Positions 1-64,000 of a stretch of 64,000 bases of DNA are shown piece after piece (within the stretch, counting starts at the first letter, position 1; each line of letters begins with the position of its first letter). The notes under the pieces were generated by a model, which worked only from the letters and a program-made list of their open reading frames with translations, was not told the origin of the DNA and searched no databases. Made by a program: the position numbers and the translations under genes. The stretch covers positions 310,001-374,000 of the forward strand of contig NZ_JOJE01000005.1 in assembly GCF_000720255.1 (NCBI RefSeq), read 5' to 3'. Source of the DNA: Streptomyces griseus subsp. griseus. Its GTDB lineage: Bacteria > Actinomycetota > Actinomycetes > Streptomycetales > Streptomycetaceae.

Positions 1-59
1 GACGTACGCATACGGTCGTAGGCAGTGACACACGCACGACGAACAGGAAGCTGACGAAC

Positions 60-953
60 ATGACCGACAAGCTCACCGTGAGCGTGCTGGGGACCGGCAT
101 CATGGGCGCCGCGATGGCCCGCAGCCTAGCCCGCGCCGGACACACCGTCCGTGCCTGGAACCGCAGCCGGGACAGGGCCGAACCGCTGGCCGCCGACGGA
201 GTGCGGGTCGCCGCCGACCCCGCCGAGGCGGTCGAGGGCACCGACGTCGTGCTGACCATGCTCTACGACGGTGCCGCCGCCCTCGACGTCATCCGGCAGG
301 CGGCCCCCGCACTGCGCCCCGGCGTCGCCTGGGTGCAGTCCACCACCGCGGGCATCGAGGCGATCGACGACCTCGCCGCCCTCGCCCGCGAACACGGCCT
401 GCTCTTCTACGACGCCCCCGTGCTGGGCACCCGCCAGCCCGCCGAGGCCGGACAGCTCACCGTCCTCGCGGCCGGTCCCGTCGAGGGGCGGGCCGCGGTC
501 ACGCCGGTCTTCGACGCGGTCGGCGCCCGTACGGTGTGGACCGGCGAGGACGGTTCGGCCGGCACCGCGACCCGGCTGAAGCTCGTCGCCAACAGCTGGG
601 TCATCGCGGCGACCGCGGCGACCGGCGAGGTGCTGGCGCTGGCGCAGGCGCTCGGCGTGGACCCGGCGTCGTTCTTCGAGGTGATCGCCGACGGTCCGCT
701 CGACATGGGCTACCTGCGTGCCAAGGCCGGCCTCGTCCTCGACGGCCGGCTCTCCCCGCCGCAGTTCGCGGTGGCCACCGCCGCCAAGGACGCCCGGCTG
801 ATCGTGGAGGCCGGAGAGCGGAGCGGCGTGCGCCTCGACGTGGCCGCCGCGAGCGCCGAGCGCCTGAGCCGCGCCGCCGAGCAGGGACACGCCGACGAGG
901 ACATGGTCGCCGCGTACTACGCCAGTTTCGACGAGCCGCGCTCCGCGGGCTGA
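60..953 (+). CDS. NAD(P)-dependent beta-hydroxyacid dehydrogenase family protein
   Basis: A 297-residue protein of the 3-hydroxyisobutyrate dehydrogenase / 6-phosphogluconate dehydrogenase-like superfamily. The N-terminus has the Rossmann dinucleotide loop VLGTGIMGAAMA (residues 9-20), followed by a typical AWNRSRDRAE turn. The all-helical second half contains LKLVANSW (around 175-182), where the Lys is the expected catalytic residue of this superfamily. Length fits the family (about 290-300). The ATG is preceded by AGGAAGC at a workable distance. The substrate cannot be read from the sequence; glyoxylate or succinic-semialdehyde reductases and imine reductases share this fold. It is followed after 25 bp by a small same-strand gene. 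Confidence 0.85.
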   Translation: MTDKLTVSVLGTGIMGAAMARSLARAGHTVRAWNRSRDRAEPLAADGVRVAADPAEAVEGTDVVLTMLYDGAAALDVIRQAAPALRPGVAWVQSTTAGIEAIDDLAALAREHGLLFYDAPVLGTRQPAEAGQLTVLAAGPVEGRAAVTPVFDAVGARTVWTGEDGSAGTATRLKLVANSWVIAATAATGEVLALAQALGVDPASFFEVIADGPLDMGYLRAKAGLVLDGRLSPPQFAVATAAKDARLIVEAGERSGVRLDVAAASAERLSRAAEQGHADEDMVAAYYASFDEPRSAG

Positions 954-978
954 CCGACGGGCGTGACACCCTGACCCC

Positions 979-1356
979 ATGGACGACAACACTCCGCTCC
1001 TGGTGATCGTCGACGCGGCGAACGTCGTCGGATCGGTGCCCGACGGGTGGTGGCGGGACCGGCGGGGAGCCGCGGAGCGGCTGCGGGACCGGCTGGCGGC
1101 CCACGGACTGCCCGGCCGGTCCGGCCCCATGGAGATCGTTCTCGTGGTCGAGGGCGCGGCCCGCGGGGTGGAGTCCGTGCCCGGCCTCCACGTCGAGTCC
1201 GCGCCCGGCAGCGGCGATGACCACATCGTCACCCTGGTGTCCCGCGCCCCCGCCACCGACCGTGCCTGCCTGGTGGTCACAGCGGACCGTGAACTGCGCC
1301 GCCGTGTCACGGAGTTGGGCGCGGAGGTCACCGGCCCGCGCGCAGTGCGCGGCTAG
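979..1356 (+). CDS. Small NYN/PIN-like domain protein
   Basis: A 125-residue protein. It opens with LLVIVDAANVVGS, the acidic N-terminal strand of NYN/PIN-fold nucleases. A second acidic motif, LVVTADRELRRRV, lies near residues 95-107. That pairing is typical of YacP/NYN RNase-like proteins, though here the domain is short and no flanking domain exists. RNase activity is an inference from fold; some actinobacterial relatives carry NTP-pyrophosphohydrolase annotations instead. It sits 25 bp after the dehydrogenase, so the two may be cotranscribed, and it converges on the methyltransferase gene 6 bp away with no room for a separate terminator. Confidence 0.6.
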   Translation: MDDNTPLLVIVDAANVVGSVPDGWWRDRRGAAERLRDRLAAHGLPGRSGPMEIVLVVEGAARGVESVPGLHVESAPGSGDDHIVTLVSRAPATDRACLVVTADRELRRRVTELGAEVTGPRAVRG

Positions 1357-1362
1357 GACCCG

Positions 1363-2493
1363 TCAGGTGGCCCCCACCAGTCGCCACAGGGACGTGACCT
1401 CGGCCGCGCGGGCGGTGTGGAGGGGGTCCGTGGTGTCGCGGGCGCGGGGATGGCGTGGGGCGGTGTCGAGACGGTCCACCACCCGCAGCCCGGCTGCCTC
1501 GAAGGCGCCGAGCAACTGGGCGCGCGTACGCAGCCCGAGCTGTTCCGCCAGGTCCGACAGGACGAGCCAGCCCTCACCGCCGGGCAGGAGACGGTCGGAC
1601 AGCCCCGTGAGGAAGCCCTGGAGCATGGCGCCCTCGGCGTCGTAGACCCCCTGCTCCAGGGCACTGCTCGGACGGGCGGGCAGCCAGGGCGGGTTGCACA
1701 CCACGAGCCCGGCCCGTCCCTCGGGGAACAGGCAGGGACCCACCACGTCGACCCGGCCGCCCAGCCCGAGCCGCCGGGCGTTGTCCTCGGCGCACGCGAG
1801 CGCCCGGGGAGCGACGTCGGTCGCCACCACTCGCCGTACGCCCCGGCGGGCCAGCACCGCCGCGAGCACCCCGGTCCCGGTGCCGAGGTCGAACGCGGTC
1901 CCGGGGCCGCGCCGCAGCGCCGGGGGCAGCGGGGCCCGGGCGACGAGGTCGACGTACTCGCCCCTGACCGGGGAGAACACCCCGTAGTGCGGATGGATCC
2001 GGGCGCCCAGCGCCGGTACGTCGACTCCCTTCGTACGCCATTGATGGGCGCCGATCACCCCGAGCAGTTCCCTGAGGGAGACCACCGTGGGTCCGCTCGG
2101 CGGGCCGTAGGCCTGGTGGCAGGCCTCGCGGACGTCTGGGGCCCGGCGCAGGGCGAGGGTGTGGTCGTGCTCCAGGAGGACCAGCAGCCGGCCGAGGACG
2201 CGGGCGCGGTGGCGGCGGGCCCGGCGCTCGAGGTGGAAGGCGTCGGCGGGGGTGGCGCCGGGTCGGGGCGGTGTGGGGTCGATCCGGCGGCCCATGGCCG
2301 CGAGCAGACGGCGGGCGTTGTGGTAGTCGCCCCGCCAGAGCAGACCGGTGCCCTCGTGGGCCAGGCGGTGGGCGGTGGCGGCCTTCGTCCGGTCGTCGGC
2401 GAGGACGGTCCGGCGGGGCGCGGGGGTGCCGTTCTCCGAGTGCCAGCGGGCGGAACGGGTGGTGTGGTCCTCGGTCCAGTGGAGGGTGGACAC
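1363..2493 (-). CDS. Class I SAM-dependent methyltransferase (HemK/PrmC-like)
   Basis: A 376-residue protein. The C-terminal half carries a Rossmann-type methyltransferase domain: motif I FDLGTGTGVLAAVLARRG (around 210-227), an acidic motif II VVATDVAPRA, and motif IV CNPPW (around 280), the signature of N5-glutamine and N6-adenine methyltransferases. The N-terminal about 190 residues, rich in Arg and His, have no domain I recognise and may recognise the substrate. The GTG start is supported by GAGGAG 7 nt upstream. The NPPW motif suggests an amide or exocyclic amine as acceptor, but whether protein, RNA or small molecule is unknown. It is monocistronic on the minus strand. Confidence 0.75.
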   Translation of the reverse strand: MSTLHWTEDHTTRSARWHSENGTPAPRRTVLADDRTKAATAHRLAHEGTGLLWRGDYHNARRLLAAMGRRIDPTPPRPGATPADAFHLERRARRHRARVLGRLLVLLEHDHTLALRRAPDVREACHQAYGPPSGPTVVSLRELLGVIGAHQWRTKGVDVPALGARIHPHYGVFSPVRGEYVDLVARAPLPPALRRGPGTAFDLGTGTGVLAAVLARRGVRRVVATDVAPRALACAEDNARRLGLGGRVDVVGPCLFPEGRAGLVVCNPPWLPARPSSALEQGVYDAEGAMLQGFLTGLSDRLLPGGEGWLVLSDLAEQLGLRTRAQLLGAFEAAGLRVVDRLDTAPRHPRARDTTDPLHTARAAEVTSLWRLVGAT

Positions 2494-2751
2494 GGGGGTA
2501 CTCCTCGTGGTCGTGAGTGCAAGGACACGAAGAGCACTTCGACGGGACGAGGAGCAGGTTCGACCACCGCCCGGACGGCTGAGCGGGCCGGGCGTCAGGG
2601 AAAGGGGATGGTGGCGGCTACCGCGTCCGCGTCGAAGCGCGGGAGCGGCGGTCGCCGAGAACCATGCCGAGTGTCATGACCGGCCCTTTCCGAATACGGG
2701 GTCACTGCGTGGAGTCGGCAGCCTAGTGCACGCGCCCCCACCCACGCGTCC

Positions 2752-2790
2752 GGCCCCGCACGTCCCCGCCGGAGCGGGAGGTGCGGGGCC
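2752..2790 (-). terminator. Hairpin terminator downstream of the amino-acid permease
   Basis: A perfect 10-bp stem, GGCCCCGCAC pairing with GTGCGGGGCC, encloses a smaller CCCGC/GCGGG stem. There is no T-run, as is usual for Streptomyces. It lies about 70 bp beyond the permease stop codon. Confidence 0.6.
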
Positions 2791-2807
2791 GGTTCCAGGG
2801 GCGGATC

Positions 2808-2858
2808 GGCCTGCGGGACGGATGGGCCTGCGGGACGGATGGGCCCGCGGGACGCGTC
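2808..2858. repeat. Three tandem copies of a 17-mer
   Basis: Two identical copies of GGCCTGCGGGACGGATG are followed by a third that differs at four positions. The array ends 3 bp before the permease stop codon. It is probably a slippage product in non-coding DNA. Confidence 0.7.
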
Positions 2859-2861
2859 GAG

Positions 2862-4385
2862 CTAGCGGGCGCCGCCGCTCGGGGGGCCGTCGGTCCCGGC
2901 GGCCACGGTCTCCTCGTGCCGGGCGAGGCGGCTGTGGGAGCGGCCGTAGAGGAAGTAGACGACGAAGCCCACCACCATCCAGATGCCGAAGCGCAGCCAG
3001 GTCTCGGCCGGCAGGTTCAGCATCAGCCACAGGGACGCGCACACCGAGAGGATCGGGATGACCGGCACCCAGGGGGTACGGAAGGCGCGGGGCAGGTCGG
3101 GGCGGGTGTGGCGGAGGACGACCACGCCGATCGCGACGACCACGAAGGCGAAGAGCGTGCCGATGTTCACCAGTTCGGCGAGTTCGCTGAGGCTGGTGAA
3201 GCCGGCCAGGATCGCGATGAGCACACCGAGCAGGATGGTCGGCCGGTGCGGGGTCTTGAAGCGGGGGTGGACGTGGGAGAAGAAGCGCGGCAGCAGTCCG
3301 TCGCGGCTCATCGCGAAGAAGACCCGGGTCTGGCCCAGGAGCAGGATCATGCAGACCGTCGTCAGGCCGACGGCGGCGCCGAAGCTGATGAAGCCCGCGA
3401 ACCAGGGGTGCCCGGTGGCTTTGAAGGCGTCGGCGAGCGGGGCGCTCACGGACAGCTTGGTGTAGTGCTCCATGCCGGTGACGACGATCGACACGGCGAC
3501 GTACAGGACGGTGCAGATGATGAGGGAGCCGATGATGCCGCGGGGCATGTCGCGCTGCGGGTTCCTGGTCTCCTCGGCGGCCGTGGCCACGACGTCGAAG
3601 CCGATGAACGCGAAGAAGACGACCGAGGCGGCGGTGAAGATGCCCATCACGCCGAAGTTGGAGGGGGCCCAGCCGAACATCAGCTGGATGAGCGGTGCCT
3701 GGAGGTTGTTGCCGGCCTCCACGGCCTGCGCCTTCGGGACGAACGGTTCGTAATTGTCGCCGTTGACGAGGAAGGCGCCCGCGATGATCACGGTGAGGAC
3801 GACGGTCACCTTGATGGCGACGACGACGGAGGTGACTCGCGCGGAGAGCTTCGTGCCGACCACGAGGATGACGGTCAGCACCAGGACGAGGGCGGCCGCG
3901 AGGATGTCGAAGCCGAACCCGTCGGCGCCCTCTCTGCCGCTCAGTGACGCGGGCAGGTGCCAGCCCGCGTTGTCGAGGAGCGAGGCGATGTAGCCGGACC
4001 AGCCGACGGCGACGACCGCGGTGCCCAGCGCGAATTCCAGGACCAGGTCCCAGCCGATGATCCAGGCGGGGAACTCACCGATGGACGCGTAGGAGAACGT
4101 GTACGCGGAGCCGGCCACCGGGACGGTGGAGGCGAACTCGGCGTAGCAGAGCGCGGCGAGCGCGCAGGCGACCCCGGCCGCGACGAAGGCCAGGGCGACG
4201 GCGGGACCGGCGTTGTTCTTGGCGACCGTGCCGGTCAGGACGAAGATGCCGGTGCCGATGATGACGCCGACGCCGAAGACGGTCAGGTCCAGCGCGGACA
4301 AGGACTTCTTGAGCGCGTGCTCTGGTTCCTCGGTATCGAGGATGGACTGCTCGACCTTCTTCGTCCGGAAGAGGGTGCTGCTCAC
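2862..4385 (-). CDS. APC-family amino-acid permease
   Basis: A 507-residue integral membrane protein of the amino acid/polyamine/organocation superfamily, close in appearance to cationic amino-acid transporters. About 12 hydrophobic segments are visible. The first contains the APC-typical GVGVIIGTGIFVLTG (about residues 35-49), where unwound Gly residues bind the substrate backbone. ERTRNPQRDMPRG-like loop residues (TRNPQRDMPRG here) follow TM6, also typical. A longer reading frame begins at 4511, but a GTG at 4385 is preceded by GGGAGG at 7 nt and matches the usual N-terminus of these proteins. The exact substrate is unknown. It is monocistronic, with hairpins on both sides. Confidence 0.85.
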   Translation of the reverse strand: MSSTLFRTKKVEQSILDTEEPEHALKKSLSALDLTVFGVGVIIGTGIFVLTGTVAKNNAGPAVALAFVAAGVACALAALCYAEFASTVPVAGSAYTFSYASIGEFPAWIIGWDLVLEFALGTAVVAVGWSGYIASLLDNAGWHLPASLSGREGADGFGFDILAAALVLVLTVILVVGTKLSARVTSVVVAIKVTVVLTVIIAGAFLVNGDNYEPFVPKAQAVEAGNNLQAPLIQLMFGWAPSNFGVMGIFTAASVVFFAFIGFDVVATAAEETRNPQRDMPRGIIGSLIICTVLYVAVSIVVTGMEHYTKLSVSAPLADAFKATGHPWFAGFISFGAAVGLTTVCMILLLGQTRVFFAMSRDGLLPRFFSHVHPRFKTPHRPTILLGVLIAILAGFTSLSELAELVNIGTLFAFVVVAIGVVVLRHTRPDLPRAFRTPWVPVIPILSVCASLWLMLNLPAETWLRFGIWMVVGFVVYFLYGRSHSRLARHEETVAAGTDGPPSGGAR

Positions 4386-4469
4386 GGGAACCTCCCACGC
4401 TTGTCGTCCTCGACATGATCGAGAGGGGGCGTACTGCGTATGCCCCGAGGTGGGTGGATTCACGCGAAC

Positions 4470-4509
4470 GGGCCGGTCACGCCACTGCAAAGAGTGGCGG
4501 GACCGGCCC
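4470..4509 (-). terminator. Hairpin terminator downstream of dxs
   Basis: GGGCCGGT-CA-CGCCACT, a 6-nt GCAAAG loop, then AGTGGCG-GG-ACCGGCCC: 15 paired bases with one 2-nt internal mismatch. It starts 22 bp past the dxs stop codon on the minus strand and isolates dxs from the permease. Confidence 0.75.
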
Positions 4510-4530
4510 ATCCGGACGTGCCGGGTCGCC

Positions 4531-6459
4531 TCAGTCGCGCGCGGGCTGCACGGAGTCCACCTCGGCGGCCGTACGGTCGAACCTGCCGTCCAGCTTGGAG
4601 ACCAGACCGGTGACCTGGCGGGCGATGTCGGGGGCCGTCAGGCCGATCTCCGCCATGACCTCGGCGCGGGAGGCGTGGTCGAGGAAGCGGGGCGGGATGC
4701 CGAAGTCGCGCAGCGGGACGTCGACACCCGCGTCGCGCAGGGCCTGGGCGATCGCCGAGCCGACGCCGCCGACGCGGGAGTTGTCCTCGACGGTGACGAC
4801 CACGCGGTGGCGCTCGGCGAGCGGGGCCATGGCCTCGTCGACGGGCTTGACCCAGCGTGGGTCGACGACGGTGGTGGAGATGCCCTGCTGGTCGAGGAGT
4901 CCGGCGATCTCCAGGCACATCGGCGCGAGCGCGCCCACGGACACCAGGAGGACGTCGGGCCGGTCGGTCCCGGGCTCGCGCAGCACGTCCATCCCGCCGA
5001 CGCGTCCCACGGCCGGTACGGCGGGGCCGACGGCGCCCTTGGAGAAGCGCACGACGGTCGGCGCGTCCTCGACGGCGACGGCCTCGCGCAGCTGTGCGCG
5101 CACCTGATCGGCGTCGCGCGGGGCGGCCAGCCGCAGCCCCGGTACCACCTGGAGGATCGACATGTCCCACATGCCGTTGTGGGAGGCGCCGTCGGTGCCG
5201 GTGACGCCGGCGCGGTCCAGGACGAAGGTGACACCGCACTTGTGCAGGGCCACGTCCATGAGGACCTGGTCGAAGGCGCGGTTGAGGAACGTGGCGTACA
5301 CGGCGAAGACGGGGTGCACGCCGGCGTGGGCGAGGCCCGCCGCGGAGACGGCGCCGTGCTGCTCCGCGATGCCGACGTCGTAGATCCGGTCCGGGAAGGC
5401 GTCCGCGAACTTCTTCAGGCCGACGGGCTGGAGCATGGCCGCCGTGATGGCGACGATGTCCTCGCGCTCCTTGCCGAGCTGGACCATCTCGTCGCCGAAG
5501 ACGGAGGTCCAGTCGGCGCCGGAGGCCTTGATCGGCAGGCCGGTGTCGGGGTGGATGGGTCCGATGCCGTGGAAGCGGTCGGCCTCGTCCTGGAGGGCGG
5601 GCTGGTAGCCGCGGCCCTTCTCGGTGAGGCAGTGCACGATGACGGGGCCGCCGAAGCGCTTGGCGCGCGCGAGCGCCGACTCCAGCGCCTCGATGTCATG
5701 TCCGTCGATCGGGCCGACGTACTTCAGCCCGAGGTCCTCGAACATGCCCTGCGGGGCGATGAAGTCCTTCAGCCCCTTCTTCGCGCCGTGCAGGGTCTCG
5801 TACAGCGGCTTCCCGACGACCGGCGTGCGGTCCAGGATCTCCTTCGTACGGGTGAGGAAGCGCTCGTAGCCGTCGGTCGTGCGCAGCGTCGCGAGGTGGT
5901 TGGCGAGGCCGCCGATGGTCGGGGCGTACGACCTCTCGTTGTCGTTGACGACGATGACGAGCGGACGGTCCTTGGCCTCGGCGATGTTGTTGAGCGCCTC
6001 CCAGGCCATGCCGCCGGTGAGGGCGCCGTCACCGATGACGGCGACGACGTGGCTGTCGCGTTCGAGCAGCTGGTTGGCCTTCGCGATGCCGTCGGCCCAG
6101 CCGAGGACCGTGGAGGCGTGGCTGTTCTCGATGACGTCGTGCTCGGACTCGGCCTGCGAGGGGTAGCCCGACAGGCCGCCCTTCATCTTCAGCTTGGAGA
6201 AGTCCTGACGCCCGGTGAGCAGCTTGTGCACATAGGACTGGTGACCGGTGTCCCAGAGCACCTTGTCCTTGGGCGACTCGAAGACCCGGTGCAGCGCGAT
6301 GGTGAGCTCGACCACGCCCAGGTTGGGGCCCAGGTGCCCACCGGTCTTCGACACGGCCTCCACCAGGAAGCCCCGGATCTCCTCGGCCAGCTGGTCCAGC
6401 TCCTCCAGGCTGAGTCGGTCCAGATCGCGCGGTCCCCTGATGCGGGTCAGCAGCGGCAC
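4531..6459 (-). CDS. dxs: 1-deoxy-D-xylulose-5-phosphate synthase
   Basis: A 642-residue thiamine-diphosphate enzyme that condenses pyruvate with glyceraldehyde 3-phosphate, the first step of the MEP isoprenoid pathway. Family hallmarks are present: [14 protein letters not shown] near residue 40, the ThDP/Mg motif GDGALTGG...[10 protein letters not shown] near 145-180, the Glu-containing [17 protein letters not shown], and [15 protein letters not shown] in the pyrimidine domain. The reading frame opens at 6492, but GTG at 6459 has AAGGAGG 7 nt upstream and gives the classic [12 protein letters not shown] start. Length matches the family. S. coelicolor has a dxs at the same place relative to the xylose importer and rok7B7, so this is probably the conserved copy. 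Confidence 0.95.
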
Positions 6460-6535
6460 CCGTGCCTCCTTGCAATAGAGCTGTTCGAGCATTCGCCGGG
6501 CCAGTCGAGTCTAATGTTTCCCGGGACACGACGAA

Positions 6536-6561
6536 GCCCGGCACCCCATGGGGCACCGGGC
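6536..6561 (-). terminator. Hairpin terminator downstream of xylH
   Basis: In the minus-strand transcript GCCCGGUGCCCC pairs with GGGGUGCCGGGC through 12 positions, two of them G-U, around a 2-nt centre. On the plus strand those two positions are C-A mismatches, so the hairpin favours minus-strand transcription. It lies about 120 bp past the xylH stop and ahead of the dxs start. Confidence 0.6.
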
Positions 6562-6597
6562 ACAGTCTTGTTTTCAACGTGCGGCACGGCAGCTTGC

Positions 6598-6650
6598 CCA
6601 GGGGCGCGGGGAACTGCGCGACCAGCCACAAACGGACCGGCACCCGCAAG
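6598..6650. repeat. Probable recurrent Streptomyces intergenic element
   Basis: The core GGGGCGCGGGGAACTGCGCG followed by ACCAGCCACAAACGGACCGG resembles a short dispersed sequence I recall at the ends of many Streptomyces genes. It contains an internal CGCG...CGCG fold-back. Recognition is from memory and it occurs once in this window. Confidence 0.35.
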
Positions 6651-6678
6651 ACCACCGCACCCCCGACGGCGCTCCGCG

Positions 6679-8001
6679 CTACGCGCGCCCCGCAGCCTTC
6701 TGGCTCTTACGGGACACCGAGTCGATGACCACCGCACCCAGCAGAACCGCACCAGTGATCATGTACTGGATCGACGTGTTCATGTTCAGCAGGTCCAGAC
6801 CCGTCTGGATCGACTGGATCACCAGCATGCCCAGCAGCGCGGACCACACCGACCCCCGCCCACCGAACAGCGACGTACCACCGATCACCGCCGCCGCGAT
6901 CGCCAGCATCAGCGTGTTGCCGCCGCCGGCGTTCAGCGTCGCACTGGCCGTCTGCCCGGCGAAGAACATGCCGCCCACCGCGGCGAACCCGCCCGAGATC
7001 GCGAACACGGTGATCCGCACCATCGGCACGTTGATACCGGCACGCCGCGCCGCCTCGATGCCACCACCGACCGCGAAGACCTTCCGGCCGTAGGTCGTAC
7101 GGCGCAGCACGAAGTCCACGATCACCAGCGCCGCCAGGAAGATCACCAGCGCGTTCGACACACCCGAGGCGTTGTTCAGCACGGCCGCCGCGACGAACGA
7201 GGCGACGGCCAGCGCACCCACCCGGATCAGGATCTCGCTGGTGGGCCGGAAGGGCACACCCGCCGCCCGGCGGCGGCGCTGCTCGCCGAACGAGCCGACC
7301 AGCATGGACAGCACACCGAGACCGGCCAGGATGTAGGCACCGATGATGGCCTGGTCCATGAAGAAGGAGTTCTGGCCGAGCAGGTGCACCGGACCCTTGT
7401 CGGACGGGATGTTGATCGTGCCGCTGGAGCCCAGCAGCCACAGCATCAGACCGTTCCAGCCGAGGAAGCCGGCCAGGGTCACCACGAACGCGGGGACGCC
7501 GATCTTCGCGAAGAACCAGCCCTGCAGCGCGCCGATGACGGCACCGGTCAGGACGCTCAGCGCCAGCGCCAGCCAGGCGTTCATGGTGTGGTCCACCACG
7601 AACACGGCGAACAGTGTGGAGGCCAGGCCGCTGACGGAGCCCACGGAGAGGTCGATCTCGCCGAGCAGCAGCACGAACACCAGGCCGATGGCCAGCATGC
7701 CGGTGGCCGACATGAAGTAGCTGATGTTCGACAGGTTGTCGGCGCTGAGGAAGCGGTCGTTCTGGAGCTGGAAGATCGTCCAGATGACGATGAGGCCGAT
7801 GACCACCGGCAGCGAGCCCAGCTCGCCGCCCTTCACCTTGCGCTTGAACTCGGTGAGGTAGCCCTTGAGGCCCTCTTCACGGACCAGCAGTCGAGGATCG
7901 ACGACGGTGACCGGAGCGGCCGTGGGGTCGTCGGCGGGCGCCACGGTGGCCTGCTTGTCCACCTGGACGTCCGACTTCACGGTCTTGGACGTGTCACTCA
8001 C
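6679..8001 (-). CDS. xylH: Xylose-type sugar ABC transporter permease
   Basis: A 440-residue inner-membrane permease of the ribose/xylose (RbsC/XylH) type with about ten or more hydrophobic segments. ILARRAGINVPMVRI-like EAARRAGINVPMVRITVF (late third) is the ATPase-contact loop of this family, and GEIDLSVGSVSGLAS is the conserved motif near the middle. The GTG start overlaps the xylG stop as GTGA, so translation is coupled. The protein begins with a hydrophilic about 65-residue N-terminus. Together with xylG and xylF it forms a complete importer. In S. coelicolor the syntenic genes are needed for xylose uptake and are controlled by Rok7B7. Very long frames running into the xylG region are artefacts. 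Confidence 0.88.
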   Translation of the reverse strand: MSDTSKTVKSDVQVDKQATVAPADDPTAAPVTVVDPRLLVREEGLKGYLTEFKRKVKGGELGSLPVVIGLIVIWTIFQLQNDRFLSADNLSNISYFMSATGMLAIGLVFVLLLGEIDLSVGSVSGLASTLFAVFVVDHTMNAWLALALSVLTGAVIGALQGWFFAKIGVPAFVVTLAGFLGWNGLMLWLLGSSGTINIPSDKGPVHLLGQNSFFMDQAIIGAYILAGLGVLSMLVGSFGEQRRRRAAGVPFRPTSEILIRVGALAVASFVAAAVLNNASGVSNALVIFLAALVIVDFVLRRTTYGRKVFAVGGGIEAARRAGINVPMVRITVFAISGGFAAVGGMFFAGQTASATLNAGGGNTLMLAIAAAVIGGTSLFGGRGSVWSALLGMLVIQSIQTGLDLLNMNTSIQYMITGAVLLGAVVIDSVSRKSQKAAGRA

Positions 8002-8780
8002 TTTGCCGCCTCCGCGCTGCGACGCCCCGCACGACGGGTCACGGCGTTCTCCGTGGCACCCGTGATCGCGGCGATGATCTCTTCGTGGCTGGTGTCCTTC
8101 ACGGAGAAGGAGCCGTTGTTCTTGCCCAGGCGCAGGACGGCGACGGTGTCCGCGACCGCCTTGACGTCGGCCATGTTGTGGCTGATGAGGATGACGCCGA
8201 GGTCGCGCTCGCGCAGCCGCTCGACCAGGTCGAGGACCTGCGCGGTCTGCTCCACGCCGAGGGCGGCGGTGGGCTCGTCGAGGATGACGACCTTGGGGTC
8301 GCCGATCAGGGCGCGGGCGATCGCCACGACCTGACGCTGGCCGCCGGAGAGGCTGGCGATCGGAATGCGCACGCTCGGGATGCGGATGGAGAGCGTGCTG
8401 AGCAGCTCGCGCGCGTTCTTCTCCATCGACACCTCGTCGATGACGCCGCGGTGCAGCAGCTCGCGCCCGAGGTAGAGGTTGCCGACCACGTCGAGGTTGT
8501 CGCAGAGCGCGAGGTCCTGGTAGACCGTCGCGACACCGAGTCCCTGGGCGTCGTGCGGCTTGTTGATGCTGACCGCCCTGCCCTCCCACTCGATGACGCC
8601 CTCGTCGATGGGGTGGACACCCGCGATCGTCTTGACCAGGGTGGACTTTCCTGCGCCGTTGTCGCCGACCAGCGCGACGACCTCTCCGGCGTGGACCTCC
8701 AGTTCGACGTCGGTGAGTGCCTGGACCGCACCGAATCGCTTGGAGACTCCGCGCAACGCCAGCACGGGCGTAGCGGACAC
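7998..8780 (-). CDS. xylG: Xylose-type sugar ABC transporter ATP-binding protein
   Basis: A 260-residue ABC ATPase: Walker A GDNGAGKSTLVK, Q-loop YQDLALCDNLDV, signature LSGGQRQVVAIARAL, Walker B VVILDEPTAALG, H-loop ISHNM. It has a single nucleotide-binding domain, whereas E. coli XylG has two in tandem; single-domain versions are usual in actinobacteria. The ATG at 8789 abuts AAGGAG with no spacing, while GTG at 8780 has AAGGAG at 9 nt, so GTG is chosen. It energises XylH and ends in a 4-base overlap with it. A 12-bp hairpin separates it from xylF. Confidence 0.88.
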   Translation of the reverse strand: MSATPVLALRGVSKRFGAVQALTDVELEVHAGEVVALVGDNGAGKSTLVKTIAGVHPIDEGVIEWEGRAVSINKPHDAQGLGVATVYQDLALCDNLDVVGNLYLGRELLHRGVIDEVSMEKNARELLSTLSIRIPSVRIPIASLSGGQRQVVAIARALIGDPKVVILDEPTAALGVEQTAQVLDLVERLRERDLGVILISHNMADVKAVADTVAVLRLGKNNGSFSVKDTSHEEIIAAITGATENAVTRRAGRRSAEAAK

Positions 8781-8967
8781 GTGAACCATCTCCTTCGCCG
8801 CCTGACCGGCGGGGATGCCGCGCTGGGGTGATGCGCGGAGGGATGTGCGCAACGCCCCGCGTTCGCGCACAAGGTTAATAAGGTGAATGCTCCGGCGCCC
8901 GCCCCGCAGCGGGGTGGAAGGTGGGACGGACGCCGGAGGGGCTTCGAGGGACCGCGAGCGGTCGTGG

Positions 8968-8995
8968 GGCCCGAGCCCCGCCTGGGGCTCGGGCC
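8968..8995 (-). terminator. Intercistronic hairpin between xylF and xylG
   Basis: A perfect 12-bp stem, GGCCCGAGCCCC with GGGGCTCGGGCC around a 4-nt GCCT loop, begins 20 bp past the xylF stop. It probably acts as a partial terminator or 3' stabiliser, letting the binding protein be made in excess over the membrane components. Confidence 0.7.
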
Positions 8996-9014
8996 GGTGC
9001 TCGCCGGGCGAGCC

Positions 9015-10121
9015 CTACTCCAGGCCGGCCTTCTTGCAGGCGGCGGCGTAGTCGGCGGTGCAGATCTCCTGGACCGTGTACAGCTTGTCCTTGATGACCG
9101 TGTCCTTGATGTTGGCCTTGGTGACCGACACCGGGGTCAGCAGCTGGGAGGGCACCTTGTCGCCGGAGCCGCTGGTCAGCGTCTCGGTGGCGAGGGACTT
9201 GATGTCCTTGCCCTCGAGCAGGTTGAACGCGAGCACGGCGGCGGCGTCCGCCTCCGGCTTGAAGGCCTTGTAGACGGTGGAGGACTGGGTGCCGGCGACG
9301 ATGCGCTGGATGCCCGCGAGCTCCGCGTCCTGACCCGTCAGCGGGATGCCGCTGATCTTCGCACCCTTGAGGGTGTTGGCGATGCCACCGGCCATACCGT
9401 CGTTGGCGGCGTAGACGCCGACGATGTTCTTGGCGCCCAGCTGGGTGATGGCGGCCGACATCTTCTGGGCGGCGACGGTGTCCTTCCAGAGGCCGGACTG
9501 CTCGTAGGCGATGTTCACCTTGCCGTCGAGGGCCTTGTGGGCGCCTTCCTTGAACTGACCGGCGTTCGGGTCGGCGTCGTCACCGTTGATCATGACGATC
9601 TTCGACTTCGGGGTGGCCTTGGAGCCCAGCGCGTCGAGCAGCGCCTGGCCCTGGAGCTCGCCGACCTTGACGTTGTCGAAGGACACGTAGGCCGAGACCG
9701 GACCCTGGGCGAGGCGGTCGTAGGCGACGACCTTGATGCCCTTGTTGACCGCGGACTGGATCGAGGACTTGATCGCGGCGGAGTCCTGGGCGGAGATCAC
9801 GATGACCTTCACACCCTTGGTGATCATGCTGCTGACCTGCTGGGCCTGCTTGGCGGCGTCACCGGCCGCGTTCGCGTACTCGACCGTGCAGTCCGGGCAG
9901 AGTTCCTTCGTCTTCGCCACGAAGTACGGCTTGTCGAACTTCTCGTAGCGCGCGGTGACGCTGTCCGGCAGCAGCAGACCGATGGTCTTGCCACCGCTGC
10001 CACCCGAGCTGCTGCCGCTGCCGGAGTCGTTGTCGTCGCCGGCCTTGCCACAGGCGGCGACGGAGAGGGCCAGCGAAACCGCGGCCGTACCGATCACGAC
10101 TCTACGCATCGTTGCGTTCAT
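9015..10121 (-). CDS. xylF: Xylose-type ABC transporter substrate-binding lipoprotein
   Basis: A 368-residue periplasmic-binding-protein-like lipoprotein. The Sec signal is MNATMRRVVIGTAAVSLALS with lipobox SVAAC (Cys at residue 24), then a Gly/Ser linker. The body has the sugar-binding type I fold of the XylF/RbsB group: KTIGLLLPDSVTARYEKFD, VISAQDSAAIKSSI, VVAYDRLAQGPVSAYVSFDN, MINGDDADPN, VGVYAANDGMAGG and PLTGQDAELAGIQRI. The AYDR and NDG-GI motifs are typical of xylose-binding members. The ATG has GGAGG upstream. It is the first gene of the xylFGH operon and transcribed away from an upstream ROK regulator on the same strand, with a candidate operator in front. Confidence 0.88.
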   Translation of the reverse strand: MNATMRRVVIGTAAVSLALSVAACGKAGDDNDSGSGSSSGGSGGKTIGLLLPDSVTARYEKFDKPYFVAKTKELCPDCTVEYANAAGDAAKQAQQVSSMITKGVKVIVISAQDSAAIKSSIQSAVNKGIKVVAYDRLAQGPVSAYVSFDNVKVGELQGQALLDALGSKATPKSKIVMINGDDADPNAGQFKEGAHKALDGKVNIAYEQSGLWKDTVAAQKMSAAITQLGAKNIVGVYAANDGMAGGIANTLKGAKISGIPLTGQDAELAGIQRIVAGTQSSTVYKAFKPEADAAAVLAFNLLEGKDIKSLATETLTSGSGDKVPSQLLTPVSVTKANIKDTVIKDKLYTVQEICTADYAAACKKAGLE

Positions 10122-10204
10122 TTGGGGGTGTACCTCCCTGACAGGGCCGCAGCGCTGCGGCCGAGGTGGCTGGAAGTCAACTCGGCCGCACGTGCGACGT
10201 CAAG

Positions 10205-10216
10205 AAGTAAATACTT
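10205..10216. promoter_or_regulatory. AT-rich inverted repeat upstream of xylF (candidate ROK operator)
   Basis: AAGTA-AA-TACTT, an unusually AT-rich palindrome for this genome, lies 84 bp upstream of the xylF start between xylF and the ROK gene. ROK repressors such as XylR, Mlc and NagC bind AT-rich palindromes. Assigning it to the adjacent ROK protein is an inference. Confidence 0.4.
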
Positions 10217-10244
10217 AACGAGATGGCAACGGCTTATTCGTTCT

Positions 10245-11444
10245 CTAGGTGAAGGCGGGTGTCGCGGCGGACAGCGTCCCGTCCAGAAGGGTCGAATCGC
10301 CCATCTCGCTGAGTGCGAGGGCAAGCGCTCCGAGCACCTCCGCGCGACCACCAAGTGCCCCCGGGAGAACGGACAGTTGACGCGCCGCGCTGGGGATCGC
10401 GTAGCGGCCGACGGACTCCCTGATCGGACCGAGGACGAGCTCGCCGGCCTCGGCGAGATCACCGCCCAGGACGACTCGGCTCGGGTTCAGCAAGTTACAA
10501 AGGTTCGCCACTCCACTGCCGATGTGTCGGCCGACGTCGGCGATCACCCGACGGCAACCCGGGTCGCCGTCCCTGGCCAGCCGCACCACACCCTCCATGG
10601 TGAGATCGGTGCCATGGCTGGACTGGAGGAGCGGCAGCACGTAGCGCGCGGCCGCGAAGGTCTCCAGGCAGCCACGGTTTCCACAGCGGCAGACAGGACC
10701 GGACTCATCAAGAGTAATATGTCCTATTTCTCCTGCGGTGCCACCCGGGCCGCGATAGATCTTCCCGTCGATCACCAGGCCCGCGCCGACACCGCTGGCG
10801 ACCTTGATGTAGGCAAGATCACGCACGCCCCGGCCACTGCCCCAGACCAGCTCACCGAGAGCGCCGAGGTTGGCGTCGTTGTCCACGTGCACGGGCACGC
10901 CGAGCCGCCCGCGCATCTCCTCGGCCGGCTTGCTGCCGGTCCAGCCGGGCAGGATGGCGGTGGAGCCCAGGGTGCCCGACTCGCCGTCGATGGGGCCGGG
11001 GACGCCGAGGCCCACTCCGGCGATCTTGGACTCGTCCACCCCGGTCGCCGCGATCAGGCGGTTGACCAGCTCTTCCGCCCGGTCGAAGCCCTGGGTCGAG
11101 GAGGCGTCCACGTCGAGCGGCTCGGACTCCTCGGCCAGCACCTGGTGGGCGAGGTTCCCGACCGCGACGCGCAAATGGGTGTGCCCGAAGTCGACCCCTA
11201 TGACGATGCCGGCGTCCCCGCTCAGCGAGACGGCCCGGGCCCGGCGGCCGCCCGCCGAGGTGGGCGTGACCTCGACCGTCCCGCCGTCCTTCAACTCCCG
11301 GACGATATTGGAGACCGTCGCCGCCGAAAGCCCCGTCGTCCTGGCGATCTCGGCCTGCGTGAGGGACCCGGCCAGCCGCACGGCTCGTACGACACGCTCC
11401 AGGTTGGCTCGGTGCAGCGACGACTGCGACCCCGGAGTCTCCAC
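10245..11444 (-). CDS. rok7B7: ROK-family transcriptional regulator
   Basis: A 399-residue regulator: an N-terminal winged helix-turn-helix (SLTQAEIARTTGLSAATVSNIVRELKDGG split over residues 25-53), then a ROK/actin-like sugar-kinase fold with VIGVDFGHTHLRVAVG, the GVGLGVPGPID motif and the zinc motif GHITLDESGPVCRCGNRGCLE. A TTG at 11495 extends the frame, but GTG at 11444 sits 5 nt after AGGAGG and gives the familiar ETPGSQSSLHRANLERV start. Its place between a xylose importer and ngcEFG matches S. coelicolor SCO6008 (Rok7B7), which controls xylose transport and affects catabolite repression and antibiotic production. The symbol rests on that synteny. Confidence 0.85.
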   Translation of the reverse strand: METPGSQSSLHRANLERVVRAVRLAGSLTQAEIARTTGLSAATVSNIVRELKDGGTVEVTPTSAGGRRARAVSLSGDAGIVIGVDFGHTHLRVAVGNLAHQVLAEESEPLDVDASSTQGFDRAEELVNRLIAATGVDESKIAGVGLGVPGPIDGESGTLGSTAILPGWTGSKPAEEMRGRLGVPVHVDNDANLGALGELVWGSGRGVRDLAYIKVASGVGAGLVIDGKIYRGPGGTAGEIGHITLDESGPVCRCGNRGCLETFAAARYVLPLLQSSHGTDLTMEGVVRLARDGDPGCRRVIADVGRHIGSGVANLCNLLNPSRVVLGGDLAEAGELVLGPIRESVGRYAIPSAARQLSVLPGALGGRAEVLGALALALSEMGDSTLLDGTLSAATPAFT

Positions 11445-11573
11445 GACGACCTCCTGCGCGCGGGGCCGCAGCGATGGGGCCCCGTCTATGTCCAACTAGT
11501 GAACTCTAAGCTGAGCCGTTCGGGTCGCCTCCCGTCAAGAGGTTGAACGGTTTCCACGGGGTTGCACACGGCT

Positions 11574-11605
11574 GCGCGCACCACCCCAGGCCGGGGACGG
11601 CGCGC
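11574..11605 (-). terminator. Candidate hairpin downstream of ngcG
   Basis: GCGCGC arms enclose a CCCC/GGGG inner stem. It lies 35-65 bp after the ngcG stop codon on the minus strand, before the rok promoter region. It is imperfect, so confidence is modest. Confidence 0.4.
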
Positions 11606-11639
11606 GTTCGAGCGGCTGCGGAACGCTACAAGTGCGTCG

Positions 11640-12563
11640 CTACTTGAGCGTGGCCGAGGTGAGGCCCGCCTGTACCTGCCGCTGGAAGGACAGGTACACG
11701 ACCAGCATGGGGATCATCGCGATGGTCACGCCCGCGAAGAGGACCGGCAGGTCGGAGGCGTACCCCATCTGCTGCTGGAGCTGGATGAGGCCCTGGGTGA
11801 GGACATAGCGCTCCGGATCGTCGCCGCTCTGCGGCTGCATGAGGACCGTCGGCAGGATGAACTGGTTCCACTGGCCCAGGGTGTTGAAGATGCCGACGCT
11901 GATGAGACCGGGCTTCGCCATCGGCAGCATCACCTGGAAGAACGTACGCGTATGCGAAGCACCGTCCAGAATGGCCGCCTCGAAGACCGCCGTGGGCAGG
12001 GTCCGGAAGAAGGCGTGCATGAAGAAGACCGTGAACGGCATCGAGTACGCGATGTAGACCAGGATCAGCCCCTGGAAGGTGTTCAGCATGTCGAGGCGCT
12101 TGACCATGAAGAACAGCGGCACCAGCGCCAGGAACACCGGGAACATCGCGCCGGCGACGAAGAAGTAGTACAGGAAGCGGTTGCCCCAGAAGGGGTAGCG
12201 GGCGAGGACGTACGCGGCCATCGAGCCCAACAGCATCGTCAGCGGCACCGAGAAGACCAGCACGATGACGGTGTTGAGGAAGTAGTCCCCGATGCCCTTG
12301 CTCCAGGCGCGCGAGAAGACGTCGAGGGACCAGTGCTGCGGCCAGCCGAAGGCGGAACCTCCGATCTGCGCGTCGGTCTTGAAGGAGCTGAGCACCAGCC
12401 AGAGCAACGGCAGCACGATCAGCAGGGCCCACAGGGCGAGGAAGCCGTGCGAGAAGACGTTCAGTACGACGCCCTCGCCCTTGCGTTCGCCGGGGCCGGG
12501 CCGGGTCTTGGCCACGGGCCGGACCGCGGGGACGGCCGCGGTCTCCTTGATGGGTGCGCTCAT
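11640..12563 (-). CDS. ngcG: Carbohydrate ABC transporter permease (MalG type)
   Basis: A 307-residue inner-membrane permease with six main hydrophobic segments. The cytoplasmic EAA loop, AVFEAAILDGASHTRTFFQVMLPMAKPG (about residues 195-222 in two blocks), is intact and docks the ATPase. It ends in the usual hydrophilic ATLK tail. Third gene of an operon with ngcE and ngcF; 17 bp separates it from ngcF. In the Ngc system of Streptomyces olivaceoviridis and in S. coelicolor the equivalent permeases import N-acetylglucosamine and chitobiose. No ATPase gene is nearby, so the shared ATPase MsiK is the likely partner. Confidence 0.82.
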   Translation of the reverse strand: MSAPIKETAAVPAVRPVAKTRPGPGERKGEGVVLNVFSHGFLALWALLIVLPLLWLVLSSFKTDAQIGGSAFGWPQHWSLDVFSRAWSKGIGDYFLNTVIVLVFSVPLTMLLGSMAAYVLARYPFWGNRFLYYFFVAGAMFPVFLALVPLFFMVKRLDMLNTFQGLILVYIAYSMPFTVFFMHAFFRTLPTAVFEAAILDGASHTRTFFQVMLPMAKPGLISVGIFNTLGQWNQFILPTVLMQPQSGDDPERYVLTQGLIQLQQQMGYASDLPVLFAGVTIAMIPMLVVYLSFQRQVQAGLTSATLK

Positions 12564-12580
12564 CGTCGTCTCTCTCCCGC

Positions 12581-13516
12581 TCAGAACTCGATGCGGTCGC
12601 GGCGGGTGGCGCGCAGCGTGACCACGGAAAGGACCAGGGTGAGCAGCAGCATGACCACGCCCATGGCGCAGGCGTAGCCGCTCTTCCCGAAGTAGAGGAA
12701 GTTGCGCATCATCACGGTCGACATGACGTCACTGGCGTGATCGGGTCCGCCGCCGTAGGCGCCCATGTTCTGGGTCATGGAGGCGACCAGCACGAACATG
12801 TCCATCGCCACGATGCCCAGGTACACCCAGGCGGTCTGCACGGCGTCCCACAGCAGCGGCAGGGTGATGCGGAAGAAGGACTGGGTGCGGCTCGCGCCGT
12901 CGATGAGGGCGGCCTCGTAGATGTCCCTCGGGATCGACTGCATGGCGGCGGAGAACAGCACCAGGTAGAAGCCGACGCCGTGCCAGACGACGACCAGGAT
13001 CAGAGCCCAGCGCACGAAGCCGGGTTCGTTCAGCCATTCGACGGGGTTCTCCGCGTCGACCAGTCCGAGCTTGATGAGGAGGCCGTTGAGCATGCCGCCG
13101 CCGTCGCTGCGGTAGACCGCGTTGAACAGCACGGCGACGATCGCCAGCGACAGCACCTGCGGGAAGAAGTAGACGATCTTGTAGAACTTCGACCCGGCCA
13201 CCCCGCTGACCCCGCCGGCCCGGCTGCGGCCGCCCGCGTTCACCATGAAGGCGAAGAACAGACCCAGCAGAATGGTGACCACCGGGATGAACACCAGGAA
13301 CTGGATGTTGTGCCAGATGGCCTTCAGGAAGACGTCGTCGTGGAACAACGCCCGGTAGTTGTCGAGGCCGACGAACTTGAAAGTCTGCGACTGGCCCTTC
13401 CAGTCGGTCAGTGAATAGCCGAACGTCTGGATGTACGGCCAGATCACGAAGATCAGATAAAGCGCCACGGGAACGAACAGAAAACCCGCGACGAACCGGT
13501 ACTGCCCTTTGCGCAT
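12581..13516 (-). CDS. ngcF: Carbohydrate ABC transporter permease (MalF type)
   Basis: A 311-residue permease that begins MRKGQYRFVAGFLF with the first membrane span at once. The EAA loop, DIYEAALIDGASRTQSFFRITLPLL, is near residues 210-234. The second subunit of the membrane channel pairs with NgcG. The ATG has GGCAGGAA upstream, and the gene follows ngcE after 78 bp. The GC-rich insert SRAGGVSGVAGSK in the first periplasmic/cytoplasmic loop is longer than in MalF-like relatives. Function follows from context with the NgcE-like binding protein. Confidence 0.82.
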   Translation of the reverse strand: MRKGQYRFVAGFLFVPVALYLIFVIWPYIQTFGYSLTDWKGQSQTFKFVGLDNYRALFHDDVFLKAIWHNIQFLVFIPVVTILLGLFFAFMVNAGGRSRAGGVSGVAGSKFYKIVYFFPQVLSLAIVAVLFNAVYRSDGGGMLNGLLIKLGLVDAENPVEWLNEPGFVRWALILVVVWHGVGFYLVLFSAAMQSIPRDIYEAALIDGASRTQSFFRITLPLLWDAVQTAWVYLGIVAMDMFVLVASMTQNMGAYGGGPDHASDVMSTVMMRNFLYFGKSGYACAMGVVMLLLTLVLSVVTLRATRRDRIEF

Positions 13517-13594
13517 CGGCTATTCCTGCCCCTGGTGTCCTCCCCCGGGCCGGAAGGGATTCCGGCCCGGGATACGGCATACGTAGGTGGTTCG

Positions 13595-15043
13595 TCAGTC
13601 CCGGTGGTTCTTCTTGGACGCCGGATCCTTCGCCTGCTTGTCCACCGCCGCCTGGGCCCGCTTCAGCCATTCCTTCGGCTGGATCCGCTTCGCCATGAGC
13701 TCGTTGGACGCCGCCTCCAGCGCCGCCCCCATCTCGCTGTACCAGTCGACGTACATGTAGCGGAAGGTGTTGTCGCCCGCCGCCTTGGACGCCTCGACCG
13801 TCGACTGCGTGCCCGGCCGCAGCCGCACGCTCGGGTCCACGCCGTCCTTCAGGATCGTCAGCGAGTTCGCCTCCTTGGCGAACAGCGTCGACCACTCCTT
13901 GGACAGCATGCGCCGCATGAACTCCTTGGCCGCGGGCAGGTTCTTCGCCTTCGTCGGGATGATGAAGGGCTCGCCGGCGCCTGCCCGGATCGCCTCGAAG
14001 GGCAGCTTGCTGTCGGGCAGCAGCGGCATCGGCATGAACTTCATGTCGAAGTCGGTCGGCGTCGTCTTGAGCTGCTCGTTCTCCAGCCAGGAGCCGCAGG
14101 TGATGAACGCGGCCTTGTACTGGTTCCAGCGGGTCTGCGACTCGGTGTGGGTCAGGCCGTTCGTGCCGGGCATCAGCAGGCCCTTCTCGACGACCTCGTA
14201 GATCGCCTCGACGCCCGCCTGCGCCGCGTCGGAGCCGACGAACGCCTTGGGGTCGAGGTTGTCGATCGCCTTCATGGCGTCCAGACCGCCCTTCTTGGCG
14301 ATCATGTCCATGATGGCGACATTGATGTAGTACGGGTATTTGCCCTGGTGGGCGAGACCGCCGATGCCCTGCTTCTTGGCGTCCTGGCACACGGCGAGGA
14401 AGTCCGCCCAAGTCTTCGGCTCCTCCCAGCCCTTCTCCTTGAAGAGCTTGCCGGAGTACCACAGGCCCCACACGGTGTAGATGTAGTTCAGGGCGACGAC
14501 CTTGCCCTCGAACGTGCCCGGGTCGAGCGTGCCCGCGATCAGGGTGTCGCGGACCTTCTTGGAGGGGTCGTCGACCGACGGCGCGTCCAGGACCTCGGCC
14601 AGATCGAGGAGCTGGCCGTTCTTGTTGAGGACGTCCACCTTGATCTGCTGCGCGCCCGAGTCGTCGACGATGTCCGGCGGGTTCCCCGCGTTGAAGCGGG
14701 GCTGGAGCTTGCCCGTGATCTCCTGCGTGCCGGTGTGGGTGGACGTGACGCCGAGCTTCTTGCCGAAGTCGGCCTCCCACGCCTTGGCGTAGTCGTCGCC
14801 GTAGCCGCCCTTGAAGACGACGACGTCGAGTTTGCTGCCCTTCTCCGCGCCGAAGGGGTTGTCCTTGGTGGCCTTCCCCTTGGAGGTGTTGTCGTTCGAC
14901 TCGTCTCCCCCGCCGCCGCTGGCACAAGCGGCGAGGAAGCTCATCGTGGGGACGGTGACCAGGCCGAGCGCGGCGGACCGCTTGATCAGATCGCGCCGGC
15001 CGACGCCTTCGGAACCGTGGTTGTCTGCGGAGGTGGATCCCAT
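13595..15043 (-). CDS. ngcE: N-acetylglucosamine-type ABC substrate-binding lipoprotein
   Basis: A 482-residue lipoprotein with a twin-arginine signal (GRRDLIKRSAALGL) and lipobox FLAAC (Cys near residue 39). It would therefore be exported folded by Tat. The mature part is a type-1 extracellular solute-binding protein of the NgcE group: VVFKGGYGDDYAKAWEADFGKK, WGLWYSGKLFKEKGW, TCGSWLENE and YVDWYSEMGAALEAASNELM. The ATG at 15043 follows GAGGA at 7 nt; a TTG two codons earlier is less likely. It heads ngcEFG and has a DasR-like site about 110 bp upstream. Its natural ligand, GlcNAc or chitobiose, is inferred from the family and synteny. Confidence 0.85.
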   Translation of the reverse strand: MGSTSADNHGSEGVGRRDLIKRSAALGLVTVPTMSFLAACASGGGGDESNDNTSKGKATKDNPFGAEKGSKLDVVVFKGGYGDDYAKAWEADFGKKLGVTSTHTGTQEITGKLQPRFNAGNPPDIVDDSGAQQIKVDVLNKNGQLLDLAEVLDAPSVDDPSKKVRDTLIAGTLDPGTFEGKVVALNYIYTVWGLWYSGKLFKEKGWEEPKTWADFLAVCQDAKKQGIGGLAHQGKYPYYINVAIMDMIAKKGGLDAMKAIDNLDPKAFVGSDAAQAGVEAIYEVVEKGLLMPGTNGLTHTESQTRWNQYKAAFITCGSWLENEQLKTTPTDFDMKFMPMPLLPDSKLPFEAIRAGAGEPFIIPTKAKNLPAAKEFMRRMLSKEWSTLFAKEANSLTILKDGVDPSVRLRPGTQSTVEASKAAGDNTFRYMYVDWYSEMGAALEAASNELMAKRIQPKEWLKRAQAAVDKQAKDPASKKNHRD

Positions 15044-15150
15044 GCTCAAGTCCTCGCCTTCTCCAGGACTCAGGCGGTGAACCGGACCTCCCGGGCACCG
15101 CGGTCAGTCAAGCAGGGTCGTGCAGGAAACGCGCGTCGAATGAAGTGCCG

Positions 15151-15166
15151 ACAGGTATAGTCCACT
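15151..15166. promoter_or_regulatory. DasR-responsive-element-like site upstream of ngcE
   Basis: ACAGGTATAGTCCACT matches the 16-bp dre consensus (A[G/C]TGGTCTAGACCA[G/C]T) at 13 of 16 positions, including TCCACT at one end. DasR is the GntR-family repressor of GlcNAc and chitin genes in Streptomyces. The position, about 110 bp upstream of a GlcNAc-type binding-protein gene, fits. Confidence 0.6.
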
Positions 15167-15241
15167 TCCCGCCGACTGAGCAAGATCGAATGCAAGGTTG
15201 ACCACCGGTCTTTTCCGAGTTGAGACCTCGGGAAAAGCGCG

Positions 15242-15255
15242 GGAAAGGGCTTTCC
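15242..15255. promoter_or_regulatory. GGAAAG-GG-CTTTCC inverted repeat upstream of the alpha-glucuronidase
   Basis: A perfect 6-bp-arm inverted repeat 90 bp before the GH67 start. Its GAAA/TTTC edges resemble the palindrome between the importer and acetylxylan esterase genes at 29363, suggesting a shared xylan-utilisation repressor. Confidence 0.4.
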
Positions 15256-15345
15256 GCAGCTCTTATTCGGCCATTCCCCCGCGGCACCGCAGACCCATCC
15301 GTGTCCCCTGTCCCACAATGGTCCGGTCATCACCGAGGGGGTTCC

Positions 15346-17349
15346 GTGTCGCCCGTGCCGCCGCCCGTCCTGCCCGATGGTGTCGACCCCGCGTGGCTGC
15401 CACCGGAGGTCTTCCGGCCACTCGGCCGCCGCCGGACCCTGATCCGCGGCGAGGACCCGCTCGTGGGCACCGTGCACGGTGAGGTGGCCGCCGCGTGTGC
15501 CCGGTTCGGCGGTGAGGTCGCACGGGGGGCGGGAAGCGGGTCGTACGACCTGGTGTTCGAGCTCGCCGACGCCCCGGACCTCGGCGACGAGGGGTTCGCG
15601 TACACACGCGACGGCGCGACGACGACCGTCACCGCCACCGGGGGCCGCGGGCTGCTGTACGGGCTGTTCCACGTCGTACGGCTCGGTGAGGAGGCGTTCG
15701 GGGCCGAGCGGCCGCGCGAGGCGCACCGCCCGGCGCTCGCGCTGCGGATCCTGGACCACTGGGACAACGTGGCCGTTCACCCGGTGATGGGCCAGGTGGA
15801 GCGCGGCTACGCCGGCGGGTCGCTGTTCTGGCGGGACGGGGAGGCCCGCGGGGAGACCGAGCGGGTCCGGGCGTACGGCCGGCTCCTCGCGGCCTGCGGT
15901 ATCAACGCGTTGACCGTCAACAACGTCAACGTGCACGCCACCGAGGCCCGCCTGCTCACCGACCGGATCGGCGAGGTCGCCGCCCTCGCCGACGCGCTGC
16001 GGCCGTACGGCGTCCGGACGCATCTGTCGGTCACCTTCGCCGCGCCCGTCGTCCTCGGCGGACTGCCCACGGCCGACCCGCTGGACGAGGGGGTGCGCCG
16101 CTGGTGGGCGGCGGCGGTCGCTCGGGTGTACGAAGCGATCGCGGACTTCGGCGGGTTCGTGGTGAAGGCCGACTCCGAGGGACAGCCGGGACCGTTCACC
16201 TACGGGCGCAGCCACGCCGACGGCGCGAACATGCTGGCCGCCGCTCTCGCCCCGCACGGCGGCACCGTGCGCTGGCGGGCCTTCGTCTACGACCACCGGC
16301 AGGACTGGCGGGACCGCTCGACGGACCGGGCGCGCGCCGCCCACGACCACTTCGCACCGCTCGACGGGCAGTTCGCGGCGAACGCGGTGCTCCAGGTCAA
16401 GCACGGGCCGATGGACTTCCAGGTGCGCGAGCCGGTCTCGCCGGTGCTCGGGGCCATGCCGCGCACCCGGCTCGCACTGGAGGCGCAGGCCACCCAGGAG
16501 TACACCGGGCAGCAGCGGCACGTGTGCTGGCTCGGACCGATGTGGAGCGAGGTACTGCGGTTCCGGCCGGACGCCGAGGACGGCGGGCCCGCCGTCGGTG
16601 ACCTGGCCGGCGGTCTGGTCGCCGTGTCCAACGCCGGCGACGACCCGTTCTGGACCGGACACCCGCTCGCCCAGGCCAACCTGTACACCGTCGGCCGGCT
16701 CGGCTGGCGCCCGGACGCCGACCCGCACGACCTGCTCGACGAGTGGATCCGGCTCACCTTCACGCCGGAGGAGAGCGCCGACCCCGGACGGCTGCGGGGA
16801 GGGCTGCGCGCGGTCCTCGACGGATCGTGGCGGACGTACGAGAAGTACACCGCGCCGCTCGGCGTGGGCTTCATGGTGCAGCCGGGGCACCACTACGGGC
16901 CGAGTGTCGACGGCTACGAGTACAGCCCGTGGGGCACCTACCACTTCGCCGACCGGGACGGCGTCGGCGTCGACCGCACCGCGGCCACCGGCACCGGGTA
17001 CGCGGCGCAGTACGCCAAGCCCTGGGCCGAGCTGTACGAGTCCGTGCGGACCTGCCCCGACGAGCTGCTGCTGTTCTTCCACCACGTGCCCTACGGGCAT
17101 GTGCTGCACAGCGGCACGACCGTGATCCAGCACATCTACGACACGCACTTCGCGGGGGTGGCCGAGGTGGAGGAGGCCCGGCGGGTGTGGGCCTCGCTCG
17201 CGGACCTGGTGACGCCGGCGCGCCACGCGCGGGCGACCGAGCGGTACGAGGAACAGCTGCGCGGCGCCCGCGAGTGGCGCGACCAGGTCAACAGCTACTT
17301 CTTCCGGAAGTCGGGCGTGCCCGACGCGCGGGGGCGGCACATCCACTGA
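15346..17349 (+). CDS. Alpha-glucuronidase, glycoside hydrolase family 67
   Basis: A 667-residue intracellular enzyme that removes (4-O-methyl)glucuronic acid from the ends of xylo-oligosaccharides. The GH67 catalytic domain shows LRILDHWDN, VERGYAGGSLFW, YGRLLAACGINALTVNNVN, TFAAPVVLGGLPTADPLD, KADSEGQPGPFTYGR (with the catalytic acid region), QVKHGPMDFQVREPVSPV and GHPLAQANLYTVGRLGW. No signal peptide is seen, as is normal for GH67. The frame opens at 15220, but GTG at 15346 has GAGGGG 4-5 nt upstream and drops an unlikely basic leader. Length fits the family. It is divergent from ngcE and joins the xylan theme of the region. Confidence 0.92.
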   Translation: MSPVPPPVLPDGVDPAWLPPEVFRPLGRRRTLIRGEDPLVGTVHGEVAAACARFGGEVARGAGSGSYDLVFELADAPDLGDEGFAYTRDGATTTVTATGGRGLLYGLFHVVRLGEEAFGAERPREAHRPALALRILDHWDNVAVHPVMGQVERGYAGGSLFWRDGEARGETERVRAYGRLLAACGINALTVNNVNVHATEARLLTDRIGEVAALADALRPYGVRTHLSVTFAAPVVLGGLPTADPLDEGVRRWWAAAVARVYEAIADFGGFVVKADSEGQPGPFTYGRSHADGANMLAAALAPHGGTVRWRAFVYDHRQDWRDRSTDRARAAHDHFAPLDGQFAANAVLQVKHGPMDFQVREPVSPVLGAMPRTRLALEAQATQEYTGQQRHVCWLGPMWSEVLRFRPDAEDGGPAVGDLAGGLVAVSNAGDDPFWTGHPLAQANLYTVGRLGWRPDADPHDLLDEWIRLTFTPEESADPGRLRGGLRAVLDGSWRTYEKYTAPLGVGFMVQPGHHYGPSVDGYEYSPWGTYHFADRDGVGVDRTAATGTGYAAQYAKPWAELYESVRTCPDELLLFFHHVPYGHVLHSGTTVIQHIYDTHFAGVAEVEEARRVWASLADLVTPARHARATERYEEQLRGAREWRDQVNSYFFRKSGVPDARGRHIH

Positions 17350-17458
17350 GGCCGCGGAAACCGTGCTGACAGATCCTGATCGTGATGCTTATGATGCCGC
17401 CGATGATGAACTTCTCCTCGCTCGGATTGGGGGAATCGTCCGCGCAAGGTGAGTGCTG

Positions 17459-18883
17459 ATGGCACATCACTTCGCGAACGGGATTCCGACCCACCTGTTG
17501 ATGTGGCAGCGCGTGCGCGAGTACGCCGTGCCACTGTCCATGATCGAGACCGCGACCGCGCGGCGTGCGGCCGGTGACTGGGCGGGGGCCTGCGCCGCCG
17601 CCCGGATCGACGTCGATCTCGATCTGCGCGCCGTGCGCGACCGCCACGGCACCGATCTCGCCACCCGGCTCCGTGCGGATCTGCGCCGTCTGGCGCCGGA
17701 CCTGCTGCGCTGGCACATGCCCCGGATCGCCCCCGACGGGTGGCTCCGGCCCGGTCTCACCCTCTCCCTTGCGCGTTACCGGCGTTCCGGTGCCGGTTCG
17801 CTCCATCTGGTGGTGCGGACACCGCCTGCCTGGGCCGACGCCGGGCAGCGGATGTCCCTGTCCCTGTGGCAGGAGTCCGGGAACAGCCTCCGCGGCCGCC
17901 CCGGGCACCATCCCCACCCGCATCCCGACCGGCGTTTCCGGCTCGACCTGCACCGGCACCTCTGGGACGCCGGGCGGAGCGGCGAGTTGGCACGACGATG
18001 CGACGGGGGCTCCGACTCCTCGTGGGCGGTGGTACGTTGGGCCGCCGAGGCGGAGACGCTGTTACGGGCCGAGGGCCGCCCTCGCGGTGCCTTCACCGTG
18101 CGGCTCGGTGCGCGCAGCCGTGCCGTGCTCGAGCTCGTCGCCCCCGACGACAGCCATGCCCCTACATTCCGGCCGCTGCGGGAGGCACTGCCGCCGCAGG
18201 AGGTCGCCGCGCTTCCGGTGCTGCCGGAGGCGGCGGCCCGGGTCCTTCCGGATCTGGAGCTGGTGCGGGCGGGGCTGGTCGCGGTCGAACGGCTGCATCC
18301 TCTTGTCGCCGCCGCGTTGACGGCGTGCGGCTCGGTGGCGGCACACGATTCGGAACCCGCCGCCGCGCCGGGTGATCCGCACCGGGTGGAGTGCCGGGGC
18401 GAGGTCCACCGGATCGCGCTGCGGGGCGGGGTGCTCACCGCGATCGACCACGATCCGGCCCAACTGCGCCGGGAGGAGCTGTTGGTGGCGCTCGGCGGGC
18501 CGGGGCTGCCCTGTCTGCGGGCGATCGACACGGCGCACCGCAACCCGGAGGCGCTTCCCGCGGTCCGGGAGCGGCTCGGCCACGGTGACGTGGCCGGGGC
18601 GCTGGCCGTGGTCGAAGGGCTGCTCGGTCCGGCCGCGGTCCTGCGCGACGGTCCGCTCCGGGAGGAACTGGAGTCGGCCGCGGCCCGCCGTATCGACCAC
18701 GGACTCTTCCGTTCGGGGCTGGTCACCACGCACCCCGCCGCCGGCGCGGCAGCGGGCGGTGACGCCGCGGGCGCGGGGCGGACGGAGCCGGCCCACCGCC
18801 CCCGGATCGACCGCCGTATGCCTCACGCGATGCGCCTCAAGCGGAGCAGCCGGGGCCGGCCCCGTACAGGCCTGGCCGGCTGA
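17459..18883 (+). CDS. Unknown protein of a MoxR/vWA cassette
   Basis: A 474-residue soluble protein I do not recognise. It has no signal peptide, membrane segment or catalytic motif I can name. The N-terminal half is Arg- and His-rich, the middle leucine- and alanine-rich, and the C-terminus is a basic tail (MRLKRSSRGRPRT). The ATG at 17459 has AAGGTGA 6 nt upstream; a GTG two codons earlier is less well placed. It precedes a MoxR-type ATPase by 101 bp and is probably its cassette partner. Such trios recur in Streptomyces, where the first protein may be a substrate or adaptor; that is inference. Confidence 0.65.
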   Translation: MAHHFANGIPTHLLMWQRVREYAVPLSMIETATARRAAGDWAGACAAARIDVDLDLRAVRDRHGTDLATRLRADLRRLAPDLLRWHMPRIAPDGWLRPGLTLSLARYRRSGAGSLHLVVRTPPAWADAGQRMSLSLWQESGNSLRGRPGHHPHPHPDRRFRLDLHRHLWDAGRSGELARRCDGGSDSSWAVVRWAAEAETLLRAEGRPRGAFTVRLGARSRAVLELVAPDDSHAPTFRPLREALPPQEVAALPVLPEAAARVLPDLELVRAGLVAVERLHPLVAAALTACGSVAAHDSEPAAAPGDPHRVECRGEVHRIALRGGVLTAIDHDPAQLRREELLVALGGPGLPCLRAIDTAHRNPEALPAVRERLGHGDVAGALAVVEGLLGPAAVLRDGPLREELESAAARRIDHGLFRSGLVTTHPAAGAAAGGDAAGAGRTEPAHRPRIDRRMPHAMRLKRSSRGRPRTGLAG

Positions 18884-18984
18884 CCGCGTCCCCCGACACC
18901 CTCTCGCGCGCATTCCTCGCCGCACGCACCACGCCATCCGGCCCGGGTTGTCCCGTGCCCCCTATGCCACCCAGGTGATGCCTC

Positions 18985-20208
18985 ATGACGTCCAGCACCC
19001 AACTCACCCTCGCCGACGACCTCCTGACGCTCCTTCGGACCTCCACCACCGAACCCCGCCCCGACGACCAGCTCGAAGCGCTCACCCTGGCCGTCGCGGC
19101 GGACCTGCCCGTGCTGCTCTGGGGAGAGCCGGGCATCGGCAAGACCGCGGCGCTGACCCAGCTCGCCGCGTCCCTCGACCTTCCGCTGACGACTGTGATC
19201 GCGAGTGTCCACGAGCCGACCGACTTCTCGGGACTGCCCATCGTGGGCGACGACCCGGCGGCGCAGGGCGTGCCGATGGCACCGCCGCAGTGGGCCGTGC
19301 AGCTCGTCCGAGCGGGGCGGGGGCTGCTCTTCCTGGACGAACTCTCCACCGCCACCCCGGCCGTCCAGGCCGCACTGCTCCGGGTCGTACTGGAGCGGAG
19401 GGTCGGTGCCCTGCAACTGCCGCCGGGGGTACGGATCGTGGCCGCCGCCAATCCGCGTGCCTCGGCGGCGGACGGGTGGGAGCTGAGCCCGCCGCTGGCC
19501 AACCGGTTCGTGCACCTGTACTGGGTGCACGACCAGGACGTGGTGGTGCGAGGGCTGGGCGGGGTCTGGCCCCGGGCCGAGCTGCCCCTCCTCCGGCCGG
19601 AGCGGCTGCCGGAGGCGGTGGCCTTCGCGCGGCGGGTGGTCTGCGGCTTCCTGAAGGCCCGGCCGACGCTGATCCACCGGCTGCCGAGCAGCGAGACACG
19701 GCGCGGCGGAGCCTGGCCCTCGCCCCGGAGCTGGGAGACCGCGTTGACCCTGCTCGCGTTCGGCACCGCGGCCGCGGTCTCCCGGGAGGTGCTGGCTCTG
19801 CTGGTGCGGGGCGCGGTGGGAGACGGACCAGGGCTCGAACTCCTCGCCCATCTCGACCGGATGGACCTGCCGGACCCGGAGTCGCTCCTGTCCGACCCGG
19901 CCTCCGCCGAACTGCCGGAGCGGGGCGATCTGCGCCAGGCCGCGCTGGAGGCGGTGGTGGCCGCCGTCGGAGCACGGCCCGAACGGGACCGGTGGGAGGC
20001 GGGCTGGGCGGTGCTGGTCCGTGCGCTGGAGACCGGTGCCCCGGACCTGCTGGTCGCCCCGGCCAAGGCACTGGCCTCGCTGCGGCGCGACGACTGGGAG
20101 GTTCCGCACGCGGTGGACCGGCTGGCCGCGATCGTCGGGATCGCCGACCGCGCGGACCGGTCGGTGGAGCGGGCCGTGGCCGGACCGGTCCAGGGTGGGC
20201 ACCGATGA
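18985..20208 (+). CDS. MoxR-type AAA+ ATPase
   Basis: A 407-residue AAA+ protein. Walker A is LLWGEPGIGKTAALTQ (about residues 42-57), Walker B GRGLLFLDELST (about 109-120), sensor-1 RIVAAANPRAS (about 149-159), then SPPLANRFVHLYW carrying the arginine-finger region. These features match the MoxR group, which usually works as a chaperone-like partner of von Willebrand A proteins, remodelling or loading metal centres. Its stop codon overlaps the start of the vWA-type gene by 4 bases (ATGA), which fits a complex made in fixed ratio. Confidence 0.82.
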   Translation: MTSSTQLTLADDLLTLLRTSTTEPRPDDQLEALTLAVAADLPVLLWGEPGIGKTAALTQLAASLDLPLTTVIASVHEPTDFSGLPIVGDDPAAQGVPMAPPQWAVQLVRAGRGLLFLDELSTATPAVQAALLRVVLERRVGALQLPPGVRIVAAANPRASAADGWELSPPLANRFVHLYWVHDQDVVVRGLGGVWPRAELPLLRPERLPEAVAFARRVVCGFLKARPTLIHRLPSSETRRGGAWPSPRSWETALTLLAFGTAAAVSREVLALLVRGAVGDGPGLELLAHLDRMDLPDPESLLSDPASAELPERGDLRQAALEAVVAAVGARPERDRWEAGWAVLVRALETGAPDLLVAPAKALASLRRDDWEVPHAVDRLAAIVGIADRADRSVERAVAGPVQGGHR

Positions 20209-21581
20209 CGGGGCCCGCGAAGCGGCCGTTGCCGCGGCCGATGTCCCCGCCTCCGCCGCCGCGCCCGGTGCGGGCCACGCTGCCCACACCGCCGGCCGGC
20301 GCGGGCGGGCCGGCGGCCGGCGACCTCCGGCTCCCCCTGGACATGGAGAAGTTGCTGGCCGCCCGGCTGCACGCGGTCAAGGTCCGCCCCTACCTCGCCG
20401 ACGCCCTTTTCGCGCTGCACGTGGTGGAGGACCGGTCGGTGCCGACGATGGCGGTCGACGCGCACTGGCGCTGTTATGTCTCACCCGGCTTCGTGGCGCG
20501 GACCCCGGTGGAGGAGCTGGCGGGCGTCTGGGTGCACGAGGTCTCCCATCTGCTCCGGGACCACCACGCGCGGGGCGAGCGCTACGCGCGCGAGAACGAG
20601 GAGCACGGGCCGGGCGGGCGGGGCGGGGCGGAGGCCCCCCAGGCCGGGAGCTGGGGGAGGTTGCGGCGCAACATCGCCGCCGACTTCGAGATCAACGACG
20701 ACATCTACGGCGATGGTCTGCCCCGGCCCGCCGGGGCGCTGCTTCCGTCGCTGCTGGGGCTTCCCGACGGGCTGCTGATGGAGGAGTACCTGCGCAGGGC
20801 GTCCCTGTCCGGGCTCGCCGCCGACCTGGCCTGGCTGGACTGCGGCAGCGGGGCCGACGGGCAGGAACGGCCGTGGGAGCTGGGGCCCGACGGGGCCCAG
20901 GGGCTGACCAGGCAGCAGCGGGACGCGGTGCGTTTCCGGGTGGCCGAGGGGATCAAGGGGCGGCCGGGCGACGCCCCGGACGGGTGGCGGCGATGGGCCG
21001 ACGAGGCGTTCCACCCACCGCAGCCGTGGCGGCAGTTGCTGGGGGCGGCGCTACGGTCCGCGGCGAGTGCGCCCGGCGTGGGCGAGGACCACACCCTCCG
21101 GCGTCCGTCCCGGCGCTCGGCCGCCGTCCCCGGGGTGTTGCTGCCGAGCCTGCGGCGTACCCCGCCCCGGGTCTGCGTGGTGATCGACACCTCCGGGTCG
21201 GTCAGCGACGCGGAGCTGGGCAGCGCACTGCTGGAGGTGGCGGCGATCGCCCGGGCGGTGGGCGGGCGCCGTGATCTGGTCTCGGTGATCTCCTGTGACG
21301 CGGCGGCCGGGATCGCCGCCCCGCTCTGCCGCGCCGAGGACATCGCGCTGATCGGCGGCGGGGGGACGGATCTGCGCTCCGGTTTTGCCCGTGCCCTGCG
21401 CTCACGGCCCCGCCCGGATGTGATCGTCGCCCTGACGGACGGCCAGACACCATGGCCCACCGCGCCGCCGTGCCGTACCGTCGTCGGCCTCTTCTCCCGT
21501 CCCGCCCGGACGAACGAGCGGAACCCGGACTACGTCCCCGACACACCGCCGGCCTGGGCACGTGTCGTCACCATCGGCTGA
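20205..21581 (+). CDS. vWA-like protein with HExxH metallopeptidase motif (DUF2201-like)
   Basis: A 458-residue protein with two recognisable parts. The N-terminal domain contains WVHEVSHLLRDHH (around residues 109-121), an HExxH zinc-peptidase motif, then a conserved NIAADFEINDD. The C-terminal domain is von Willebrand A-like with a complete MIDAS start, VVIDTSGSVSD (near 325), a GGGGTDLRSGFARA motif and a late VIVALTDG. This layout matches VWA-like putative metallopeptidases (DUF2201). The first about 45 residues are Pro-rich and probably disordered. The ATG overlaps the ATPase stop. Whether it cleaves protein is unknown, but all metal-binding residues of both motifs are present. Confidence 0.78.
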   Translation: MTGPAKRPLPRPMSPPPPPRPVRATLPTPPAGAGGPAAGDLRLPLDMEKLLAARLHAVKVRPYLADALFALHVVEDRSVPTMAVDAHWRCYVSPGFVARTPVEELAGVWVHEVSHLLRDHHARGERYARENEEHGPGGRGGAEAPQAGSWGRLRRNIAADFEINDDIYGDGLPRPAGALLPSLLGLPDGLLMEEYLRRASLSGLAADLAWLDCGSGADGQERPWELGPDGAQGLTRQQRDAVRFRVAEGIKGRPGDAPDGWRRWADEAFHPPQPWRQLLGAALRSAASAPGVGEDHTLRRPSRRSAAVPGVLLPSLRRTPPRVCVVIDTSGSVSDAELGSALLEVAAIARAVGGRRDLVSVISCDAAAGIAAPLCRAEDIALIGGGGTDLRSGFARALRSRPRPDVIVALTDGQTPWPTAPPCRTVVGLFSRPARTNERNPDYVPDTPPAWARVVTIG

Positions 21582-21599
21582 CCCGGTCGGCGCGACGGT

Positions 21600-23606
21600 C
21601 TACTCGGCGCGCAGGACCGCCACCCCCAGCGGATCGAGGGACAGGGGCTCGCCCCGCTCGACCCGCTTGCCGGTGAGCAGGTCGGTGGCTGTGGTGTGGG
21701 CGGTCAGGTGGGCAGGGTCGGCCGCGTGGTTGAGGAGGAACAGCAGTCGGGTGCCGTCGGGGGCGACGCGGGTCGCGGTCTCCACCGTGGCATGGCCGGC
21801 GTACGGGCCGATCAGGTCGTGGCGGGCGAGGACGCGCCGTACGACGTGGTCGACGCCCCGCTGGTCGAGGGCGGTGGCCACGTACCAGCCCTCCCCCGCG
21901 CCGAAGGCGTGCCGGGTGACGGCGGGGGTGCCCGCGTAGAAGTCCGTGCCGTACGTGCCGACCGGCTCGGCGCCGCGCGGCTGCACGATCTCGAAGAGGA
22001 GGCGGGCCTCGCAGCGGAAGTCGCCGATGGTGATGGGCTGTACGACGTCCTCCGGCCGGGCGTCCCACTCGTCGACGCGGATGCCCAGCAGCGGGGACAG
22101 CGGCCCCGGCACGTCGGTGAGGAAGGCGCGGTCGTGTTCGTCGGAGCGGGCGCTGAGGAAGGTGGCGAGGACGCTGCCACCGCGCCGGGCCACCGCCTCC
22201 AGGCGCTCGGCGAGGTCCCCCTTGACCAGGTGCAGCACGGGGGCGAGGACCACGTCGTACGGGGTGAGGTCGACGGTGACCGGGACGACGTCCACGTCCG
22301 CGCCGGCCTCGCGGGCGGCCCGGTAGTAGGCGTGCACCGCGTCCTGGTAGCGGACCAGCCGGGAGGGCCCGTCGGAGATCTCCAGCGCCCACCAGCTGTC
22401 CCAGTCGAAGAGCAACGCGGTGCGGGACGGGGTGCGGGCGCCGAGTGTGACGTCCCCGAGCTCCGCCAACTCCCGTCCCAGCGCGGCCACCTCGCGGAAG
22501 ACGCGGGTGTCGTCGCGGCCCGCGTGGCCGATGACCGCGCCGTGGTACTTCTCGCAGGCGCCGCGTGAGGCGCGCAGCTGGAAGTAGAGGGCTGCGTCGG
22601 CTCCGTGGGCGACGGCCTGCCAGGTGGCGATGCGGAGTTCGCCGGGGCGCCGGAGGGGGTTCACGTCGCGGCAGGCGGTGGTTGAGGGGGTCTGTTCCAT
22701 GAGCCAGAAGGGGGCGCCGTCCTTCAGGCCGCGCATCAGGTCGTGGCCGAGGGCCGGCCGGGTGGGCGGAGCGTCGAGGGGCGGGTAGCTGTCCCAGGAG
22801 GCGAAGTCGAGGTGGGGCGCCCAGCGGTGGTAGTCGAGGGGGCGGTAGGCGCCCATGAAGTTGGTGGTGACCGGGGTGTCCTCGTCGTGGACGCGGATGG
22901 CCTCCTTCTCGGCGGTGAAGCAGCCGAGCAGGGCGTCGGTCATGAAGCGCTGGTAGTCCAGGGTGATGCCCTGGAAGGCGGTGTGGTCGGGGCCGCGCCA
23001 GTGCTCGGTGAGGGCGCTCGGCGGTTCGATCTGGTCCCAGTCGGTGTAGCGGTGGGACCAGAAGGTGGTCCACCAGGCGTCGTTGACGGCGTCGAGGGTG
23101 CCGTGCCGCTCGCGCAGCCAGCCCCGGAAGGCCGTGGCGCACAGGTCGCAGTAACAGGCGCCGCCGTACTCGTTGTTGACGTGCCAGGCGAGCAGCGCCG
23201 GGTGCTCGGCGTACCGTTCGGCGAGGCGCCCGGCCATCCCGGTGGCGAGGCGGCGGTACGCGGGTGAGCTGGGGCAGAAGTTGTGCCGCTGCCCGTAGCG
23301 GTGGCGGCGGCCCTCGAAGTCGGTGCGGTTGACCTCCGGGTACTTCTTGGCGAGCCAGGGCGGGAGGGCGGCGGTGCCGGTGGCGAGGCAGACGCCCCGG
23401 CCCTCGGCGGCGGCACGGTCCAGGACGCGGTCGAGGACGGTGAAGTCGTAGGTGTCCTCGGCGGGTTGGGTGAGCGACCAGGAGAAGACGCCGACGGTGA
23501 GCGTGTCGACGCCGGCCCCGGTGAACAGGCGGTGGTCCGCGTCCCATACCTCCTCCGGCCACTGCTCGGGGTTGTAGTCGCCGCCGTAGAGGATCTTGGG
23601 CGTCAT
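21600..23606 (-). CDS. Beta-galactosidase, glycoside hydrolase family 42
   Basis: A 668-residue GH42 enzyme. The (beta/alpha)8 domain starts ILYGGDYNPEQWP and carries the acid/base Glu in WHVNNEYGG (about residue 145) and the nucleophile Glu in FWLMEQTPS (about 305). The zinc-binding cysteines are seen in FCPSS and CYCDLC. A trimerisation domain and a small C-terminal beta domain follow, giving normal length. There is no signal peptide. The ATG has AGGAGG about 9 nt upstream and overlaps the preceding YesL-like gene by 4 bases. It is the last gene of a six-gene sugar operon. GH42 enzymes can also act on arabinosides, so the true substrate may be a side chain. Confidence 0.9.
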   Translation of the reverse strand: MTPKILYGGDYNPEQWPEEVWDADHRLFTGAGVDTLTVGVFSWSLTQPAEDTYDFTVLDRVLDRAAAEGRGVCLATGTAALPPWLAKKYPEVNRTDFEGRRHRYGQRHNFCPSSPAYRRLATGMAGRLAERYAEHPALLAWHVNNEYGGACYCDLCATAFRGWLRERHGTLDAVNDAWWTTFWSHRYTDWDQIEPPSALTEHWRGPDHTAFQGITLDYQRFMTDALLGCFTAEKEAIRVHDEDTPVTTNFMGAYRPLDYHRWAPHLDFASWDSYPPLDAPPTRPALGHDLMRGLKDGAPFWLMEQTPSTTACRDVNPLRRPGELRIATWQAVAHGADAALYFQLRASRGACEKYHGAVIGHAGRDDTRVFREVAALGRELAELGDVTLGARTPSRTALLFDWDSWWALEISDGPSRLVRYQDAVHAYYRAAREAGADVDVVPVTVDLTPYDVVLAPVLHLVKGDLAERLEAVARRGGSVLATFLSARSDEHDRAFLTDVPGPLSPLLGIRVDEWDARPEDVVQPITIGDFRCEARLLFEIVQPRGAEPVGTYGTDFYAGTPAVTRHAFGAGEGWYVATALDQRGVDHVVRRVLARHDLIGPYAGHATVETATRVAPDGTRLLFLLNHAADPAHLTAHTTATDLLTGKRVERGEPLSLDPLGVAVLRAE

Positions 23607-24283
23607 GCGGTGAAGTCCTCCTGGGTCTCGGCGATCACCGGGCGGCTCGTGTGCAGCAGGGAGAGCAGCAGGGGGGCGGCGAGCAGTGCGGGCGCGGCCT
23701 CGGTCAGCAGGGCGGTCAGGCCGCCGACGAGGACGAGCAGGGAGGCGGCGGCGAGGGTGGCGCGGCCGTGCCGGAGCAGGAAGTACCCGGCGAGGCGGGC
23801 GGTGTCCCGGGCGCGGAAGGCGAACAGGGAGGTGAGGACGAGCGCGTGCGCGCCCCAGAGGAGGGAGGCGCAGCCGATGGCCCCGAGCAGCACCGCCCAC
23901 CAGCCGGGCAGACCGGTGGCGGCGAAGTGGGTGAGGGTGAAGGCGATCACGGTCAGCCAGGCCACCAGCGGTACCCAGAGCTCGAGGGAAGGCAGGGCGT
24001 TGAGCCGCCAGCCGCGCAGGTAGGCACGGGCCGGATGGAGTTCGGTGAGCTCGCGGCTGCGGTGGTGGAGGGCGTAGAGCGCGGCGGACAGGGCCGGGCC
24101 CAGCGGCAGCAGGCAGAGCGCGGCGAGCGGCAGGTTGGCCGGGTCCGTGCCGATGAACAGCAGACCGGCGAGGCCGGGTGCGGCGGTCAGGAGCAGCAGG
24201 GCCTCGACGGTGACCAGGGTGTGGATCAGGGCGGCGGCCCGGGAGAGGGGGCCCGCGCCGAAGGCGACCGAAGGGGTGCTCAT
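23603..24283 (-). CDS. YesL/DUF624-like membrane protein
   Basis: A 226-residue integral membrane protein with about five or six hydrophobic segments (for example LIHTLVTVEALLLLTAAPGLAGL at residues 18-40, in two blocks). YesL-like DUF624 proteins sit in carbohydrate operons beside LplABC-type importers and rhamnogalacturonan enzymes in Bacillus and actinobacteria, as here. Their role is unknown. The ATG follows AAAGGA and overlaps the GH39 stop (ATGA); the stop overlaps the GH42 start. Low-complexity Leu/Ala content limits family assignment. Confidence 0.6.
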   Translation of the reverse strand: MSTPSVAFGAGPLSRAAALIHTLVTVEALLLLTAAPGLAGLLFIGTDPANLPLAALCLLPLGPALSAALYALHHRSRELTELHPARAYLRGWRLNALPSLELWVPLVAWLTVIAFTLTHFAATGLPGWWAVLLGAIGCASLLWGAHALVLTSLFAFRARDTARLAGYFLLRHGRATLAAASLLVLVGGLTALLTEAAPALLAAPLLLSLLHTSRPVIAETQEDFTA

Positions 24284-25788
24284 CGAGGGTCCTTTCCGAG
24301 CAGCCGGCGCTCGTCCGACCAGGGCAGGGCTTCCTCTTCGACCGGGCTGATCTCGACCAGGGTGACCTCGTGGCGGGTGAGCGTGAGGTCCAGGGCGACC
24401 CGGCCGTCCTCGACGGGCAGCCGGAGGTGACCGCGCGCCGGCTCGGCGGCCTCGTGCAGGACGTCGAGCTGGTGCGGGCGGGGCGAGCGCGGGCTGCCCA
24501 TCCGCTGCCACGCGGTACGGGCGTTGCCGTGCTCCTCGTCCACGGTGGAACGGCGTACGAACGCCTCCGCCCCGCCCACCGGGACGGACAGCCGCACGGC
24601 ATGGCGCTGCGGGCCGGGCGTCTCACCGCTCGCGTCCACGGGCGCCCAGGCCAGGACGGTGACCCGGCCGTCCGCGTGCCGCGTCACCAGGTGGTCCTCG
24701 CCGCGCGCCAGCAGCTGTTCCCCCATCCGCGCCATGAACGCGTACAGGTGGTACGTCGGCTTCTTCACCTGGCGGTGGGTGAGCAGCCCGAAGCCGCCGT
24801 GGAAGAGCGCGGTGGGAACGCCGGCCTCCTCGAACATGTCGCTGAACGTCCAGTAGGAGAAGGAGTCGGTGTGCTCGTGGCCGCCCGCGAGAACGGGGGC
24901 CAGGTACGCGGCGTTGAAGGCGGTGTCGTGGATGGGGTTGTCGGGGCAGTACGAGGAGTTGAACTCGGTGATGTGGACGGGGAGTCCGGCGAGCCGCGTG
25001 TCCTTGAGGAGGTCGCGCGGCGTGGCGAACTGGTCGAGGAGGTGCCGCGCGGGCGCCAGCGTCTGGTACGAAGCGAACGGCACGCGCTGGGCCGGTCCCG
25101 AGGTGTACGCGTGCTTGGACACGAAGTCCACGGGCACGTCCCGGCGTTCGGCGAACTCGGCGAAGCGGACCAGCCACTCGTCGGCGCCCGGTGAGATCGC
25201 GGGACCGCCGACCTGGAGGCTCGCGTCCACCTCCTTCACGGCGTGCGCGGTCACCTCGTACAACCGGTGGTACGCCGCCTCGTCCGCGCCCTGCCAGAAG
25301 TCGGGCAGGTTGGGCTCGTTCCACACCTCGATCGGCCAGGTGCGGACCTCGTCGAGGCCGTAACGGTCGACGAGGTGGGCGAGGGTGGCGCGGACGAGGG
25401 CGGCCCACTCCTGGTGGGAGCGGGGAGGGGTGACGTTGCCCTTCCACCAGAAGACCGTCTGTTCGCCGGAGGCCAGCCCCGCGGGCATGAAGCCGAGTTC
25501 GAGGAACGGGCGGATGCCGAGATCGAGGTAGGCGTCGACGACCTGGTCGACGTAGGTGAAGGAGTGGTGGACGTGCCGGGCGCCCTCCCGGTCGTAAGGG
25601 CGGTGTACGCCCATGCCGTCGCTGAGCAGGCCGTGGCCGCGGATGTACCGGAAGCCGATCTCGCGCTGGAGCAGGGCGAGGGAGTCCTGGTAGTCGCGGC
25701 GCAGGGCGAGCTCGATGCGGCCGGTGCCGACGCAGGCTCGCCAGGCCTCGGAGAGCCGGCCGGTCTCGGTGGCGGGGACGCGGATCAC
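24280..25788 (-). CDS. Beta-xylosidase, glycoside hydrolase family 39
   Basis: A 502-residue GH39 enzyme. The catalytic barrel shows IGFRYIRGHGLLSDGMGV, the acid/base Glu in EVWNEPNLPDFW (about residue 160), SKHAYTSGP and the nucleophile Glu in VHITEFNSSY (about 265). A C-terminal beta-sandwich ends LVEISPVEEEALPW. No signal peptide is visible, so it probably hydrolyses imported xylo-oligosaccharides. The GTG at 25788 has AAGGAG 5 nt upstream and overlaps the stop of the binding-protein gene; the longer frame to 25884 is unlikely. Some GH39 members act on iduronate or arabinose, but context favours xylose. Confidence 0.9.
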   Translation of the reverse strand: MIRVPATETGRLSEAWRACVGTGRIELALRRDYQDSLALLQREIGFRYIRGHGLLSDGMGVHRPYDREGARHVHHSFTYVDQVVDAYLDLGIRPFLELGFMPAGLASGEQTVFWWKGNVTPPRSHQEWAALVRATLAHLVDRYGLDEVRTWPIEVWNEPNLPDFWQGADEAAYHRLYEVTAHAVKEVDASLQVGGPAISPGADEWLVRFAEFAERRDVPVDFVSKHAYTSGPAQRVPFASYQTLAPARHLLDQFATPRDLLKDTRLAGLPVHITEFNSSYCPDNPIHDTAFNAAYLAPVLAGGHEHTDSFSYWTFSDMFEEAGVPTALFHGGFGLLTHRQVKKPTYHLYAFMARMGEQLLARGEDHLVTRHADGRVTVLAWAPVDASGETPGPQRHAVRLSVPVGGAEAFVRRSTVDEEHGNARTAWQRMGSPRSPRPHQLDVLHEAAEPARGHLRLPVEDGRVALDLTLTRHEVTLVEISPVEEEALPWSDERRLLGKDPR

Positions 25789-27440
25789 CCGTTCTCCTTC
25801 TTGAACCGTTCGTAGGCCTTGTTGTGCATGTCGACGAGCTGCTGCATGTTCTTCGCCTTCAACTCGGCGACGTAGGCGTCCCATTCGGAGAGCGGGCGCT
25901 TGCCGAGGACGAACTTGAGCGTGTTCTGGATGACGTGGTCCTTCAGGGGGGTGTCCCAGAGCGTCGCCTGTTCCTGCTCCATGGACTGCAGCGGGTGGGC
26001 CGGATCGATCGGCAACTGCTTTCGCTGGGTCATGGCGTCCTGGAACTTCTTTTCGTCCGGGCTGAACGAGGAGGAGACCAGGTCCCAGCTGCCTCCGTAG
26101 GTGAAGACGCCGTTGAAGAAGCCGAAGTCCTTCTGGAGGTCCTTAGGGGCGTCCGGGTCGGAGCCCATGAGGCTGATGCCGGGCTTCAGCTCGTACTGGC
26201 CGCCGTTGTAGGTGTACGTGGTGCCCTGGACGCCCCACTTGCAGAAGCGCTGGCCCTCGTCCGAGTACCAGAGCCAGTCCACGAACTGCATCATGGCGAC
26301 GAAGCTGTCGCTCTTGAGCGCCTTGCTGGAGATCATGACGCCGTTCTCCAGCCGGGCTCCGCCCAGCACCACCGGTCCCGCCGGCCCGAGTGGCACCGGG
26401 ATCATCTCGATCGTCGCGCCCTTGACCTGCTTGCCCAGCTGGTAGCGGTACTTCTGCACCAGCTCCTGCGGATTGGCGCTGATCACATAGGACTTCTCCG
26501 CCAGCAGCTTCTGCACGGCCTGGTCGTCCTGCTGCGTGAAGCTCTCCGGGTCCAGCAGCTTCTCGGCGACGAGCTTCCGCACGTACTCGATCATCTGGCG
26601 ATAGCCGTCCGTCGCCGCGGTGAAGACGAACTTCTGGGCCTTGGTGTCGAAGCTGATGTTGTCGTACGTCCAGCCCGCCCTGACTCCGTACGCCTGACCG
26701 AGATAGCTGAAGAACGCACCGCAGGGGAACGGGGTGTTCGTGCTCCAGCGGTCGGTGAAGGGGTATTTGTCGGGGTACTCCTGCTTCAGTGCCTTCAGGA
26801 CGTCGTACACCTCGTCCCAGCTGGTCGGCAGGGTCAGGCCGTGCTTGGCCAGGACGTCGGTGCGGAAGGACAGCGAGTAGCCGGCCTTGGCCTTCTCGTG
26901 CAGGCCGGGCAGCAGGTAGTACTTGCCGTCGGACTGGCGGATCGAGTCGAGCTCGGGCTCCAGTCTCCATTTCTTCACCTTGGCCTGGAAGTTGGGCATC
27001 AGGTGCACGTACTCACTCACCGGGAGGATCGCGCCCGACGACACGAAGGCGACCTCGGAGGGGTGGTACGTCTTGGGGATCAGGAAGGGGGCGTCGCCCG
27101 AGCCGATGAGGACACTGCGCTTCTTCTCGTAGTCCACCAGCGGGACGTCGACCGGCTTCAGGGTGATCCCGGTGCGCCGGGTGACCTCCTTCCAGAACAG
27201 CCAGCTGCTCTTCGTCGGATAGACCGGGTTGTTGTTGTGCAGGAGAGAGAAGGACAGCGGCTTCGCTGCCTTGAACTGCTGGCCGGCGCGGTACTCCTTC
27301 ATCGCGCCGTTCTGCTTCTTGGACAGGTCCTTGGAATCCCCTCCGTCGTCGCCGCTGCCGCAGCCGGTGAGGGTGGCGAGACCGATGAAACCGGCGGCGG
27401 CCAGCATCTGACGCCGCGACAGCGCACCTGCGTTCTTCAC
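25785..27440 (-). CDS. LplA-type ABC substrate-binding lipoprotein
   Basis: A 551-residue extracellular solute-binding protein. The N-terminus has a twin-arginine motif (LSRRQMLAAAGF) and lipobox TLTGC, so it is a Tat-exported lipoprotein. The mature part has the long-form LplA/YtcQ architecture: WLFWKEVTRRTGI, YYLLPGLHEKAKAGYSLSFRTDVL, PDKYPFTDRW, FSYLGQAYGV and CKWGVQGTTYTYNGGQYEL. The GTG is preceded by AAGGAG at 5 nt. It is the third gene of the operon after the two permeases, in the order permease, permease, binding protein, GH39, YesL-like, GH42. The ligand is probably a xylo-oligosaccharide, inferred from the enzymes next door. Confidence 0.85.
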   Translation of the reverse strand: MKNAGALSRRQMLAAAGFIGLATLTGCGSGDDGGDSKDLSKKQNGAMKEYRAGQQFKAAKPLSFSLLHNNNPVYPTKSSWLFWKEVTRRTGITLKPVDVPLVDYEKKRSVLIGSGDAPFLIPKTYHPSEVAFVSSGAILPVSEYVHLMPNFQAKVKKWRLEPELDSIRQSDGKYYLLPGLHEKAKAGYSLSFRTDVLAKHGLTLPTSWDEVYDVLKALKQEYPDKYPFTDRWSTNTPFPCGAFFSYLGQAYGVRAGWTYDNISFDTKAQKFVFTAATDGYRQMIEYVRKLVAEKLLDPESFTQQDDQAVQKLLAEKSYVISANPQELVQKYRYQLGKQVKGATIEMIPVPLGPAGPVVLGGARLENGVMISSKALKSDSFVAMMQFVDWLWYSDEGQRFCKWGVQGTTYTYNGGQYELKPGISLMGSDPDAPKDLQKDFGFFNGVFTYGGSWDLVSSSFSPDEKKFQDAMTQRKQLPIDPAHPLQSMEQEQATLWDTPLKDHVIQNTLKFVLGKRPLSEWDAYVAELKAKNMQQLVDMHNKAYERFKKENG

Positions 27441-27475
27441 GGGAACTCCTTCGTTCCATGGGTGAGTTGAGGGGA

Positions 27476-28345
27476 TCAGCCCTTGACCGCGCCGAGCATC
27501 ACGCCCGAGACGAAGTAGCGCTGGACGAACGGGTACACGCACAGGATCGGCAGCGCGGTGAGAACGATGGTGACGGCCTGGATGCTCGCGCCGACCTGGC
27601 TGAGCTGCTCGTTGGCGGCGCCGGCGCCGGCGCCGTCGGTGGCGCCCTGGATGATGTTGCGCAGATAGACGGTGACCGGCATGAGGTCCGTCCGGTCCAT
27701 GTAGAGGAAGGCGCTGAACCACGAGTTCCAGAAGGACACCGAGTAGAAGAGCACCATCGTCGCGACGACCGCCTTCGACAGCGGCAGCACGATCCTGAGG
27801 AGGGTGCCGTACGTGCTGAGGCCGTCGATCTGCGCGGCCTCCTCCAGCTCGGTCGGCAGACTCTCGAAGAATGCCTTCATCACCAGGAGGTTGAAGACGC
27901 TGATCGCGTTGGGCAGGGCGATCGCCCAGACGCTGTTCTTCAGACCGAGGCTGGTGACCAGGACGTAGTTCGGGATCAGGCCGCCGGTGAAGAACATGGT
28001 GAACACGGCGATGCCGACGAGCGCGGTGCGCCCCTTGAGGTGCTTCTTCGACAGGACGTAGGCGTAACAGGTCGTCAGGACCATGGCCACGGCGGTGGCG
28101 ACGACCGTGTAGAAGACGGTGTTGCCGTAGTTCCGCCAGAACATCGAGTCCTGGAACACGATCTTGTACGTGGTGAGGTTGAACCCCTTGGGCCACAGGG
28201 TGACCTCACCGGCCCTGATCTGGCGCTCACCGCTGAAGGACTTCGCGACGATGTTGACGAAGGGATACAGGGTCACGACCACGACGAGAGTGAGGATCAC
28301 CCCGTTGACGCCCTGGAAGACACGGCGGGAACGGCTCGGCTTCAC
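27476..28345 (-). CDS. LplC-type carbohydrate ABC permease
   Basis: A 289-residue permease with six spans. The EAA loop ELEEAAQIDGLSTYGTLLRIVLPLS (about residues 180-204) is intact, and the C-terminus VQRYFVSGVMLGAVKG is diagnostic of the LplC/YtcP branch. GTG at 28345 overlaps the upstream permease stop (GTGA). The partner ATPase is missing from the operon, as is usual for Streptomyces sugar importers that share MsiK. Confidence 0.87.
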   Translation of the reverse strand: MKPSRSRRVFQGVNGVILTLVVVVTLYPFVNIVAKSFSGERQIRAGEVTLWPKGFNLTTYKIVFQDSMFWRNYGNTVFYTVVATAVAMVLTTCYAYVLSKKHLKGRTALVGIAVFTMFFTGGLIPNYVLVTSLGLKNSVWAIALPNAISVFNLLVMKAFFESLPTELEEAAQIDGLSTYGTLLRIVLPLSKAVVATMVLFYSVSFWNSWFSAFLYMDRTDLMPVTVYLRNIIQGATDGAGAGAANEQLSQVGASIQAVTIVLTALPILCVYPFVQRYFVSGVMLGAVKG

Positions 28346-29331
28346 CACAGGCTGGTCCCCACTGTGCGGCGCGAGAGCAGGTTGGCCGACGTGATCAGGA
28401 ACAGCCCGATGACCGCCTCGAACAGCCCGATGGCGGCGGCGTAGCTGAAGCTGTTGGACTCGACACCGGCCCGGTAGACATAGGTCGAGATGACGTCGGC
28501 GGTCGGGTAGGTCAGCGGGTTGTACAGCAGCAGGACCTTCTCGAAGCCGACCGCCATGAACGTGCCGACGTTGAGGATCAGCAGCGTGATCATGGTGGGG
28601 CGGATGCCAGGCAGGGTGACGTGCCAGATCTGCCGCAAGCGTCCCGCACCGTCGATGCGTGCGGCCTCGTACAGGTCCTCGTCGATCGTGGTGAGCGCGG
28701 CCAGATACAGGATCGTGCCCCAGCCGGCGGTCTGCCAGATCTCGGAGCCGACGTAGACCGTGCGGAACCACTCCGGTTCCTGGATGAAGCGGATCGGTTC
28801 GTGCCCGAGCCAACCCAGGGCGTGGTTGACCGGGCCGTCGGAGGCGAGCATCTGCAGGGTGATGCCGGCGACGATCACGATCGACAGGAAGTGCGGCAGA
28901 TACGACACCGACTGCACGAACCGCTTCAGGGAGTGCCGGCGTACCTCGTTGAGCAGCAGCGCGAGCACGATCGGGATCGGGAAGCAGAAGACGAGCGTGA
29001 GCCCGCCGAGCCAGAGGGTGTTGCGGAACACCTGCCAGAAGGTGGGGTCGCTGAGGAACATGCGCACATAGCGCAGCCCCACCCATTGCTCGCCGAACAT
29101 CGAGCCGCCCGGCTGGAAGCGGCGGAAGGCGATCACGTTGCCGACCATCGGCAGATAGCGGAAGACCAGGAAGAACAGCAGTGGCAGGACAGCCAGCGAG
29201 TACAGCTGCCAGTCCCGGCGCAGGGCGCGCCGCCAGCCGGGGCGCGGGGCCGCGCGCGCGGGACGTGTGGCGGCCTTCGCCGGGGGTGGGTCCTGGGTGC
29301 CGGGGGGTGGAGCCGACGTGGTGGTGCTCAT
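28342..29331 (-). CDS. LplB-type carbohydrate ABC permease
   Basis: A 329-residue permease, first gene of the operon. After a Pro/Ala-rich cytoplasmic tail it enters span 1 at YSLAVLPLLFFLVFRYLPMVG. The EAA loop DLYEAARIDGAGRLRQIWHVTLPGI (about 205-229) and SYLPHFLSIVIVAGI are LplB hallmarks. The ATG has GGGAGG 7 nt upstream; frames extending to 29733 are not supported. It is divergent from the acetylxylan esterase across a 223-bp region with a palindromic operator candidate. Confidence 0.87.
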   Translation of the reverse strand: MSTTTSAPPPGTQDPPPAKAATRPARAAPRPGWRRALRRDWQLYSLAVLPLLFFLVFRYLPMVGNVIAFRRFQPGGSMFGEQWVGLRYVRMFLSDPTFWQVFRNTLWLGGLTLVFCFPIPIVLALLLNEVRRHSLKRFVQSVSYLPHFLSIVIVAGITLQMLASDGPVNHALGWLGHEPIRFIQEPEWFRTVYVGSEIWQTAGWGTILYLAALTTIDEDLYEAARIDGAGRLRQIWHVTLPGIRPTMITLLILNVGTFMAVGFEKVLLLYNPLTYPTADVISTYVYRAGVESNSFSYAAAIGLFEAVIGLFLITSANLLSRRTVGTSLW

Positions 29332-29362
29332 GCTCGGGCCTCCCGGGGGACGGATGGACAAC

Positions 29363-29373
29363 CGAAACTTTCG
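29363..29373. promoter_or_regulatory. CGAAA-C-TTTCG palindrome in the importer/esterase divergent region
   Basis: A perfect 11-bp palindrome 32 bp upstream of the first permease start. It runs directly into GAGCGCTTACC, which has the central GCGC of LacI-family sites. GAAA...TTTC palindromes have been described upstream of Streptomyces xylanase and xylosidase genes. The regulator is not encoded in this window. Confidence 0.5.
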
Positions 29374-29554
29374 AGCGCTTACCGGTAACTCGCGGCAACT
29401 TAAGGGCAGTGAGAAACCGCTGTCAATGGGTGTTGCGGCGATCCGTTCAGGTGGCCGCGGGGCGTTGAGATACGCATGCGACTGGGTATGACACCCGTCG
29501 CATTCCCTTCTCCATCGCAAGTTTCCGCGTTCCGACCGACTCCTGCGAGGTGCC

Positions 29555-30544
29555 GTGCCCGCGTTCGACCTGCCGTTGAGGGAGCTGGAAGACCACCGGC
29601 CCGACCCCCAGGAGCCCCCGGACTTCACGGAGTTCTGGCAAGCCACCCTGAAGGAGGCCGCTCCGGCGGAGGTCCTGGTGTCGGTGCGGCCGGTGGAGAA
29701 CGGCCTGCGCCTGACGGACAGCTGGGACATCACGTTCCGCGGCTTCGCGGGCGACCCGGTGCGCGCCTGGTTCAGCAGGCCCGCCGGGGTCCGCGACCCG
29801 CTCCCGGCGGTCGTCGAGTACGCCGGCTACGGGCGCGGTCGCGGCCTCCCCCACGAGCGGCTGACCTGGGTGAACGCCGGGTACGCGCATCTGCTGATGG
29901 ACAACCGCGGCCAGGGCGACCAGTACGGCAACGGCGGTCACACCCCCGACCCGCACGCCACCGCGCCGGGCGGCCCCGGCCCCGCCGTACGCGGCCTGCT
30001 CTCGCCCTACGACCACCACTACCGCCGGCTCATCACGGACGCGGTGCGCGCGGTCGCCGCGGTCCGTGCCCTGCCCGGCGTCGACGCCTCACGCACCGCC
30101 GCCGTCGGCAACAGCCAGGGCGGCGGACTCGCGCTGGCCGTCGCCGGGCTGGTGCCCGACCTGGCCGCCGCCGTGGTCACCGCCCCACTGCTGTGCGGCA
30201 TCCGGCGCGCCCTGGACCTCACCGACGCGGGCCCCTACGGCGAGATCGCCGCGTACCTCTCCGTCCACCGCGGCGCCGAACACGACGCGTACCGCACGCT
30301 GTCCTATCTGGAGGGCGTCTCGTTCGCCCGGCGCGCCCACGCCCCGGCCCACTTCGGAGTCGGCCTGCGCGACACGGTCTGCCCGCCGAGCGGGGCGTAC
30401 GCCGCGTTCAACCGCTACGGGGAGCTGACCGGCGCGAGCCCGCGCAAGGAGATCCACGCGTATCCGTTCAACGGCCACGAGGGCGGCGAAGCGGTACAGG
30501 TCCGCCGCCAACTGGATTGGCTGCGCGGGGTGTTCGGGATCTGA
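29555..30544 (+). CDS. Acetylxylan esterase / cephalosporin-C deacetylase (CE7 family)
   Basis: A 329-residue alpha/beta hydrolase of carbohydrate esterase family 7. The N-terminus PAFDLPLRELEDHRPDPQEP and DFTEFWQ, then RGQGDQYG, the nucleophile elbow GNSQGGGLAL (Ser about residue 190), the Asp in GLRDTVCPP (about 275) and the His in FNGHEGG (about 305) complete the triad. It has no signal peptide and should be cytoplasmic, removing acetyl groups from imported xylo-oligosaccharides. The GTG start has a GAGG element close upstream. It is transcribed divergently from the importer operon, so both can share one operator. CE7 enzymes also accept cephalosporin C, so the drug-related name should not be over-read. 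Confidence 0.9.
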   Translation: MPAFDLPLRELEDHRPDPQEPPDFTEFWQATLKEAAPAEVLVSVRPVENGLRLTDSWDITFRGFAGDPVRAWFSRPAGVRDPLPAVVEYAGYGRGRGLPHERLTWVNAGYAHLLMDNRGQGDQYGNGGHTPDPHATAPGGPGPAVRGLLSPYDHHYRRLITDAVRAVAAVRALPGVDASRTAAVGNSQGGGLALAVAGLVPDLAAAVVTAPLLCGIRRALDLTDAGPYGEIAAYLSVHRGAEHDAYRTLSYLEGVSFARRAHAPAHFGVGLRDTVCPPSGAYAAFNRYGELTGASPRKEIHAYPFNGHEGGEAVQVRRQLDWLRGVFGI

Positions 30545-30559
30545 ACCCGGAACGACCAC

Positions 30560-30596
30560 GGGCCCGGCGGGCAGACGGCTCCTGCCCACCGGGTCC
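30560..30596. terminator. Bidirectional hairpin between esterase and LPMO genes
   Basis: GGGCCCGG-C-GGGCAG, a 7-nt loop, then CTGCCC-A-CCGGGTCC. Fourteen pairs with one G-U and one mismatch. It lies 16 bp after the esterase stop and 38 bp after the LPMO stop on the other strand, so it can serve both. Confidence 0.7.
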
Positions 30597-30605
30597 GCGG
30601 CACGC

Positions 30606-30629
30606 GGCTGAACGGCTGAACGGCTGAAC
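30606..30629. repeat. Three tandem copies of GGCTGAAC
   Basis: A perfect 8-bp unit repeated three times, immediately before the LPMO stop codon on the other strand. It is a slippage-prone microsatellite in non-coding DNA with no evident function. Confidence 0.7.
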
Positions 30630-30633
30630 GGCC

Positions 30634-31728
30634 CTAGCCGACCCGACAGGGCAGGGTCGTCGCGGTATCACCGCCGGAACCGGTGACCACGTACCCGAAG
30701 GTCGCGCTCTTCCCCGGATCCAGTGATCCGTTCCAGCCGGCGTTGTGGACCATCACGTCCTGACCCGTGTAGGTCGCGCTGCCGTTCCACAGGCTGTCGA
30801 CCTTCTGACCGCCGGGCAGCGTCCAGTTGACCATCCAGCCGAGCATCGGGACGTTGCCCGTGTTGGTGACGGTCACCTCGGACTGGTAGCCGCCGCTCCA
30901 GCTGCCGGTCGTCTTGCGGGTGGCCGTGCAGGCGCCGGGCGGGGGCTCGGTCGGGGGGTTGCCCGGGTCGTGGATGCCGGTCACCTCGCCGTTGCCGCCG
31001 TCGAAGACGACGTCGGAGCAGGAGTAGAACGTCTCCTGGCTGTCCGAGCGCTGCCACACCATGTAGATGATGTGCCGTCCCGACTTGTTGGCGGGCAGCT
31101 TGCCCGCCCAGGAGTAGTTGGCCTCGACCGTGCCCGGGCTGCCGTGCAGCGGCGGGTGGTCGACGCTCAGGAACGGCTGGGTCTCCATGTCGTTCCAGGT
31201 GAGCGTCTTGGTCGGGTCGAAGCCGTCCTTGGTGACGTAGACGTAGAACCAGCCCGGGTGCGCCGCCCAGGCGTTGTACGAGAAGTCGACGGTCGCGCCC
31301 GAGGTGAGGTGGGTGAGCGGCCATTCACTGCTGGGCTTGTTGAACCCGGTGAAGTTGGGGTTGCCGCCACTGCACAGCTCGCCGTCCGGCACGAAGCCGC
31401 GGGTGCGGCCGGCACCGTCCGAGCGCAGCACGGAGAACCAGTTGTAGAACGGCGTGGTTCCGCTGACCTGTTGCGCCGCCTTGCAGGCCTGGTTGATCGG
31501 CTTGATCTCACCGGTGTCGGTGAGGGCGTCCTGCCAGCACAGGAAGGTGCGGCTGCCGGGCTTCATAGGGGTGCCGTGGGCTTCCGCCTTGCCACCGGCC
31601 GTGACGATCAGACCGAGGGCCGGGATCGTCGTGAGCAGGGCCAGCAGGACGAGGAAGAGGGCGCCGCGAGAGGTGGGGTGCGGTAATCGGGGTGTTCCTT
31701 GGGGGGTCGTCGATCTTGTCATAGACAT
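30634..31728 (-). CDS. AA10 lytic polysaccharide monooxygenase with CBM2
   Basis: A 364-residue secreted copper enzyme that cleaves crystalline cellulose or chitin oxidatively. The signal peptide (hydrophobic GALFLVLLALLTTIPALGLIV) ends at GKAEA, leaving His1 of HGTPMKPGSRTF as the N-terminal copper ligand. The second histidine is in NAWAAHPGWFYVYVTK. The catalytic domain ends near VVFDGGNGEVTGIHD. After a PPTEPPPG linker, a C-terminal CBM2 carries GSWSGGYQSEVTVTNTG, MVNWTLPGGQ and HNAGWNGSL. The start is the first of two ATGs (31728 or 31722), after AGGGA. A perfect CebR box about 100 bp upstream points to a cellulose role. Confidence 0.93.
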   Translation of the reverse strand: MSMTRSTTPQGTPRLPHPTSRGALFLVLLALLTTIPALGLIVTAGGKAEAHGTPMKPGSRTFLCWQDALTDTGEIKPINQACKAAQQVSGTTPFYNWFSVLRSDGAGRTRGFVPDGELCSGGNPNFTGFNKPSSEWPLTHLTSGATVDFSYNAWAAHPGWFYVYVTKDGFDPTKTLTWNDMETQPFLSVDHPPLHGSPGTVEANYSWAGKLPANKSGRHIIYMVWQRSDSQETFYSCSDVVFDGGNGEVTGIHDPGNPPTEPPPGACTATRKTTGSWSGGYQSEVTVTNTGNVPMLGWMVNWTLPGGQKVDSLWNGSATYTGQDVMVHNAGWNGSLDPGKSATFGYVVTGSGGDTATTLPCRVG

Positions 31729-31827
31729 GACAGAGATACGTCCCTTCGCTCGACGGTGGGGGCGAACGTGCGGACAGGAGGGACGGGAGGGTGGGGCGCT
31801 CCCTCGGCGGGTTCCGGTCCACCGGGA

Positions 31828-31841
31828 TGGGAGCGCTCCCA
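31828..31841. promoter_or_regulatory. Perfect CebR operator upstream of the LPMO gene
   Basis: TGGGAGCGCTCCCA is exactly the palindromic CebR box that represses cellulose-utilisation genes in Streptomyces and is released by cellobiose or cellotriose. A degenerate second copy, GTGGGGCGCTCCCT, lies about 35 bp closer to the gene. The site is 100 bp upstream of the LPMO start. Confidence 0.9.
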
Positions 31842-31901
31842 CCCCACCTGTTGGGCAAGGTAGCGCCGAGCGGTCCAGTTGTAAACGGCTTCGCACGGCG
31901 A

Positions 31902-31934
31902 AGGGCCGCGCCCCCGCTCGGAGGACGCGGCCCT
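31902..31934 (-). terminator. Hairpin terminator downstream of acnA
   Basis: A perfect 9-bp stem, AGGGCCGCG with CGCGGCCCT, around a 15-nt loop. It lies 20 bp past the aconitase stop codon and upstream of the CebR box. Confidence 0.75.
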
Positions 31935-31953
31935 GACCGCCGTACCGGATCCG

Positions 31954-34743
<2,790 letters not shown>

Positions 34744-34744
34744 C

Positions 34745-34763
34745 TAAGGTAAGGCTAAGTTAG
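34745..34763. promoter_or_regulatory. Candidate iron box (DtxR/DmdR-type) upstream of acnA
   Basis: TAAGGTAAGGCTAAGTTAG matches the 19-bp consensus TTAGGTTAGGCTAACCTAA at 14 positions, including the central run AGGCTAA. It lies 68 bp before the acnA start. It suggests iron-dependent repression, plausible for an iron-sulphur enzyme, but is imperfect. Confidence 0.5.
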
Positions 34764-34817
34764 GCAACCCTTACTGCCAGACCGATGGTGCGTACGGCTG
34801 CGGTGCGCCTCGGCAGA

Positions 34818-34835
34818 TATCTCGATGTCGAGATA
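34818..34835. promoter_or_regulatory. TATCTCGA-TG-TCGAGATA inverted repeat upstream of acnA
   Basis: A perfect inverted repeat with 8-bp arms, about 140 bp upstream of the acnA start and 45 bp before the mobile-element left end. It is a strong operator candidate for an unknown dimeric regulator. Its half-site TATCT/AGATA also occurs before the HTH-MurA gene at 42331. Confidence 0.6.
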
Positions 34836-34879
34836 ACTCTAGTACATGGGGCCGGGCTGGTCATGCCCGGGTTCGAGGA

Positions 34880-34955
34880 TGATCCGTCGCAGCGAAGGTT
34901 GAGCATTCCCAGCGAAGGCTGACGACAGCTCGGTATTCTCAGCGAAGGTTGAGTG
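34880..34955. repeat. Left-end repeats of the Tn7-like element
   Basis: Three direct copies of a CAGCGAAGGYTGA motif begin at 34890, 34910 and 34940, spaced 20 and 30 bp. This is the layout of TnsB-binding sites in Tn7-like left ends. A direct copy of the outermost one (TGATCGCTCGCAGCGCAGG) recurs at 36829. Confidence 0.6.
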
Positions 34956-35675
34956 GTCGCCGAGACATGGCTGTCTGGGGTGACGGTGGGGAAACCGTTA
35001 CGCGCGTACGGCGATCCTGTGCTGAGCGCCTTCGACCTGGACTTCTTCGATGGCGGGCAACGTCGGCGTGTCGCGTTAGGCGCCGGGTGGGATGTCCGGT
35101 TCGAGGGTGTGGCACCCGTACGCGGGTTCCGCTGGAACAAGGGCGCCCGCAGTTTCCCGGGCTGGTACTACGCGGTGACCACCAGCGACCATGTGGGCTA
35201 TGAGTCGTGGCTGGAGCGGGACCGGCTGATCCTGCTGGACTTCGCCCCGGACGTGGTGGGGATCTCCTCCCAGCCGTTCTGGCTCCGCTGGCGCGACGGC
35301 GATGGCGAGTGGATCGAAGCCACCTGGAAGCACCTGCGCCACACCCCGGTCCCCTTCGGTGAGCTGGCCTGGGACCATGCCGCCCAGGGCCTGCCTGAGG
35401 GCACCGAGGCGGAAATTGCGGAGGCGGCCTCGGCCCTGCTGACTCGCGCACACGCCGGGCCCGGAGGCACGGAGTCGAAGCCGAGGAAGCGCTCCCGCCC
35501 GGACAAGCAGGTCGCCGCCCGCACCAAGGCCACCCCGTCCACGGTGATACCTCCGCGGGCCCCGAACACCGCGCTGGATCCCGAACCGCCGCAGCCGGAG
35601 GAGGAAGATCCGCTGGCCAAGGTGATCCCGCTGGGCCTGTTCGATCCGCTCACCGACCCCTGGAAGACCCGATGA
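34953..35675 (+). CDS. tnsA: TnsA-like endonuclease, apparently fused in frame to a TnsB tail
   Basis: A 240-residue protein. Residues 1 to about 112 match the start of TnsA-type heteromeric transposase endonucleases: RGFRWNKGARSFPGWYYAVTT, VGYESWLERDRLILLDF, VGISSQPFWLRWRDGDG. The PDF and EVK-type catalytic residues that should follow are missing. Instead the chain continues WDHAAQGLPEGTEAEIAEAA, a basic linker, an acidic proline-rich stretch and KVIPLGLFDPLTDPWKTR, which looks like the C-terminus of Streptomyces TnsB-like transposases. An in-frame deletion joining the two genes is the simplest reading. The start is uncertain (GTG at 34953 or 34986). The stop overlaps tnsC as a TnsB stop normally would. 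Confidence 0.6.
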   Translation: MVAETWLSGVTVGKPLRAYGDPVLSAFDLDFFDGGQRRRVALGAGWDVRFEGVAPVRGFRWNKGARSFPGWYYAVTTSDHVGYESWLERDRLILLDFAPDVVGISSQPFWLRWRDGDGEWIEATWKHLRHTPVPFGELAWDHAAQGLPEGTEAEIAEAASALLTRAHAGPGGTESKPRKRSRPDKQVAARTKATPSTVIPPRAPNTALDPEPPQPEEEDPLAKVIPLGLFDPLTDPWKTR

Positions 35676-36811
35676 CACAACCGCACGGCCCCCTCGCCCA
35701 GTCTGCCGACGACCCGCAGGAGCCGGATCGCCATCTGACGACCCTTGCTGGCTGGCGGGCGTTCGTCGATGACCAGCCCGTCATACCCGGGTTATTGAGC
35801 GACGGCGAACGCGATGCGCTCGCTCCCGCGGCCCGGACCCGTTACGACGAGGACCGGCTCGACCACCACACCCGGCTGCTGGTGGTTGCCACCTCGACCG
35901 TCCAGCACACGGTCACCTGCGGGCGCCGTCTGGTGCTGCTGAACCGGCACGCGGTCAGTGCCCGCCGCGGGCTGATGATCTCCGGCCCGGCCGGCACGGG
36001 CAAGACCACGGCGATCACTCAGCTCGGACGTGCTCACGAGCTCCTCGACCGGGCCCGTCATCCCGGCGTCGGCGATCGCATCCCGGTCGTCCACATCACC
36101 GTCCCACCTGCCGCGACAGCCCGGATGGTGGCGGTCGAGTTCGCCCGGTTCCTCGGCCTTCCCAGCCGTCGACGCTGGAACATCACCGACATCTTGGAGT
36201 CGGTTTGCGGCGTGCTGACAGACGCCCGGGTGGGACTGGTCCTCGTTGACGAGCTGCACAACATCTCGCTGATGACCCGGTCCGGAGCAGAGGTCGCCGA
36301 CACGCTGAAGTACTTCTCGGAGCGCATCCCGGCGACGTTCGTCTATGCCGGAATCAACGTCGAACGCGAGGGCCTGTTCGACGGCACCCGGGGACAGCAG
36401 ATCGCCGGACGCTTCACCCTCGTCCCCACCGCCCCACTGCCCTACAACACCGAGTGGCAGGGCCTGGTCGCCACCCTGGAGAACTCCCTCCGAGAGAAGG
36501 CATACCGCCTGCGCAACCCTGAGCGATACCGGCCAGCACCGAAGCCGCCAGTTGAAAACGTGTGTGAAGCATGCAAAAGCACCTTCACTTCACCACTTTC
36601 CGAGCGATGGTGCTCGCGAGACTGCCGCCTGGTCATCCGACAGCGAGCAGGCTGCAGACGATGCGGAAACCCCACACCCTCTGATCGGCACGGGCTTCCC
36701 CACCCCTGGTGCTCGGATGCCTGTCGATCACGGGGATACCGGCGCCGCCGGAAGCAGAGACTGAAAGCGCTCAAGGAGACGACCGAGTTGAAACCGCTCA
36801 ACCTTCGATGA
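35672..36811 (+). CDS. tnsC: TnsC/TniB-like ATPase with a replaced, zinc-finger C-terminus
   Basis: A 379-residue protein. The N-terminal 270 residues are a TniB/TnsC AAA+ ATPase: Walker A MISGPAGTGKTTAITQ (about 111-126), Walker B VGLVLVDELHNIS (about 187-199), sensor TFVYAGINVEREGLF and AGRFTLVPTAPLPYNTEWQGLV. After about 285 the usual GxIGSL helical lid is absent. Two Cys-Cys/Cys-Cys clusters follow (CEACK...WCSRDC and CRRC...WCSDAC) and a basic tail, resembling short zinc fingers of other DNA-binding proteins. The last codons lie inside an end repeat of the element. It is translationally coupled to the tnsA-like gene (ATGA) and probably inactive in transposition by itself. Confidence 0.7.
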   Translation: MTQPHGPLAQSADDPQEPDRHLTTLAGWRAFVDDQPVIPGLLSDGERDALAPAARTRYDEDRLDHHTRLLVVATSTVQHTVTCGRRLVLLNRHAVSARRGLMISGPAGTGKTTAITQLGRAHELLDRARHPGVGDRIPVVHITVPPAATARMVAVEFARFLGLPSRRRWNITDILESVCGVLTDARVGLVLVDELHNISLMTRSGAEVADTLKYFSERIPATFVYAGINVEREGLFDGTRGQQIAGRFTLVPTAPLPYNTEWQGLVATLENSLREKAYRLRNPERYRPAPKPPVENVCEACKSTFTSPLSERWCSRDCRLVIRQRAGCRRCGNPTPSDRHGLPHPWCSDACRSRGYRRRRKQRLKALKETTELKPLNLR

Positions 36812-36853
36812 GAAAGCTCATGATCGGCTGATCGCTCGCAGCGCAGGTTGATG
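36797..36853. repeat. Internal copy of the element's right end
   Basis: CTCAACCTTCGATGAGAA (36797-36814) plus the next six bases is identical to the sequence at 40108-40131, and inverted relative to the left-end motif. It overlaps the tnsC stop codon. A direct copy of the outer left repeat follows at 36829-36853. It may mark the right end of a shorter tnsA-tnsC element. Confidence 0.6.
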
Positions 36854-36870
36854 TCCCTTGTCATCCAATC

Positions 36871-36929
36871 GAGTCGTTTGAAGCGAACCCAGTCGTTTCG
36901 GCTTCTTTGACAGTGAACTCAGTCGTGTG
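36871..36929. repeat. Three AGTCGTKT direct repeats
   Basis: AGTCGTTT at 36872 and 36891 and AGTCGTGT at 36921, two of them preceded by AAC(C/T)C, lie just past the internal end. TTTGACAGTGAACTCAGTC (36906-36924) resembles TTGACAGCGAAGTTAGTC at 39317. They may be end repeats of a second, diverged element. Confidence 0.4.
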
Positions 36930-36998
36930 AGGTGAGCGATCCAGTAGCCGTCAATGAGACGGGGGTTGCTGGTGACGGGCCGGTGTTCCGAGTCTGCG

Positions 36999-37982
36999 CT
37001 ATTGGGGGAGGGTGACCAGGATGCGGCCGTGGACACCGCCGGTGTCGATGTGATCGTGAGCCTTGGTGATGTCGTCCAGCGGGTAGCGGTCGCGGACGTC
37101 GACGGTGAGGGCGCCGACGGCGGCGGCGGAGGTGAGGTCGCGGGCGGCCTGGCGCTTGGCCTCGGCGGGGAAGTCGTCGCTGCCGAGCAGCCGCAGGGTG
37201 ACGTTGTTGAACAGCAGAGGCCAGAAAGGGATTTCGGTGCGGTCCGCGCGGGTGGCATAGGCGGCGATGACGGCATTGTTGGCGGCGACGGCGTTGTCGA
37301 GGTCGGCGTTGTCGGACAGCGCGACCTCGATGATCCGGTCGACGCCCCGCGGGGCGTACGAGCGGATGGCAGCGGCGGGGTCGCCGGTGTCCAGGGCGAC
37401 GGCGTGGGAGACGACGGCCGGGTCGACGTGGTCGAGGTCCGCGGTTCGGCGGACGGTGGCGATCACGGTGGCGCCGGCCCAGTGGGCGAGCTGGGCGGCC
37501 AGGGAGCCGACGCCGCCAAGGACTCCGTGGACCAGGACCAGTTGGCCGTCGACCGGGCCGTCGGTGAAGACGGTGCGGTGGGCGGTGATGCCGGGGATGC
37601 CGAGGCTCGCGCCCAGCTCGTCACTGAGGTGGTCGGGCAGGGGTGGGGCTTGGTGGTCGGGTACGACGGTGTACTGGGCGGCGGTGCCGAAGGGGCGGTA
37701 GGACTGGGCGCCGTATACCCAGACCCGTTGTCCGACGCGGTGGGCGTCGACTCCGGCGCCCACGGCGTCGATGACTCCGGCGGCGTCGCTGTGCGGGATC
37801 ACCCGCGGGTAGGGCATGGACGAGCCGAGCCAGCCGCGCCGTTTCTTGGTGTCGCCGGGGTTGACGCCCGAGACGGTGACGCGGACGCGGACCTCGCCGG
37901 GGCCGGGGGCGGGATCAGGGAGTTCACCGACGTGCAGGACATCGGCGGCGGGGCCCTGGTCGTCGTACCAGGAAGCAAGCAT
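36999..37982 (-). CDS. NADPH:quinone oxidoreductase (zinc-free MDR family)
   Basis: A 327-residue medium-chain dehydrogenase/reductase. The GroES-like half has VRVTVSGVNPGDTKKRRGWLG and IPHSDAAGVIDAVGAGV. The nucleotide domain has VHGVLGGVGSLAAQLAHWAGATVIATV (about 148-174, in blocks), the family's GxGGVG loop. The cysteine and histidine ligands of catalytic zinc are absent, so it is of the quinone-oxidoreductase type. The ATG has GGAGGA 6 nt upstream. It lies 20 bp downstream of padR on the same strand and is probably controlled by it. A role in quinone or electrophile detoxification fits, but the substrate is unknown. Confidence 0.85.
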   Translation of the reverse strand: MLASWYDDQGPAADVLHVGELPDPAPGPGEVRVRVTVSGVNPGDTKKRRGWLGSSMPYPRVIPHSDAAGVIDAVGAGVDAHRVGQRVWVYGAQSYRPFGTAAQYTVVPDHQAPPLPDHLSDELGASLGIPGITAHRTVFTDGPVDGQLVLVHGVLGGVGSLAAQLAHWAGATVIATVRRTADLDHVDPAVVSHAVALDTGDPAAAIRSYAPRGVDRIIEVALSDNADLDNAVAANNAVIAAYATRADRTEIPFWPLLFNNVTLRLLGSDDFPAEAKRQAARDLTSAAAVGALTVDVRDRYPLDDITKAHDHIDTGGVHGRILVTLPQ

Positions 37983-38002
37983 CGAGGTTCCTCCGGGGGC
38001 GG

Positions 38003-38581
38003 TCAGTTCGCGGGAGCGGCGGGCGCATGTGGATCGCTGTCGGTGCATGCGGTGTCGAATGCGGGCGGCTTCTCCCCGAGGGTCTCGCGCAGCCAGGTCC
38101 GTTCGGCGCGGCTGGTGGCGCGGGCGGTGAGCAGCATGCCCCGCCGGTAGGGGTCGGCGATCTCCTCGGCACGCAGGGGCCGCTCGTTGTCGTAGAAGAA
38201 GCTCGCCGGTTCTTCCAGGAAGTCCAACCGTCTGCGCAGCACCGCGTGCTGTTCGGCCACGTCGGGCAGGTGGGAGAGGAATGCCAGGACGACGTAGAAC
38301 CGGGTGAAGTCGGTGATCTCGTGGTCGGCGGGCTCGCGCAGGCGCTGAAGCATTTCGGCCCGCCCGGCCGCGGTCAGGCTGAGCACATACCGGGCTGCTC
38401 CTGCGGCCGGGTCGGCGCGCCGCTCGATCAAGCCCGCCTTGGTCAGACGGTTGATCGCCGGATACAGGCTGCCGTCACTGACCGGCCGCGTGTAACCGGT
38501 CAGCTGTGAGACGCGGCGACGCAGCTCGTGTCCGGGCAAGAGGGCCTCGGCGAGGAAGCCGAGTATCGCGAGTTCCAGCAT
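38003..38581 (-). CDS. PadR-family transcriptional regulator
   Basis: A 192-residue regulator. The N-terminal winged helix runs from LELAILGFLAEALLPGHELRRRV through RPVSDGSLYPAINRLTKAGLIERR (residues about 40-63) to RYVLSLTAAGRAEM, the PadR pattern. A C-terminal helical dimerisation region follows with YVVLAFLSHLPDVAEQHAVL. ATG at 38581 is preferred to the earlier codons of the longer frame because it starts directly at the domain. A perfect 34-bp palindrome lies between it and the divergent SnoaL-like gene, so autoregulation and control of both sides are likely. PadR proteins usually sense phenolic or other small aromatic ligands. Confidence 0.85.
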   Translation of the reverse strand: MLELAILGFLAEALLPGHELRRRVSQLTGYTRPVSDGSLYPAINRLTKAGLIERRADPAAGAARYVLSLTAAGRAEMLQRLREPADHEITDFTRFYVVLAFLSHLPDVAEQHAVLRRRLDFLEEPASFFYDNERPLRAEEIADPYRRGMLLTARATSRAERTWLRETLGEKPPAFDTACTDSDPHAPAAPAN

Positions 38582-38600
38582 GAGTCCATCTTCGCACGCG

Positions 38601-38634
38601 AACATCGAATCGATGTGAACATCGATTCGATGTT
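38601..38634. promoter_or_regulatory. Perfect 34-bp palindrome: PadR operator candidate
   Basis: AACATCGAATCGATGT, a GA spacer, then ACATCGATTCGATGTT: 16-bp arms without a mismatch. Each arm is itself nearly palindromic, offering two ATGT/ACAT pairs as PadR dimers prefer. It starts 20 bp before the padR ATG and 47 bp before the SnoaL-like ATG. Confidence 0.85.
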
Positions 38635-38680
38635 ACGCTCGCAGGCACCCGCCCAAACGTCTCCGGAGAGGCACAGCAAG

Positions 38681-39100
38681 ATGCCATCGCAGTCCACCGA
38701 GTCAGTAATGAACCGCTTCGTCGAATTCATAAACACGGGCAACGAGGATCTCGCCCACGAGGTCATTTCTCCGGACGCGGTGTTCCACGCGCCAAGCCAC
38801 CCGGAACCACTGCGGGGGCCCGATGGGTACATGGAAGTCCTCGGGATGATGCGCAGCGCCTTCCCCGACGTCCAGTGGACGCTGGAGGAGACAGTCACCG
38901 AAGGCGACACCGTGGCCGCGCGGTTCACCATGCGGGGAACCCACGACGGTGAATTCTTCGGGATCCCGGCGAGCGGCAACAAGATCTCGGTGCAGGCCAT
39001 GAACTTCTACTACCTGGCCGACGGCCGGATCGTCGGCGAACGCGGCCAGCCCGACCTCCTCGGGGTGATGCAGCAGATCGGTTCCCTACCGGCGCCGTGA
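38681..39100 (+). CDS. SnoaL-like ester cyclase / NTF2-fold protein
   Basis: A 139-residue NTF2-fold protein of the SnoaL-like polyketide cyclase group. It shows VMNRFVEFINTGNEDLAHEVISPDAVFHAP, DGYMEVLGMMRSAFPDVQWTLEE and TMRGTHDGEFFGIPASGNKI, which is the standard SnoaL pattern. The catalytic role differs widely in this family: ring closure, isomerisation or none. The ATG follows GGAGAGG at about 9 nt; the frame's earlier codons cover the operator and are excluded. Divergent from padR and the oxidoreductase, with a shared operator, it probably belongs to the same small-molecule response. Confidence 0.8.
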   Translation: MPSQSTESVMNRFVEFINTGNEDLAHEVISPDAVFHAPSHPEPLRGPDGYMEVLGMMRSAFPDVQWTLEETVTEGDTVAARFTMRGTHDGEFFGIPASGNKISVQAMNFYYLADGRIVGERGQPDLLGVMQQIGSLPAP

Positions 39101-39316
39101 ACCTCGTAGCGCCGCGTGAGCCTGCTATCGCGCGGAACTACCGCTGCCGGGAGGTACGTCGCCCCGGCAAAGGGGGAAGGCCCACACCGGCCCGCGGGCG
39201 GCCGACGCAGGTTCACTGCAAGAGGTTGGCCTTCCACATGACGTTCCTTGCCACCCAACCCAGTCGGCGCAGGCGGCCAGGGGGTCCGGGCCGAAGGAAG
39301 CGTCACGCGACTGCGT

Positions 39317-39375
39317 TGACAGCGAAGTTAGTCCGCGCAGGTCAGCGACTTCGGCCCGACCAACTTCGCTGTCAA
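39317..39375. repeat. TTGACAGCGAAGTT inverted repeat
   Basis: Perfect 14-bp arms, TTGACAGCGAAGTT (39317-39330) and AACTTCGCTGTCAA (39362-39375), separated by 31 bp. The AGCGAAG core is related to the element-end motif AGCGAAGG. It is probably a remnant of a transposon end. Confidence 0.7.
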
Positions 39376-39381
39376 AGGACA

Positions 39382-39433
39382 GTTGAGTGGCCGCTGCGGA
39401 CGGGCTGTCTGGGGAGACAGTGGGGAAACCGTT
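39382..39433. repeat. Second copy of the left end / tnsA start
   Basis: GTTGAGTGG...GGCTGTCTGGGG...GTGGGGAAACCGTT aligns without gaps to 34948-34999 with nine differences. It places a second, gutted element between here and 40146. Confidence 0.65.
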
Positions 39434-39512
39434 GGAGCAGTTGGGCTGAGAGTGTGGCCTTCCGTTCTGAGCAGGAATCTCGCACGGCGTCAGCGAGATG
39501 CTCGCGAGGTGG

Positions 39513-40139
39513 TCACTGGCGCTGCATTCCGAGCTGGTACGCGGCGGCTTCCACGGTCTGCGCGAGCAGGATGGCAATGGTCATCGGCCCGACGCCGCCG
39601 GGAACTGGCGTGATCAGGCGAGCTCGGGTGAGGGTGGTGTCGTAGTCCACGTCGCCGACGTTGCCCGGGTTGTAGCCGGCGTCGATCACGACCGCGCCGG
39701 GCTTGATGTCCTCACCGCTAATCAGCCGGGGCCGTCCCACGGCGGCTACCACGACGTCCGCTTCCCGAACGATCGCCGACAGGTCGGTCGTGTGGGAGTG
39801 GCAGTACGTCACCGTCGCGTCCTTGGCGAGCAGGAGCATCCCGGCCGGTTTGCCGAGAATCGCGCTGCGGCCCACCACGACGGCGTGCTTGCCGGCGAGG
39901 TCGACGTCGTACGCTTCCAGCAACCGCATGATCCCGCCCGGCGTGCAGGACACGAAGCCCGGCAGCGCGAAGCTCATCGCGGCGAAGGAATGCATCGTGA
40001 CCCCGTCGACGTCCTTCTCCGGAGCGATGGCCTCGAACGCCGCTCGCTCGTCGATGTGCGGGCCACAGGGGTGCTGGAGCAGGATGCCGTGCACGTCAGA
40101 CCCGCCACTCAACCTTCGATGAGAAAGCTCAACCTTCAC
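39513..40139 (-). pseudogene. folD: folD lacking its 5' third
   Basis: The reading frame encodes the C-terminal about 195 residues of methylenetetrahydrofolate dehydrogenase/cyclohydrolase: VHGILLQHP, PEKDVDGVTMHSFAAM, LPGFVSCTPGGIMRLLEAYDVD, AVVVGRSAILGKPAGMLLL, VVAAVGRPRLI and TPVPGGVGPMTIAILL. The family is about 280-290 residues. The missing N-terminal about 75-80 residues hold the catalytic Tyr and Lys of the cyclohydrolase/dehydrogenase site. Homology stops where the element's right end begins (about 40105), and the first codons (MKVELSHRRLSGGSD) are transposon-end sequence. The gene is therefore truncated and very probably non-functional; its NADP domain alone could still fold. Confidence 0.8.
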
Positions 40140-40146
40140 TGCGAGA
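40104..40146. repeat. Right end of the Tn7-like element
   Basis: Two tandem inverted copies of the end motif, CTCAACCTTCGATGAGAA and CTCAACCTTCACTGCGA, spaced 22 bp. The first is identical to the internal copy at 36797. The second mirrors the outermost left repeat at 34887. Confidence 0.6.
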
Positions 40147-40560
40147 GGTCATCGAGGACGTGGCCGCCGTACGCCGTTCGACCAGCCGGCCGCCGGCACC
40201 CGAGCGGGCTCGGCGACCGCGCCGTTCGTCACTCCACCGACTCCAGGATGCGGTCGAGCGTCCGGCGTGCCTTTGCGCTCATCGCCGGATCGCTCTCGGC
40301 GGTAACCAATTCAGGCGAGGCAGGCCGGTCCGGCACCGCAGTGGTTTCCCGCGTGAGGTTTCCCGCGGGACAGTCGTCTCGCCGGTCGCGCCTCCATCCA
40401 CCCGAATGCGGTCCGTGTCATCCCCAGGATTCGCGGCCGGGACGTGCACATTCTGAGCTGCACCCGGCTGGACGCTCGAACCGTCATGAACAGAGCCGTC
40501 CCGCCCCTTCCCGCTCCGGTGCCGTCCCGGCCGGAGCCTCGGCCATGTCCTGGAGAACCT
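40147..40560. other. Intergenic region upstream of the amidase
   Basis: No gene is recognised. A minus-strand open stretch of about 60 codons ends with TGA at 40229 (last residues RRTLDRILESVE). It has no family I know and may be the tail of a gene cut by rearrangement. The amidase promoter should lie in the right half. Confidence 0.4.
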
Positions 40561-41361
40561 GTGGCACGCATGCCCGGCGCCGTCTGGCGGCCCGTCGTCA
40601 ACACCCACAAGAACGGTGTCATCGAACGCCGCGGCCTCGTCCTGCACGTCCAGGACGGCACCAACAGCCCCTTCGGCTACTTCAACAACTCCGCCAACCA
40701 GGCCAGCTCCGACTTCTGGGTCAGCACCGTGGGCCGGATCGAGCAGTACGTCGAGACCGGCCGCGACTACGCCTTCGCGCAGCACCTGGGCAATCCGTAC
40801 TACGCCAGCGTGGAGACCGAGGGCCACCCGAACACCGCGCTCACCACCGCCCAGGTGGAGGGGGTGGCGCACATCTACGCCTGGGGGAACTCCACCTTCG
40901 GCTGGCCGCTGCAGGTCGTGGACAGCACGACCGAGCCCGGCCTGACCTGGCACGGAGTGGGCGGCGACGCCTGGGGCGGGCACCCGCACTGCCCCGGTGA
41001 CAAGCGCAAGGCGCAGCGCGGCCGGATCATCGACCGAGCGAAGGAGATCCTGGCGATGGACATGGACGGCGAGCCCAGCGTCGACCTCGCTCGCCTCGTC
41101 ACCCTGGACCCCTCCGATCCGGGCGCCGCACAAGACCTCCCGCCCTACCCCGACGGCGTCCGCCTCATCGAGGGCGCGCTGCACGCCGAGGGCCTGCTCG
41201 ACAACCTCAGCGACGACGGCCACTTCGAGTGCCTCACCGTCACGGCGTACGCGGCGTGGCAGCGCCGCCTCGGCTACGAGGGCGCCGCGGCAGACGGCGT
41301 CCCCGACCAGCCATCACTGACCAAGCTCGGCCGACGGCACGGCTTCACGGTCAACGCCTGA
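40561..41361 (+). CDS. N-acetylmuramoyl-L-alanine amidase with peptidoglycan-binding-like tail
   Basis: A 266-residue Amidase_2/PGRP-fold protein. The first zinc histidine is in GLVLHVQDG, a second ligand set is in WGGHPHCPGDKRKAQRG, and LTTAQVEGVAHIYAW is the conserved helix. PFGYFNNSANQASSDFW resembles the variant seen in phage- and actinobacterial endolysin-like amidases. The C-terminal about 75 residues (LPPYPDGVRLIEGALHAEGL and LTVTAYAAWQRRLGY) form a peptidoglycan-binding-type helical domain. GTG at 40561 follows GGAG at 5 nt. No signal peptide is seen, so release may need lysis or a holin, or the protein acts against the cell's own wall by another route. Confidence 0.75.
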   Translation: MARMPGAVWRPVVNTHKNGVIERRGLVLHVQDGTNSPFGYFNNSANQASSDFWVSTVGRIEQYVETGRDYAFAQHLGNPYYASVETEGHPNTALTTAQVEGVAHIYAWGNSTFGWPLQVVDSTTEPGLTWHGVGGDAWGGHPHCPGDKRKAQRGRIIDRAKEILAMDMDGEPSVDLARLVTLDPSDPGAAQDLPPYPDGVRLIEGALHAEGLLDNLSDDGHFECLTVTAYAAWQRRLGYEGAAADGVPDQPSLTKLGRRHGFTVNA

Positions 41362-41484
41362 CCGAGAGCCCGGAGACACCACCGGGTCCGGGGCGGCTGC
41401 CTGGGTCACAGGCCCCGCCCGGTCGAGGAGATCAGGGCTTGCCGAAGATCGCTTCGTTCGTAGCGGGCGGTGGTTCTACCGGGG

Positions 41485-41660
41485 CGCGGTGACGTCTCAG
41501 GTGATCGTGTCGAACGGTGGCTCCAGCGCTGGCAAGTCCGGGATCGTCCGCTGCCTCCAGGCTGTCCTGATGCGGGGATCGAATTCGCCGCAGACGGCCC
41601 GGTGAGCGGATCGTCATCGACGACGTCTTCCTCGGCGGAGCGGCGTCCCAGCAGGAGTGA
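41485..41660 (+). pseudogene. Chloramphenicol 3-O-phosphotransferase-like gene, internally deleted
   Basis: Three fragments of the CPT family are recognisable in order on one strand, in different frames. The first is VSNGGSSAGKSGIVRCLQAV with its intact P-loop GGSSAGKS (41501-41569). The second is GIEFAADGPV (about 41577-41605). The third is ERIVIDDVFLGGAASQQE followed by a stop (about 41605-41660). In intact proteins of about 178 residues these blocks are separated by roughly 30 and 25 residues that are missing here, and the C-terminal third is absent. The identification relies on recalled sequence of the S. venezuelae enzyme. No function should remain. Confidence 0.75.
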
Positions 41661-41770
41661 CTGAAGATCCTTTGACGGACTTTGGCGGCTCTCTTGTCAG
41701 GGCAGTCCCACCCCAGGTAAGGGCCGACGAGCAGTCTCCGGACCCGGCGCGCGAGGCGAAGTCGGACTCG

Positions 41771-41819
41771 GTGCCCGGTGCCCGGCGCCCGGTTCCCGGT
41801 GCCCGGTGCCCGGTTCCCG
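41771..41819. repeat. Heptamer tandem repeat
   Basis: Seven tandem 7-mers: four GTGCCCG, two GTTCCCG and one GCGCCCG. It lies in non-coding DNA between two pseudogenes and is likely to vary in copy number by slippage. Confidence 0.85.
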
Positions 41820-41839
41820 GTGACGGATGATCTCTCTTC

Positions 41840-42030
41840 ATGGACGTCGACCCGGCACTGATCGGCCAGTGGAGCAGCGCCCCCTTCGACGTCGGGGTGA
41901 TGGAGACCTCGGAGCGCGGCACCGATACCGCGTCGGGCCCGTCGTGCCGCCGTATGCGAGCGGGGCGAGGACGGTGGTCACCTTCGAGGAAGTCGTCCTG
42001 TTCGCCCATCAGTTCGCCAAGTGGGGGTAG
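41840..42030 (+). pseudogene. Remnant of a conserved Streptomyces hypothetical gene
   Basis: A start-like segment, MDVDPALIGQWSSAPFDVGV, opens one frame and degenerates after about 30 codons. A tail-like segment, TVVTFEEVVLFAHQFAKWG, closes another frame at 42030. Both resemble the two ends of an actinobacterial hypothetical protein I recall as about 130-150 residues. The middle is missing, as in the neighbouring phosphotransferase remnant. Assignment is tentative. Confidence 0.45.
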
Positions 42031-42090
42031 CCGACACGGGAGGGAACGCACACCGAGTTCTTCGAAAAGGGCTCTTCGAAAGGAGGCACG

Positions 42091-42288
42091 ATGCCCCTCA
42101 CGTTCCGCAAGAGCTTCCGCATCCTCCCCGGGGTGCGCCTGAACATCAACAAGCGCTCCTGGTCCATCACCACCGGCGGGAGGAACGGGCCGCGCCACAC
42201 CCACAGCAGCACGGGACGTCGTACGACATCGATGGATCTGCCCGGACCTTTCGGATGGCGTCGCACGCGCACCACCAGGGGCCATTGA
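42091..42288 (+). CDS. DUF4236 small protein
   Basis: A 65-residue basic protein, MPLTFRKSFRILPGVRLNIN followed by KRSWSITTGG and THSSTGRRTTSMDLPGPFGW. This is the complete, short Streptomyces form of the DUF4236 family. AAAGGAGG lies 4 nt before the ATG, a strong ribosome-binding site. Function is unknown. Relatives are often the first part of larger proteins; here nothing follows. Confidence 0.8.
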   Translation: MPLTFRKSFRILPGVRLNINKRSWSITTGGRNGPRHTHSSTGRRTTSMDLPGPFGWRRTRTTRGH

Positions 42289-42324
42289 CACCCCGTCACC
42301 CGAATGGACCCCCCAAGAGGCGCC

Positions 42325-42341
42325 ATCTCATATCTGAGATA
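42325..42341. promoter_or_regulatory. Overlapping palindromes just upstream of the HTH-MurA gene
   Basis: ATCTCA-TATC-TGAGAT (42325-42340) overlaps TATCT-G-AGATA (42331-42341). They end 12 bp before the ATG and cover any plausible -10 region. They are a natural autoregulatory site for the gene's own N-terminal HTH. Confidence 0.55.
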
Positions 42342-42352
42342 ACCTCAGCCTC

Positions 42353-43882
42353 ATGGCAGACGACTACCTCGTACGCATCGGCAAGCTCATCCGTGACGCC
42401 CGACAGCACCGTGGCTGGACTCAGACCCAACTCGCGGAGGCGCTCGGAACCAGCCAGAGTGCCGTCAACCGCATCGAGCGCGGGAATCAGAACATCAGCC
42501 TTGAGATGATCGCGCGTATCGGTGAGGCCCTGGACAGCGAGATCGTCTCGCTGGGCTACGCGGGACCGATGCATCTGCGGGTCGTCGGCGGCCGCCGCCT
42601 CTCCGGCGCCATCGACGTCAAGACGAGCAAGAACGCCTGCGTGGCCCTGCTGTGCGCCACCCTGCTCAACAGGGGGCGCACAGTGCTGCGCAGGGTCGCC
42701 CGCATCGAGGAGGTCTACCGCCTGCTGGAGGTCCTGGGCTCGATCGGCGTGCGCGCCCGCTGGATCAACGACGGCGTCGACCTGGAGATCGTGCCGCCGG
42801 CCGAGCTGAACATGGCGGCCATCGACGCGGAGGCCGCCGTCCGCACACGGTCCATCATCATGTTCCTCGGCCCGCTGCTGCACCGCATGGACCGCTTCAA
42901 GCTGCCCTATGCCGGCGGCTGCGACCTCGGCACCCGGACCATCGAGCCGCACATGATCGCGCTGCGCCGGTTCGGCCTGGAGGTGGCCGCCACCGAGGGC
43001 CAGTACCACGCCACCGTGAACCGTGCCGTGCAGCCGGACCGCCCGATCGTGCTGACCGAGCGCGGCGACACGGTGACCGAGAACGCGCTGCTCGCCGCCG
43101 CCCGGCACGACGGGGTGACCGTCATCCGCAACGCCTCCTCCAACTACATGGTCCAGGACCTGTGCTTCTTCCTGGAGGCGCTCGGCGTCCGGGTCGAGGG
43201 CATCGGCACCACCACCCTCACCGTGCACGGCGTGCCGGAGATCGACGCCGACGTGGACTACTCCCCCTCCGAGGACCCGGTCGAGGCGATGAGCCTGGTG
43301 GCCGCGGCCGTCGTGACGGAGTCGGAGCTGACCGTGCGCCGGGTGCCGATCGAGTTCCTGGAGATCGAGCTCGCGGTCCTCGAGGAGATGGGGCTCGACC
43401 ACGACCGCACACCCGAGTACTTCGCCGACAACGGCCGCACCCGGCTGGTGGACCTCACGGTGCGCCCCTCCAAGCTGGAGGCGCCCATCGACAAGATCCA
43501 CCCCATGCCGTTCCCCGGCCTCAACATCGACAACGTCCCGTTCTTCGCGGCGATCGCGGCGACCGCACAGGGCAAGACCCTCATTCACGACTGGGTCTAC
43601 GACAACCGCGCGATCTACCTGACCGACCTCAACCGCCTCGGCGGGCGCCTGCAACTCCTCGACCCGCACCGGGTGCTGGTCGAGGGCCCGACCCGCTGGC
43701 GCGCCGCCGAGATGATGTGCCCGCCCGCCCTGCGGCCCGCCGTGGTCGTCCTGCTGGCGATGATGGCCGCCGAGGGCACGTCCGTCCTGCGCAACGTCTA
43801 CGTCATCAACCGCGGCTACGAGGACCTCGCGGAGCGGCTCAACACGATCGGGGCGCAGATCGAGATCTTCCGGGACATCTGA
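42353..43882 (+). CDS. HTH (XRE) fused to a MurA-like enolpyruvyl transferase
   Basis: A 509-residue fusion. Residues about 7-65 are an XRE-type helix-turn-helix (IRDARQHRGWTQTQLAEAL, GTSQSAVNRIERGNQNISLE). Residues about 75-509 are a full EPSP/MurA domain: SGAIDVKTSKNACVALLCATLL, the catalytic-loop cysteine in YAGGCDLGTRTIEPH (near 190), ITENAL-like DTVTENALLAAA, and KIHPMPFPGLNIDNVPFF. The Cys matches the PEP-binding Cys115 of E. coli MurA, so catalysis or PEP/UDP-GlcNAc binding is possible. S. coelicolor has a similar second MurA homologue at SCO5998 beside aconitase. The protein could couple wall-precursor levels to transcription; that is inference. Confidence 0.9.
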   Translation: MADDYLVRIGKLIRDARQHRGWTQTQLAEALGTSQSAVNRIERGNQNISLEMIARIGEALDSEIVSLGYAGPMHLRVVGGRRLSGAIDVKTSKNACVALLCATLLNRGRTVLRRVARIEEVYRLLEVLGSIGVRARWINDGVDLEIVPPAELNMAAIDAEAAVRTRSIIMFLGPLLHRMDRFKLPYAGGCDLGTRTIEPHMIALRRFGLEVAATEGQYHATVNRAVQPDRPIVLTERGDTVTENALLAAARHDGVTVIRNASSNYMVQDLCFFLEALGVRVEGIGTTTLTVHGVPEIDADVDYSPSEDPVEAMSLVAAAVVTESELTVRRVPIEFLEIELAVLEEMGLDHDRTPEYFADNGRTRLVDLTVRPSKLEAPIDKIHPMPFPGLNIDNVPFFAAIAATAQGKTLIHDWVYDNRAIYLTDLNRLGGRLQLLDPHRVLVEGPTRWRAAEMMCPPALRPAVVVLLAMMAAEGTSVLRNVYVINRGYEDLAERLNTIGAQIEIFRDI

Positions 43883-43896
43883 GAGTTCTACGGAAA

Positions 43897-43959
43897 AGGC
43901 GCCGCCACACCCCTACTGACCTGCATAAACGTGCGGTGAGACGGGAGGTGGCGGCGCCT
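43897..43959. terminator. Long-loop inverted repeat between the MurA-like gene and jetD
   Basis: AGGCGCCGCCAC (43897-43908) pairs perfectly with GTGGCGGCGCCT (43948-43959) across a 39-nt loop. It lies 15 bp after the MurA-like stop and about 150 bp past the convergent jetD stop. It is probably a bidirectional terminator. Confidence 0.55.
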
Positions 43960-44105
43960 GTGGGACTTGACGGGATTTCGGCCGGGACCAAAGACCTCCC
44001 GTCACCGCGCGATTCCCCATCGTACGTCCCCGGAACTTTCCGAGGTGACAGAGCTCTGACTCGGTACCCGTCCGATTCTGCGCCCGCTGCGCTTTCACAT
44101 GCGCA

Positions 44106-45464
44106 TCAGCGGGACCCCGGTTCAAGGTCTGTGAGCAGGTCGTCCAACACCGTTTCCTCCTCGACCCGGACACCACACTCGGTGAGAGCGATGGCCAGGG
44201 CCGGGTCCCAGGGAGTCGCGGCAGGCTGGCCCGTCAATTCCGGGGCTTCGGCCACGGCGGTCACCGCTGCTCGGTAATCGACGGCCGTGTAACGCCATGG
44301 CCGCCAAGGAACGCTTCGTGCCAGTGCTGCGGCGATGCGCACACCGCCCCAGTCGAAATCGCCGTGGTAGAGAAGGTGGGCTCCCCGCATCGACAGGTCG
44401 CGCAGCAAGGTGAGCGCGGCGGCCGACGGTTGCCCCTGAACGCACACCATGGGAGGGCACACCGGGCCGAGGGTATTGGCGGCGCCGGACAGTACGGCCG
44501 GGTTTTCGCAGATGTAGACGTTGCCGGCCATCGGAACGGAGGCAACCGGTGCACGACCGGTGAGGGAGCGGAGCGTCAGCACCGCCGGCTCCCCCGCGTC
44601 GGCCATCCAGTCGAGGGCCGGCGTACCGCGCAGGTTGAGGGTGAGCACGGTCGATGACAGGTCGTCCTTGAGCAGTCCCACCGAGGCCCACGCCTCCCGC
44701 CGCCACCGCGCACCGGAGCCGTCGGGGAAGCCGGTGAGGCAACGGATTCCGGAGAGAACGAGAGTGGCGAGCGGCGTCCCCTCGTCCAGGGCATGGGCGC
44801 CCGAAAGGTTCCGTGCCGCGAACGTCGCCCGCGAGGTCGGCGGTGACGCGGGCAGCGCACGCAACGCACGCACGGCACTCTCCACCAGAGGGCCCGCAGC
44901 CTCCGGTGTACGAGCGAGGCGCCGTACGAGGCCGTCACCGCGGATCCGCTCGGCCCAGCGGGCCAGCTCCCCGTCGAGGATGCCGAGCGGGGCGTACGCC
45001 TCCTCCCAGGCCCGTTCCTCCCTGTTCCGTGTCTCGGCGTGGAGTACTACTGGGCCGGTGAGGGCGACGACGGCCGCCGCCAGTCCGTCGGGGCTGATGC
45101 CGGAGCGCCGCAGGATCTCGTCCACGGTGGCGAGGCGAATGCTCAGGGAGCCGCTGGATCGTGGTGCCCGTCCCAGCAGGCGTTCGGCGGCGCGTCGTTG
45201 GAATTCATCGGGATCGGGCAAGGTGACGGAGCCGGTGAGCGGCCGGCCGCGTGCCATACGCTGCCGCACGCGGTCCACGAACCAGACAAGGCCGGGATCG
45301 CCGAGCAGGCGTCCGAGGCGCTCGGTATCGACGTCGGTCCGGGCTTCTGCCGGTGGCGGCACGGCCGGTACCGCGTCCACGGTGGCGGCAGGCGGTGTCG
45401 TGCGTCCGGCCGCCGTGCAGCCGCCGTCGTGGTCAGGCGGGGTCGCCGAAGGGGTCACCTCCAC
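44106..45464 (-). CDS. jetD: Wadjet type II protein JetD (DUF2399, TIGR02679-like)
   Basis: A 452-residue protein, last gene of the Wadjet operon. The C-terminal Toprim-like nuclease core is seen in LLYHGDFDWGGVRIAAAL (about residues 372-389, the DFD carrying metal-binding acids), preceded by NVYICENPAVLSGAANTLG with its catalytic Glu. The N-terminal arm begins RLGRLLGDPGLVWFVDRV. JetD cuts plasmid DNA after the JetABC complex recognises small closed circles by loop extrusion. The GTG at 45464 overlaps the jetC stop by 10 bases; a GTG at 45458 is also possible. Its active-site residues look intact. Confidence 0.88.
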   Translation of the reverse strand: MEVTPSATPPDHDGGCTAAGRTTPPAATVDAVPAVPPPAEARTDVDTERLGRLLGDPGLVWFVDRVRQRMARGRPLTGSVTLPDPDEFQRRAAERLLGRAPRSSGSLSIRLATVDEILRRSGISPDGLAAAVVALTGPVVLHAETRNREERAWEEAYAPLGILDGELARWAERIRGDGLVRRLARTPEAAGPLVESAVRALRALPASPPTSRATFAARNLSGAHALDEGTPLATLVLSGIRCLTGFPDGSGARWRREAWASVGLLKDDLSSTVLTLNLRGTPALDWMADAGEPAVLTLRSLTGRAPVASVPMAGNVYICENPAVLSGAANTLGPVCPPMVCVQGQPSAAALTLLRDLSMRGAHLLYHGDFDWGGVRIAAALARSVPWRPWRYTAVDYRAAVTAVAEAPELTGQPAATPWDPALAIALTECGVRVEEETVLDDLLTDLEPGSR

Positions 45465-48400
45465 AGGGCCCCCTGTCCGCCGGAGCTGTCGACGACGGCG
45501 GTCCGCCCTGGCTCACCGGAAGGACTCACCGGTCCGTCGGCCCCCTCTCCGGAGTCGCCGGCGCCGACGGCCGCCGCGAACGCGTTCGCCCGGGCACCGG
45601 GCTGCGTGCCGCGCCGCCGTTCGCTGCCGTCCCATTCCCACCGGGTCACCAGTACGGCGTCGATGTCGTCGACGCGGGAGAGCTGGGCGATGGCGATGCC
45701 CGGCACCTGGGGGTAGCAGGCCCATTCGCGTTCGCTGGTCATGACGACGTCGAGGTCGAAGGCGCGCAGCAGACCGAGGCACTTGGCACGCGAATCGTCG
45801 TCGACGCCGGCGAACGCCTCGTCCAAGGTGACCAGGCGCGGGGCGTGCGCGCCGTCCGCGCTCGCGTAGTGCGAAGACGCGGCGGCGAACAGGGGCACGG
45901 ACGCGGCCAGTACCCGCTCCCCGCCCGAGGCGGGACCGGTGGCCGGTACCCACTTGCCGTGCTGGTGGCGTTCGACGCCGAACTCGTGCCAGGACCGGTA
46001 GTCGAGGGCGGCGGTGAGGTCCTCCAGCCAGCTGCCGGCGCTGTCGTCGGCCTGCCGGTGGGCGATCTGCTCCTGGAGGAACGCGCCGACCGCGGCCCGG
46101 TCCTCGGGCGACCATGCGTCGGCGGACTGGCGCAGCCGTTCGCGGGCCTGGGCCAGTCCCTGCGGGGCCCGGCGGGACGCCCTCCACACCAGCCGCAGCT
46201 TCATGCCCGTGGAGGTCGGGCGCTCCTCCAGCTCCCTGTTCATGGCGGCCACCTGCCGTTCGGCGGCCCCGATCAGTTCCTGGAGGGTCCCGGCGACCTC
46301 GGTGATGAGATGGGTCTGGAGGATCTCGCGTTCGCGTGCGGACAGGATGCGGGTCAGTTCCGCGACCTCCACGGTCAGTGCCTCGGCGAGTTCAGGCACG
46401 GCCCGTTCCCGGCCCTGGTAGACGATGTCCACCCGCATACCGTCCTCGCTCGGGCGGGCGGTGGCGGTGTGGCCGTGCCGCGACAGCGCGTCCTGGAGCC
46501 TGCCGAACTCCTCACTCAGCCGTTTCTGTACACGCTCCCAGGCCGCGTCGGTGTCGTCGATGGAGGAGAGCCGTGACTCCACGGCCCGCGCGAGGGCGAC
46601 GGCGGGGGTCGCCGCCCACCTCCCCGCGCCGTCGTCCGGTACGTCGATGTCGGGCAGCGCGACGGCGAGCAGTCCCGTCGCGGCGAACCGCTGGAGCGCC
46701 GCGACGGCTTCCTCCCGCGCGGCGGTCGCCTCGGTGACGTCCTCGGCGAGCCGCTCGATGCGTCCCTCGGCGCGGCTGGCCCGCCGGTCGGCGTCACCGT
46801 GCGCCGCCCGGGCCTGCCCCTGCTCGTGCTCGCAGACCCGGGCCGCCTCGGCCGTCTCCTCCAGTTGCCTCTGCAACTCGGCGACGGCGGCTCCGACGGT
46901 GGAGCGGAGCGTCGTGAGGTGTTCGTCCGCCGCCGCGGCCACCCGAGCCGCCTCCGCAGCGCGCTCCGCGAGTGCGGACACGAGGAGGTCGGCCCGCTGG
47001 GTCTCCTCTTGTTCGCTGGTCACCGCGCGCTCGGCCTCCGCGCGTTCGCGCAGTGCGGGCCACAGGGCCGCCAGGAGGGCGGTGTGGTCGGCGAGCGCCT
47101 GGAGCACGGCGCCCAGTGCCGTGTGGTCGGCGGGGAGGTTCAGGGCCGCCGCGGTGTCGGCGAGTTCGGCCGCCGCACGCTCGGCGCGCTCCGCGGCCGG
47201 AGCCAGTTCCGCGGCCCGTTCGTCCCGCCGGGCGCGGGCGCGACGGACCGCCTCGGCCGCGGCGGTGACGCGTGCGTGGGCGTGCCGCAGGTCGTCGTCC
47301 CCGGGCAGTGCGGCGAGTTCGGCGTCGAGCGTGGCACGGCGCCCGGCCACGGCCCGGGACTCCTCGGCCAGTCGTTCCCACTCCGCCGTCAGGTTGTCGA
47401 TCTCGGCGCACAGCTCCCCGATGCGGACGCGGCGTGCCTGTTCCCGCGCGCCTTCCCCCACGTACTGGGCGCTGTCCTTGGCCCAGCTCCCGGTGAGCGC
47501 CCCGACGCGGAAGCGCCCGTCCGCGCAGACCCAGGTGTCGTGGCCACCGGCCTCCCAGGAGGCCTCGCCCGGCCCGTCATCGCCGACCGCGGCCAGCCCG
47601 ATCGAGGCGAGCAGACGCGCGACCGTCTCCTCCCCCACGGCTGCGGCCCCCACGGCTGCGGGGTCGACCGCCGGGCACAGCGCGCGGTCGAGGCCGGTCC
47701 CGCCCAGCAGTCCGACCGGATCGAGCAGTACGTCATGGCCGTCCGCCGCGACCGCGGAGCCGTCCGGCCGCACCCACGCGTCAAGGAGCCCCGACGCCTC
47801 CAGCGCGGCTTCCAGTCCCGCGCGGTCGGCCCCGGTGACGTGCGGGCGGAAGTCGACCAGCCGCCACAGCGGAGCGCCGGGGCCACGGTCCCGCACGCCG
47901 GGTGTGCGCGTGGGGGGAGCCGCAGGGCCGCGCTGCCGACCCGTTTCGAGGGCGGTCAGTTCCTCCACCGCCAGCCGCTGCCGCTCCGCCGTCGCCGCCT
48001 CACGCTGGGCCAGTCCGGCCGCCCGGTCGGCCAGGCGGGAGGCGGCGGCGCGATGCGCCTCGCTCGCCGCCGTACGGGCCGGCATCGCGCCGTCCAGAGA
48101 GCTCGCCCAGTCCTGTACGGCGTCCAGGACCCCGGGCAGCCCGGGCACCCGCAGCTCCACGCACACGGAAAGACGCTCCCGCACGGCCGTGACCAGCGCC
48201 CGCCCCTCCCGGGCGACGTCCTCCTCCGCCTCGGTCAGCCGCTCCTCGGCGTGCACGGCCTCCTCGTCGGCCTCGTCGGCGCGCAGCCGGGCGGCCCGGT
48301 GCCGTTCCGCGGCCTGCTCGGCCCGCGTGACGAGCTCCGCCACGTGCTCGACGGCGCGCCGCCTGCTCGCGTTCGCGTCGTCCGCCTCCCGGCGCAGAAC

Positions 48401-49705
48401 CGTGTCGGGGGCTCCCTCCGTCCTGGGGACGTCGAGCCGGGCGGCCGCGGCGCTCTCGACCACCCGGTCCCGAATGCTGTCCAGCGCCTCCCGGGCGGCG
48501 GTGAGCCGGTTGTCCGCGGTGGCGAGCCGGCCCAGGGCCCGGGTGTGCGCCTCGGCCGCCGTACGCCGGTCCGCCTCGGCCCGCTTCAGCTCCGCGGCCG
48601 TGCGGGAGGCGTCCTCCGCCGCCCGGTCGAGCGCACGGGCATCACGCATCTCGGGACGGGACCGAAGCGTGGCTTCCTGTGCGGCCAGCCGCGCGGCCCG
48701 CTCGTCCAGGGCGGCCCCCCTCTCCCTGGCCTCCTCGCGGTCCACCAGGGCGCGGTCCCGGTCCGCCTGTGCCCTGGCGAGTTCCCGTTGCAGGTTCTCG
48801 TACCGGGCGTGTTCGCGGCGCGGCAGGCGGGCGCGGCGCCTGGAGGCGAGGCGGGCGTAGCGCCGGTAGTGGTCGAGGAACGCCGACGACGCCTGTTCGG
48901 CCTCGCGGGCCGCCCGCAGTTCCTCCTTCTCCTCGTCCAGCGACCGGAAGGCCTCCGCCGCGTCGGCGACGACTGCCTGGTCCATCGGAGGCAGAGCCTC
49001 CGTGAGCGCCCGGGACAGGGCGGCCTCGCTGGGGCGCTTGGACAGCTGGGGCTGGCGCAGCTGGATCAGGAGGTCGACGAGAGCGCCGTAGCGCCGCTCC
49101 CCGAGCCCGAAGAGGGCTTCGTCGACCGCCCTGCGGTAGGCCTTCGCCGTGTCGTACACCATGCCGTGGCCGCCGACGGCCTCGGCGAGCCGGTCCCGGG
49201 ACAGTGCCGTCCCGGTCGCGTCCAGCAGGTCGAGGCCGGCGCCGACCCGCTGGCCGGTGACCGCGAACCAGTGGCGGGCGATGCCCCGGCCGGCGACCGC
49301 CTTGAGTCCGCACAGCAGCGTGCGGAAGTGCGCCTCGCCCGTGCTGGCGTCGAGTCGTCCGAACTCGATCCAGGTGTATCCGAGCCGCTCGGGATGCGGG
49401 TGCGCGCCGCCCAGGAGGAGGTTCCACTCCATGCGCTTGCCGGGGTCGCCGTCTGGTTCGACGCGACGGGCGGAGAGGTCGCCGTCCAGGAGGAACGGCA
49501 GGGTGAGGGCGAGCACCTTCGACTTGCCGGTGCCGTTGTTGCCGCGCAGCAGCAACCGGCCGTCGCGGAACCAGAACTCCTCGACGTCGTAGTGGAAGAG
49601 ATCGACGAGTCCGATGCGCAGGGGCCGCCACCGGCCGGGCGCGGGAGCGGGCAGCGTGGGGCCGGGCGACTCGGGTCCGGGGAGCGCGGTCACGGGGCGG
49701 TTCAC
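45455..49705 (-). CDS. jetC: Wadjet type II protein JetC (SMC-like ATPase, TIGR02680-like)
   Basis: A 1416-residue SMC/Rad50-type ATPase. Walker A is LLLRGNNGTGKSKVLAL (GNNGTGKS at 55-62). The signature motif is ASGGERVLAAS (from 1259) and Walker B is LVTLDEAFAGVDDDSR (from about 1291). Between them lies about 1000 residues of Arg/Glu/Ala-rich coiled coil interrupted by a hinge-like globular part around 600-760 (VRPDGSAVAADGHDVLLDPVG). It is the motor of the Wadjet complex. GTG at 49705 overlaps the jetB stop by 4 bases (GTGA). Very long antisense frames across this gene come from coding bias and are not real. Confidence 0.92.
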   Translation of the reverse strand: MNRPVTALPGPESPGPTLPAPAPGRWRPLRIGLVDLFHYDVEEFWFRDGRLLLRGNNGTGKSKVLALTLPFLLDGDLSARRVEPDGDPGKRMEWNLLLGGAHPHPERLGYTWIEFGRLDASTGEAHFRTLLCGLKAVAGRGIARHWFAVTGQRVGAGLDLLDATGTALSRDRLAEAVGGHGMVYDTAKAYRRAVDEALFGLGERRYGALVDLLIQLRQPQLSKRPSEAALSRALTEALPPMDQAVVADAAEAFRSLDEEKEELRAAREAEQASSAFLDHYRRYARLASRRRARLPRREHARYENLQRELARAQADRDRALVDREEARERGAALDERAARLAAQEATLRSRPEMRDARALDRAAEDASRTAAELKRAEADRRTAAEAHTRALGRLATADNRLTAAREALDSIRDRVVESAAAARLDVPRTEGAPDTVLRREADDANASRRRAVEHVAELVTRAEQAAERHRAARLRADEADEEAVHAEERLTEAEEDVAREGRALVTAVRERLSVCVELRVPGLPGVLDAVQDWASSLDGAMPARTAASEAHRAAASRLADRAAGLAQREAATAERQRLAVEELTALETGRQRGPAAPPTRTPGVRDRGPGAPLWRLVDFRPHVTGADRAGLEAALEASGLLDAWVRPDGSAVAADGHDVLLDPVGLLGGTGLDRALCPAVDPAAVGAAAVGEETVARLLASIGLAAVGDDGPGEASWEAGGHDTWVCADGRFRVGALTGSWAKDSAQYVGEGAREQARRVRIGELCAEIDNLTAEWERLAEESRAVAGRRATLDAELAALPGDDDLRHAHARVTAAAEAVRRARARRDERAAELAPAAERAERAAAELADTAAALNLPADHTALGAVLQALADHTALLAALWPALRERAEAERAVTSEQEETQRADLLVSALAERAAEAARVAAAADEHLTTLRSTVGAAVAELQRQLEETAEAARVCEHEQGQARAAHGDADRRASRAEGRIERLAEDVTEATAAREEAVAALQRFAATGLLAVALPDIDVPDDGAGRWAATPAVALARAVESRLSSIDDTDAAWERVQKRLSEEFGRLQDALSRHGHTATARPSEDGMRVDIVYQGRERAVPELAEALTVEVAELTRILSAREREILQTHLITEVAGTLQELIGAAERQVAAMNRELEERPTSTGMKLRLVWRASRRAPQGLAQARERLRQSADAWSPEDRAAVGAFLQEQIAHRQADDSAGSWLEDLTAALDYRSWHEFGVERHQHGKWVPATGPASGGERVLAASVPLFAAASSHYASADGAHAPRLVTLDEAFAGVDDDSRAKCLGLLRAFDLDVVMTSEREWACYPQVPGIAIAQLSRVDDIDAVLVTRWEWDGSERRRGTQPGARANAFAAAVGAGDSGEGADGPVSPSGEPGRTAVVDSSGGQGALWR

Positions 49706-50982
49706 CTTTCGTCCTGCACGGGCTGCACGGGTTGCGTGGGCTGCCCGGGTTGCAGGGGTTGCTCGGTCGTGGCGGACCGGCGGGCCCGTCCGGGTTCCCT
49801 GACGACGGGTTCGCCGACCGCGTACCGCGCAAGGGCCGGCCGCGGTACGACGCCTCGTGCGGTGCGCTCGACGAGTCCCAGCGCCACCAGCTTGCTCAGC
49901 GCCTGCTCGACGAGTTCGGGCTCCGCTCCCGGTTCCCTCGCCGACTTGGACCAGAACCCGCCGTGTTCCACCGCAAGTTCACGTACGCGGGCCGCCAGTT
50001 CCGCCGGTTCCACGGGCCCGGCCGCCCGGACCAGGTATCCCGCCAGCAGGAGCGTGATGTGACCGTGGGTGCCCTGTTCCGGCATGCGCACGTCCGTGAG
50101 GTCGTCCATCGGGTCGACCATGGCGATGCCCTCGGCCCGGACCTCCGGGACGAGTCCCGTCAGCTCGTTGATGCGGGCGGTGATGAAGCCGCGCTGCCGG
50201 GTGAGGTAGGCCAGTTCGTCGTCGGTCAGGTCGTCGTAGTACAGCACCGGGTCGTCCAAGAGGATGCGGGTCAGTTTCCAGCGGACGGCCCGGAACCTGA
50301 GCTCGTCGCTGTCGAGCACGGTCCACGCGGTCATCTCCACCAGGCGCTCCTCGAAGCCCTCGGCCTCGACCATGGAGGGACCCCGCAGCGACGCGGGCAT
50401 CCCGGCCAGCACGCGCCGCCGCACGTCGTACAGGACGTCGCCCGATCCGCTGACGTAGGCGTCCTCGTCGCCGGCCACCCGCCGCAGCACCCCGAGCCGC
50501 AGCAGCAGGCGGACGACGGCCGCGAGGTCGAGGCGCTCGTCGCGCCGCTCCAGGGTGAACGTGATCCCCGCGGCGACGAGTTCGGGATCCGCGGCGGCCA
50601 CGACGACCTGCTCGGCGAGGCGGCCGAGCGCCACCTGCGACTCACCCCGTTCCAGCGCGGCCAGGGCCAGGCAGAGCAGGACGTAGCGGCGGCGGGTGAA
50701 GGGCAGTGCGCTGCGGGCGGCCTCGCGCGCCGGGTGCGTGGCGTCGGTGAGGATGCCCGGCGTCTTGCGCAGCCGTGCGGCGTCGGCGTCCGTGCGCAGC
50801 GTCCAGCCGACGTTGCGTTCGAACCACTCCCGCAGCTCGGCGCTGTGCCGGCGCACCAGCTTGAACTCGTCGGCGTACGGTCCGTCGGCGGTGAGCAGCG
50901 GCTCCTTCAGCAGGGCGCGTGCGGCCTTCTGGAGGTCGGCCTGCCGCTGGCCGTCGAGGACCTCGGCGAGGGGGCCGCTCAT
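49702..50982 (-). CDS. jetB: Wadjet type II protein JetB (DUF2398, TIGR02678-like)
   Basis: A 426-residue helical/winged-helix protein of the KITE/MukE-like group of the Wadjet complex. Markers: RRHSAELREWFERNVGWTLR, RRYVLLCLALAALERGESQ, DVLYDVRRRVLAGMP, RWKLTRILLDDPVLYYDDLTDDELAYL and QRGFITARINELTG. A repetitive Gln/Pro tail (PLQPGQPTQPVQPVQ) closes the protein. ATG at 50982 follows GGAGGA and overlaps the jetA stop. It bridges the JetC heads together with JetA. Confidence 0.9.
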   Translation of the reverse strand: MSGPLAEVLDGQRQADLQKAARALLKEPLLTADGPYADEFKLVRRHSAELREWFERNVGWTLRTDADAARLRKTPGILTDATHPAREAARSALPFTRRRYVLLCLALAALERGESQVALGRLAEQVVVAAADPELVAAGITFTLERRDERLDLAAVVRLLLRLGVLRRVAGDEDAYVSGSGDVLYDVRRRVLAGMPASLRGPSMVEAEGFEERLVEMTAWTVLDSDELRFRAVRWKLTRILLDDPVLYYDDLTDDELAYLTRQRGFITARINELTGLVPEVRAEGIAMVDPMDDLTDVRMPEQGTHGHITLLLAGYLVRAAGPVEPAELAARVRELAVEHGGFWSKSAREPGAEPELVEQALSKLVALGLVERTARGVVPRPALARYAVGEPVVREPGRARRSATTEQPLQPGQPTQPVQPVQDER

Positions 50983-52583
50983 CGGTCCTCCGTGAGCTGG
51001 GGAGCGGTGTCCCGTCGCGGGGCGGGGAGGGGAACCAGTGCCGGCGCGGCGCGGTCGTCGTGCCCCGCCGTGAGGTCGACGATGTCGATCAGGTGGTCGG
51101 GACCGCTGAACACACCATCGGGAGTGCGCACTTCGGCTGTCGATCCGTCGTTGAGGGCGGTCAGCCGGATCTCCATCGAACCGTCCCCGCTGGTGGCGAC
51201 GGTGGTGATGGTGCCCGGCCGCCAGGTGGCGAGCGCGTCGCCGAGCAGCCGCAGGAATAGCTGGAAGGCATGCGGGTCGAGTCCGCCGAGCCGGGACAGC
51301 CGCACCGGTCCGTCCGTCACGAGGCAGTCCCGGGCCCGCCTGGTCTCCTCCGTCTGCCGGGCGGCGATCTCGGCGAGCCGACGCTTGGCCTCGCCCCGGT
51401 CGGCCACCCGGCGCGGCTTGCCCCGCCGTTCGTAGCTGCCGGTGCGGCGCAACTGGGGGCTGATCCTCAGCGGTCGCGCCTCGCTCCACGGGGTGGAGGC
51501 CGGCTCCGGGGTGGCCGTCCGTTCGGCGAGGGTGTCGGCGTCGACGGTGAGGTGCCGGGAGGAGTGCAGCCCGAAGGCCACCCGCCACAGCCGGTGCCGC
51601 GCCTCGTCGTCCGGCGCCTGGGCGAACCACCGCGCCAGGGTGCGGAAGTCGGCTGAGCGGTCCGAGCGTCCGGCCCGCCGCTCGTTGAGCTGCCGTACGA
51701 CGGCCAGGAGCTGCGGGATTGCGCCGAGTGCCCGCCCGCGCAACAGTCTGGCCTGCGACTCCCGCCCCTCCCCCGACACGAACCACTCGGCGAGCCCGGA
51801 CCACCGGGCGGCCCACCGCTCGTACGCCACCGCCTCCGCCCGCCCGGCGTCCTCGGGAGCGGCGTCGGCGGCCTCACGAGCGGCGGCGAGCCGCAGCAGC
51901 GGACCGACCCGCTCCTGCTCCTCCAGTTCCCCGATCAGCAGGGCGATGCGCCCGCCGAGCGTGATGAGGTCCTGGATGAAGCGCTCCAGGTACTGGATCA
52001 GCCGGTCCTTGTAGGCGAGGAACGCCTCGACCTCGATGTCGTGCAGGTCGATGGTGCGCTGGAGCGAGCCCATGAAGGCGCGGGCGTTGTCGGCGAGGTC
52101 GGTGAACCGCGCCGTCAGCACGGACAGGGCGACGTACGTCTTGGCCGCGTCGGGCTCGTCCTCCGCGGCGATCACCAGCAGCGCCCGCAGCTGCGTGACG
52201 ATGTCGTGCAGCGCGACCGCCTGGAGTTCGCCGCGCCGTCCCAGCACTTCGTCATACGTCCCCAGCGCCGCCTCGGCCGCCTCACCGGCCCGGGTGAGCT
52301 GGTAGATGAACCGCCTGCGGTAGAAGTCCTCGACCGCCGTCACCCGCGCGTGGTCCGGATCGGCCCGAAGGTTGCCCCACTCCACGAGCTTGTCCAGCGC
52401 CTGCGTCACCGCTTCGAGGTCGGCGGGCCGACTCCCCACGTCCAGGACTGCGTACACGTCCTCCGGCCGCAGATGCACCGCGAACCGCTCCTTGGCGCCG
52501 AGGAAGGCCCGCATGACCTGGCGGTAGAGGGGGGCGTTGGGGGCGGTGAGGTGGGCGAACGGAGAGTAGTCGCTGGAGGTCAT
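50979..52583 (-). CDS. jetA: Wadjet type II protein JetA (DUF2397, TIGR02677-like)
   Basis: A 534-residue kleisin-like subunit, first gene of the Wadjet operon. It shows FAHLTAPNAPLYRQVMRAFL near the N-terminus, LVEWGNLRADPDHARVTAVEDF, then RRRFIYQLTRAGEAAE and RTIDLHDIEVEAFLAYKDRLIQYLERFI, all typical of DUF2397. The C-terminal third (WRPGTITTVATSGDGSMEIRL) is the winged-helix end that binds the ATPase head. The start is uncertain: ATG at 52583 matches the domain, while GTG at 52601 is also open. It lies 31 bp after a HATPase gene on the same strand, so transcription may begin upstream of that gene. Confidence 0.9.
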   Translation of the reverse strand: MTSSDYSPFAHLTAPNAPLYRQVMRAFLGAKERFAVHLRPEDVYAVLDVGSRPADLEAVTQALDKLVEWGNLRADPDHARVTAVEDFYRRRFIYQLTRAGEAAEAALGTYDEVLGRRGELQAVALHDIVTQLRALLVIAAEDEPDAAKTYVALSVLTARFTDLADNARAFMGSLQRTIDLHDIEVEAFLAYKDRLIQYLERFIQDLITLGGRIALLIGELEEQERVGPLLRLAAAREAADAAPEDAGRAEAVAYERWAARWSGLAEWFVSGEGRESQARLLRGRALGAIPQLLAVVRQLNERRAGRSDRSADFRTLARWFAQAPDDEARHRLWRVAFGLHSSRHLTVDADTLAERTATPEPASTPWSEARPLRISPQLRRTGSYERRGKPRRVADRGEAKRRLAEIAARQTEETRRARDCLVTDGPVRLSRLGGLDPHAFQLFLRLLGDALATWRPGTITTVATSGDGSMEIRLTALNDGSTAEVRTPDGVFSGPDHLIDIVDLTAGHDDRAAPALVPLPAPRRDTAPQLTEDR

Positions 52584-52614
52584 CTCCGCACATTCTTCCA
52601 CCCCGGTCACGGGC

Positions 52615-53103
52615 TCACGTGGGAGTTGCGAACACGCACTCCGCCCAGACGGTCTTGCCCGGGCCTCCGGGCCGGGGGTGCCAGCCCCAGCGGGTGGCGA
52701 GCGCCGCGACGAGCAGCAGTCCTCGGCCGCCGGTGTCTTCGGAGCCCGGGGCGGACAGCGCTTCCGGGTCGGGCGGCGTGCGTTCGGTACGCGTGTCGGT
52801 GACCTCGATCCGGATCGCACGGGCGAGCGCGAGGACGGACAGGAGCAGGTGGAAGTCCCGGCCTGCGACATGGCCGTGCCGTACGGCGTTGGCCGTCAGC
52901 TCGCCGAGGACCAGCACGATGCCATCGTGCGGGCCGGTGCCGTACGGGATGCCCCAGGTGTCCAGCCGGTGCGCGGCCAGCCGGCGGGCGAGGCGGGCGC
53001 CCCGTGGGGTGGAGGTGAAACGCATCTCGAAGGTGTGGCTCAAGTCAGCGCTGGGACACATGGATTGTGAGGCGCTGATGGGTCTGGGGAGTTTGCTCGT
53101 CAT
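52615..53103 (-). CDS. HATPase_c anti-sigma-factor-like ATP-binding protein
   Basis: A 162-residue protein with one histidine-kinase-type ATPase domain. The N-box is LGELTANAVRHGHVAGRDF, the G1 region IRIEVTDTRTERTPP and the G2 region GGRGLLLVAALATRWGW. It has no sensor or dimerisation domain, which matches the SpoIIAB/RsbW-like proteins that are abundant in Streptomyces. It stands divergent from an HTH-DUF5753 gene and a DUF397 gene, an arrangement known from abaA/whiJ-type regulatory loci. It may also be the first gene of the Wadjet operon. Confidence 0.82.
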   Translation of the reverse strand: MTSKLPRPISASQSMCPSADLSHTFEMRFTSTPRGARLARRLAAHRLDTWGIPYGTGPHDGIVLVLGELTANAVRHGHVAGRDFHLLLSVLALARAIRIEVTDTRTERTPPDPEALSAPGSEDTGGRGLLLVAALATRWGWHPRPGGPGKTVWAECVFATPT

Positions 53104-53247
53104 GCCGACAACGGTGTCCGTGGTCGCGTAGCGTGACCAGCGGTGACGCACCGACGCGGCCGGTTGTACGCGCCGTGGCGATACGAGTACGAGGTGCGCG
53201 GCGTGACGAGGCCGCCGGGACGGCGTTGAGCCATGGAGGCGGTAGCG

Positions 53248-54117
53248 ATGACCGAGGGTACGGGCGAGGGGGCCAAGACCGTGGTGGCAGACGACGCGGG
53301 ACAGGCGACGGCGGACACGTCCGGCCAGGCCGTGGTCATCGCGTTCGGGCAGACGTTGAAGACGCTGCGGGTGCGGGCGGGCCTGGAGCGCGAGGAGTTC
53401 GGAAGGCGGATCGGATACTCGGCGTCCACGGTCGCCTCGTACGAGCAGGGACGGCGGATCCCGTCACCCAGGACCATCGAGCGGGCGGACGAGGTTCTGG
53501 ACGCGGGCGGGTTGCTGACGGTGTGGAAGGAGCAGGTGGAGCGGGCTCAGTATCCGGTGTTCTTCCAGGGGATGGCGACCCTTGAGAAGGAGGCATTGGA
53601 GCTGCTTGCGTACGACAGCCACGTTCTCAACGGTCTGCTGCAGACCGAGGAGTACACGAGGGCGGTACTCGACATGCGGCGCCCGGTCCTGGACCAGGAG
53701 ACCGTCGAGCAGCGCGTGGCGGCCCGGCTAGCCCGGCAGGACGTCTTCAGCCGCTGGCCCGCGCCGCTACTGAGCTTCGTACTCGAAGAAGCGGCACTGC
53801 GGCACCCTTGGGGAGGCAAGGCCGTGCATCGGGGTCAGTTGGAACATCTGCTCCTGATCGGCGAAAAGCAGAACGTCGAGCTGCAAGTCATGCCAACAGA
53901 TCGCGAGTACAACGCTGGCGTAGACGGCGCGTTCACGGTGATCACACGCAAGGACGGAATGAGGTTCGTCTACACCGAAGTTCAAGGAACCAGCGCCCTT
54001 CAAACCGAGCCGGAGCAGACGACTCTCGCCGCCGCCCGCTATGGGATCATCCGATCGCAGGCTCTCCCATCGCGAGAGTCGCTCGACTTCGTGGAAAGGT
54101 TGCTGAGATCGCTATGA
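53248..54117 (+). CDS. HTH / DUF5753 (Scr1-type) transcriptional regulator
   Basis: A 289-residue regulator. The XRE-type helix-turn-helix is ALKTLR-like LKTLRVRAGLEREEFGRRI plus GYSASTVASYEQGRRIPSP (about residues 35-75). The rest is the DUF5753 ligand-type domain, with FFQGMATLEKEALELLAYDS, VLNGLLQTEEYTRAVL and FVLEEAALRHPWGG. ATG at 53248 has GGAGG 8 nt upstream; an ATG 15 bp earlier overlaps that site. It is coupled to a DUF397 gene by an ATGA overlap. Such pairs are common regulators of development and antibiotics in Streptomyces and are sometimes described as toxin-antitoxin-like. Confidence 0.88.
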   Translation: MTEGTGEGAKTVVADDAGQATADTSGQAVVIAFGQTLKTLRVRAGLEREEFGRRIGYSASTVASYEQGRRIPSPRTIERADEVLDAGGLLTVWKEQVERAQYPVFFQGMATLEKEALELLAYDSHVLNGLLQTEEYTRAVLDMRRPVLDQETVEQRVAARLARQDVFSRWPAPLLSFVLEEAALRHPWGGKAVHRGQLEHLLLIGEKQNVELQVMPTDREYNAGVDGAFTVITRKDGMRFVYTEVQGTSALQTEPEQTTLAAARYGIIRSQALPSRESLDFVERLLRSL

Positions 54118-54311
54118 ACAGCTCTGAGTCCTCAGCCGTAGCCTCCGGCCTCGCTTGGTTCAAGAGCAGCTACAGCGGAGCCGAGGGCGGCCAGTGCGTC
54201 GAGGTCGCGGCCGGTACGGGAGTTGTACACGTCCGGGACTCCAAGGCCGTGACCGGACCCGTCATCCATGTGTCGCCTGATGCGTGGGCGGAGTTCGTCA
54301 AGGAGGCCTGA
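54114..54311 (+). CDS. DUF397 small protein
   Basis: A 65-residue protein with the complete DUF397 pattern: LAWFKSSYSGAEGGQCVEVA, VVHVRDSKAVTGPVIHVSPD and AWAEFVKEA. It is translated by stop-start overlap from the preceding HTH gene. DUF397 proteins bind or counter their partner HTH regulator (Scr1/Scr2, WhiJ-type systems). Confidence 0.92.
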   Translation: MNSSESSAVASGLAWFKSSYSGAEGGQCVEVAAGTGVVHVRDSKAVTGPVIHVSPDAWAEFVKEA

Positions 54312-54331
54312 CGGTCGTACGTCAAGCGAAG

Positions 54332-54365
54332 AGCCCTGCCGCCCGCTCAAGGACGGCAGGGCTCA
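54332..54365. terminator. Bidirectional terminator between DUF397 and helicase genes
   Basis: A perfect 11-bp stem, GAGCCCTGCCG with CGGCAGGGCTC, around a 12-nt loop. It lies 20 bp past the DUF397 stop and 10 bp past the convergent helicase stop. Confidence 0.85.
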
Positions 54366-54374
54366 CGCACACCC

Positions 54375-56714
54375 CTACCTGGGCAGGTACGGGCTCGGCT
54401 TGCCGTACCAGCTGATCCGCAAGGTGTCGCGGGCGCGGGTGGCCGCGACGAACAGCACTGACCGGGCCTTCAGTTCCTCACGGGCGAGGCGCCGGGGGTC
54501 CGTGTCGCGGTAACGCTGGACGACGGACGCGCGGGGGATGACGCCGTCGCGGGCACCGACGATGGCGAGCCTCTGGTATTCGAGGCCCTTGAAGCGGTGC
54601 ATGGTTCCGACGTGGATGTCGCCGTCTCCCTTGACACCCTCCTTGGTGAGTTCGGCGACGGTCAGCTCGGCCTCGGTCGCCAGGTAGTACATGACCTGGT
54701 TGACGGCCTCACGGTCGGCGACGCACACCGCGATGTTGCCGCGGGGGTCGCGGACCTTGCCGTCGGCTCCGCCGGTGGCGAGTTCCTGGCGCCAGGCCCG
54801 CAGGGTGGTGGCGAGCTGGGCGAGTTCGTCGTCCCAGCTCTCGCAGCGGACGAGTTCGGGGGCCGGACCGCGCAGAACCGAGCGGTAGCCGTCGAGGGTG
54901 TCGGTGCCGTCGTCGAGGTCGTCGAAGGTGATCTGGTCGCTCTTGGGGTTCACCACCTCCATGGCCCGGTTCAGGATCTCGCGGGTGGTGCGGTAGCTGA
55001 GGGTCAGGCGGGCCGCACGACCGCGGATGTTGACGCCGACCGTGCCCAGGGTGACCTGCTGATCGTAGATGCGCTGGTGGGTGTCGCCGGCGATGAACAT
55101 GTCGTCCTCGCCCGGCGCGACCATGGCGCGGAGCATCTTCCAGTGGGCGGGCCTGAGGTCCTGTGCCTCGTCCACGACGACATGCTTGTACCGGTGGCTC
55201 AGGTAGTACATGCCGGAGCTGTCGTCGCGGTGGATGAGGTCCTTGCCGCCGATCTCGTCCTTGTACTCCTGGCGTTGCTCGATCTTGGCGGCGCGCTGCA
55301 TCTCGAAGCGGGCGGCGCGCTCGGCGGCCTGGCCCCAGGTCTCGCGGCCTTCCTTGTCGAGGCGGGTGGTGAACTGCTCCAGGATCTTCCAGATCTGCGC
55401 CCGGTCGGGCCGGCTGACGGACCGCCCCCGTCCGGCTCGCCGCGCGTCGAAGTACGCCTTGCGGGTGCCCAGGGACTGACCGAGGATCACCTGCTCCCAC
55501 TCCTCGTAGAGGAATTCGGCGTCCCAGCGTTTCTCGTCGAGTTCGACGAGGACCTGGCGGAGGGTGTTCAGGGCGACGCTGTCGTAGATGCGCTGCTTCC
55601 CGGCGCCGGCGACGGTGTTCTCGTTGAGGACGCGGGCGGCGAGCTGGTCGATGTGCGTGATGTCGACGCGGGCCAGCTGCTCGGGTTCGAGCAGGGACGC
55701 CAGGCGGGCCCGCAGGTCGGTGGTGAGGTTCTTGGTGAAGGTGGTGAGCAGAATCGGCTTGTTGTGCCCGGGGGGCAGCTGTTCGGCGAGGTGCTTGACG
55801 CGGTGCAGGGCGACGATGGTCTTGCCGGTGCCCGGGCCGCCGGACACCCTGAACGGACCGCTGCAACGGCGGCCCACGAGCTTGGCCTGGGCGGGGTGGA
55901 GGAAGACCTTCCAGGCGCGGAAGTCGCCCTCTTCGATGATGTCCTTGAGAGCGTCGTCGATGGTGGTGACCGTGGTGCGGGCGAGCGCCGCGTCCAGGTC
56001 GTTCCGCTGCGATTCGTCGAGTTCGACGTCGACGGGAGCGGTGATCTCCTTGCGCACGTCCGCGATGGACAGGCCGGCGGCGAGGCCGTACAGGATGTCC
56101 TTGGTGAGGAGGGGGGCACCGGAGACGAGAGCGTCGAGTTCGGTGCTCTCGGTGACCGCGAGGGCGAGGTCTATGAGCTGTTCGGCGACGCCGAGGTCAC
56201 GGAGGTCTTCGGCGGTGACGCTGGCGAGGAGCGGCTCGGCCTGGGGAACGGCGGTCGAGGTGTCCGCGTGTTCGGCGGTGGCCGGTACGGGGGCGGGCGT
56301 CTCCGGCTCGTCCAAGGCTTCCGGCTGCTCGGCCGGGGTGAGCGTCATCCCGGCCCGCTGCAGAACGCTCTGACCCACTACGGAGAGGTCGACGAATTCG
56401 ATCTCTCCGGTGATGCGGTTGATCGCGACGGAGAGTTCTTCGTAGACGTGCTTGCGATGCCGGACGGCGACGACCAGCCACTTCTCGCGGCCGGCGCCGT
56501 CGACGCCGATCTTGGCGAGGAGCGCGCGGTAGGACTGGTCGACCTTGGCGCGGTAGACGCGGCCGTCGCCCTTGAGCGGCTTGAGGTCGAGACCGGGGTG
56601 GTCGGGATTCTGCCGGAAGCGGTGGCAGAAGTCGTAGAACTTGCCCTTGACCGAGCGGTCGAGCTTGTACAGCTCCTGTTCGGCCTTCTCGTACAGGCTG
56701 AGCCGTGCGGTCAT
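54375..56714 (-). CDS. UvrD/Rep-type helicase with N-terminal RelE-like domain
   Basis: A 779-residue protein. Residues 1 to about 95 look like a RelE/ParE-fold toxin domain: SLYEKAEQELYKLDRSVKGK, HPGLDLKPLKGDGRVYRAKVD, SYRALLAKI and WLVVAVRHRKHVYEEL. A linker of about 190 residues follows, then a superfamily 1A helicase core: Walker A VSGGPGTGKTIVALH (292-299), Walker B VVVDEAQDLRPAHW (515-519), RLTLSYRTTREILNRA, and motifs V-VI VGTMHRFKGLEYQRL and VAATRARDTL. The ATG overlaps the stop of the giant helicase gene (ATGA). The toxin-like Arg and His residues (RHRKH) are kept, so the domain may cut or bind RNA on the ribosome, or simply be a structural module. Confidence 0.85.
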   Translation of the reverse strand: MTARLSLYEKAEQELYKLDRSVKGKFYDFCHRFRQNPDHPGLDLKPLKGDGRVYRAKVDQSYRALLAKIGVDGAGREKWLVVAVRHRKHVYEELSVAINRITGEIEFVDLSVVGQSVLQRAGMTLTPAEQPEALDEPETPAPVPATAEHADTSTAVPQAEPLLASVTAEDLRDLGVAEQLIDLALAVTESTELDALVSGAPLLTKDILYGLAAGLSIADVRKEITAPVDVELDESQRNDLDAALARTTVTTIDDALKDIIEEGDFRAWKVFLHPAQAKLVGRRCSGPFRVSGGPGTGKTIVALHRVKHLAEQLPPGHNKPILLTTFTKNLTTDLRARLASLLEPEQLARVDITHIDQLAARVLNENTVAGAGKQRIYDSVALNTLRQVLVELDEKRWDAEFLYEEWEQVILGQSLGTRKAYFDARRAGRGRSVSRPDRAQIWKILEQFTTRLDKEGRETWGQAAERAARFEMQRAAKIEQRQEYKDEIGGKDLIHRDDSSGMYYLSHRYKHVVVDEAQDLRPAHWKMLRAMVAPGEDDMFIAGDTHQRIYDQQVTLGTVGVNIRGRAARLTLSYRTTREILNRAMEVVNPKSDQITFDDLDDGTDTLDGYRSVLRGPAPELVRCESWDDELAQLATTLRAWRQELATGGADGKVRDPRGNIAVCVADREAVNQVMYYLATEAELTVAELTKEGVKGDGDIHVGTMHRFKGLEYQRLAIVGARDGVIPRASVVQRYRDTDPRRLAREELKARSVLFVAATRARDTLRISWYGKPSPYLPR

Positions 56715-59700
56715 CGGTGGGTGGCGCCTTCCGTGTCCGGGAGCAGGGTGAGCAGGGTGTCGAGGTGGTCGAGCCAGTCGGGTGCCGTGCGCACGGTCCA
56801 GCCGTCGCCGGTGTAGGCGTCGTCCCGCTTCTGGCGTTCCTCGCTGTCGTGGGCGTCGGAGTCGACGAACACCGCCACCTTGGTGGCGCCGGGCCAGGCG
56901 AAGTCGGCCTGCCAGCCGCGGTCGCCGAGCTCGTAGCCGAAGACCGGGGCTGCCTTCCCCCGCGCGGCGAGTGCCTTGGCCAGCCGTGTGAGGTCGGAGT
57001 CGGGCTCGTCCTCTTCGAGGAGTTCGAGGATGTCCTCGTCCCAGGCCGCGTCCCGGAGCAGTCCCTCGACCGCCTGCTCCAGCGAGGAGGAGGTCGAGGA
57101 CCGGTCCGTCGTCGTCGGCTCTGTGACGTCGGCGGGAGCCGTGGCACCGGGGGCTGCCGTCTCCGGGTGCAGCCGCGCGATGAGCGTCTCCAGCTCCCCC
57201 GGGCCGCCTCCGACCCGCAGCGCCTCCACGGCGAAGTCGGCGGCCATGCTGCCGGCGAGTTGCACGCCGTCGCCGCCGGTGAAGGCCAGGAACTGGAGGA
57301 GGTTGGACCAGTAGAGCCAGGAGCGCCACCGGAGTCTGTGCGCGGGGGTGCCGAGTTCGTCGTCGTTCTGGTCGTCGAGTACGGCGAGGGCGCCCCAGCC
57401 GACCCCGGCGGTGCCGTCCGGTCCGCCGGACGGGTCGACCGTGTAGAGCAGCGGCAGGCCGTGTTCGTCAGTGGCGGACAGGACGAGGATCTCGCCGTTC
57501 CCGGCGACGGGTTCGACGTCGGCGACCGGGTTCCCGCTCTTCGCCAGGGAGCCCAGGGCGCTGCGCAGGGTCGCGCGGGCCTGCGCGGGGTCGACGTTCT
57601 GGGCCAGCGGTTCGGGCGCGCTGAGGAGTCCGCCGACCAGCGCCTGGGCCCGCCGCCCCCAGCGGGCCCGGGAGGGGTCGCGGAGGTAGCCGAGGAGCGT
57701 GTCGACGGGGTTGGTGAAGACGGCGTCGGCGAGGTCGGCGCGGTCGCCGCCCAGTTCCTCGTACCAGTCCTTGGCGGTGTCCTGGCCGGTGCGCCGGTAG
57801 GGCGGCCATACGGGGCGGGCCTTGGCGCGTTCGCCCTTCTCGAAGAGTTCGAGGTCGTCCCAGGTGACCTGGAAGACGAGGGCTCCACCTGCGCGCAGCT
57901 CGTCCCGCTTCCTGCAGTCGGAGGCGATCCGGTTGTGCGCGCGGGTCGCGTGGAAGCGGTGACCGTCGAGGAAGACGTGCACCTTCTGGGGTGCGCCGTC
58001 GGTCCGCTCGAAGGTGAAGTCGGTCCGGGTGAACTCCTCGTCGCGCTGGGCGGTCATGCGCCAGGCCGCGGTCCCCGCGAACCGCAGGAGGCCGCTGTGC
58101 GCGCCGCTCTCCTCCAGAGCGGCGTCGTCCTGACCGGTGCTCCAGGTGCGCAGGGCGGCGAGGAAGCGGGCCTCCAGGTCGGACTCGACCTGCCGGTCCA
58201 GGCCGATCGCCGCGGTCGTCGGAATCTCCTTGGTGGCCCAGTGGCTGACCGGGTTTCCCTCGTCGTCGGTGAGCGGACGGCCGTCCTCGTCGACGGGACC
58301 GAGGAGACTGTTGATGATCTCCAGCGCGTCCTTGCGCGACACGGCGTCCTGGTGCCGCTCCTCCGCGTGCCGGTGCAGGCAGCGGTGGCAGGCGCGCCGT
58401 CCCTCTTCCTTGCAGGGGCATGCGATCAGCATCCGCCGCGCTTCGGCGAGCGTGTCGCGGAAGGCGTCGGGCTTCTTGAGCCGGTCCAGGTAGCCGGTGC
58501 CTCCGGGCAGCCGGTCGTACAGGACGAGGAAGTGCCGCCTCTCACCGGTCGACGCGTCGGGCATCGTGGCGAGGGTGGTGTCCAGGTGGACGGGGTCGCC
58601 GCCGAAGTGCCGGTCGACGCCCAGCCGTAGGGCGGCCCGGAACGAGTGGACCTTCTCGTCGACGAGGACGGTCGCGGCCGGGAGCAGGATGCGCAGGGCC
58701 TCGGTGGTGAGCTGGTGGGCGAGGAGCACCGGTTCCTGCTTCGGCGCGTCCGGCCCCCTCTTGCCCCGGCGCAGCGGGCACCAGGGCTGGTGGTGCTTGA
58801 CGGCGGGGTTGCGTACGGCGGAGGTGTCGAGCGCGTCGGTGTCGTGGTCGAAGACGGGCTTGCCGTCGGCGCTCGCCGCCCCGCAGGCGGTGCAGACGTA
58901 GAAGGGTGCCAACCGGACGTCGTGTCCGGCCAGTTCCTCCTCGGCGCGGGCGTCGAACCGCATCGGGCCGACGTTGATCCTCCGGATGACCGCCTTGCGG
59001 GAGTAGTCGACGCCGAAGGTCTCGCGGGAGTGCCGCCAGGACGCTTTGGCCTGGATGTGCTCCGTCGGGAAGTCGACCGCGTCGACGACGGTGTAGAAGC
59101 GCTGCTCGCGGTCGTCCTTGTCGTCTCCGATACGGGCGTCGTCGCGCTTGTCGCGCGACGTGACCACGGTCGGTTCGATCACGTGGTGGAGGCAGGAGCC
59201 GTCGTCGGCGATGCCGGTGCTGTGGCAGCGCGGGCACGGACTGCGGTCCTCGGCGGCGTTCTCGGTACGGACGTAGCCGCACTCGCGGCAGAAGCGCCAG
59301 GGCGTCCAGTCGGGCCGGGTGGAGCTGCCGATCTCGATGCCGGTGATCTGGTGCTTGTAGCCGTTGACGTAGAACGTGTTGCCGGGCGCGAGTTCGGACA
59401 GGGCGTAGCGCTGGGGCCGCTCGTACGGGCGCACCTTGGAGTCGAAGCGTTCCCGCCCGGTCTTCGGGTCGGGGCCGTCGAACCAGTAGAGGGTGGCGTT
59501 GAGCGTGGTGACGGCGTCGAGGAGGGCGTAGTTCGGCAGCAGGCCGAGGTCGCAGAGGGCCTGCTGGGCGGTCACGTTGCCGCGCTTCATCAGGCGTCGG
59601 CCGACAGCCCGGTGCTCCGCCTCCAGTTCGGCCTTGCGCACGCGCTGCTCGTCGTCGTCCTCGTGCAGTTCGCGGACGGCCTCGTCGATGAAGGTGAGCC

Positions 59701-62700
59701 TGCGCCGCAGTTCCTCCTCCCCGCGCTTCCACTGCCGAGCGGCCTCCTCGACGGCGCCGCGCAGCTCGCGCCGGGCGTAGGCGCGCAGTTCGTCGGCGGC
59801 CTGGGGGCTGACGCCGGTGGGGAAGAGGCCGAGGAAGGCCTCCACGTGCTCGGCGGCACCGGCCAGGGCGGCCTCCACGAGGTCTTCGAGGTATCCGGTG
59901 GGGCCGAAGAGGGCGGGCGCTTCCCGGGGGATCGCGGCGAGCGTCCGCCCGTCGGCGCGCTTCAGCCTGCCCTGCGCGGCGAGGTCGAGGAGGTGGGCGA
60001 GGTACTGGCGGCGCAGGATCTCGATGGCCGACAGGTAGCTACCCGGCGGCACGATCTGCCCGGCGATCATCTCCCGGGGCTGGTCGAGGTAGTACAGGTC
60101 CCGGCGGCTGCGGTCGGGGATGGTGAGGAGGAAGGCGTTGCCGGTACGTCGTCCCGCGCGGCCCACCTGCTGGACGTAGTTGGCGGCGCGGCGGGGCAGC
60201 GCGGCGAGCACGACGGCCGACAGGTCGCCGATGTCGATGCCCATCTCCAGGGTGGGCGTGCAGGACAGCACGTTGGGGTCCTTGAACCCGCTGCCGTCCC
60301 GGAACGCCGCCTCGACCCGCTCGCGTTCCGGGCGGGTGAGCATGCCGGTGTGCTCGGCGGTGATCACCTGGTAGGTGCCCGCCTTGCGGTACAGCCTGCG
60401 GTAGTAGTCCTCGCGGTGGTCCCGGTCGCGCTGGTGCCGGCCGAGCCCTTCCGGCCGGGTTCCGGCGACGAGACGGCCGGTGCGGCAGCGGTAGGCGGGG
60501 CATTTCTGGCCGTCCCACTGGCCGAGCAGGGACGGGTGGACGGTCTGTTCCCAGAAGCAGGACGGGCAGCGCACGAACGCCTCGTTGACCTCGGCGTCCT
60601 TCAGGAGCTGGACGTCGACGGCGCCCGGCTTGAGCCCGTAGATCCGCAAGCTGCTGTCCTCGGGAGTGCGGGCGGCGAGCAGTCCGGCGGCGACGAGTTC
60701 GGGCAGCAGCCGCGACCAGAACTCGGCGGCCTGCTCACGGGGCAGGCCGAGGCTGCGCTGGGCCCACCGCTCGTACCAGGAGAGGCGTCCGGTGGCGAAG
60801 TCGAATTCGCTCCTCGACTTCGGCGCGCTCAGCAGGAAGACGGGCGCGGCGATGCCTTTGGGGAAGGCCCTCATGCCGACGGGCCGCTTGCCCCAGATGA
60901 AGTAGCGGCTGGTTCCGGCTTCCTTCAGGTAGCCGTCCAGCCAGCGGTGGCCGATGGCGCCGCGGGTCCGCAGCCGCTCCAGGAAGATCCGCAGGAACCC
61001 GAGGTAGCGGTCGTCGTCCAGTGCGTCGGGGACGGGCAGTTGGCCGCCCTTGCCGTACGGCGCGGTGTGCGCGGCCCGGACGATGTCGACGGCGGCCGTC
61101 GGGTCGGCTATGCGGACCTGGGCGGCGGCGGTGCGGGTGAGTTCGAGGGTGCGGCCGTTGCGGGAGCGGAACCCGAACTCCATCAGCGCCTCGAACGCGA
61201 ACCGCTCTCCGATCAGCTGCCAGGTCTTGTAGTCCCCTCCCCGGCCCTGACCGGAGAGGAGCTTCTTGACGCCCTTGATGTCGTGCAGGTCGGTGGGGAC
61301 GACGGCGGCGAGCGTCGTGCGGTCAGTGGTCGCGGCGACCACGTCGGCGATCAGGTCGTTCAGCGCGGTCGGGGCGTCCTCGGAGAGGTGGCTCTTGAAC
61401 AGGGCGCGCAGGGAGAACGTGTACGACCGGCTGGCGACGAAGCCGGCGCGGTGCGCGGCGTCCTGCACCGAGTCGTTGAACATCAGGGTCTTCGTCTCGC
61501 CCTGCTTGTCGTCCAGTTCCCCGCCCGTGAACAGCTGGGTGACGGAGGCGGCGGCGAGCGCGGCGGCGCCGGTACCGAGGAAGCGGATCGTGTTGCGCGA
61601 GCCGCACGCCGGACACCAGTCCTCCTCGGCGGCGGTGGTCGCGGTCTCCCCCAGGTAGACGAGGACGAACGCCGAGTCGGCGCCGGCGAGCCGGGGGCTG
61701 CCGGTCTCCGGTTCGTAGTCGGCGACCGGGTCGGGCAGCCGCAGCCTGCGCTTCGGCCCGTCCAGGACGCGGAGCTGACCCGCTCCGGCCACACTGAGCG
61801 CGTTGGCGTCGGCACGCCCGGCTGCGCGGCCCGCGCCCTCCATGGGCGCGGTTCCGGAACCTTCCCGTGCCTCGCCGTCGGTGGCGGCGATGAGATTGCG
61901 CACCCGCATCTTGTCCTGGCTGACCGAGGCCCGCCGGACCTTGTGCGTGTCGACCTCGACGTCCAGGTCGTCGGACTCCGGCGTGAAGACCGCCCACCCG
62001 GAACGTCCGCAGTCACGGCAGTACACGGCGGGCAGGAAGAGGTTCGCCGACTGCCCCTCGGTGGCTGTGGTGACGGGCGCGGTGCGCGCCGCCGCCTCCT
62101 CGGAGGTCTCGGGCGCGCCAGCCGTGTCCCACTGGAACTCGGCCTTGGGCCAGGGCAGCACGCCCCGCACGAGACGGGACACCGACCGGGCCCACTGGTG
62201 AACCTCGACCTGCACGAAGGGACGCGGCTCCTCGGTCGTCGACCCCGGGTGACGGGCCACCGAGAGCAGCGCGACGAAGCGGGCGAGCGCCTTCGCCGCC
62301 ACCTCGGGGCGCAGGGTGATGGTGCGGCCCCACGCCTGGGCACCGCGGCGCCACATCAGGTCGAGTACCTCGGGCATGGAACGCACCTGCCCGTCGAGGG
62401 CGTGCAGCACGGCGGCGGTCAGCGGATGCCGCATCAGCACCCGGCCGAGCGCGAACGGATCGGTGTCGCGGCTCCCGGTGACGACCTCGGCGAGAGCGGC
62501 GAACTCCTCCTCGCCGAGCGTGGGGTCGGGCAGGGCCGCCAGCTCGTCGGGGGTCGGCACGGGCAGGATCGGATCGAAGTCGTCGCTGGGCACGAACTCG
62601 TCCACGGTCAGGCGCTGTTCGCCGACGATGGCATCGGCGGTGAACTCGGTGCCGAACACCTGGGTCGCCACGTCGAGCAACTGCCGCGCTCCGTCGGCGT

Positions 62701-63529
62701 CCGTCCCGGAGGCGAGGGTCGCGGACGTGGCGACCGGGCAGATACGGCCGAGCGGACGCCCCGTCTCCGAGGCCCCGACTGCGGAGGCGAGCCGGCGCAG
62801 GAGCATCGCCACGTCGGTGCCCTGCGCACCGTCGTAGGTGTGGAACTCGTCAACGACGACGTACCGGATGTCGGACCCCGCCCACATCGCGGCGTCGTCG
62901 GCACGCTGGAGCAGCAGGTCCAGCATCTTGTAGTTGGTGATCAGGATGTCCGGCGGCGTGACCTGCATGTCGTACCGGTCGGTGTACACGTGGCTGTACC
63001 GGGTCGCTGCGCGCTCACCGATGTAGAGCCCTGCCCGGACCCTGTTCAGCTCCGGGTGGTCGATGAGAAGCCCGTTGATGCGCTGCGCCTGGTCGGTGGC
63101 GAGGGCGTTCATGGGGTACAGGAACACGGCCTTGACACCGGCGTGGCCGGCCGCCCTCTCGCGGGCGCAGTGGTCGAGTACCGGGTAGAGGAAGGACTCC
63201 GTCTTACCGGATCCGGTACCAGTGGTGACGAGGGTCGGCCGGGGGGTCCGCCCGCCTGCGGACGACAGCCGATCGAAGGCCACGGCCTGGTGGGCGTACG
63301 GCGTCCAGCCGTCCGTGCGTCGCCAGTCGAGGTACGTCTCCCACGACGGGTCCGCCGGGACGAAGGGCGTGCGCAGGCGGAGGAACGGCCCCCTGAACAT
63401 GCCGGAGTTGTCGTCCCCGAGGAACCTGTGCAGCGCCTTCCGTGCACCCTCGTCGGTCAGCGCGTAGGTAGTGGAGAGGTACTGAAGCAGGCTCTCCTTC
63501 AACCCCTCCGCTTCGAGCGTCGGCCTCAC
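56711..63529 (-). CDS. Giant DEAD/DEAH helicase with DUF1998 and tandem nuclease-like C-terminus
   Basis: A 2272-residue protein. The helicase core has Walker A VTTGTGSGKTESF (103-110) and a DEAH-like VVVDEFHTYDGAQG (227-230), with motif VI QQVGRAGRRTGNAF near 1120. Zinc-ribbon pairs (CRDCG, CPACG, CRECG...CPRCH, CTACG) are spread through the middle. A DUF1998/MrfA-like module has LYDRLPGGTGYLDRL and CPCKEEGRRACHRCL near 1710. Two Vsr/DUF559-like segments follow: VHVFLDGHRFHA near 1853 and VAVFVDSDAHD near 2220. GTG at 63529 overlaps the upstream stop and has AGGAGG 10 nt before it. Length and layout resemble DrmA/DrmB-type and other phage-defence helicases, but I do not recognise the exact family. 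Confidence 0.85.
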   Translation of the reverse strand: MRPTLEAEGLKESLLQYLSTTYALTDEGARKALHRFLGDDNSGMFRGPFLRLRTPFVPADPSWETYLDWRRTDGWTPYAHQAVAFDRLSSAGGRTPRPTLVTTGTGSGKTESFLYPVLDHCARERAAGHAGVKAVFLYPMNALATDQAQRINGLLIDHPELNRVRAGLYIGERAATRYSHVYTDRYDMQVTPPDILITNYKMLDLLLQRADDAAMWAGSDIRYVVVDEFHTYDGAQGTDVAMLLRRLASAVGASETGRPLGRICPVATSATLASGTDADGARQLLDVATQVFGTEFTADAIVGEQRLTVDEFVPSDDFDPILPVPTPDELAALPDPTLGEEEFAALAEVVTGSRDTDPFALGRVLMRHPLTAAVLHALDGQVRSMPEVLDLMWRRGAQAWGRTITLRPEVAAKALARFVALLSVARHPGSTTEEPRPFVQVEVHQWARSVSRLVRGVLPWPKAEFQWDTAGAPETSEEAAARTAPVTTATEGQSANLFLPAVYCRDCGRSGWAVFTPESDDLDVEVDTHKVRRASVSQDKMRVRNLIAATDGEAREGSGTAPMEGAGRAAGRADANALSVAGAGQLRVLDGPKRRLRLPDPVADYEPETGSPRLAGADSAFVLVYLGETATTAAEEDWCPACGSRNTIRFLGTGAAALAAASVTQLFTGGELDDKQGETKTLMFNDSVQDAAHRAGFVASRSYTFSLRALFKSHLSEDAPTALNDLIADVVAATTDRTTLAAVVPTDLHDIKGVKKLLSGQGRGGDYKTWQLIGERFAFEALMEFGFRSRNGRTLELTRTAAAQVRIADPTAAVDIVRAAHTAPYGKGGQLPVPDALDDDRYLGFLRIFLERLRTRGAIGHRWLDGYLKEAGTSRYFIWGKRPVGMRAFPKGIAAPVFLLSAPKSRSEFDFATGRLSWYERWAQRSLGLPREQAAEFWSRLLPELVAAGLLAARTPEDSSLRIYGLKPGAVDVQLLKDAEVNEAFVRCPSCFWEQTVHPSLLGQWDGQKCPAYRCRTGRLVAGTRPEGLGRHQRDRDHREDYYRRLYRKAGTYQVITAEHTGMLTRPERERVEAAFRDGSGFKDPNVLSCTPTLEMGIDIGDLSAVVLAALPRRAANYVQQVGRAGRRTGNAFLLTIPDRSRRDLYYLDQPREMIAGQIVPPGSYLSAIEILRRQYLAHLLDLAAQGRLKRADGRTLAAIPREAPALFGPTGYLEDLVEAALAGAAEHVEAFLGLFPTGVSPQAADELRAYARRELRGAVEEAARQWKRGEEELRRRLTFIDEAVRELHEDDDEQRVRKAELEAEHRAVGRRLMKRGNVTAQQALCDLGLLPNYALLDAVTTLNATLYWFDGPDPKTGRERFDSKVRPYERPQRYALSELAPGNTFYVNGYKHQITGIEIGSSTRPDWTPWRFCRECGYVRTENAAEDRSPCPRCHSTGIADDGSCLHHVIEPTVVTSRDKRDDARIGDDKDDREQRFYTVVDAVDFPTEHIQAKASWRHSRETFGVDYSRKAVIRRINVGPMRFDARAEEELAGHDVRLAPFYVCTACGAASADGKPVFDHDTDALDTSAVRNPAVKHHQPWCPLRRGKRGPDAPKQEPVLLAHQLTTEALRILLPAATVLVDEKVHSFRAALRLGVDRHFGGDPVHLDTTLATMPDASTGERRHFLVLYDRLPGGTGYLDRLKKPDAFRDTLAEARRMLIACPCKEEGRRACHRCLHRHAEERHQDAVSRKDALEIINSLLGPVDEDGRPLTDDEGNPVSHWATKEIPTTAAIGLDRQVESDLEARFLAALRTWSTGQDDAALEESGAHSGLLRFAGTAAWRMTAQRDEEFTRTDFTFERTDGAPQKVHVFLDGHRFHATRAHNRIASDCRKRDELRAGGALVFQVTWDDLELFEKGERAKARPVWPPYRRTGQDTAKDWYEELGGDRADLADAVFTNPVDTLLGYLRDPSRARWGRRAQALVGGLLSAPEPLAQNVDPAQARATLRSALGSLAKSGNPVADVEPVAGNGEILVLSATDEHGLPLLYTVDPSGGPDGTAGVGWGALAVLDDQNDDELGTPAHRLRWRSWLYWSNLLQFLAFTGGDGVQLAGSMAADFAVEALRVGGGPGELETLIARLHPETAAPGATAPADVTEPTTTDRSSTSSSLEQAVEGLLRDAAWDEDILELLEEDEPDSDLTRLAKALAARGKAAPVFGYELGDRGWQADFAWPGATKVAVFVDSDAHDSEERQKRDDAYTGDGWTVRTAPDWLDHLDTLLTLLPDTEGATHR

Positions 63530-64000
63530 CGCTTCGGCACCTCCTGCTTGACCGGGTCCCACTCGCCTGCGGCCACGGCGTCATCCAGCCGCTTCTGGAA
63601 GTAGGCGTGAGCTTCGCGCATTTCGGTCTCGCGGTTGGCTTTGTAGAAGGGGGCGGTGTAGCCGTCGGGGGTGGGGGTTTGGGGGGCGGGGTTGTTCTCC
63701 GGGTCGGCCTGGTGGGCTTTGAAGGCGGGGTCGGCCATGTAGGCCTCGAACTGCTTCCAGGTTTCCTTGGTCTGGCGCTGGCCGATAGTGCGGGCGTAGC
63801 TGGCCAGCTTCCAGCCTTCGGCATCGAACCAGCTTGCGGCCTCGTATTTCTGGAGGACGGGGAAACGGCCTCGGTAGGCGGCGATCAAGGCGTCGGCATC
63901 CATGCCGAGCCAGACGGCCACCAAGGCGTCGATCTCGACGAGGGCAGCACGGCGGGCATACTCGGTGCGGAGAGGGGTGTCGCGCTGCCAGGTCGGGGTC
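63526..64000 (-). CDS. C-terminal part of a probable Eco57I/PglX-like methylase
   Basis: An open frame of 157 codons that enters from beyond the window edge; its start is missing. The visible part reads RRAALVEIDALVAVWLG, ADALIAAYRGRFPVLQKYEAASWFDA, GQRQTKETWKQFEAYM and DGYTAPFYKANRETEMREAH, ending DPVKQEVPKR. This resembles the C-termini of Streptomyces Eco57I-type restriction-modification methylases found beside DUF1998 helicases. The catalytic NPPY motif would lie outside the window, so the assignment is unproven. Its stop overlaps the giant helicase start (GTGA), placing it at or near the head of the operon. Confidence 0.5.
   Translation of the reverse strand, partial: TPTWQRDTPLRTEYARRAALVEIDALVAVWLGMDADALIAAYRGRFPVLQKYEAASWFDAEGWKLASYARTIGQRQTKETWKQFEAYMADPAFKAHQADPENNPAPQTPTPDGYTAPFYKANRETEMREAHAYFQKRLDDAVAAGEWDPVKQEVPKR

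Follow-up and report, generated by a model that had tools for sequence, protein, structure and literature searches.

Organization of the locus

The window analyzed here, the whole stretch of 64,000 nucleotides, ends in three genes that all lie on the minus strand and encode a UvrD helicase, a giant helicase, and a methyltransferase that continues past the window edge (Table 1). The initial annotation had described them as joined by 4-base stop-start overlaps, and both overlaps are present. When the sequence was extended past the window, the locus read kinase-armA-armB-armC-armD, with each of the four arm genes overlapping the next by 4 bases; about 10 kb more of the system lies beyond the edge, as far as an SNF2 helicase gene and a kinase gene. 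The kinase gene of the present locus does not overlap armA, from which it is separated by 97 bases. As an account of the operon, the annotated trio stands but the list was short: genes for an SNF2/BrxHII-like helicase and, in the present lineage, for a linked kinase come before it. The tail from which a probable methylase had been deduced does belong to a methyltransferase, whose complete 1,877 aa match the PADLOC profile REase_MTase_IIG (E 1.4e-249) and include an NPPW motif. A complete Wadjet system had been placed in the same island, and JetA-D of Wadjet II were found there.

The trio also keeps together in other genomes. The full-length helicase gene adjoins the UvrD gene in 37 of the 40 family loci fetched, which are the surroundings of 40 among 54 matched places. 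A second set, the named loci, comprises the best 80 of at least 558 confirmed loci and is not a random sample, the first query row being a Tsukamurella protein. Fifty named loci have an ArmC match that stops short of base 22,500 in the fetched stretch, and ArmD lies no more than 1.5 kb from ArmC in 46 of them; three of the four without a nearby ArmD reach a contig or stretch end.

Table 1. Features of the locus, in window coordinates unless prefixed G000:C5
Feature	Position	Strand	Details
armD, RelE-UvrD (GajB-like) helicase	54375..56714	-	ATG at 56714, stop at 54375; 779 aa
ArmD UvrD helicase core	54405..55892	-	PF00580 6.8e-27, PF13361 1.1e-10; Walker A K298 and Walker B D515 mapped
ArmD RelE-like domain (aa 1-96), predicted fold	56427..56714	-	AlphaFold2 pLDDT 78.7; RelE/YoeB toxins best in PDB
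armC/armD overlap	56711..56714	-	ATGA, stop-start
armC, YprA/DruE-like helicase and putative nuclease	56711..63529	-	GTG at 63529, stop at 56711; 2,272 aa
ArmC second Vsr-like module (aa 2177-2267)	56729..57001	-	motif residues lost
ArmC putative Vsr-like PD-(D/E)XK nuclease module 1 (aa 1783-1950)	57680..58183	-	
ArmC MZB/DUF1998 zinc domain (aa 1631-1718)	58376..58639	-	PF09369 7.3e-11
ArmC DEAD helicase domain (aa 80-273)	62711..63292	-	PF00270 1.1e-17; Walker A K109 and D227 by residue mapping
armB/armC overlap	63526..63529	-	GTGA, stop-start
armB 3' end (Type IIG/PglX-like methyltransferase, 1,877 aa)	63526..64000	-	stop at 63526; rest beyond window, up to G000:C5:379159
armA/armB overlap	69156-69159 (continued window coordinates)	-	ATGA, stop-start; outside window
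armA, SNF2 helicase	G000:C5:379156-382410		1,084 aa; outside window
Ser/Thr kinase gene	G000:C5:382508-383794		directly upstream of armA; outside window

Correspondence to ARMADA Type II

Judged from sequence, the trio makes up the downstream portion of a four-gene ARMADA Type II system. This system (armA-B-C-D) was named in a preprint of 2025 that also showed it to be protective in E. coli (PMC12458937); in the text of the preprint, the YprA-like helicase is followed by a GajB-like one with a RelE fusion. The four proteins have 29-36% identity to those of the fetched E. coli ARMADA II locus, and their genes lie on one strand in the same strict A-B-C-D order. All eight residues whose mutation is reported to have cut or abolished defense in E. 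coli (PMC12458937) are identical here by alignment (E. coli positions K136 and D236 of ArmA, G605 and N971 of ArmB, K110 and D234 of ArmC, and K266 and D454 of ArmD). The proposal of a coupled defense operon is supported, while the statement that the genes fit no named system does not survive the match to ARMADA Type II. The initial annotation had itself listed a match to an already named system as grounds for refutation, and for the trio, which matches ARMADA Type II, those grounds therefore apply.

ArmA (34% identity to E. coli ArmA over 892 alignment columns, E 3.2e-140) matches the DrmD/BrxHII profiles of PADLOC and is a BrxHII/RapA-like SNF2 helicase. ArmB aligns with E. coli ArmB in two blocks (36%, E 4.7e-115, and 31%, E 1.8e-79), including the GxG and NPPW motifs expected of a PglX-like methyltransferase. 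ArmC (29.6% over 1,956 columns, E 0.0) combines DEAD, Helicase_C, and MZB (DUF1998) domains in one chain according to Pfam, and its best PADLOC matches are DruE profiles (e.g., DruE3, 2.4e-89). The giant helicase had been credited with nuclease-like domains, and the residues of its C-terminal motif agree with this: across 28 aligned sequences (the present ArmC and 27 relatives), D1837, G1856, H1860, and D1892 of module 1 are invariant and position 1855 is D or E. A search of the 513-aa ArmC end against the PDB gave no match at E 0.001 or better, and VIA-align Z scores were middling.

ArmD (29% over 797 columns, E 2.6e-90) is a GajB-like UvrD helicase with an N-terminal RelE domain and is encoded by the last gene. 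The toxin-like N-terminus noted earlier is RelE by predicted fold: it has no Pfam match at E 0.1, and its AlphaFold2 model matches PDB entry 2khe (E 6.7e-06, TM 0.77 by target length). In some loci the ArmD match begins only at residues 135-158; the RelE part was recovered by tblastn in two of them (L111 and L112), and the third (L113) still starts late. RelE-family toxins are ribosome-dependent mRNA endonucleases, and given the predicted fold it could be supposed that this domain is a killing arm which, triggered by the kinase once ArmC or ArmA is overwhelmed, would cleave mRNA and shut down the cell as an abortive back-up. We regard this as quite improbable, as the domain is poorly conserved in sequence, with F29 and G103 the sole invariant residues in 24 rows, and as protection by E. 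coli ARMADA II is described as nonabortive, the phage being blocked without shutdown or death of the host (PMC12458937). The same source reports that all four arm genes and the tested motor and methylase motifs matter for defense.

With the ARMADA Type II loci of E. coli NCTC 12900 and ATCC 8739 (PMC12458937), the present locus has in common its four genes, their order, and the terminal RelE-UvrD gene. The C-terminus of the present ArmC is a candidate Vsr-like one with an extra degenerate copy, an arrangement described for many Type II proteins. The locus differs in the modest level of identity and in the linked kinase that precedes armA. In the E. coli locus, the 4.2 kb upstream of armA contains only a DEAD/DEAH helicase gene and no kinase match, and the word "kinase" is absent from the main text of the preprint. 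Among the listed matches and passages of a literature search on ARMADA or DISARM in Streptomyces, no account of a kinase link turned up; the supplementary tables of PMC12458937 may list one. Among phage records, a single weak and partial ArmC match was obtained at E 1e-10 or better.

Relation to other defense systems

The initial annotation had related parts of the operon to DISARM and Pgl/BREX, and the relationship is real: ArmA and ArmB match the DrmD and DrmMI profiles, and ArmB is a PglX-like methyltransferase. DISARM class 1 (drmD-drmMI-drmA-drmB-drmC) likewise has an SNF2 helicase, a PglX-like methyltransferase, and a YprA-family helicase. Druantia enters through ArmC, which is placed in the same helicase branch as DruE (PMC12458937). 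Assignment of the locus to DISARM class 1 or to Druantia, as a divergent member, is nevertheless very hard to credit, because all four genes and their order match E. coli ARMADA II. As a DISARM system it fails the curated cutoffs (273 bits against 610 for DrmD, 17.8 against 999 for DrmA); a single protein combines the helicase, DUF1998, and a putative Vsr-like nuclease, accompanied by RelE-UvrD, instead of separate drmA and drmB genes, and neither a separate DrmB nor DrmC occurs among the listed matches of the scanned proteins, in lists of up to 25 matches. As a Druantia system it has no partner genes among those same matches, and the putative nuclease of ArmC is of the Vsr type, whereas DruE of Druantia III is described as having PLD-type nuclease domains (PMC12458937).

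Other systems combine a kinase with similar components. Pgl/BREX type 2 pairs a Ser/Thr kinase with a PglX-like methyltransferase in Streptomyces phage defense, and in Streptomyces coelicolor the kinase activity of PglW is reported to be essential (PMC4365076). PglW is, however, described as a multidomain protein of 1,400 to 1,600 residues (PMC12839542), whereas the kinase found here is a lone protein of about 430 aa with a short C-terminal tail. PglZ and BrxC/PglY are absent among the listed matches of the genes from armB to a Tiamat-like gene and of the four Wadjet genes and six others. McrBC-type GTPase systems may also have a Ser/Thr kinase in a defense operon, with a YprA helicase in some extended neighborhoods, but the kinase there is fused to a zinc ribbon (PMC11090510), and no such genes occur here. 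MADS is a multigene system with a methyltransferase and a kinase, and its mad6 profile matches the present kinase, but the NCBIfam matches fall far under their cutoffs (MAD2, 17.8 of 720 bits; MAD6, 110.7 of 460 bits). The CBS, DUF262, and Tiamat genes upstream were rejected as parts of the system: in 15 upstream stretches from the closer group of relatives, CBS was present in one (L090) and DUF262 and Tiamat in none, so they are treated as neighbors.

Linkage of the kinase to ArmA

The kinase gene lies directly 5' of armA in all 15 of these closer-group stretches and in four of five second-group stretches, the fifth containing none of these genes (second-group surroundings were fetched for 19 of 36 matched places). 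At class level it is present in 8 of the 10 loci that have a complete armA with the upstream region in view. Among the 73 assessable named loci, from which L185 was excluded as it has only an ArmA fragment, this kinase lies directly upstream of armA in 25 and is missing from 48. The kinase is therefore not a core component, because most of these loci lack it and because E. coli ARMADA, as described in the preprint, works without one (PMC12458937).

This dispensability is one reason to ask whether the locus is plain ARMADA Type II and the kinase a hitchhiking neighbor with its own job, for example as a one-gene defense kinase or a general regulator, and with no effect on the Arm proteins. Kinase genes are abundant, with 32 other matches in the present genome; related kinases are stand-alone defense genes, as the PADLOC PD-T4-6 and mad6 matches of this one indicate, and its gene lacks the overlap seen between the arm genes. 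In seven Nocardia loci, moreover, kinases of an unrelated, tail-less clade are encoded upstream of armA but on the other strand, only about 235 bases off in two of these loci, and kinases can thus neighbor armA without belonging to the linked clade. We nonetheless consider this explanation unlikely, for the reasons that follow.

On the ArmA tree, built from sufficiently long rows with more than 80% ArmA coverage, the loci with the kinase fall into a single clade (34 of 86 rows, support 99), which requires one change and spans six actinobacterial families. Kinase presence follows the ArmA lineage and not the host family, being found in five of six Micromonosporaceae and one of five Pseudonocardiaceae. 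Co-occurrence is nearly exclusive: within one family, 29 of 31 kinase-positive genomes were also ArmD positive, compared with 52 of 297 overall, a base rate applied in a hypergeometric estimate to the 200 kinase-searched genomes, on the assumption that the handles stand for the same genomes in both sets. Three of the 32 matched kinase places in that family have an internal stop codon, and the family set may share genomes with the named loci (G249/NZ_CP023694.1). The five-gene kinase-armABCD cassette is also carried by two Streptomyces plasmids, one of them from S. cellulosae, with differing flanking genes; among the 11 of 42 plasmid records that were inspected, three others are cut upstream and six have no kinase match. 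In one genome (G100), the kinase and armA occur with a different UvrD gene, and armB and armC were not found in the approximately 40 kb downstream.

The kinase proteins themselves are likewise distinct. Thirty linked kinases (the present one and 29 others, excluding the 25 from named loci) form one clade, with a support of 100, apart from 24 paralogues of the present genome; these are 24 of its 32 other matches, taken at 1e-20 or better, less one interrupted by a stop codon and one fragment of 69 aa. The four catalytic residues K, D, N, and D are kept in all 55 linked kinases. A C-terminal tail, the pattern for which was picked after viewing the sequences, is present in 48 of 54 linked kinases, with a variant of it in 4 more, and all 24 paralogues lack it; 2 of the 25 named kinases have neither form. 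For linked kinases from the second group and from other families, scores against the present kinase are only 182 to 275 bits, near those of the best paralogues in the same search (about 170 to 174 bits), and the assignment of these kinases therefore rests on position, tree, and tail. No recognized sensor domain was found in the kinase by profile scan.

Possible role of the kinase

The locus is probably an ARMADA Type II system belonging to an actinobacterial branch with a Ser/Thr kinase of its own, which we propose as a switch. The fifth gene suggests that the defense may be switched by phosphorylation. A more specific version, plausible but tentative, is a distinct actinobacterial ARMADA II subtype whose soluble kinase was acquired once, has been inherited with ArmA in several families, senses infection, and licenses an ArmA-D complex by phosphorylation via a dedicated C-terminal docking tail.

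We infer the self mark, the target DNA, and everything that the kinase does as follows. ArmB would methylate host DNA; discrimination of self from nonself by methylation, as the initial annotation put forward, is a reasonable guess. ArmA, as an SNF2/RapA-like translocase, and ArmC, as a YprA-type helicase with a putative C-terminal Vsr-type nuclease, would attack unmarked or replicating phage DNA, and ArmD, with its UvrD motor and RelE domain, would be another required arm, as an effector or in processing. Upon infection the kinase would phosphorylate a member of the complex, most likely ArmA, because the kinase gene precedes armA and kinase presence follows the ArmA tree. The short C-terminal tail may be a docking motif.

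If the subtype reading is true, this would be a kinase-gated immunity based on a YprA helicase, with a parallel in Pgl, where PglW is paired with PglX. The lineage also links two Streptomyces traditions, Pgl and DISARM/ARMADA, both pairing a PglX-like methyltransferase with a kinase. The description of ARMADA dates only from 2025, and no trigger is named in the abstract, introduction, and sections 5-10, 12, and 26 of the preprint (PMC12458937); the retention of a kinase next to ArmA in a natural lineage opens a direct way to learn how ARMADA-type systems are switched, for which the census supplies named strains and plasmids.

Similarity of the locus to ARMADA Type II

The window corresponds to G000:C5:310001-374000. 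Reading the contig past position 64000, as the initial annotation had advised, completed the gene upstream of the giant helicase gene (armC) as armB and revealed an SNF2 helicase gene (armA) and a Ser/Thr kinase gene beyond it (see table). The 4-base overlaps ascribed to the trio were found, ATGA between armC and armD and GTGA between armB (stop at 63526) and armC; beyond the window, armA and armB likewise overlap by ATGA. The kinase gene lies 97 bases upstream of armA and is followed, farther upstream, by genes for a CBS protein and a DUF262 protein and then by a Tiamat-like gene.

Coordinates of the features discussed (G000, this genome; other G, family genomes; C, contig; L, fetched locus)
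Feature	Position	Strand	Remarks
armD, UvrD helicase, 779 aa	window 54375-56714	-	
armC, giant helicase, 2,272 aa	window 56711-63529	-	
armB, full gene, 1,877 aa	window coordinates continued, 63526-69159	-	contig read past window
armA, SNF2 helicase, 1,084 aa	window coordinates continued, 69156-72410		
Ser/Thr kinase, 428 aa	window coordinates continued, 72508-73794		
Wadjet II (JetD2, JetC2, JetB2, JetA2)	window 44106-52571	-	PADLOC
DUF262 (GmrSD_N) gene overlapping CBS protein gene	G000:C5:383911-386912		beyond window
Tiamat-like TmtA, 1,801 aa	G000:C5:386986-392391		beyond window; PADLOC PDLC03971, E 0 for N-terminal part scanned
Partial ArmD-like stretch	G000:C35:74310-75179		
ArmD-like protein beside ArmC fragment	G380:C1:132460-134310		L113
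Kinase, armA, UvrD-like gene	G100:C1:5051500-5071400		L234
Nocardia opposite-strand kinases	L164:6102-6914; L178:6139-6912		
WGR and WYL-domain genes	L229:1452-2737; L233:587-1870		Rhodobacterales plasmids
Nantosuelta NsnA-B-C	L070:5846-9301		armB-armC gap
HEC-01A/B	L069:4933-6794		armB-armC gap
Composite DISARM-ARMADA operon	L148:358-23117		

All four proteins matched those of the homologous ARMADA locus of E. coli KCTC 2571, which served for comparison: ArmA with 34% identity over 892 alignment columns (E 3.2e-140), ArmB in two blocks of 36% (E 4.7e-115) and 31% (E 1.8e-79), ArmC with 29.6% over 1,956 columns (E 0.0), and ArmD with 29% over 797 columns (E 2.6e-90). We take KCTC 2571 to be the same strain as the ATCC 8739 of the published ARMADA work. 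In that preprint (Bell et al., bioRxiv, September 2025; PMC12458937), the system of E. coli NCTC 12900 guards against 13 of 80 phages and requires all four genes, with no cell death or host shutdown, and most of the ATPase and methylase motif mutations tested abolish protection while two reduce it. At the eight positions mutated in that work, the Streptomyces griseus residues are identical. Together with the four protein matches, this identity assigns the locus, by sequence criteria, to an actinobacterial ARMADA Type II. The trio noticed initially is real and consists of the end of armB, armC, and armD, but it does belong to a named system, and the four-gene core is already known.

Conservation of the arm genes

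With a threshold of E 1e-60, ArmD was detected in 52 of 297 family genomes. The trio's co-occurrence across genomes, a check proposed at the outset, was borne out: full-length ArmC adjoins ArmD in 37 of the 40 places (of 54) whose surroundings were fetched, and within the best 80 of 558 named loci retrieved with ArmB, ArmD is at most 1.5 kb away in 46 of the 50 whose ArmC match stops short of base 22,500. The four genes are contiguous in 15 of 21 fetched loci of the closer group (63-79% identical), and in the second group (51-56%) other genes stand between armB and armC wherever armB is in view. A whole defense system stands between armB and armC in each of two relatives, Nantosuelta in L070 and HEC-01A/B in L069, so that insertions seem to recur at this junction.

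On plasmids, 42 records gave an ArmD match at E 1e-20. Of 5,426 complete E. coli genomes, 518 have an ArmC that shares at least 95% identity with the plasmid-borne one of L076; 15 of 525 places are on plasmids. One composite operon (L148) encodes, in this order, a GajB-like UvrD, DrmA (1e-238), DrmB (1.9e-67), a single SNF2/methyltransferase pair common to its DISARM and ARMADA parts, ArmC, and ArmD; the annotation of a Tsukamurella plasmid (L241) gives the same order, and a DrmB-like match lies somewhere in the stretch in 6 of the best 80 of 558 named loci. The match of the ArmD-like protein in L113 begins only at residue 135-140, and judging from this alignment its RelE domain may have been lost or have diverged. 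The partial ArmD-like stretch elsewhere in our genome (55% over residues 330-625) is possibly a remnant of another ARMADA copy.

A kinase gene linked to armA

A same-strand kinase gene stands immediately 5' of armA in all 15 upstream stretches fetched for the closer group and in 4 of 5 for the second group, the fifth being devoid of any of these genes; three further second-group loci have kinase, armA, and armB in a row. Two Streptomyces plasmids carry the five-gene cassette from kinase to armD amid otherwise different flanking genes. At class level, 10 loci show the whole of armA together with its upstream sequence, and 8 of them have the kinase. Among the best 80 of 558 named loci, 73 were assessable, with the kinase in 25 and none counted in 48. 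It occurs in Streptomycetaceae (13/13), Micromonosporaceae (5/6), Glycomycetaceae (2/2), Nocardiopsidaceae (2/2), Thermomonosporaceae (1/1), Pseudonocardiaceae (1/5), and one unplaced actinomycete, and the remaining kinase-free loci all belong to other families. Searches by tblastn (five kinase queries, E 1e-3) did not find it in the ARMADA stretches of E. coli, Tsukamurella, Pseudanabaena, Haematobacter, Gemmobacter, Nostoc, or Cylindrospermopsis. The position upstream of armA that belongs to the kinase in our actinobacterial branch is taken by WGR and WYL-domain genes on two plasmids of Rhodobacterales.

When the kinase alone was searched in 200 family genomes (E 1e-60), 29 of 31 positive genomes were also ArmD positive. 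One exception, in G142, scores a borderline 207 bits and lies within a 670-aa frame. In the other (G100), the kinase immediately precedes armA. A different UvrD-like gene comes next (27%, its alignment with ArmD not beginning until residue 268), and neither armB nor armC was found within about 40 kb; this is a decayed or alternative system.

Besides this kinase, our genome yields 32 kinase matches, of which the top one is 44% identical (180 bits). Linked kinases of the closer group score 353-481 bits against ours. In the second group and in other families the scores are 182-275 bits, little different from the top-scoring paralogues, and the assignment of these kinases therefore rests on position, tree, and a C-terminal tail. 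In the kinase tree, one branch (support 100) separates 30 linked kinases from 24 own-genome paralogues, and the split holds after Nocardia kinases are added. In a tree of 86 ArmA proteins (FastTree, midpoint root, with Pseudanabaena a long branch), a single branch (support 99) sets all 34 kinase-bearing loci apart. All four catalytic residues are kept in 55/55 linked kinases. The tail was scored as [LIVMA]RxxY[ADG] in the final 30 residues, a pattern defined once the sequences had been inspected: 48 of 54 linked kinases have it, 4 have a variant and 2 have neither form, and none of the 24 paralogues has it.

Seven Nocardia loci (L164, L165, L166, L174, L177, L178, L193), counted as kinase-free, have an opposite-strand kinase upstream of armA (108-129 bits) at a distance of 235 to 6,268 bases. 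They make up a separate clade, lack the tail, and possibly represent a second, independent kinase association.

The literature searched yielded no description of a kinase-bearing ARMADA subtype, and the main text of PMC12458937, as distinct from its supplementary tables, lacks 'kinase', 'STK', and 'phosphoryl'. As far as we have seen, it is this subtype, rather than the core, that is new.

Proposed mechanism

Druantia III has a related protein, DruE, that loads on single-stranded DNA regions and cleaves long DNA (PMC13192584), and the Pgl system of S. coelicolor depends on PglW kinase activity, which was proposed to activate PglX by phosphorylation (PMC4365076). We propose that ArmB would mark self DNA, that ArmA and ArmC would engage and cut phage DNA intermediates, and that ArmD would be a required processing arm. 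In this branch, we infer, the kinase would gate the complex. Its partner would most likely be ArmA, as the two genes are neighbors and kinase presence tracks ArmA history.

Neighboring defense genes

PADLOC recovered the complete Wadjet noted earlier in the same island, which is a distinct system some 1.8 kb away from armD. On the far side, the CBS protein ends in an RNxxxH motif like that of HEPN RNases. The DUF262/CBS pair matches NCBIfam DS11_antiphage at 215.8 bits, under the cut-off of 260. In another fetched locus (L056), a 29% relative that carries a RAMA domain at its N terminus is found close to ARMADA.
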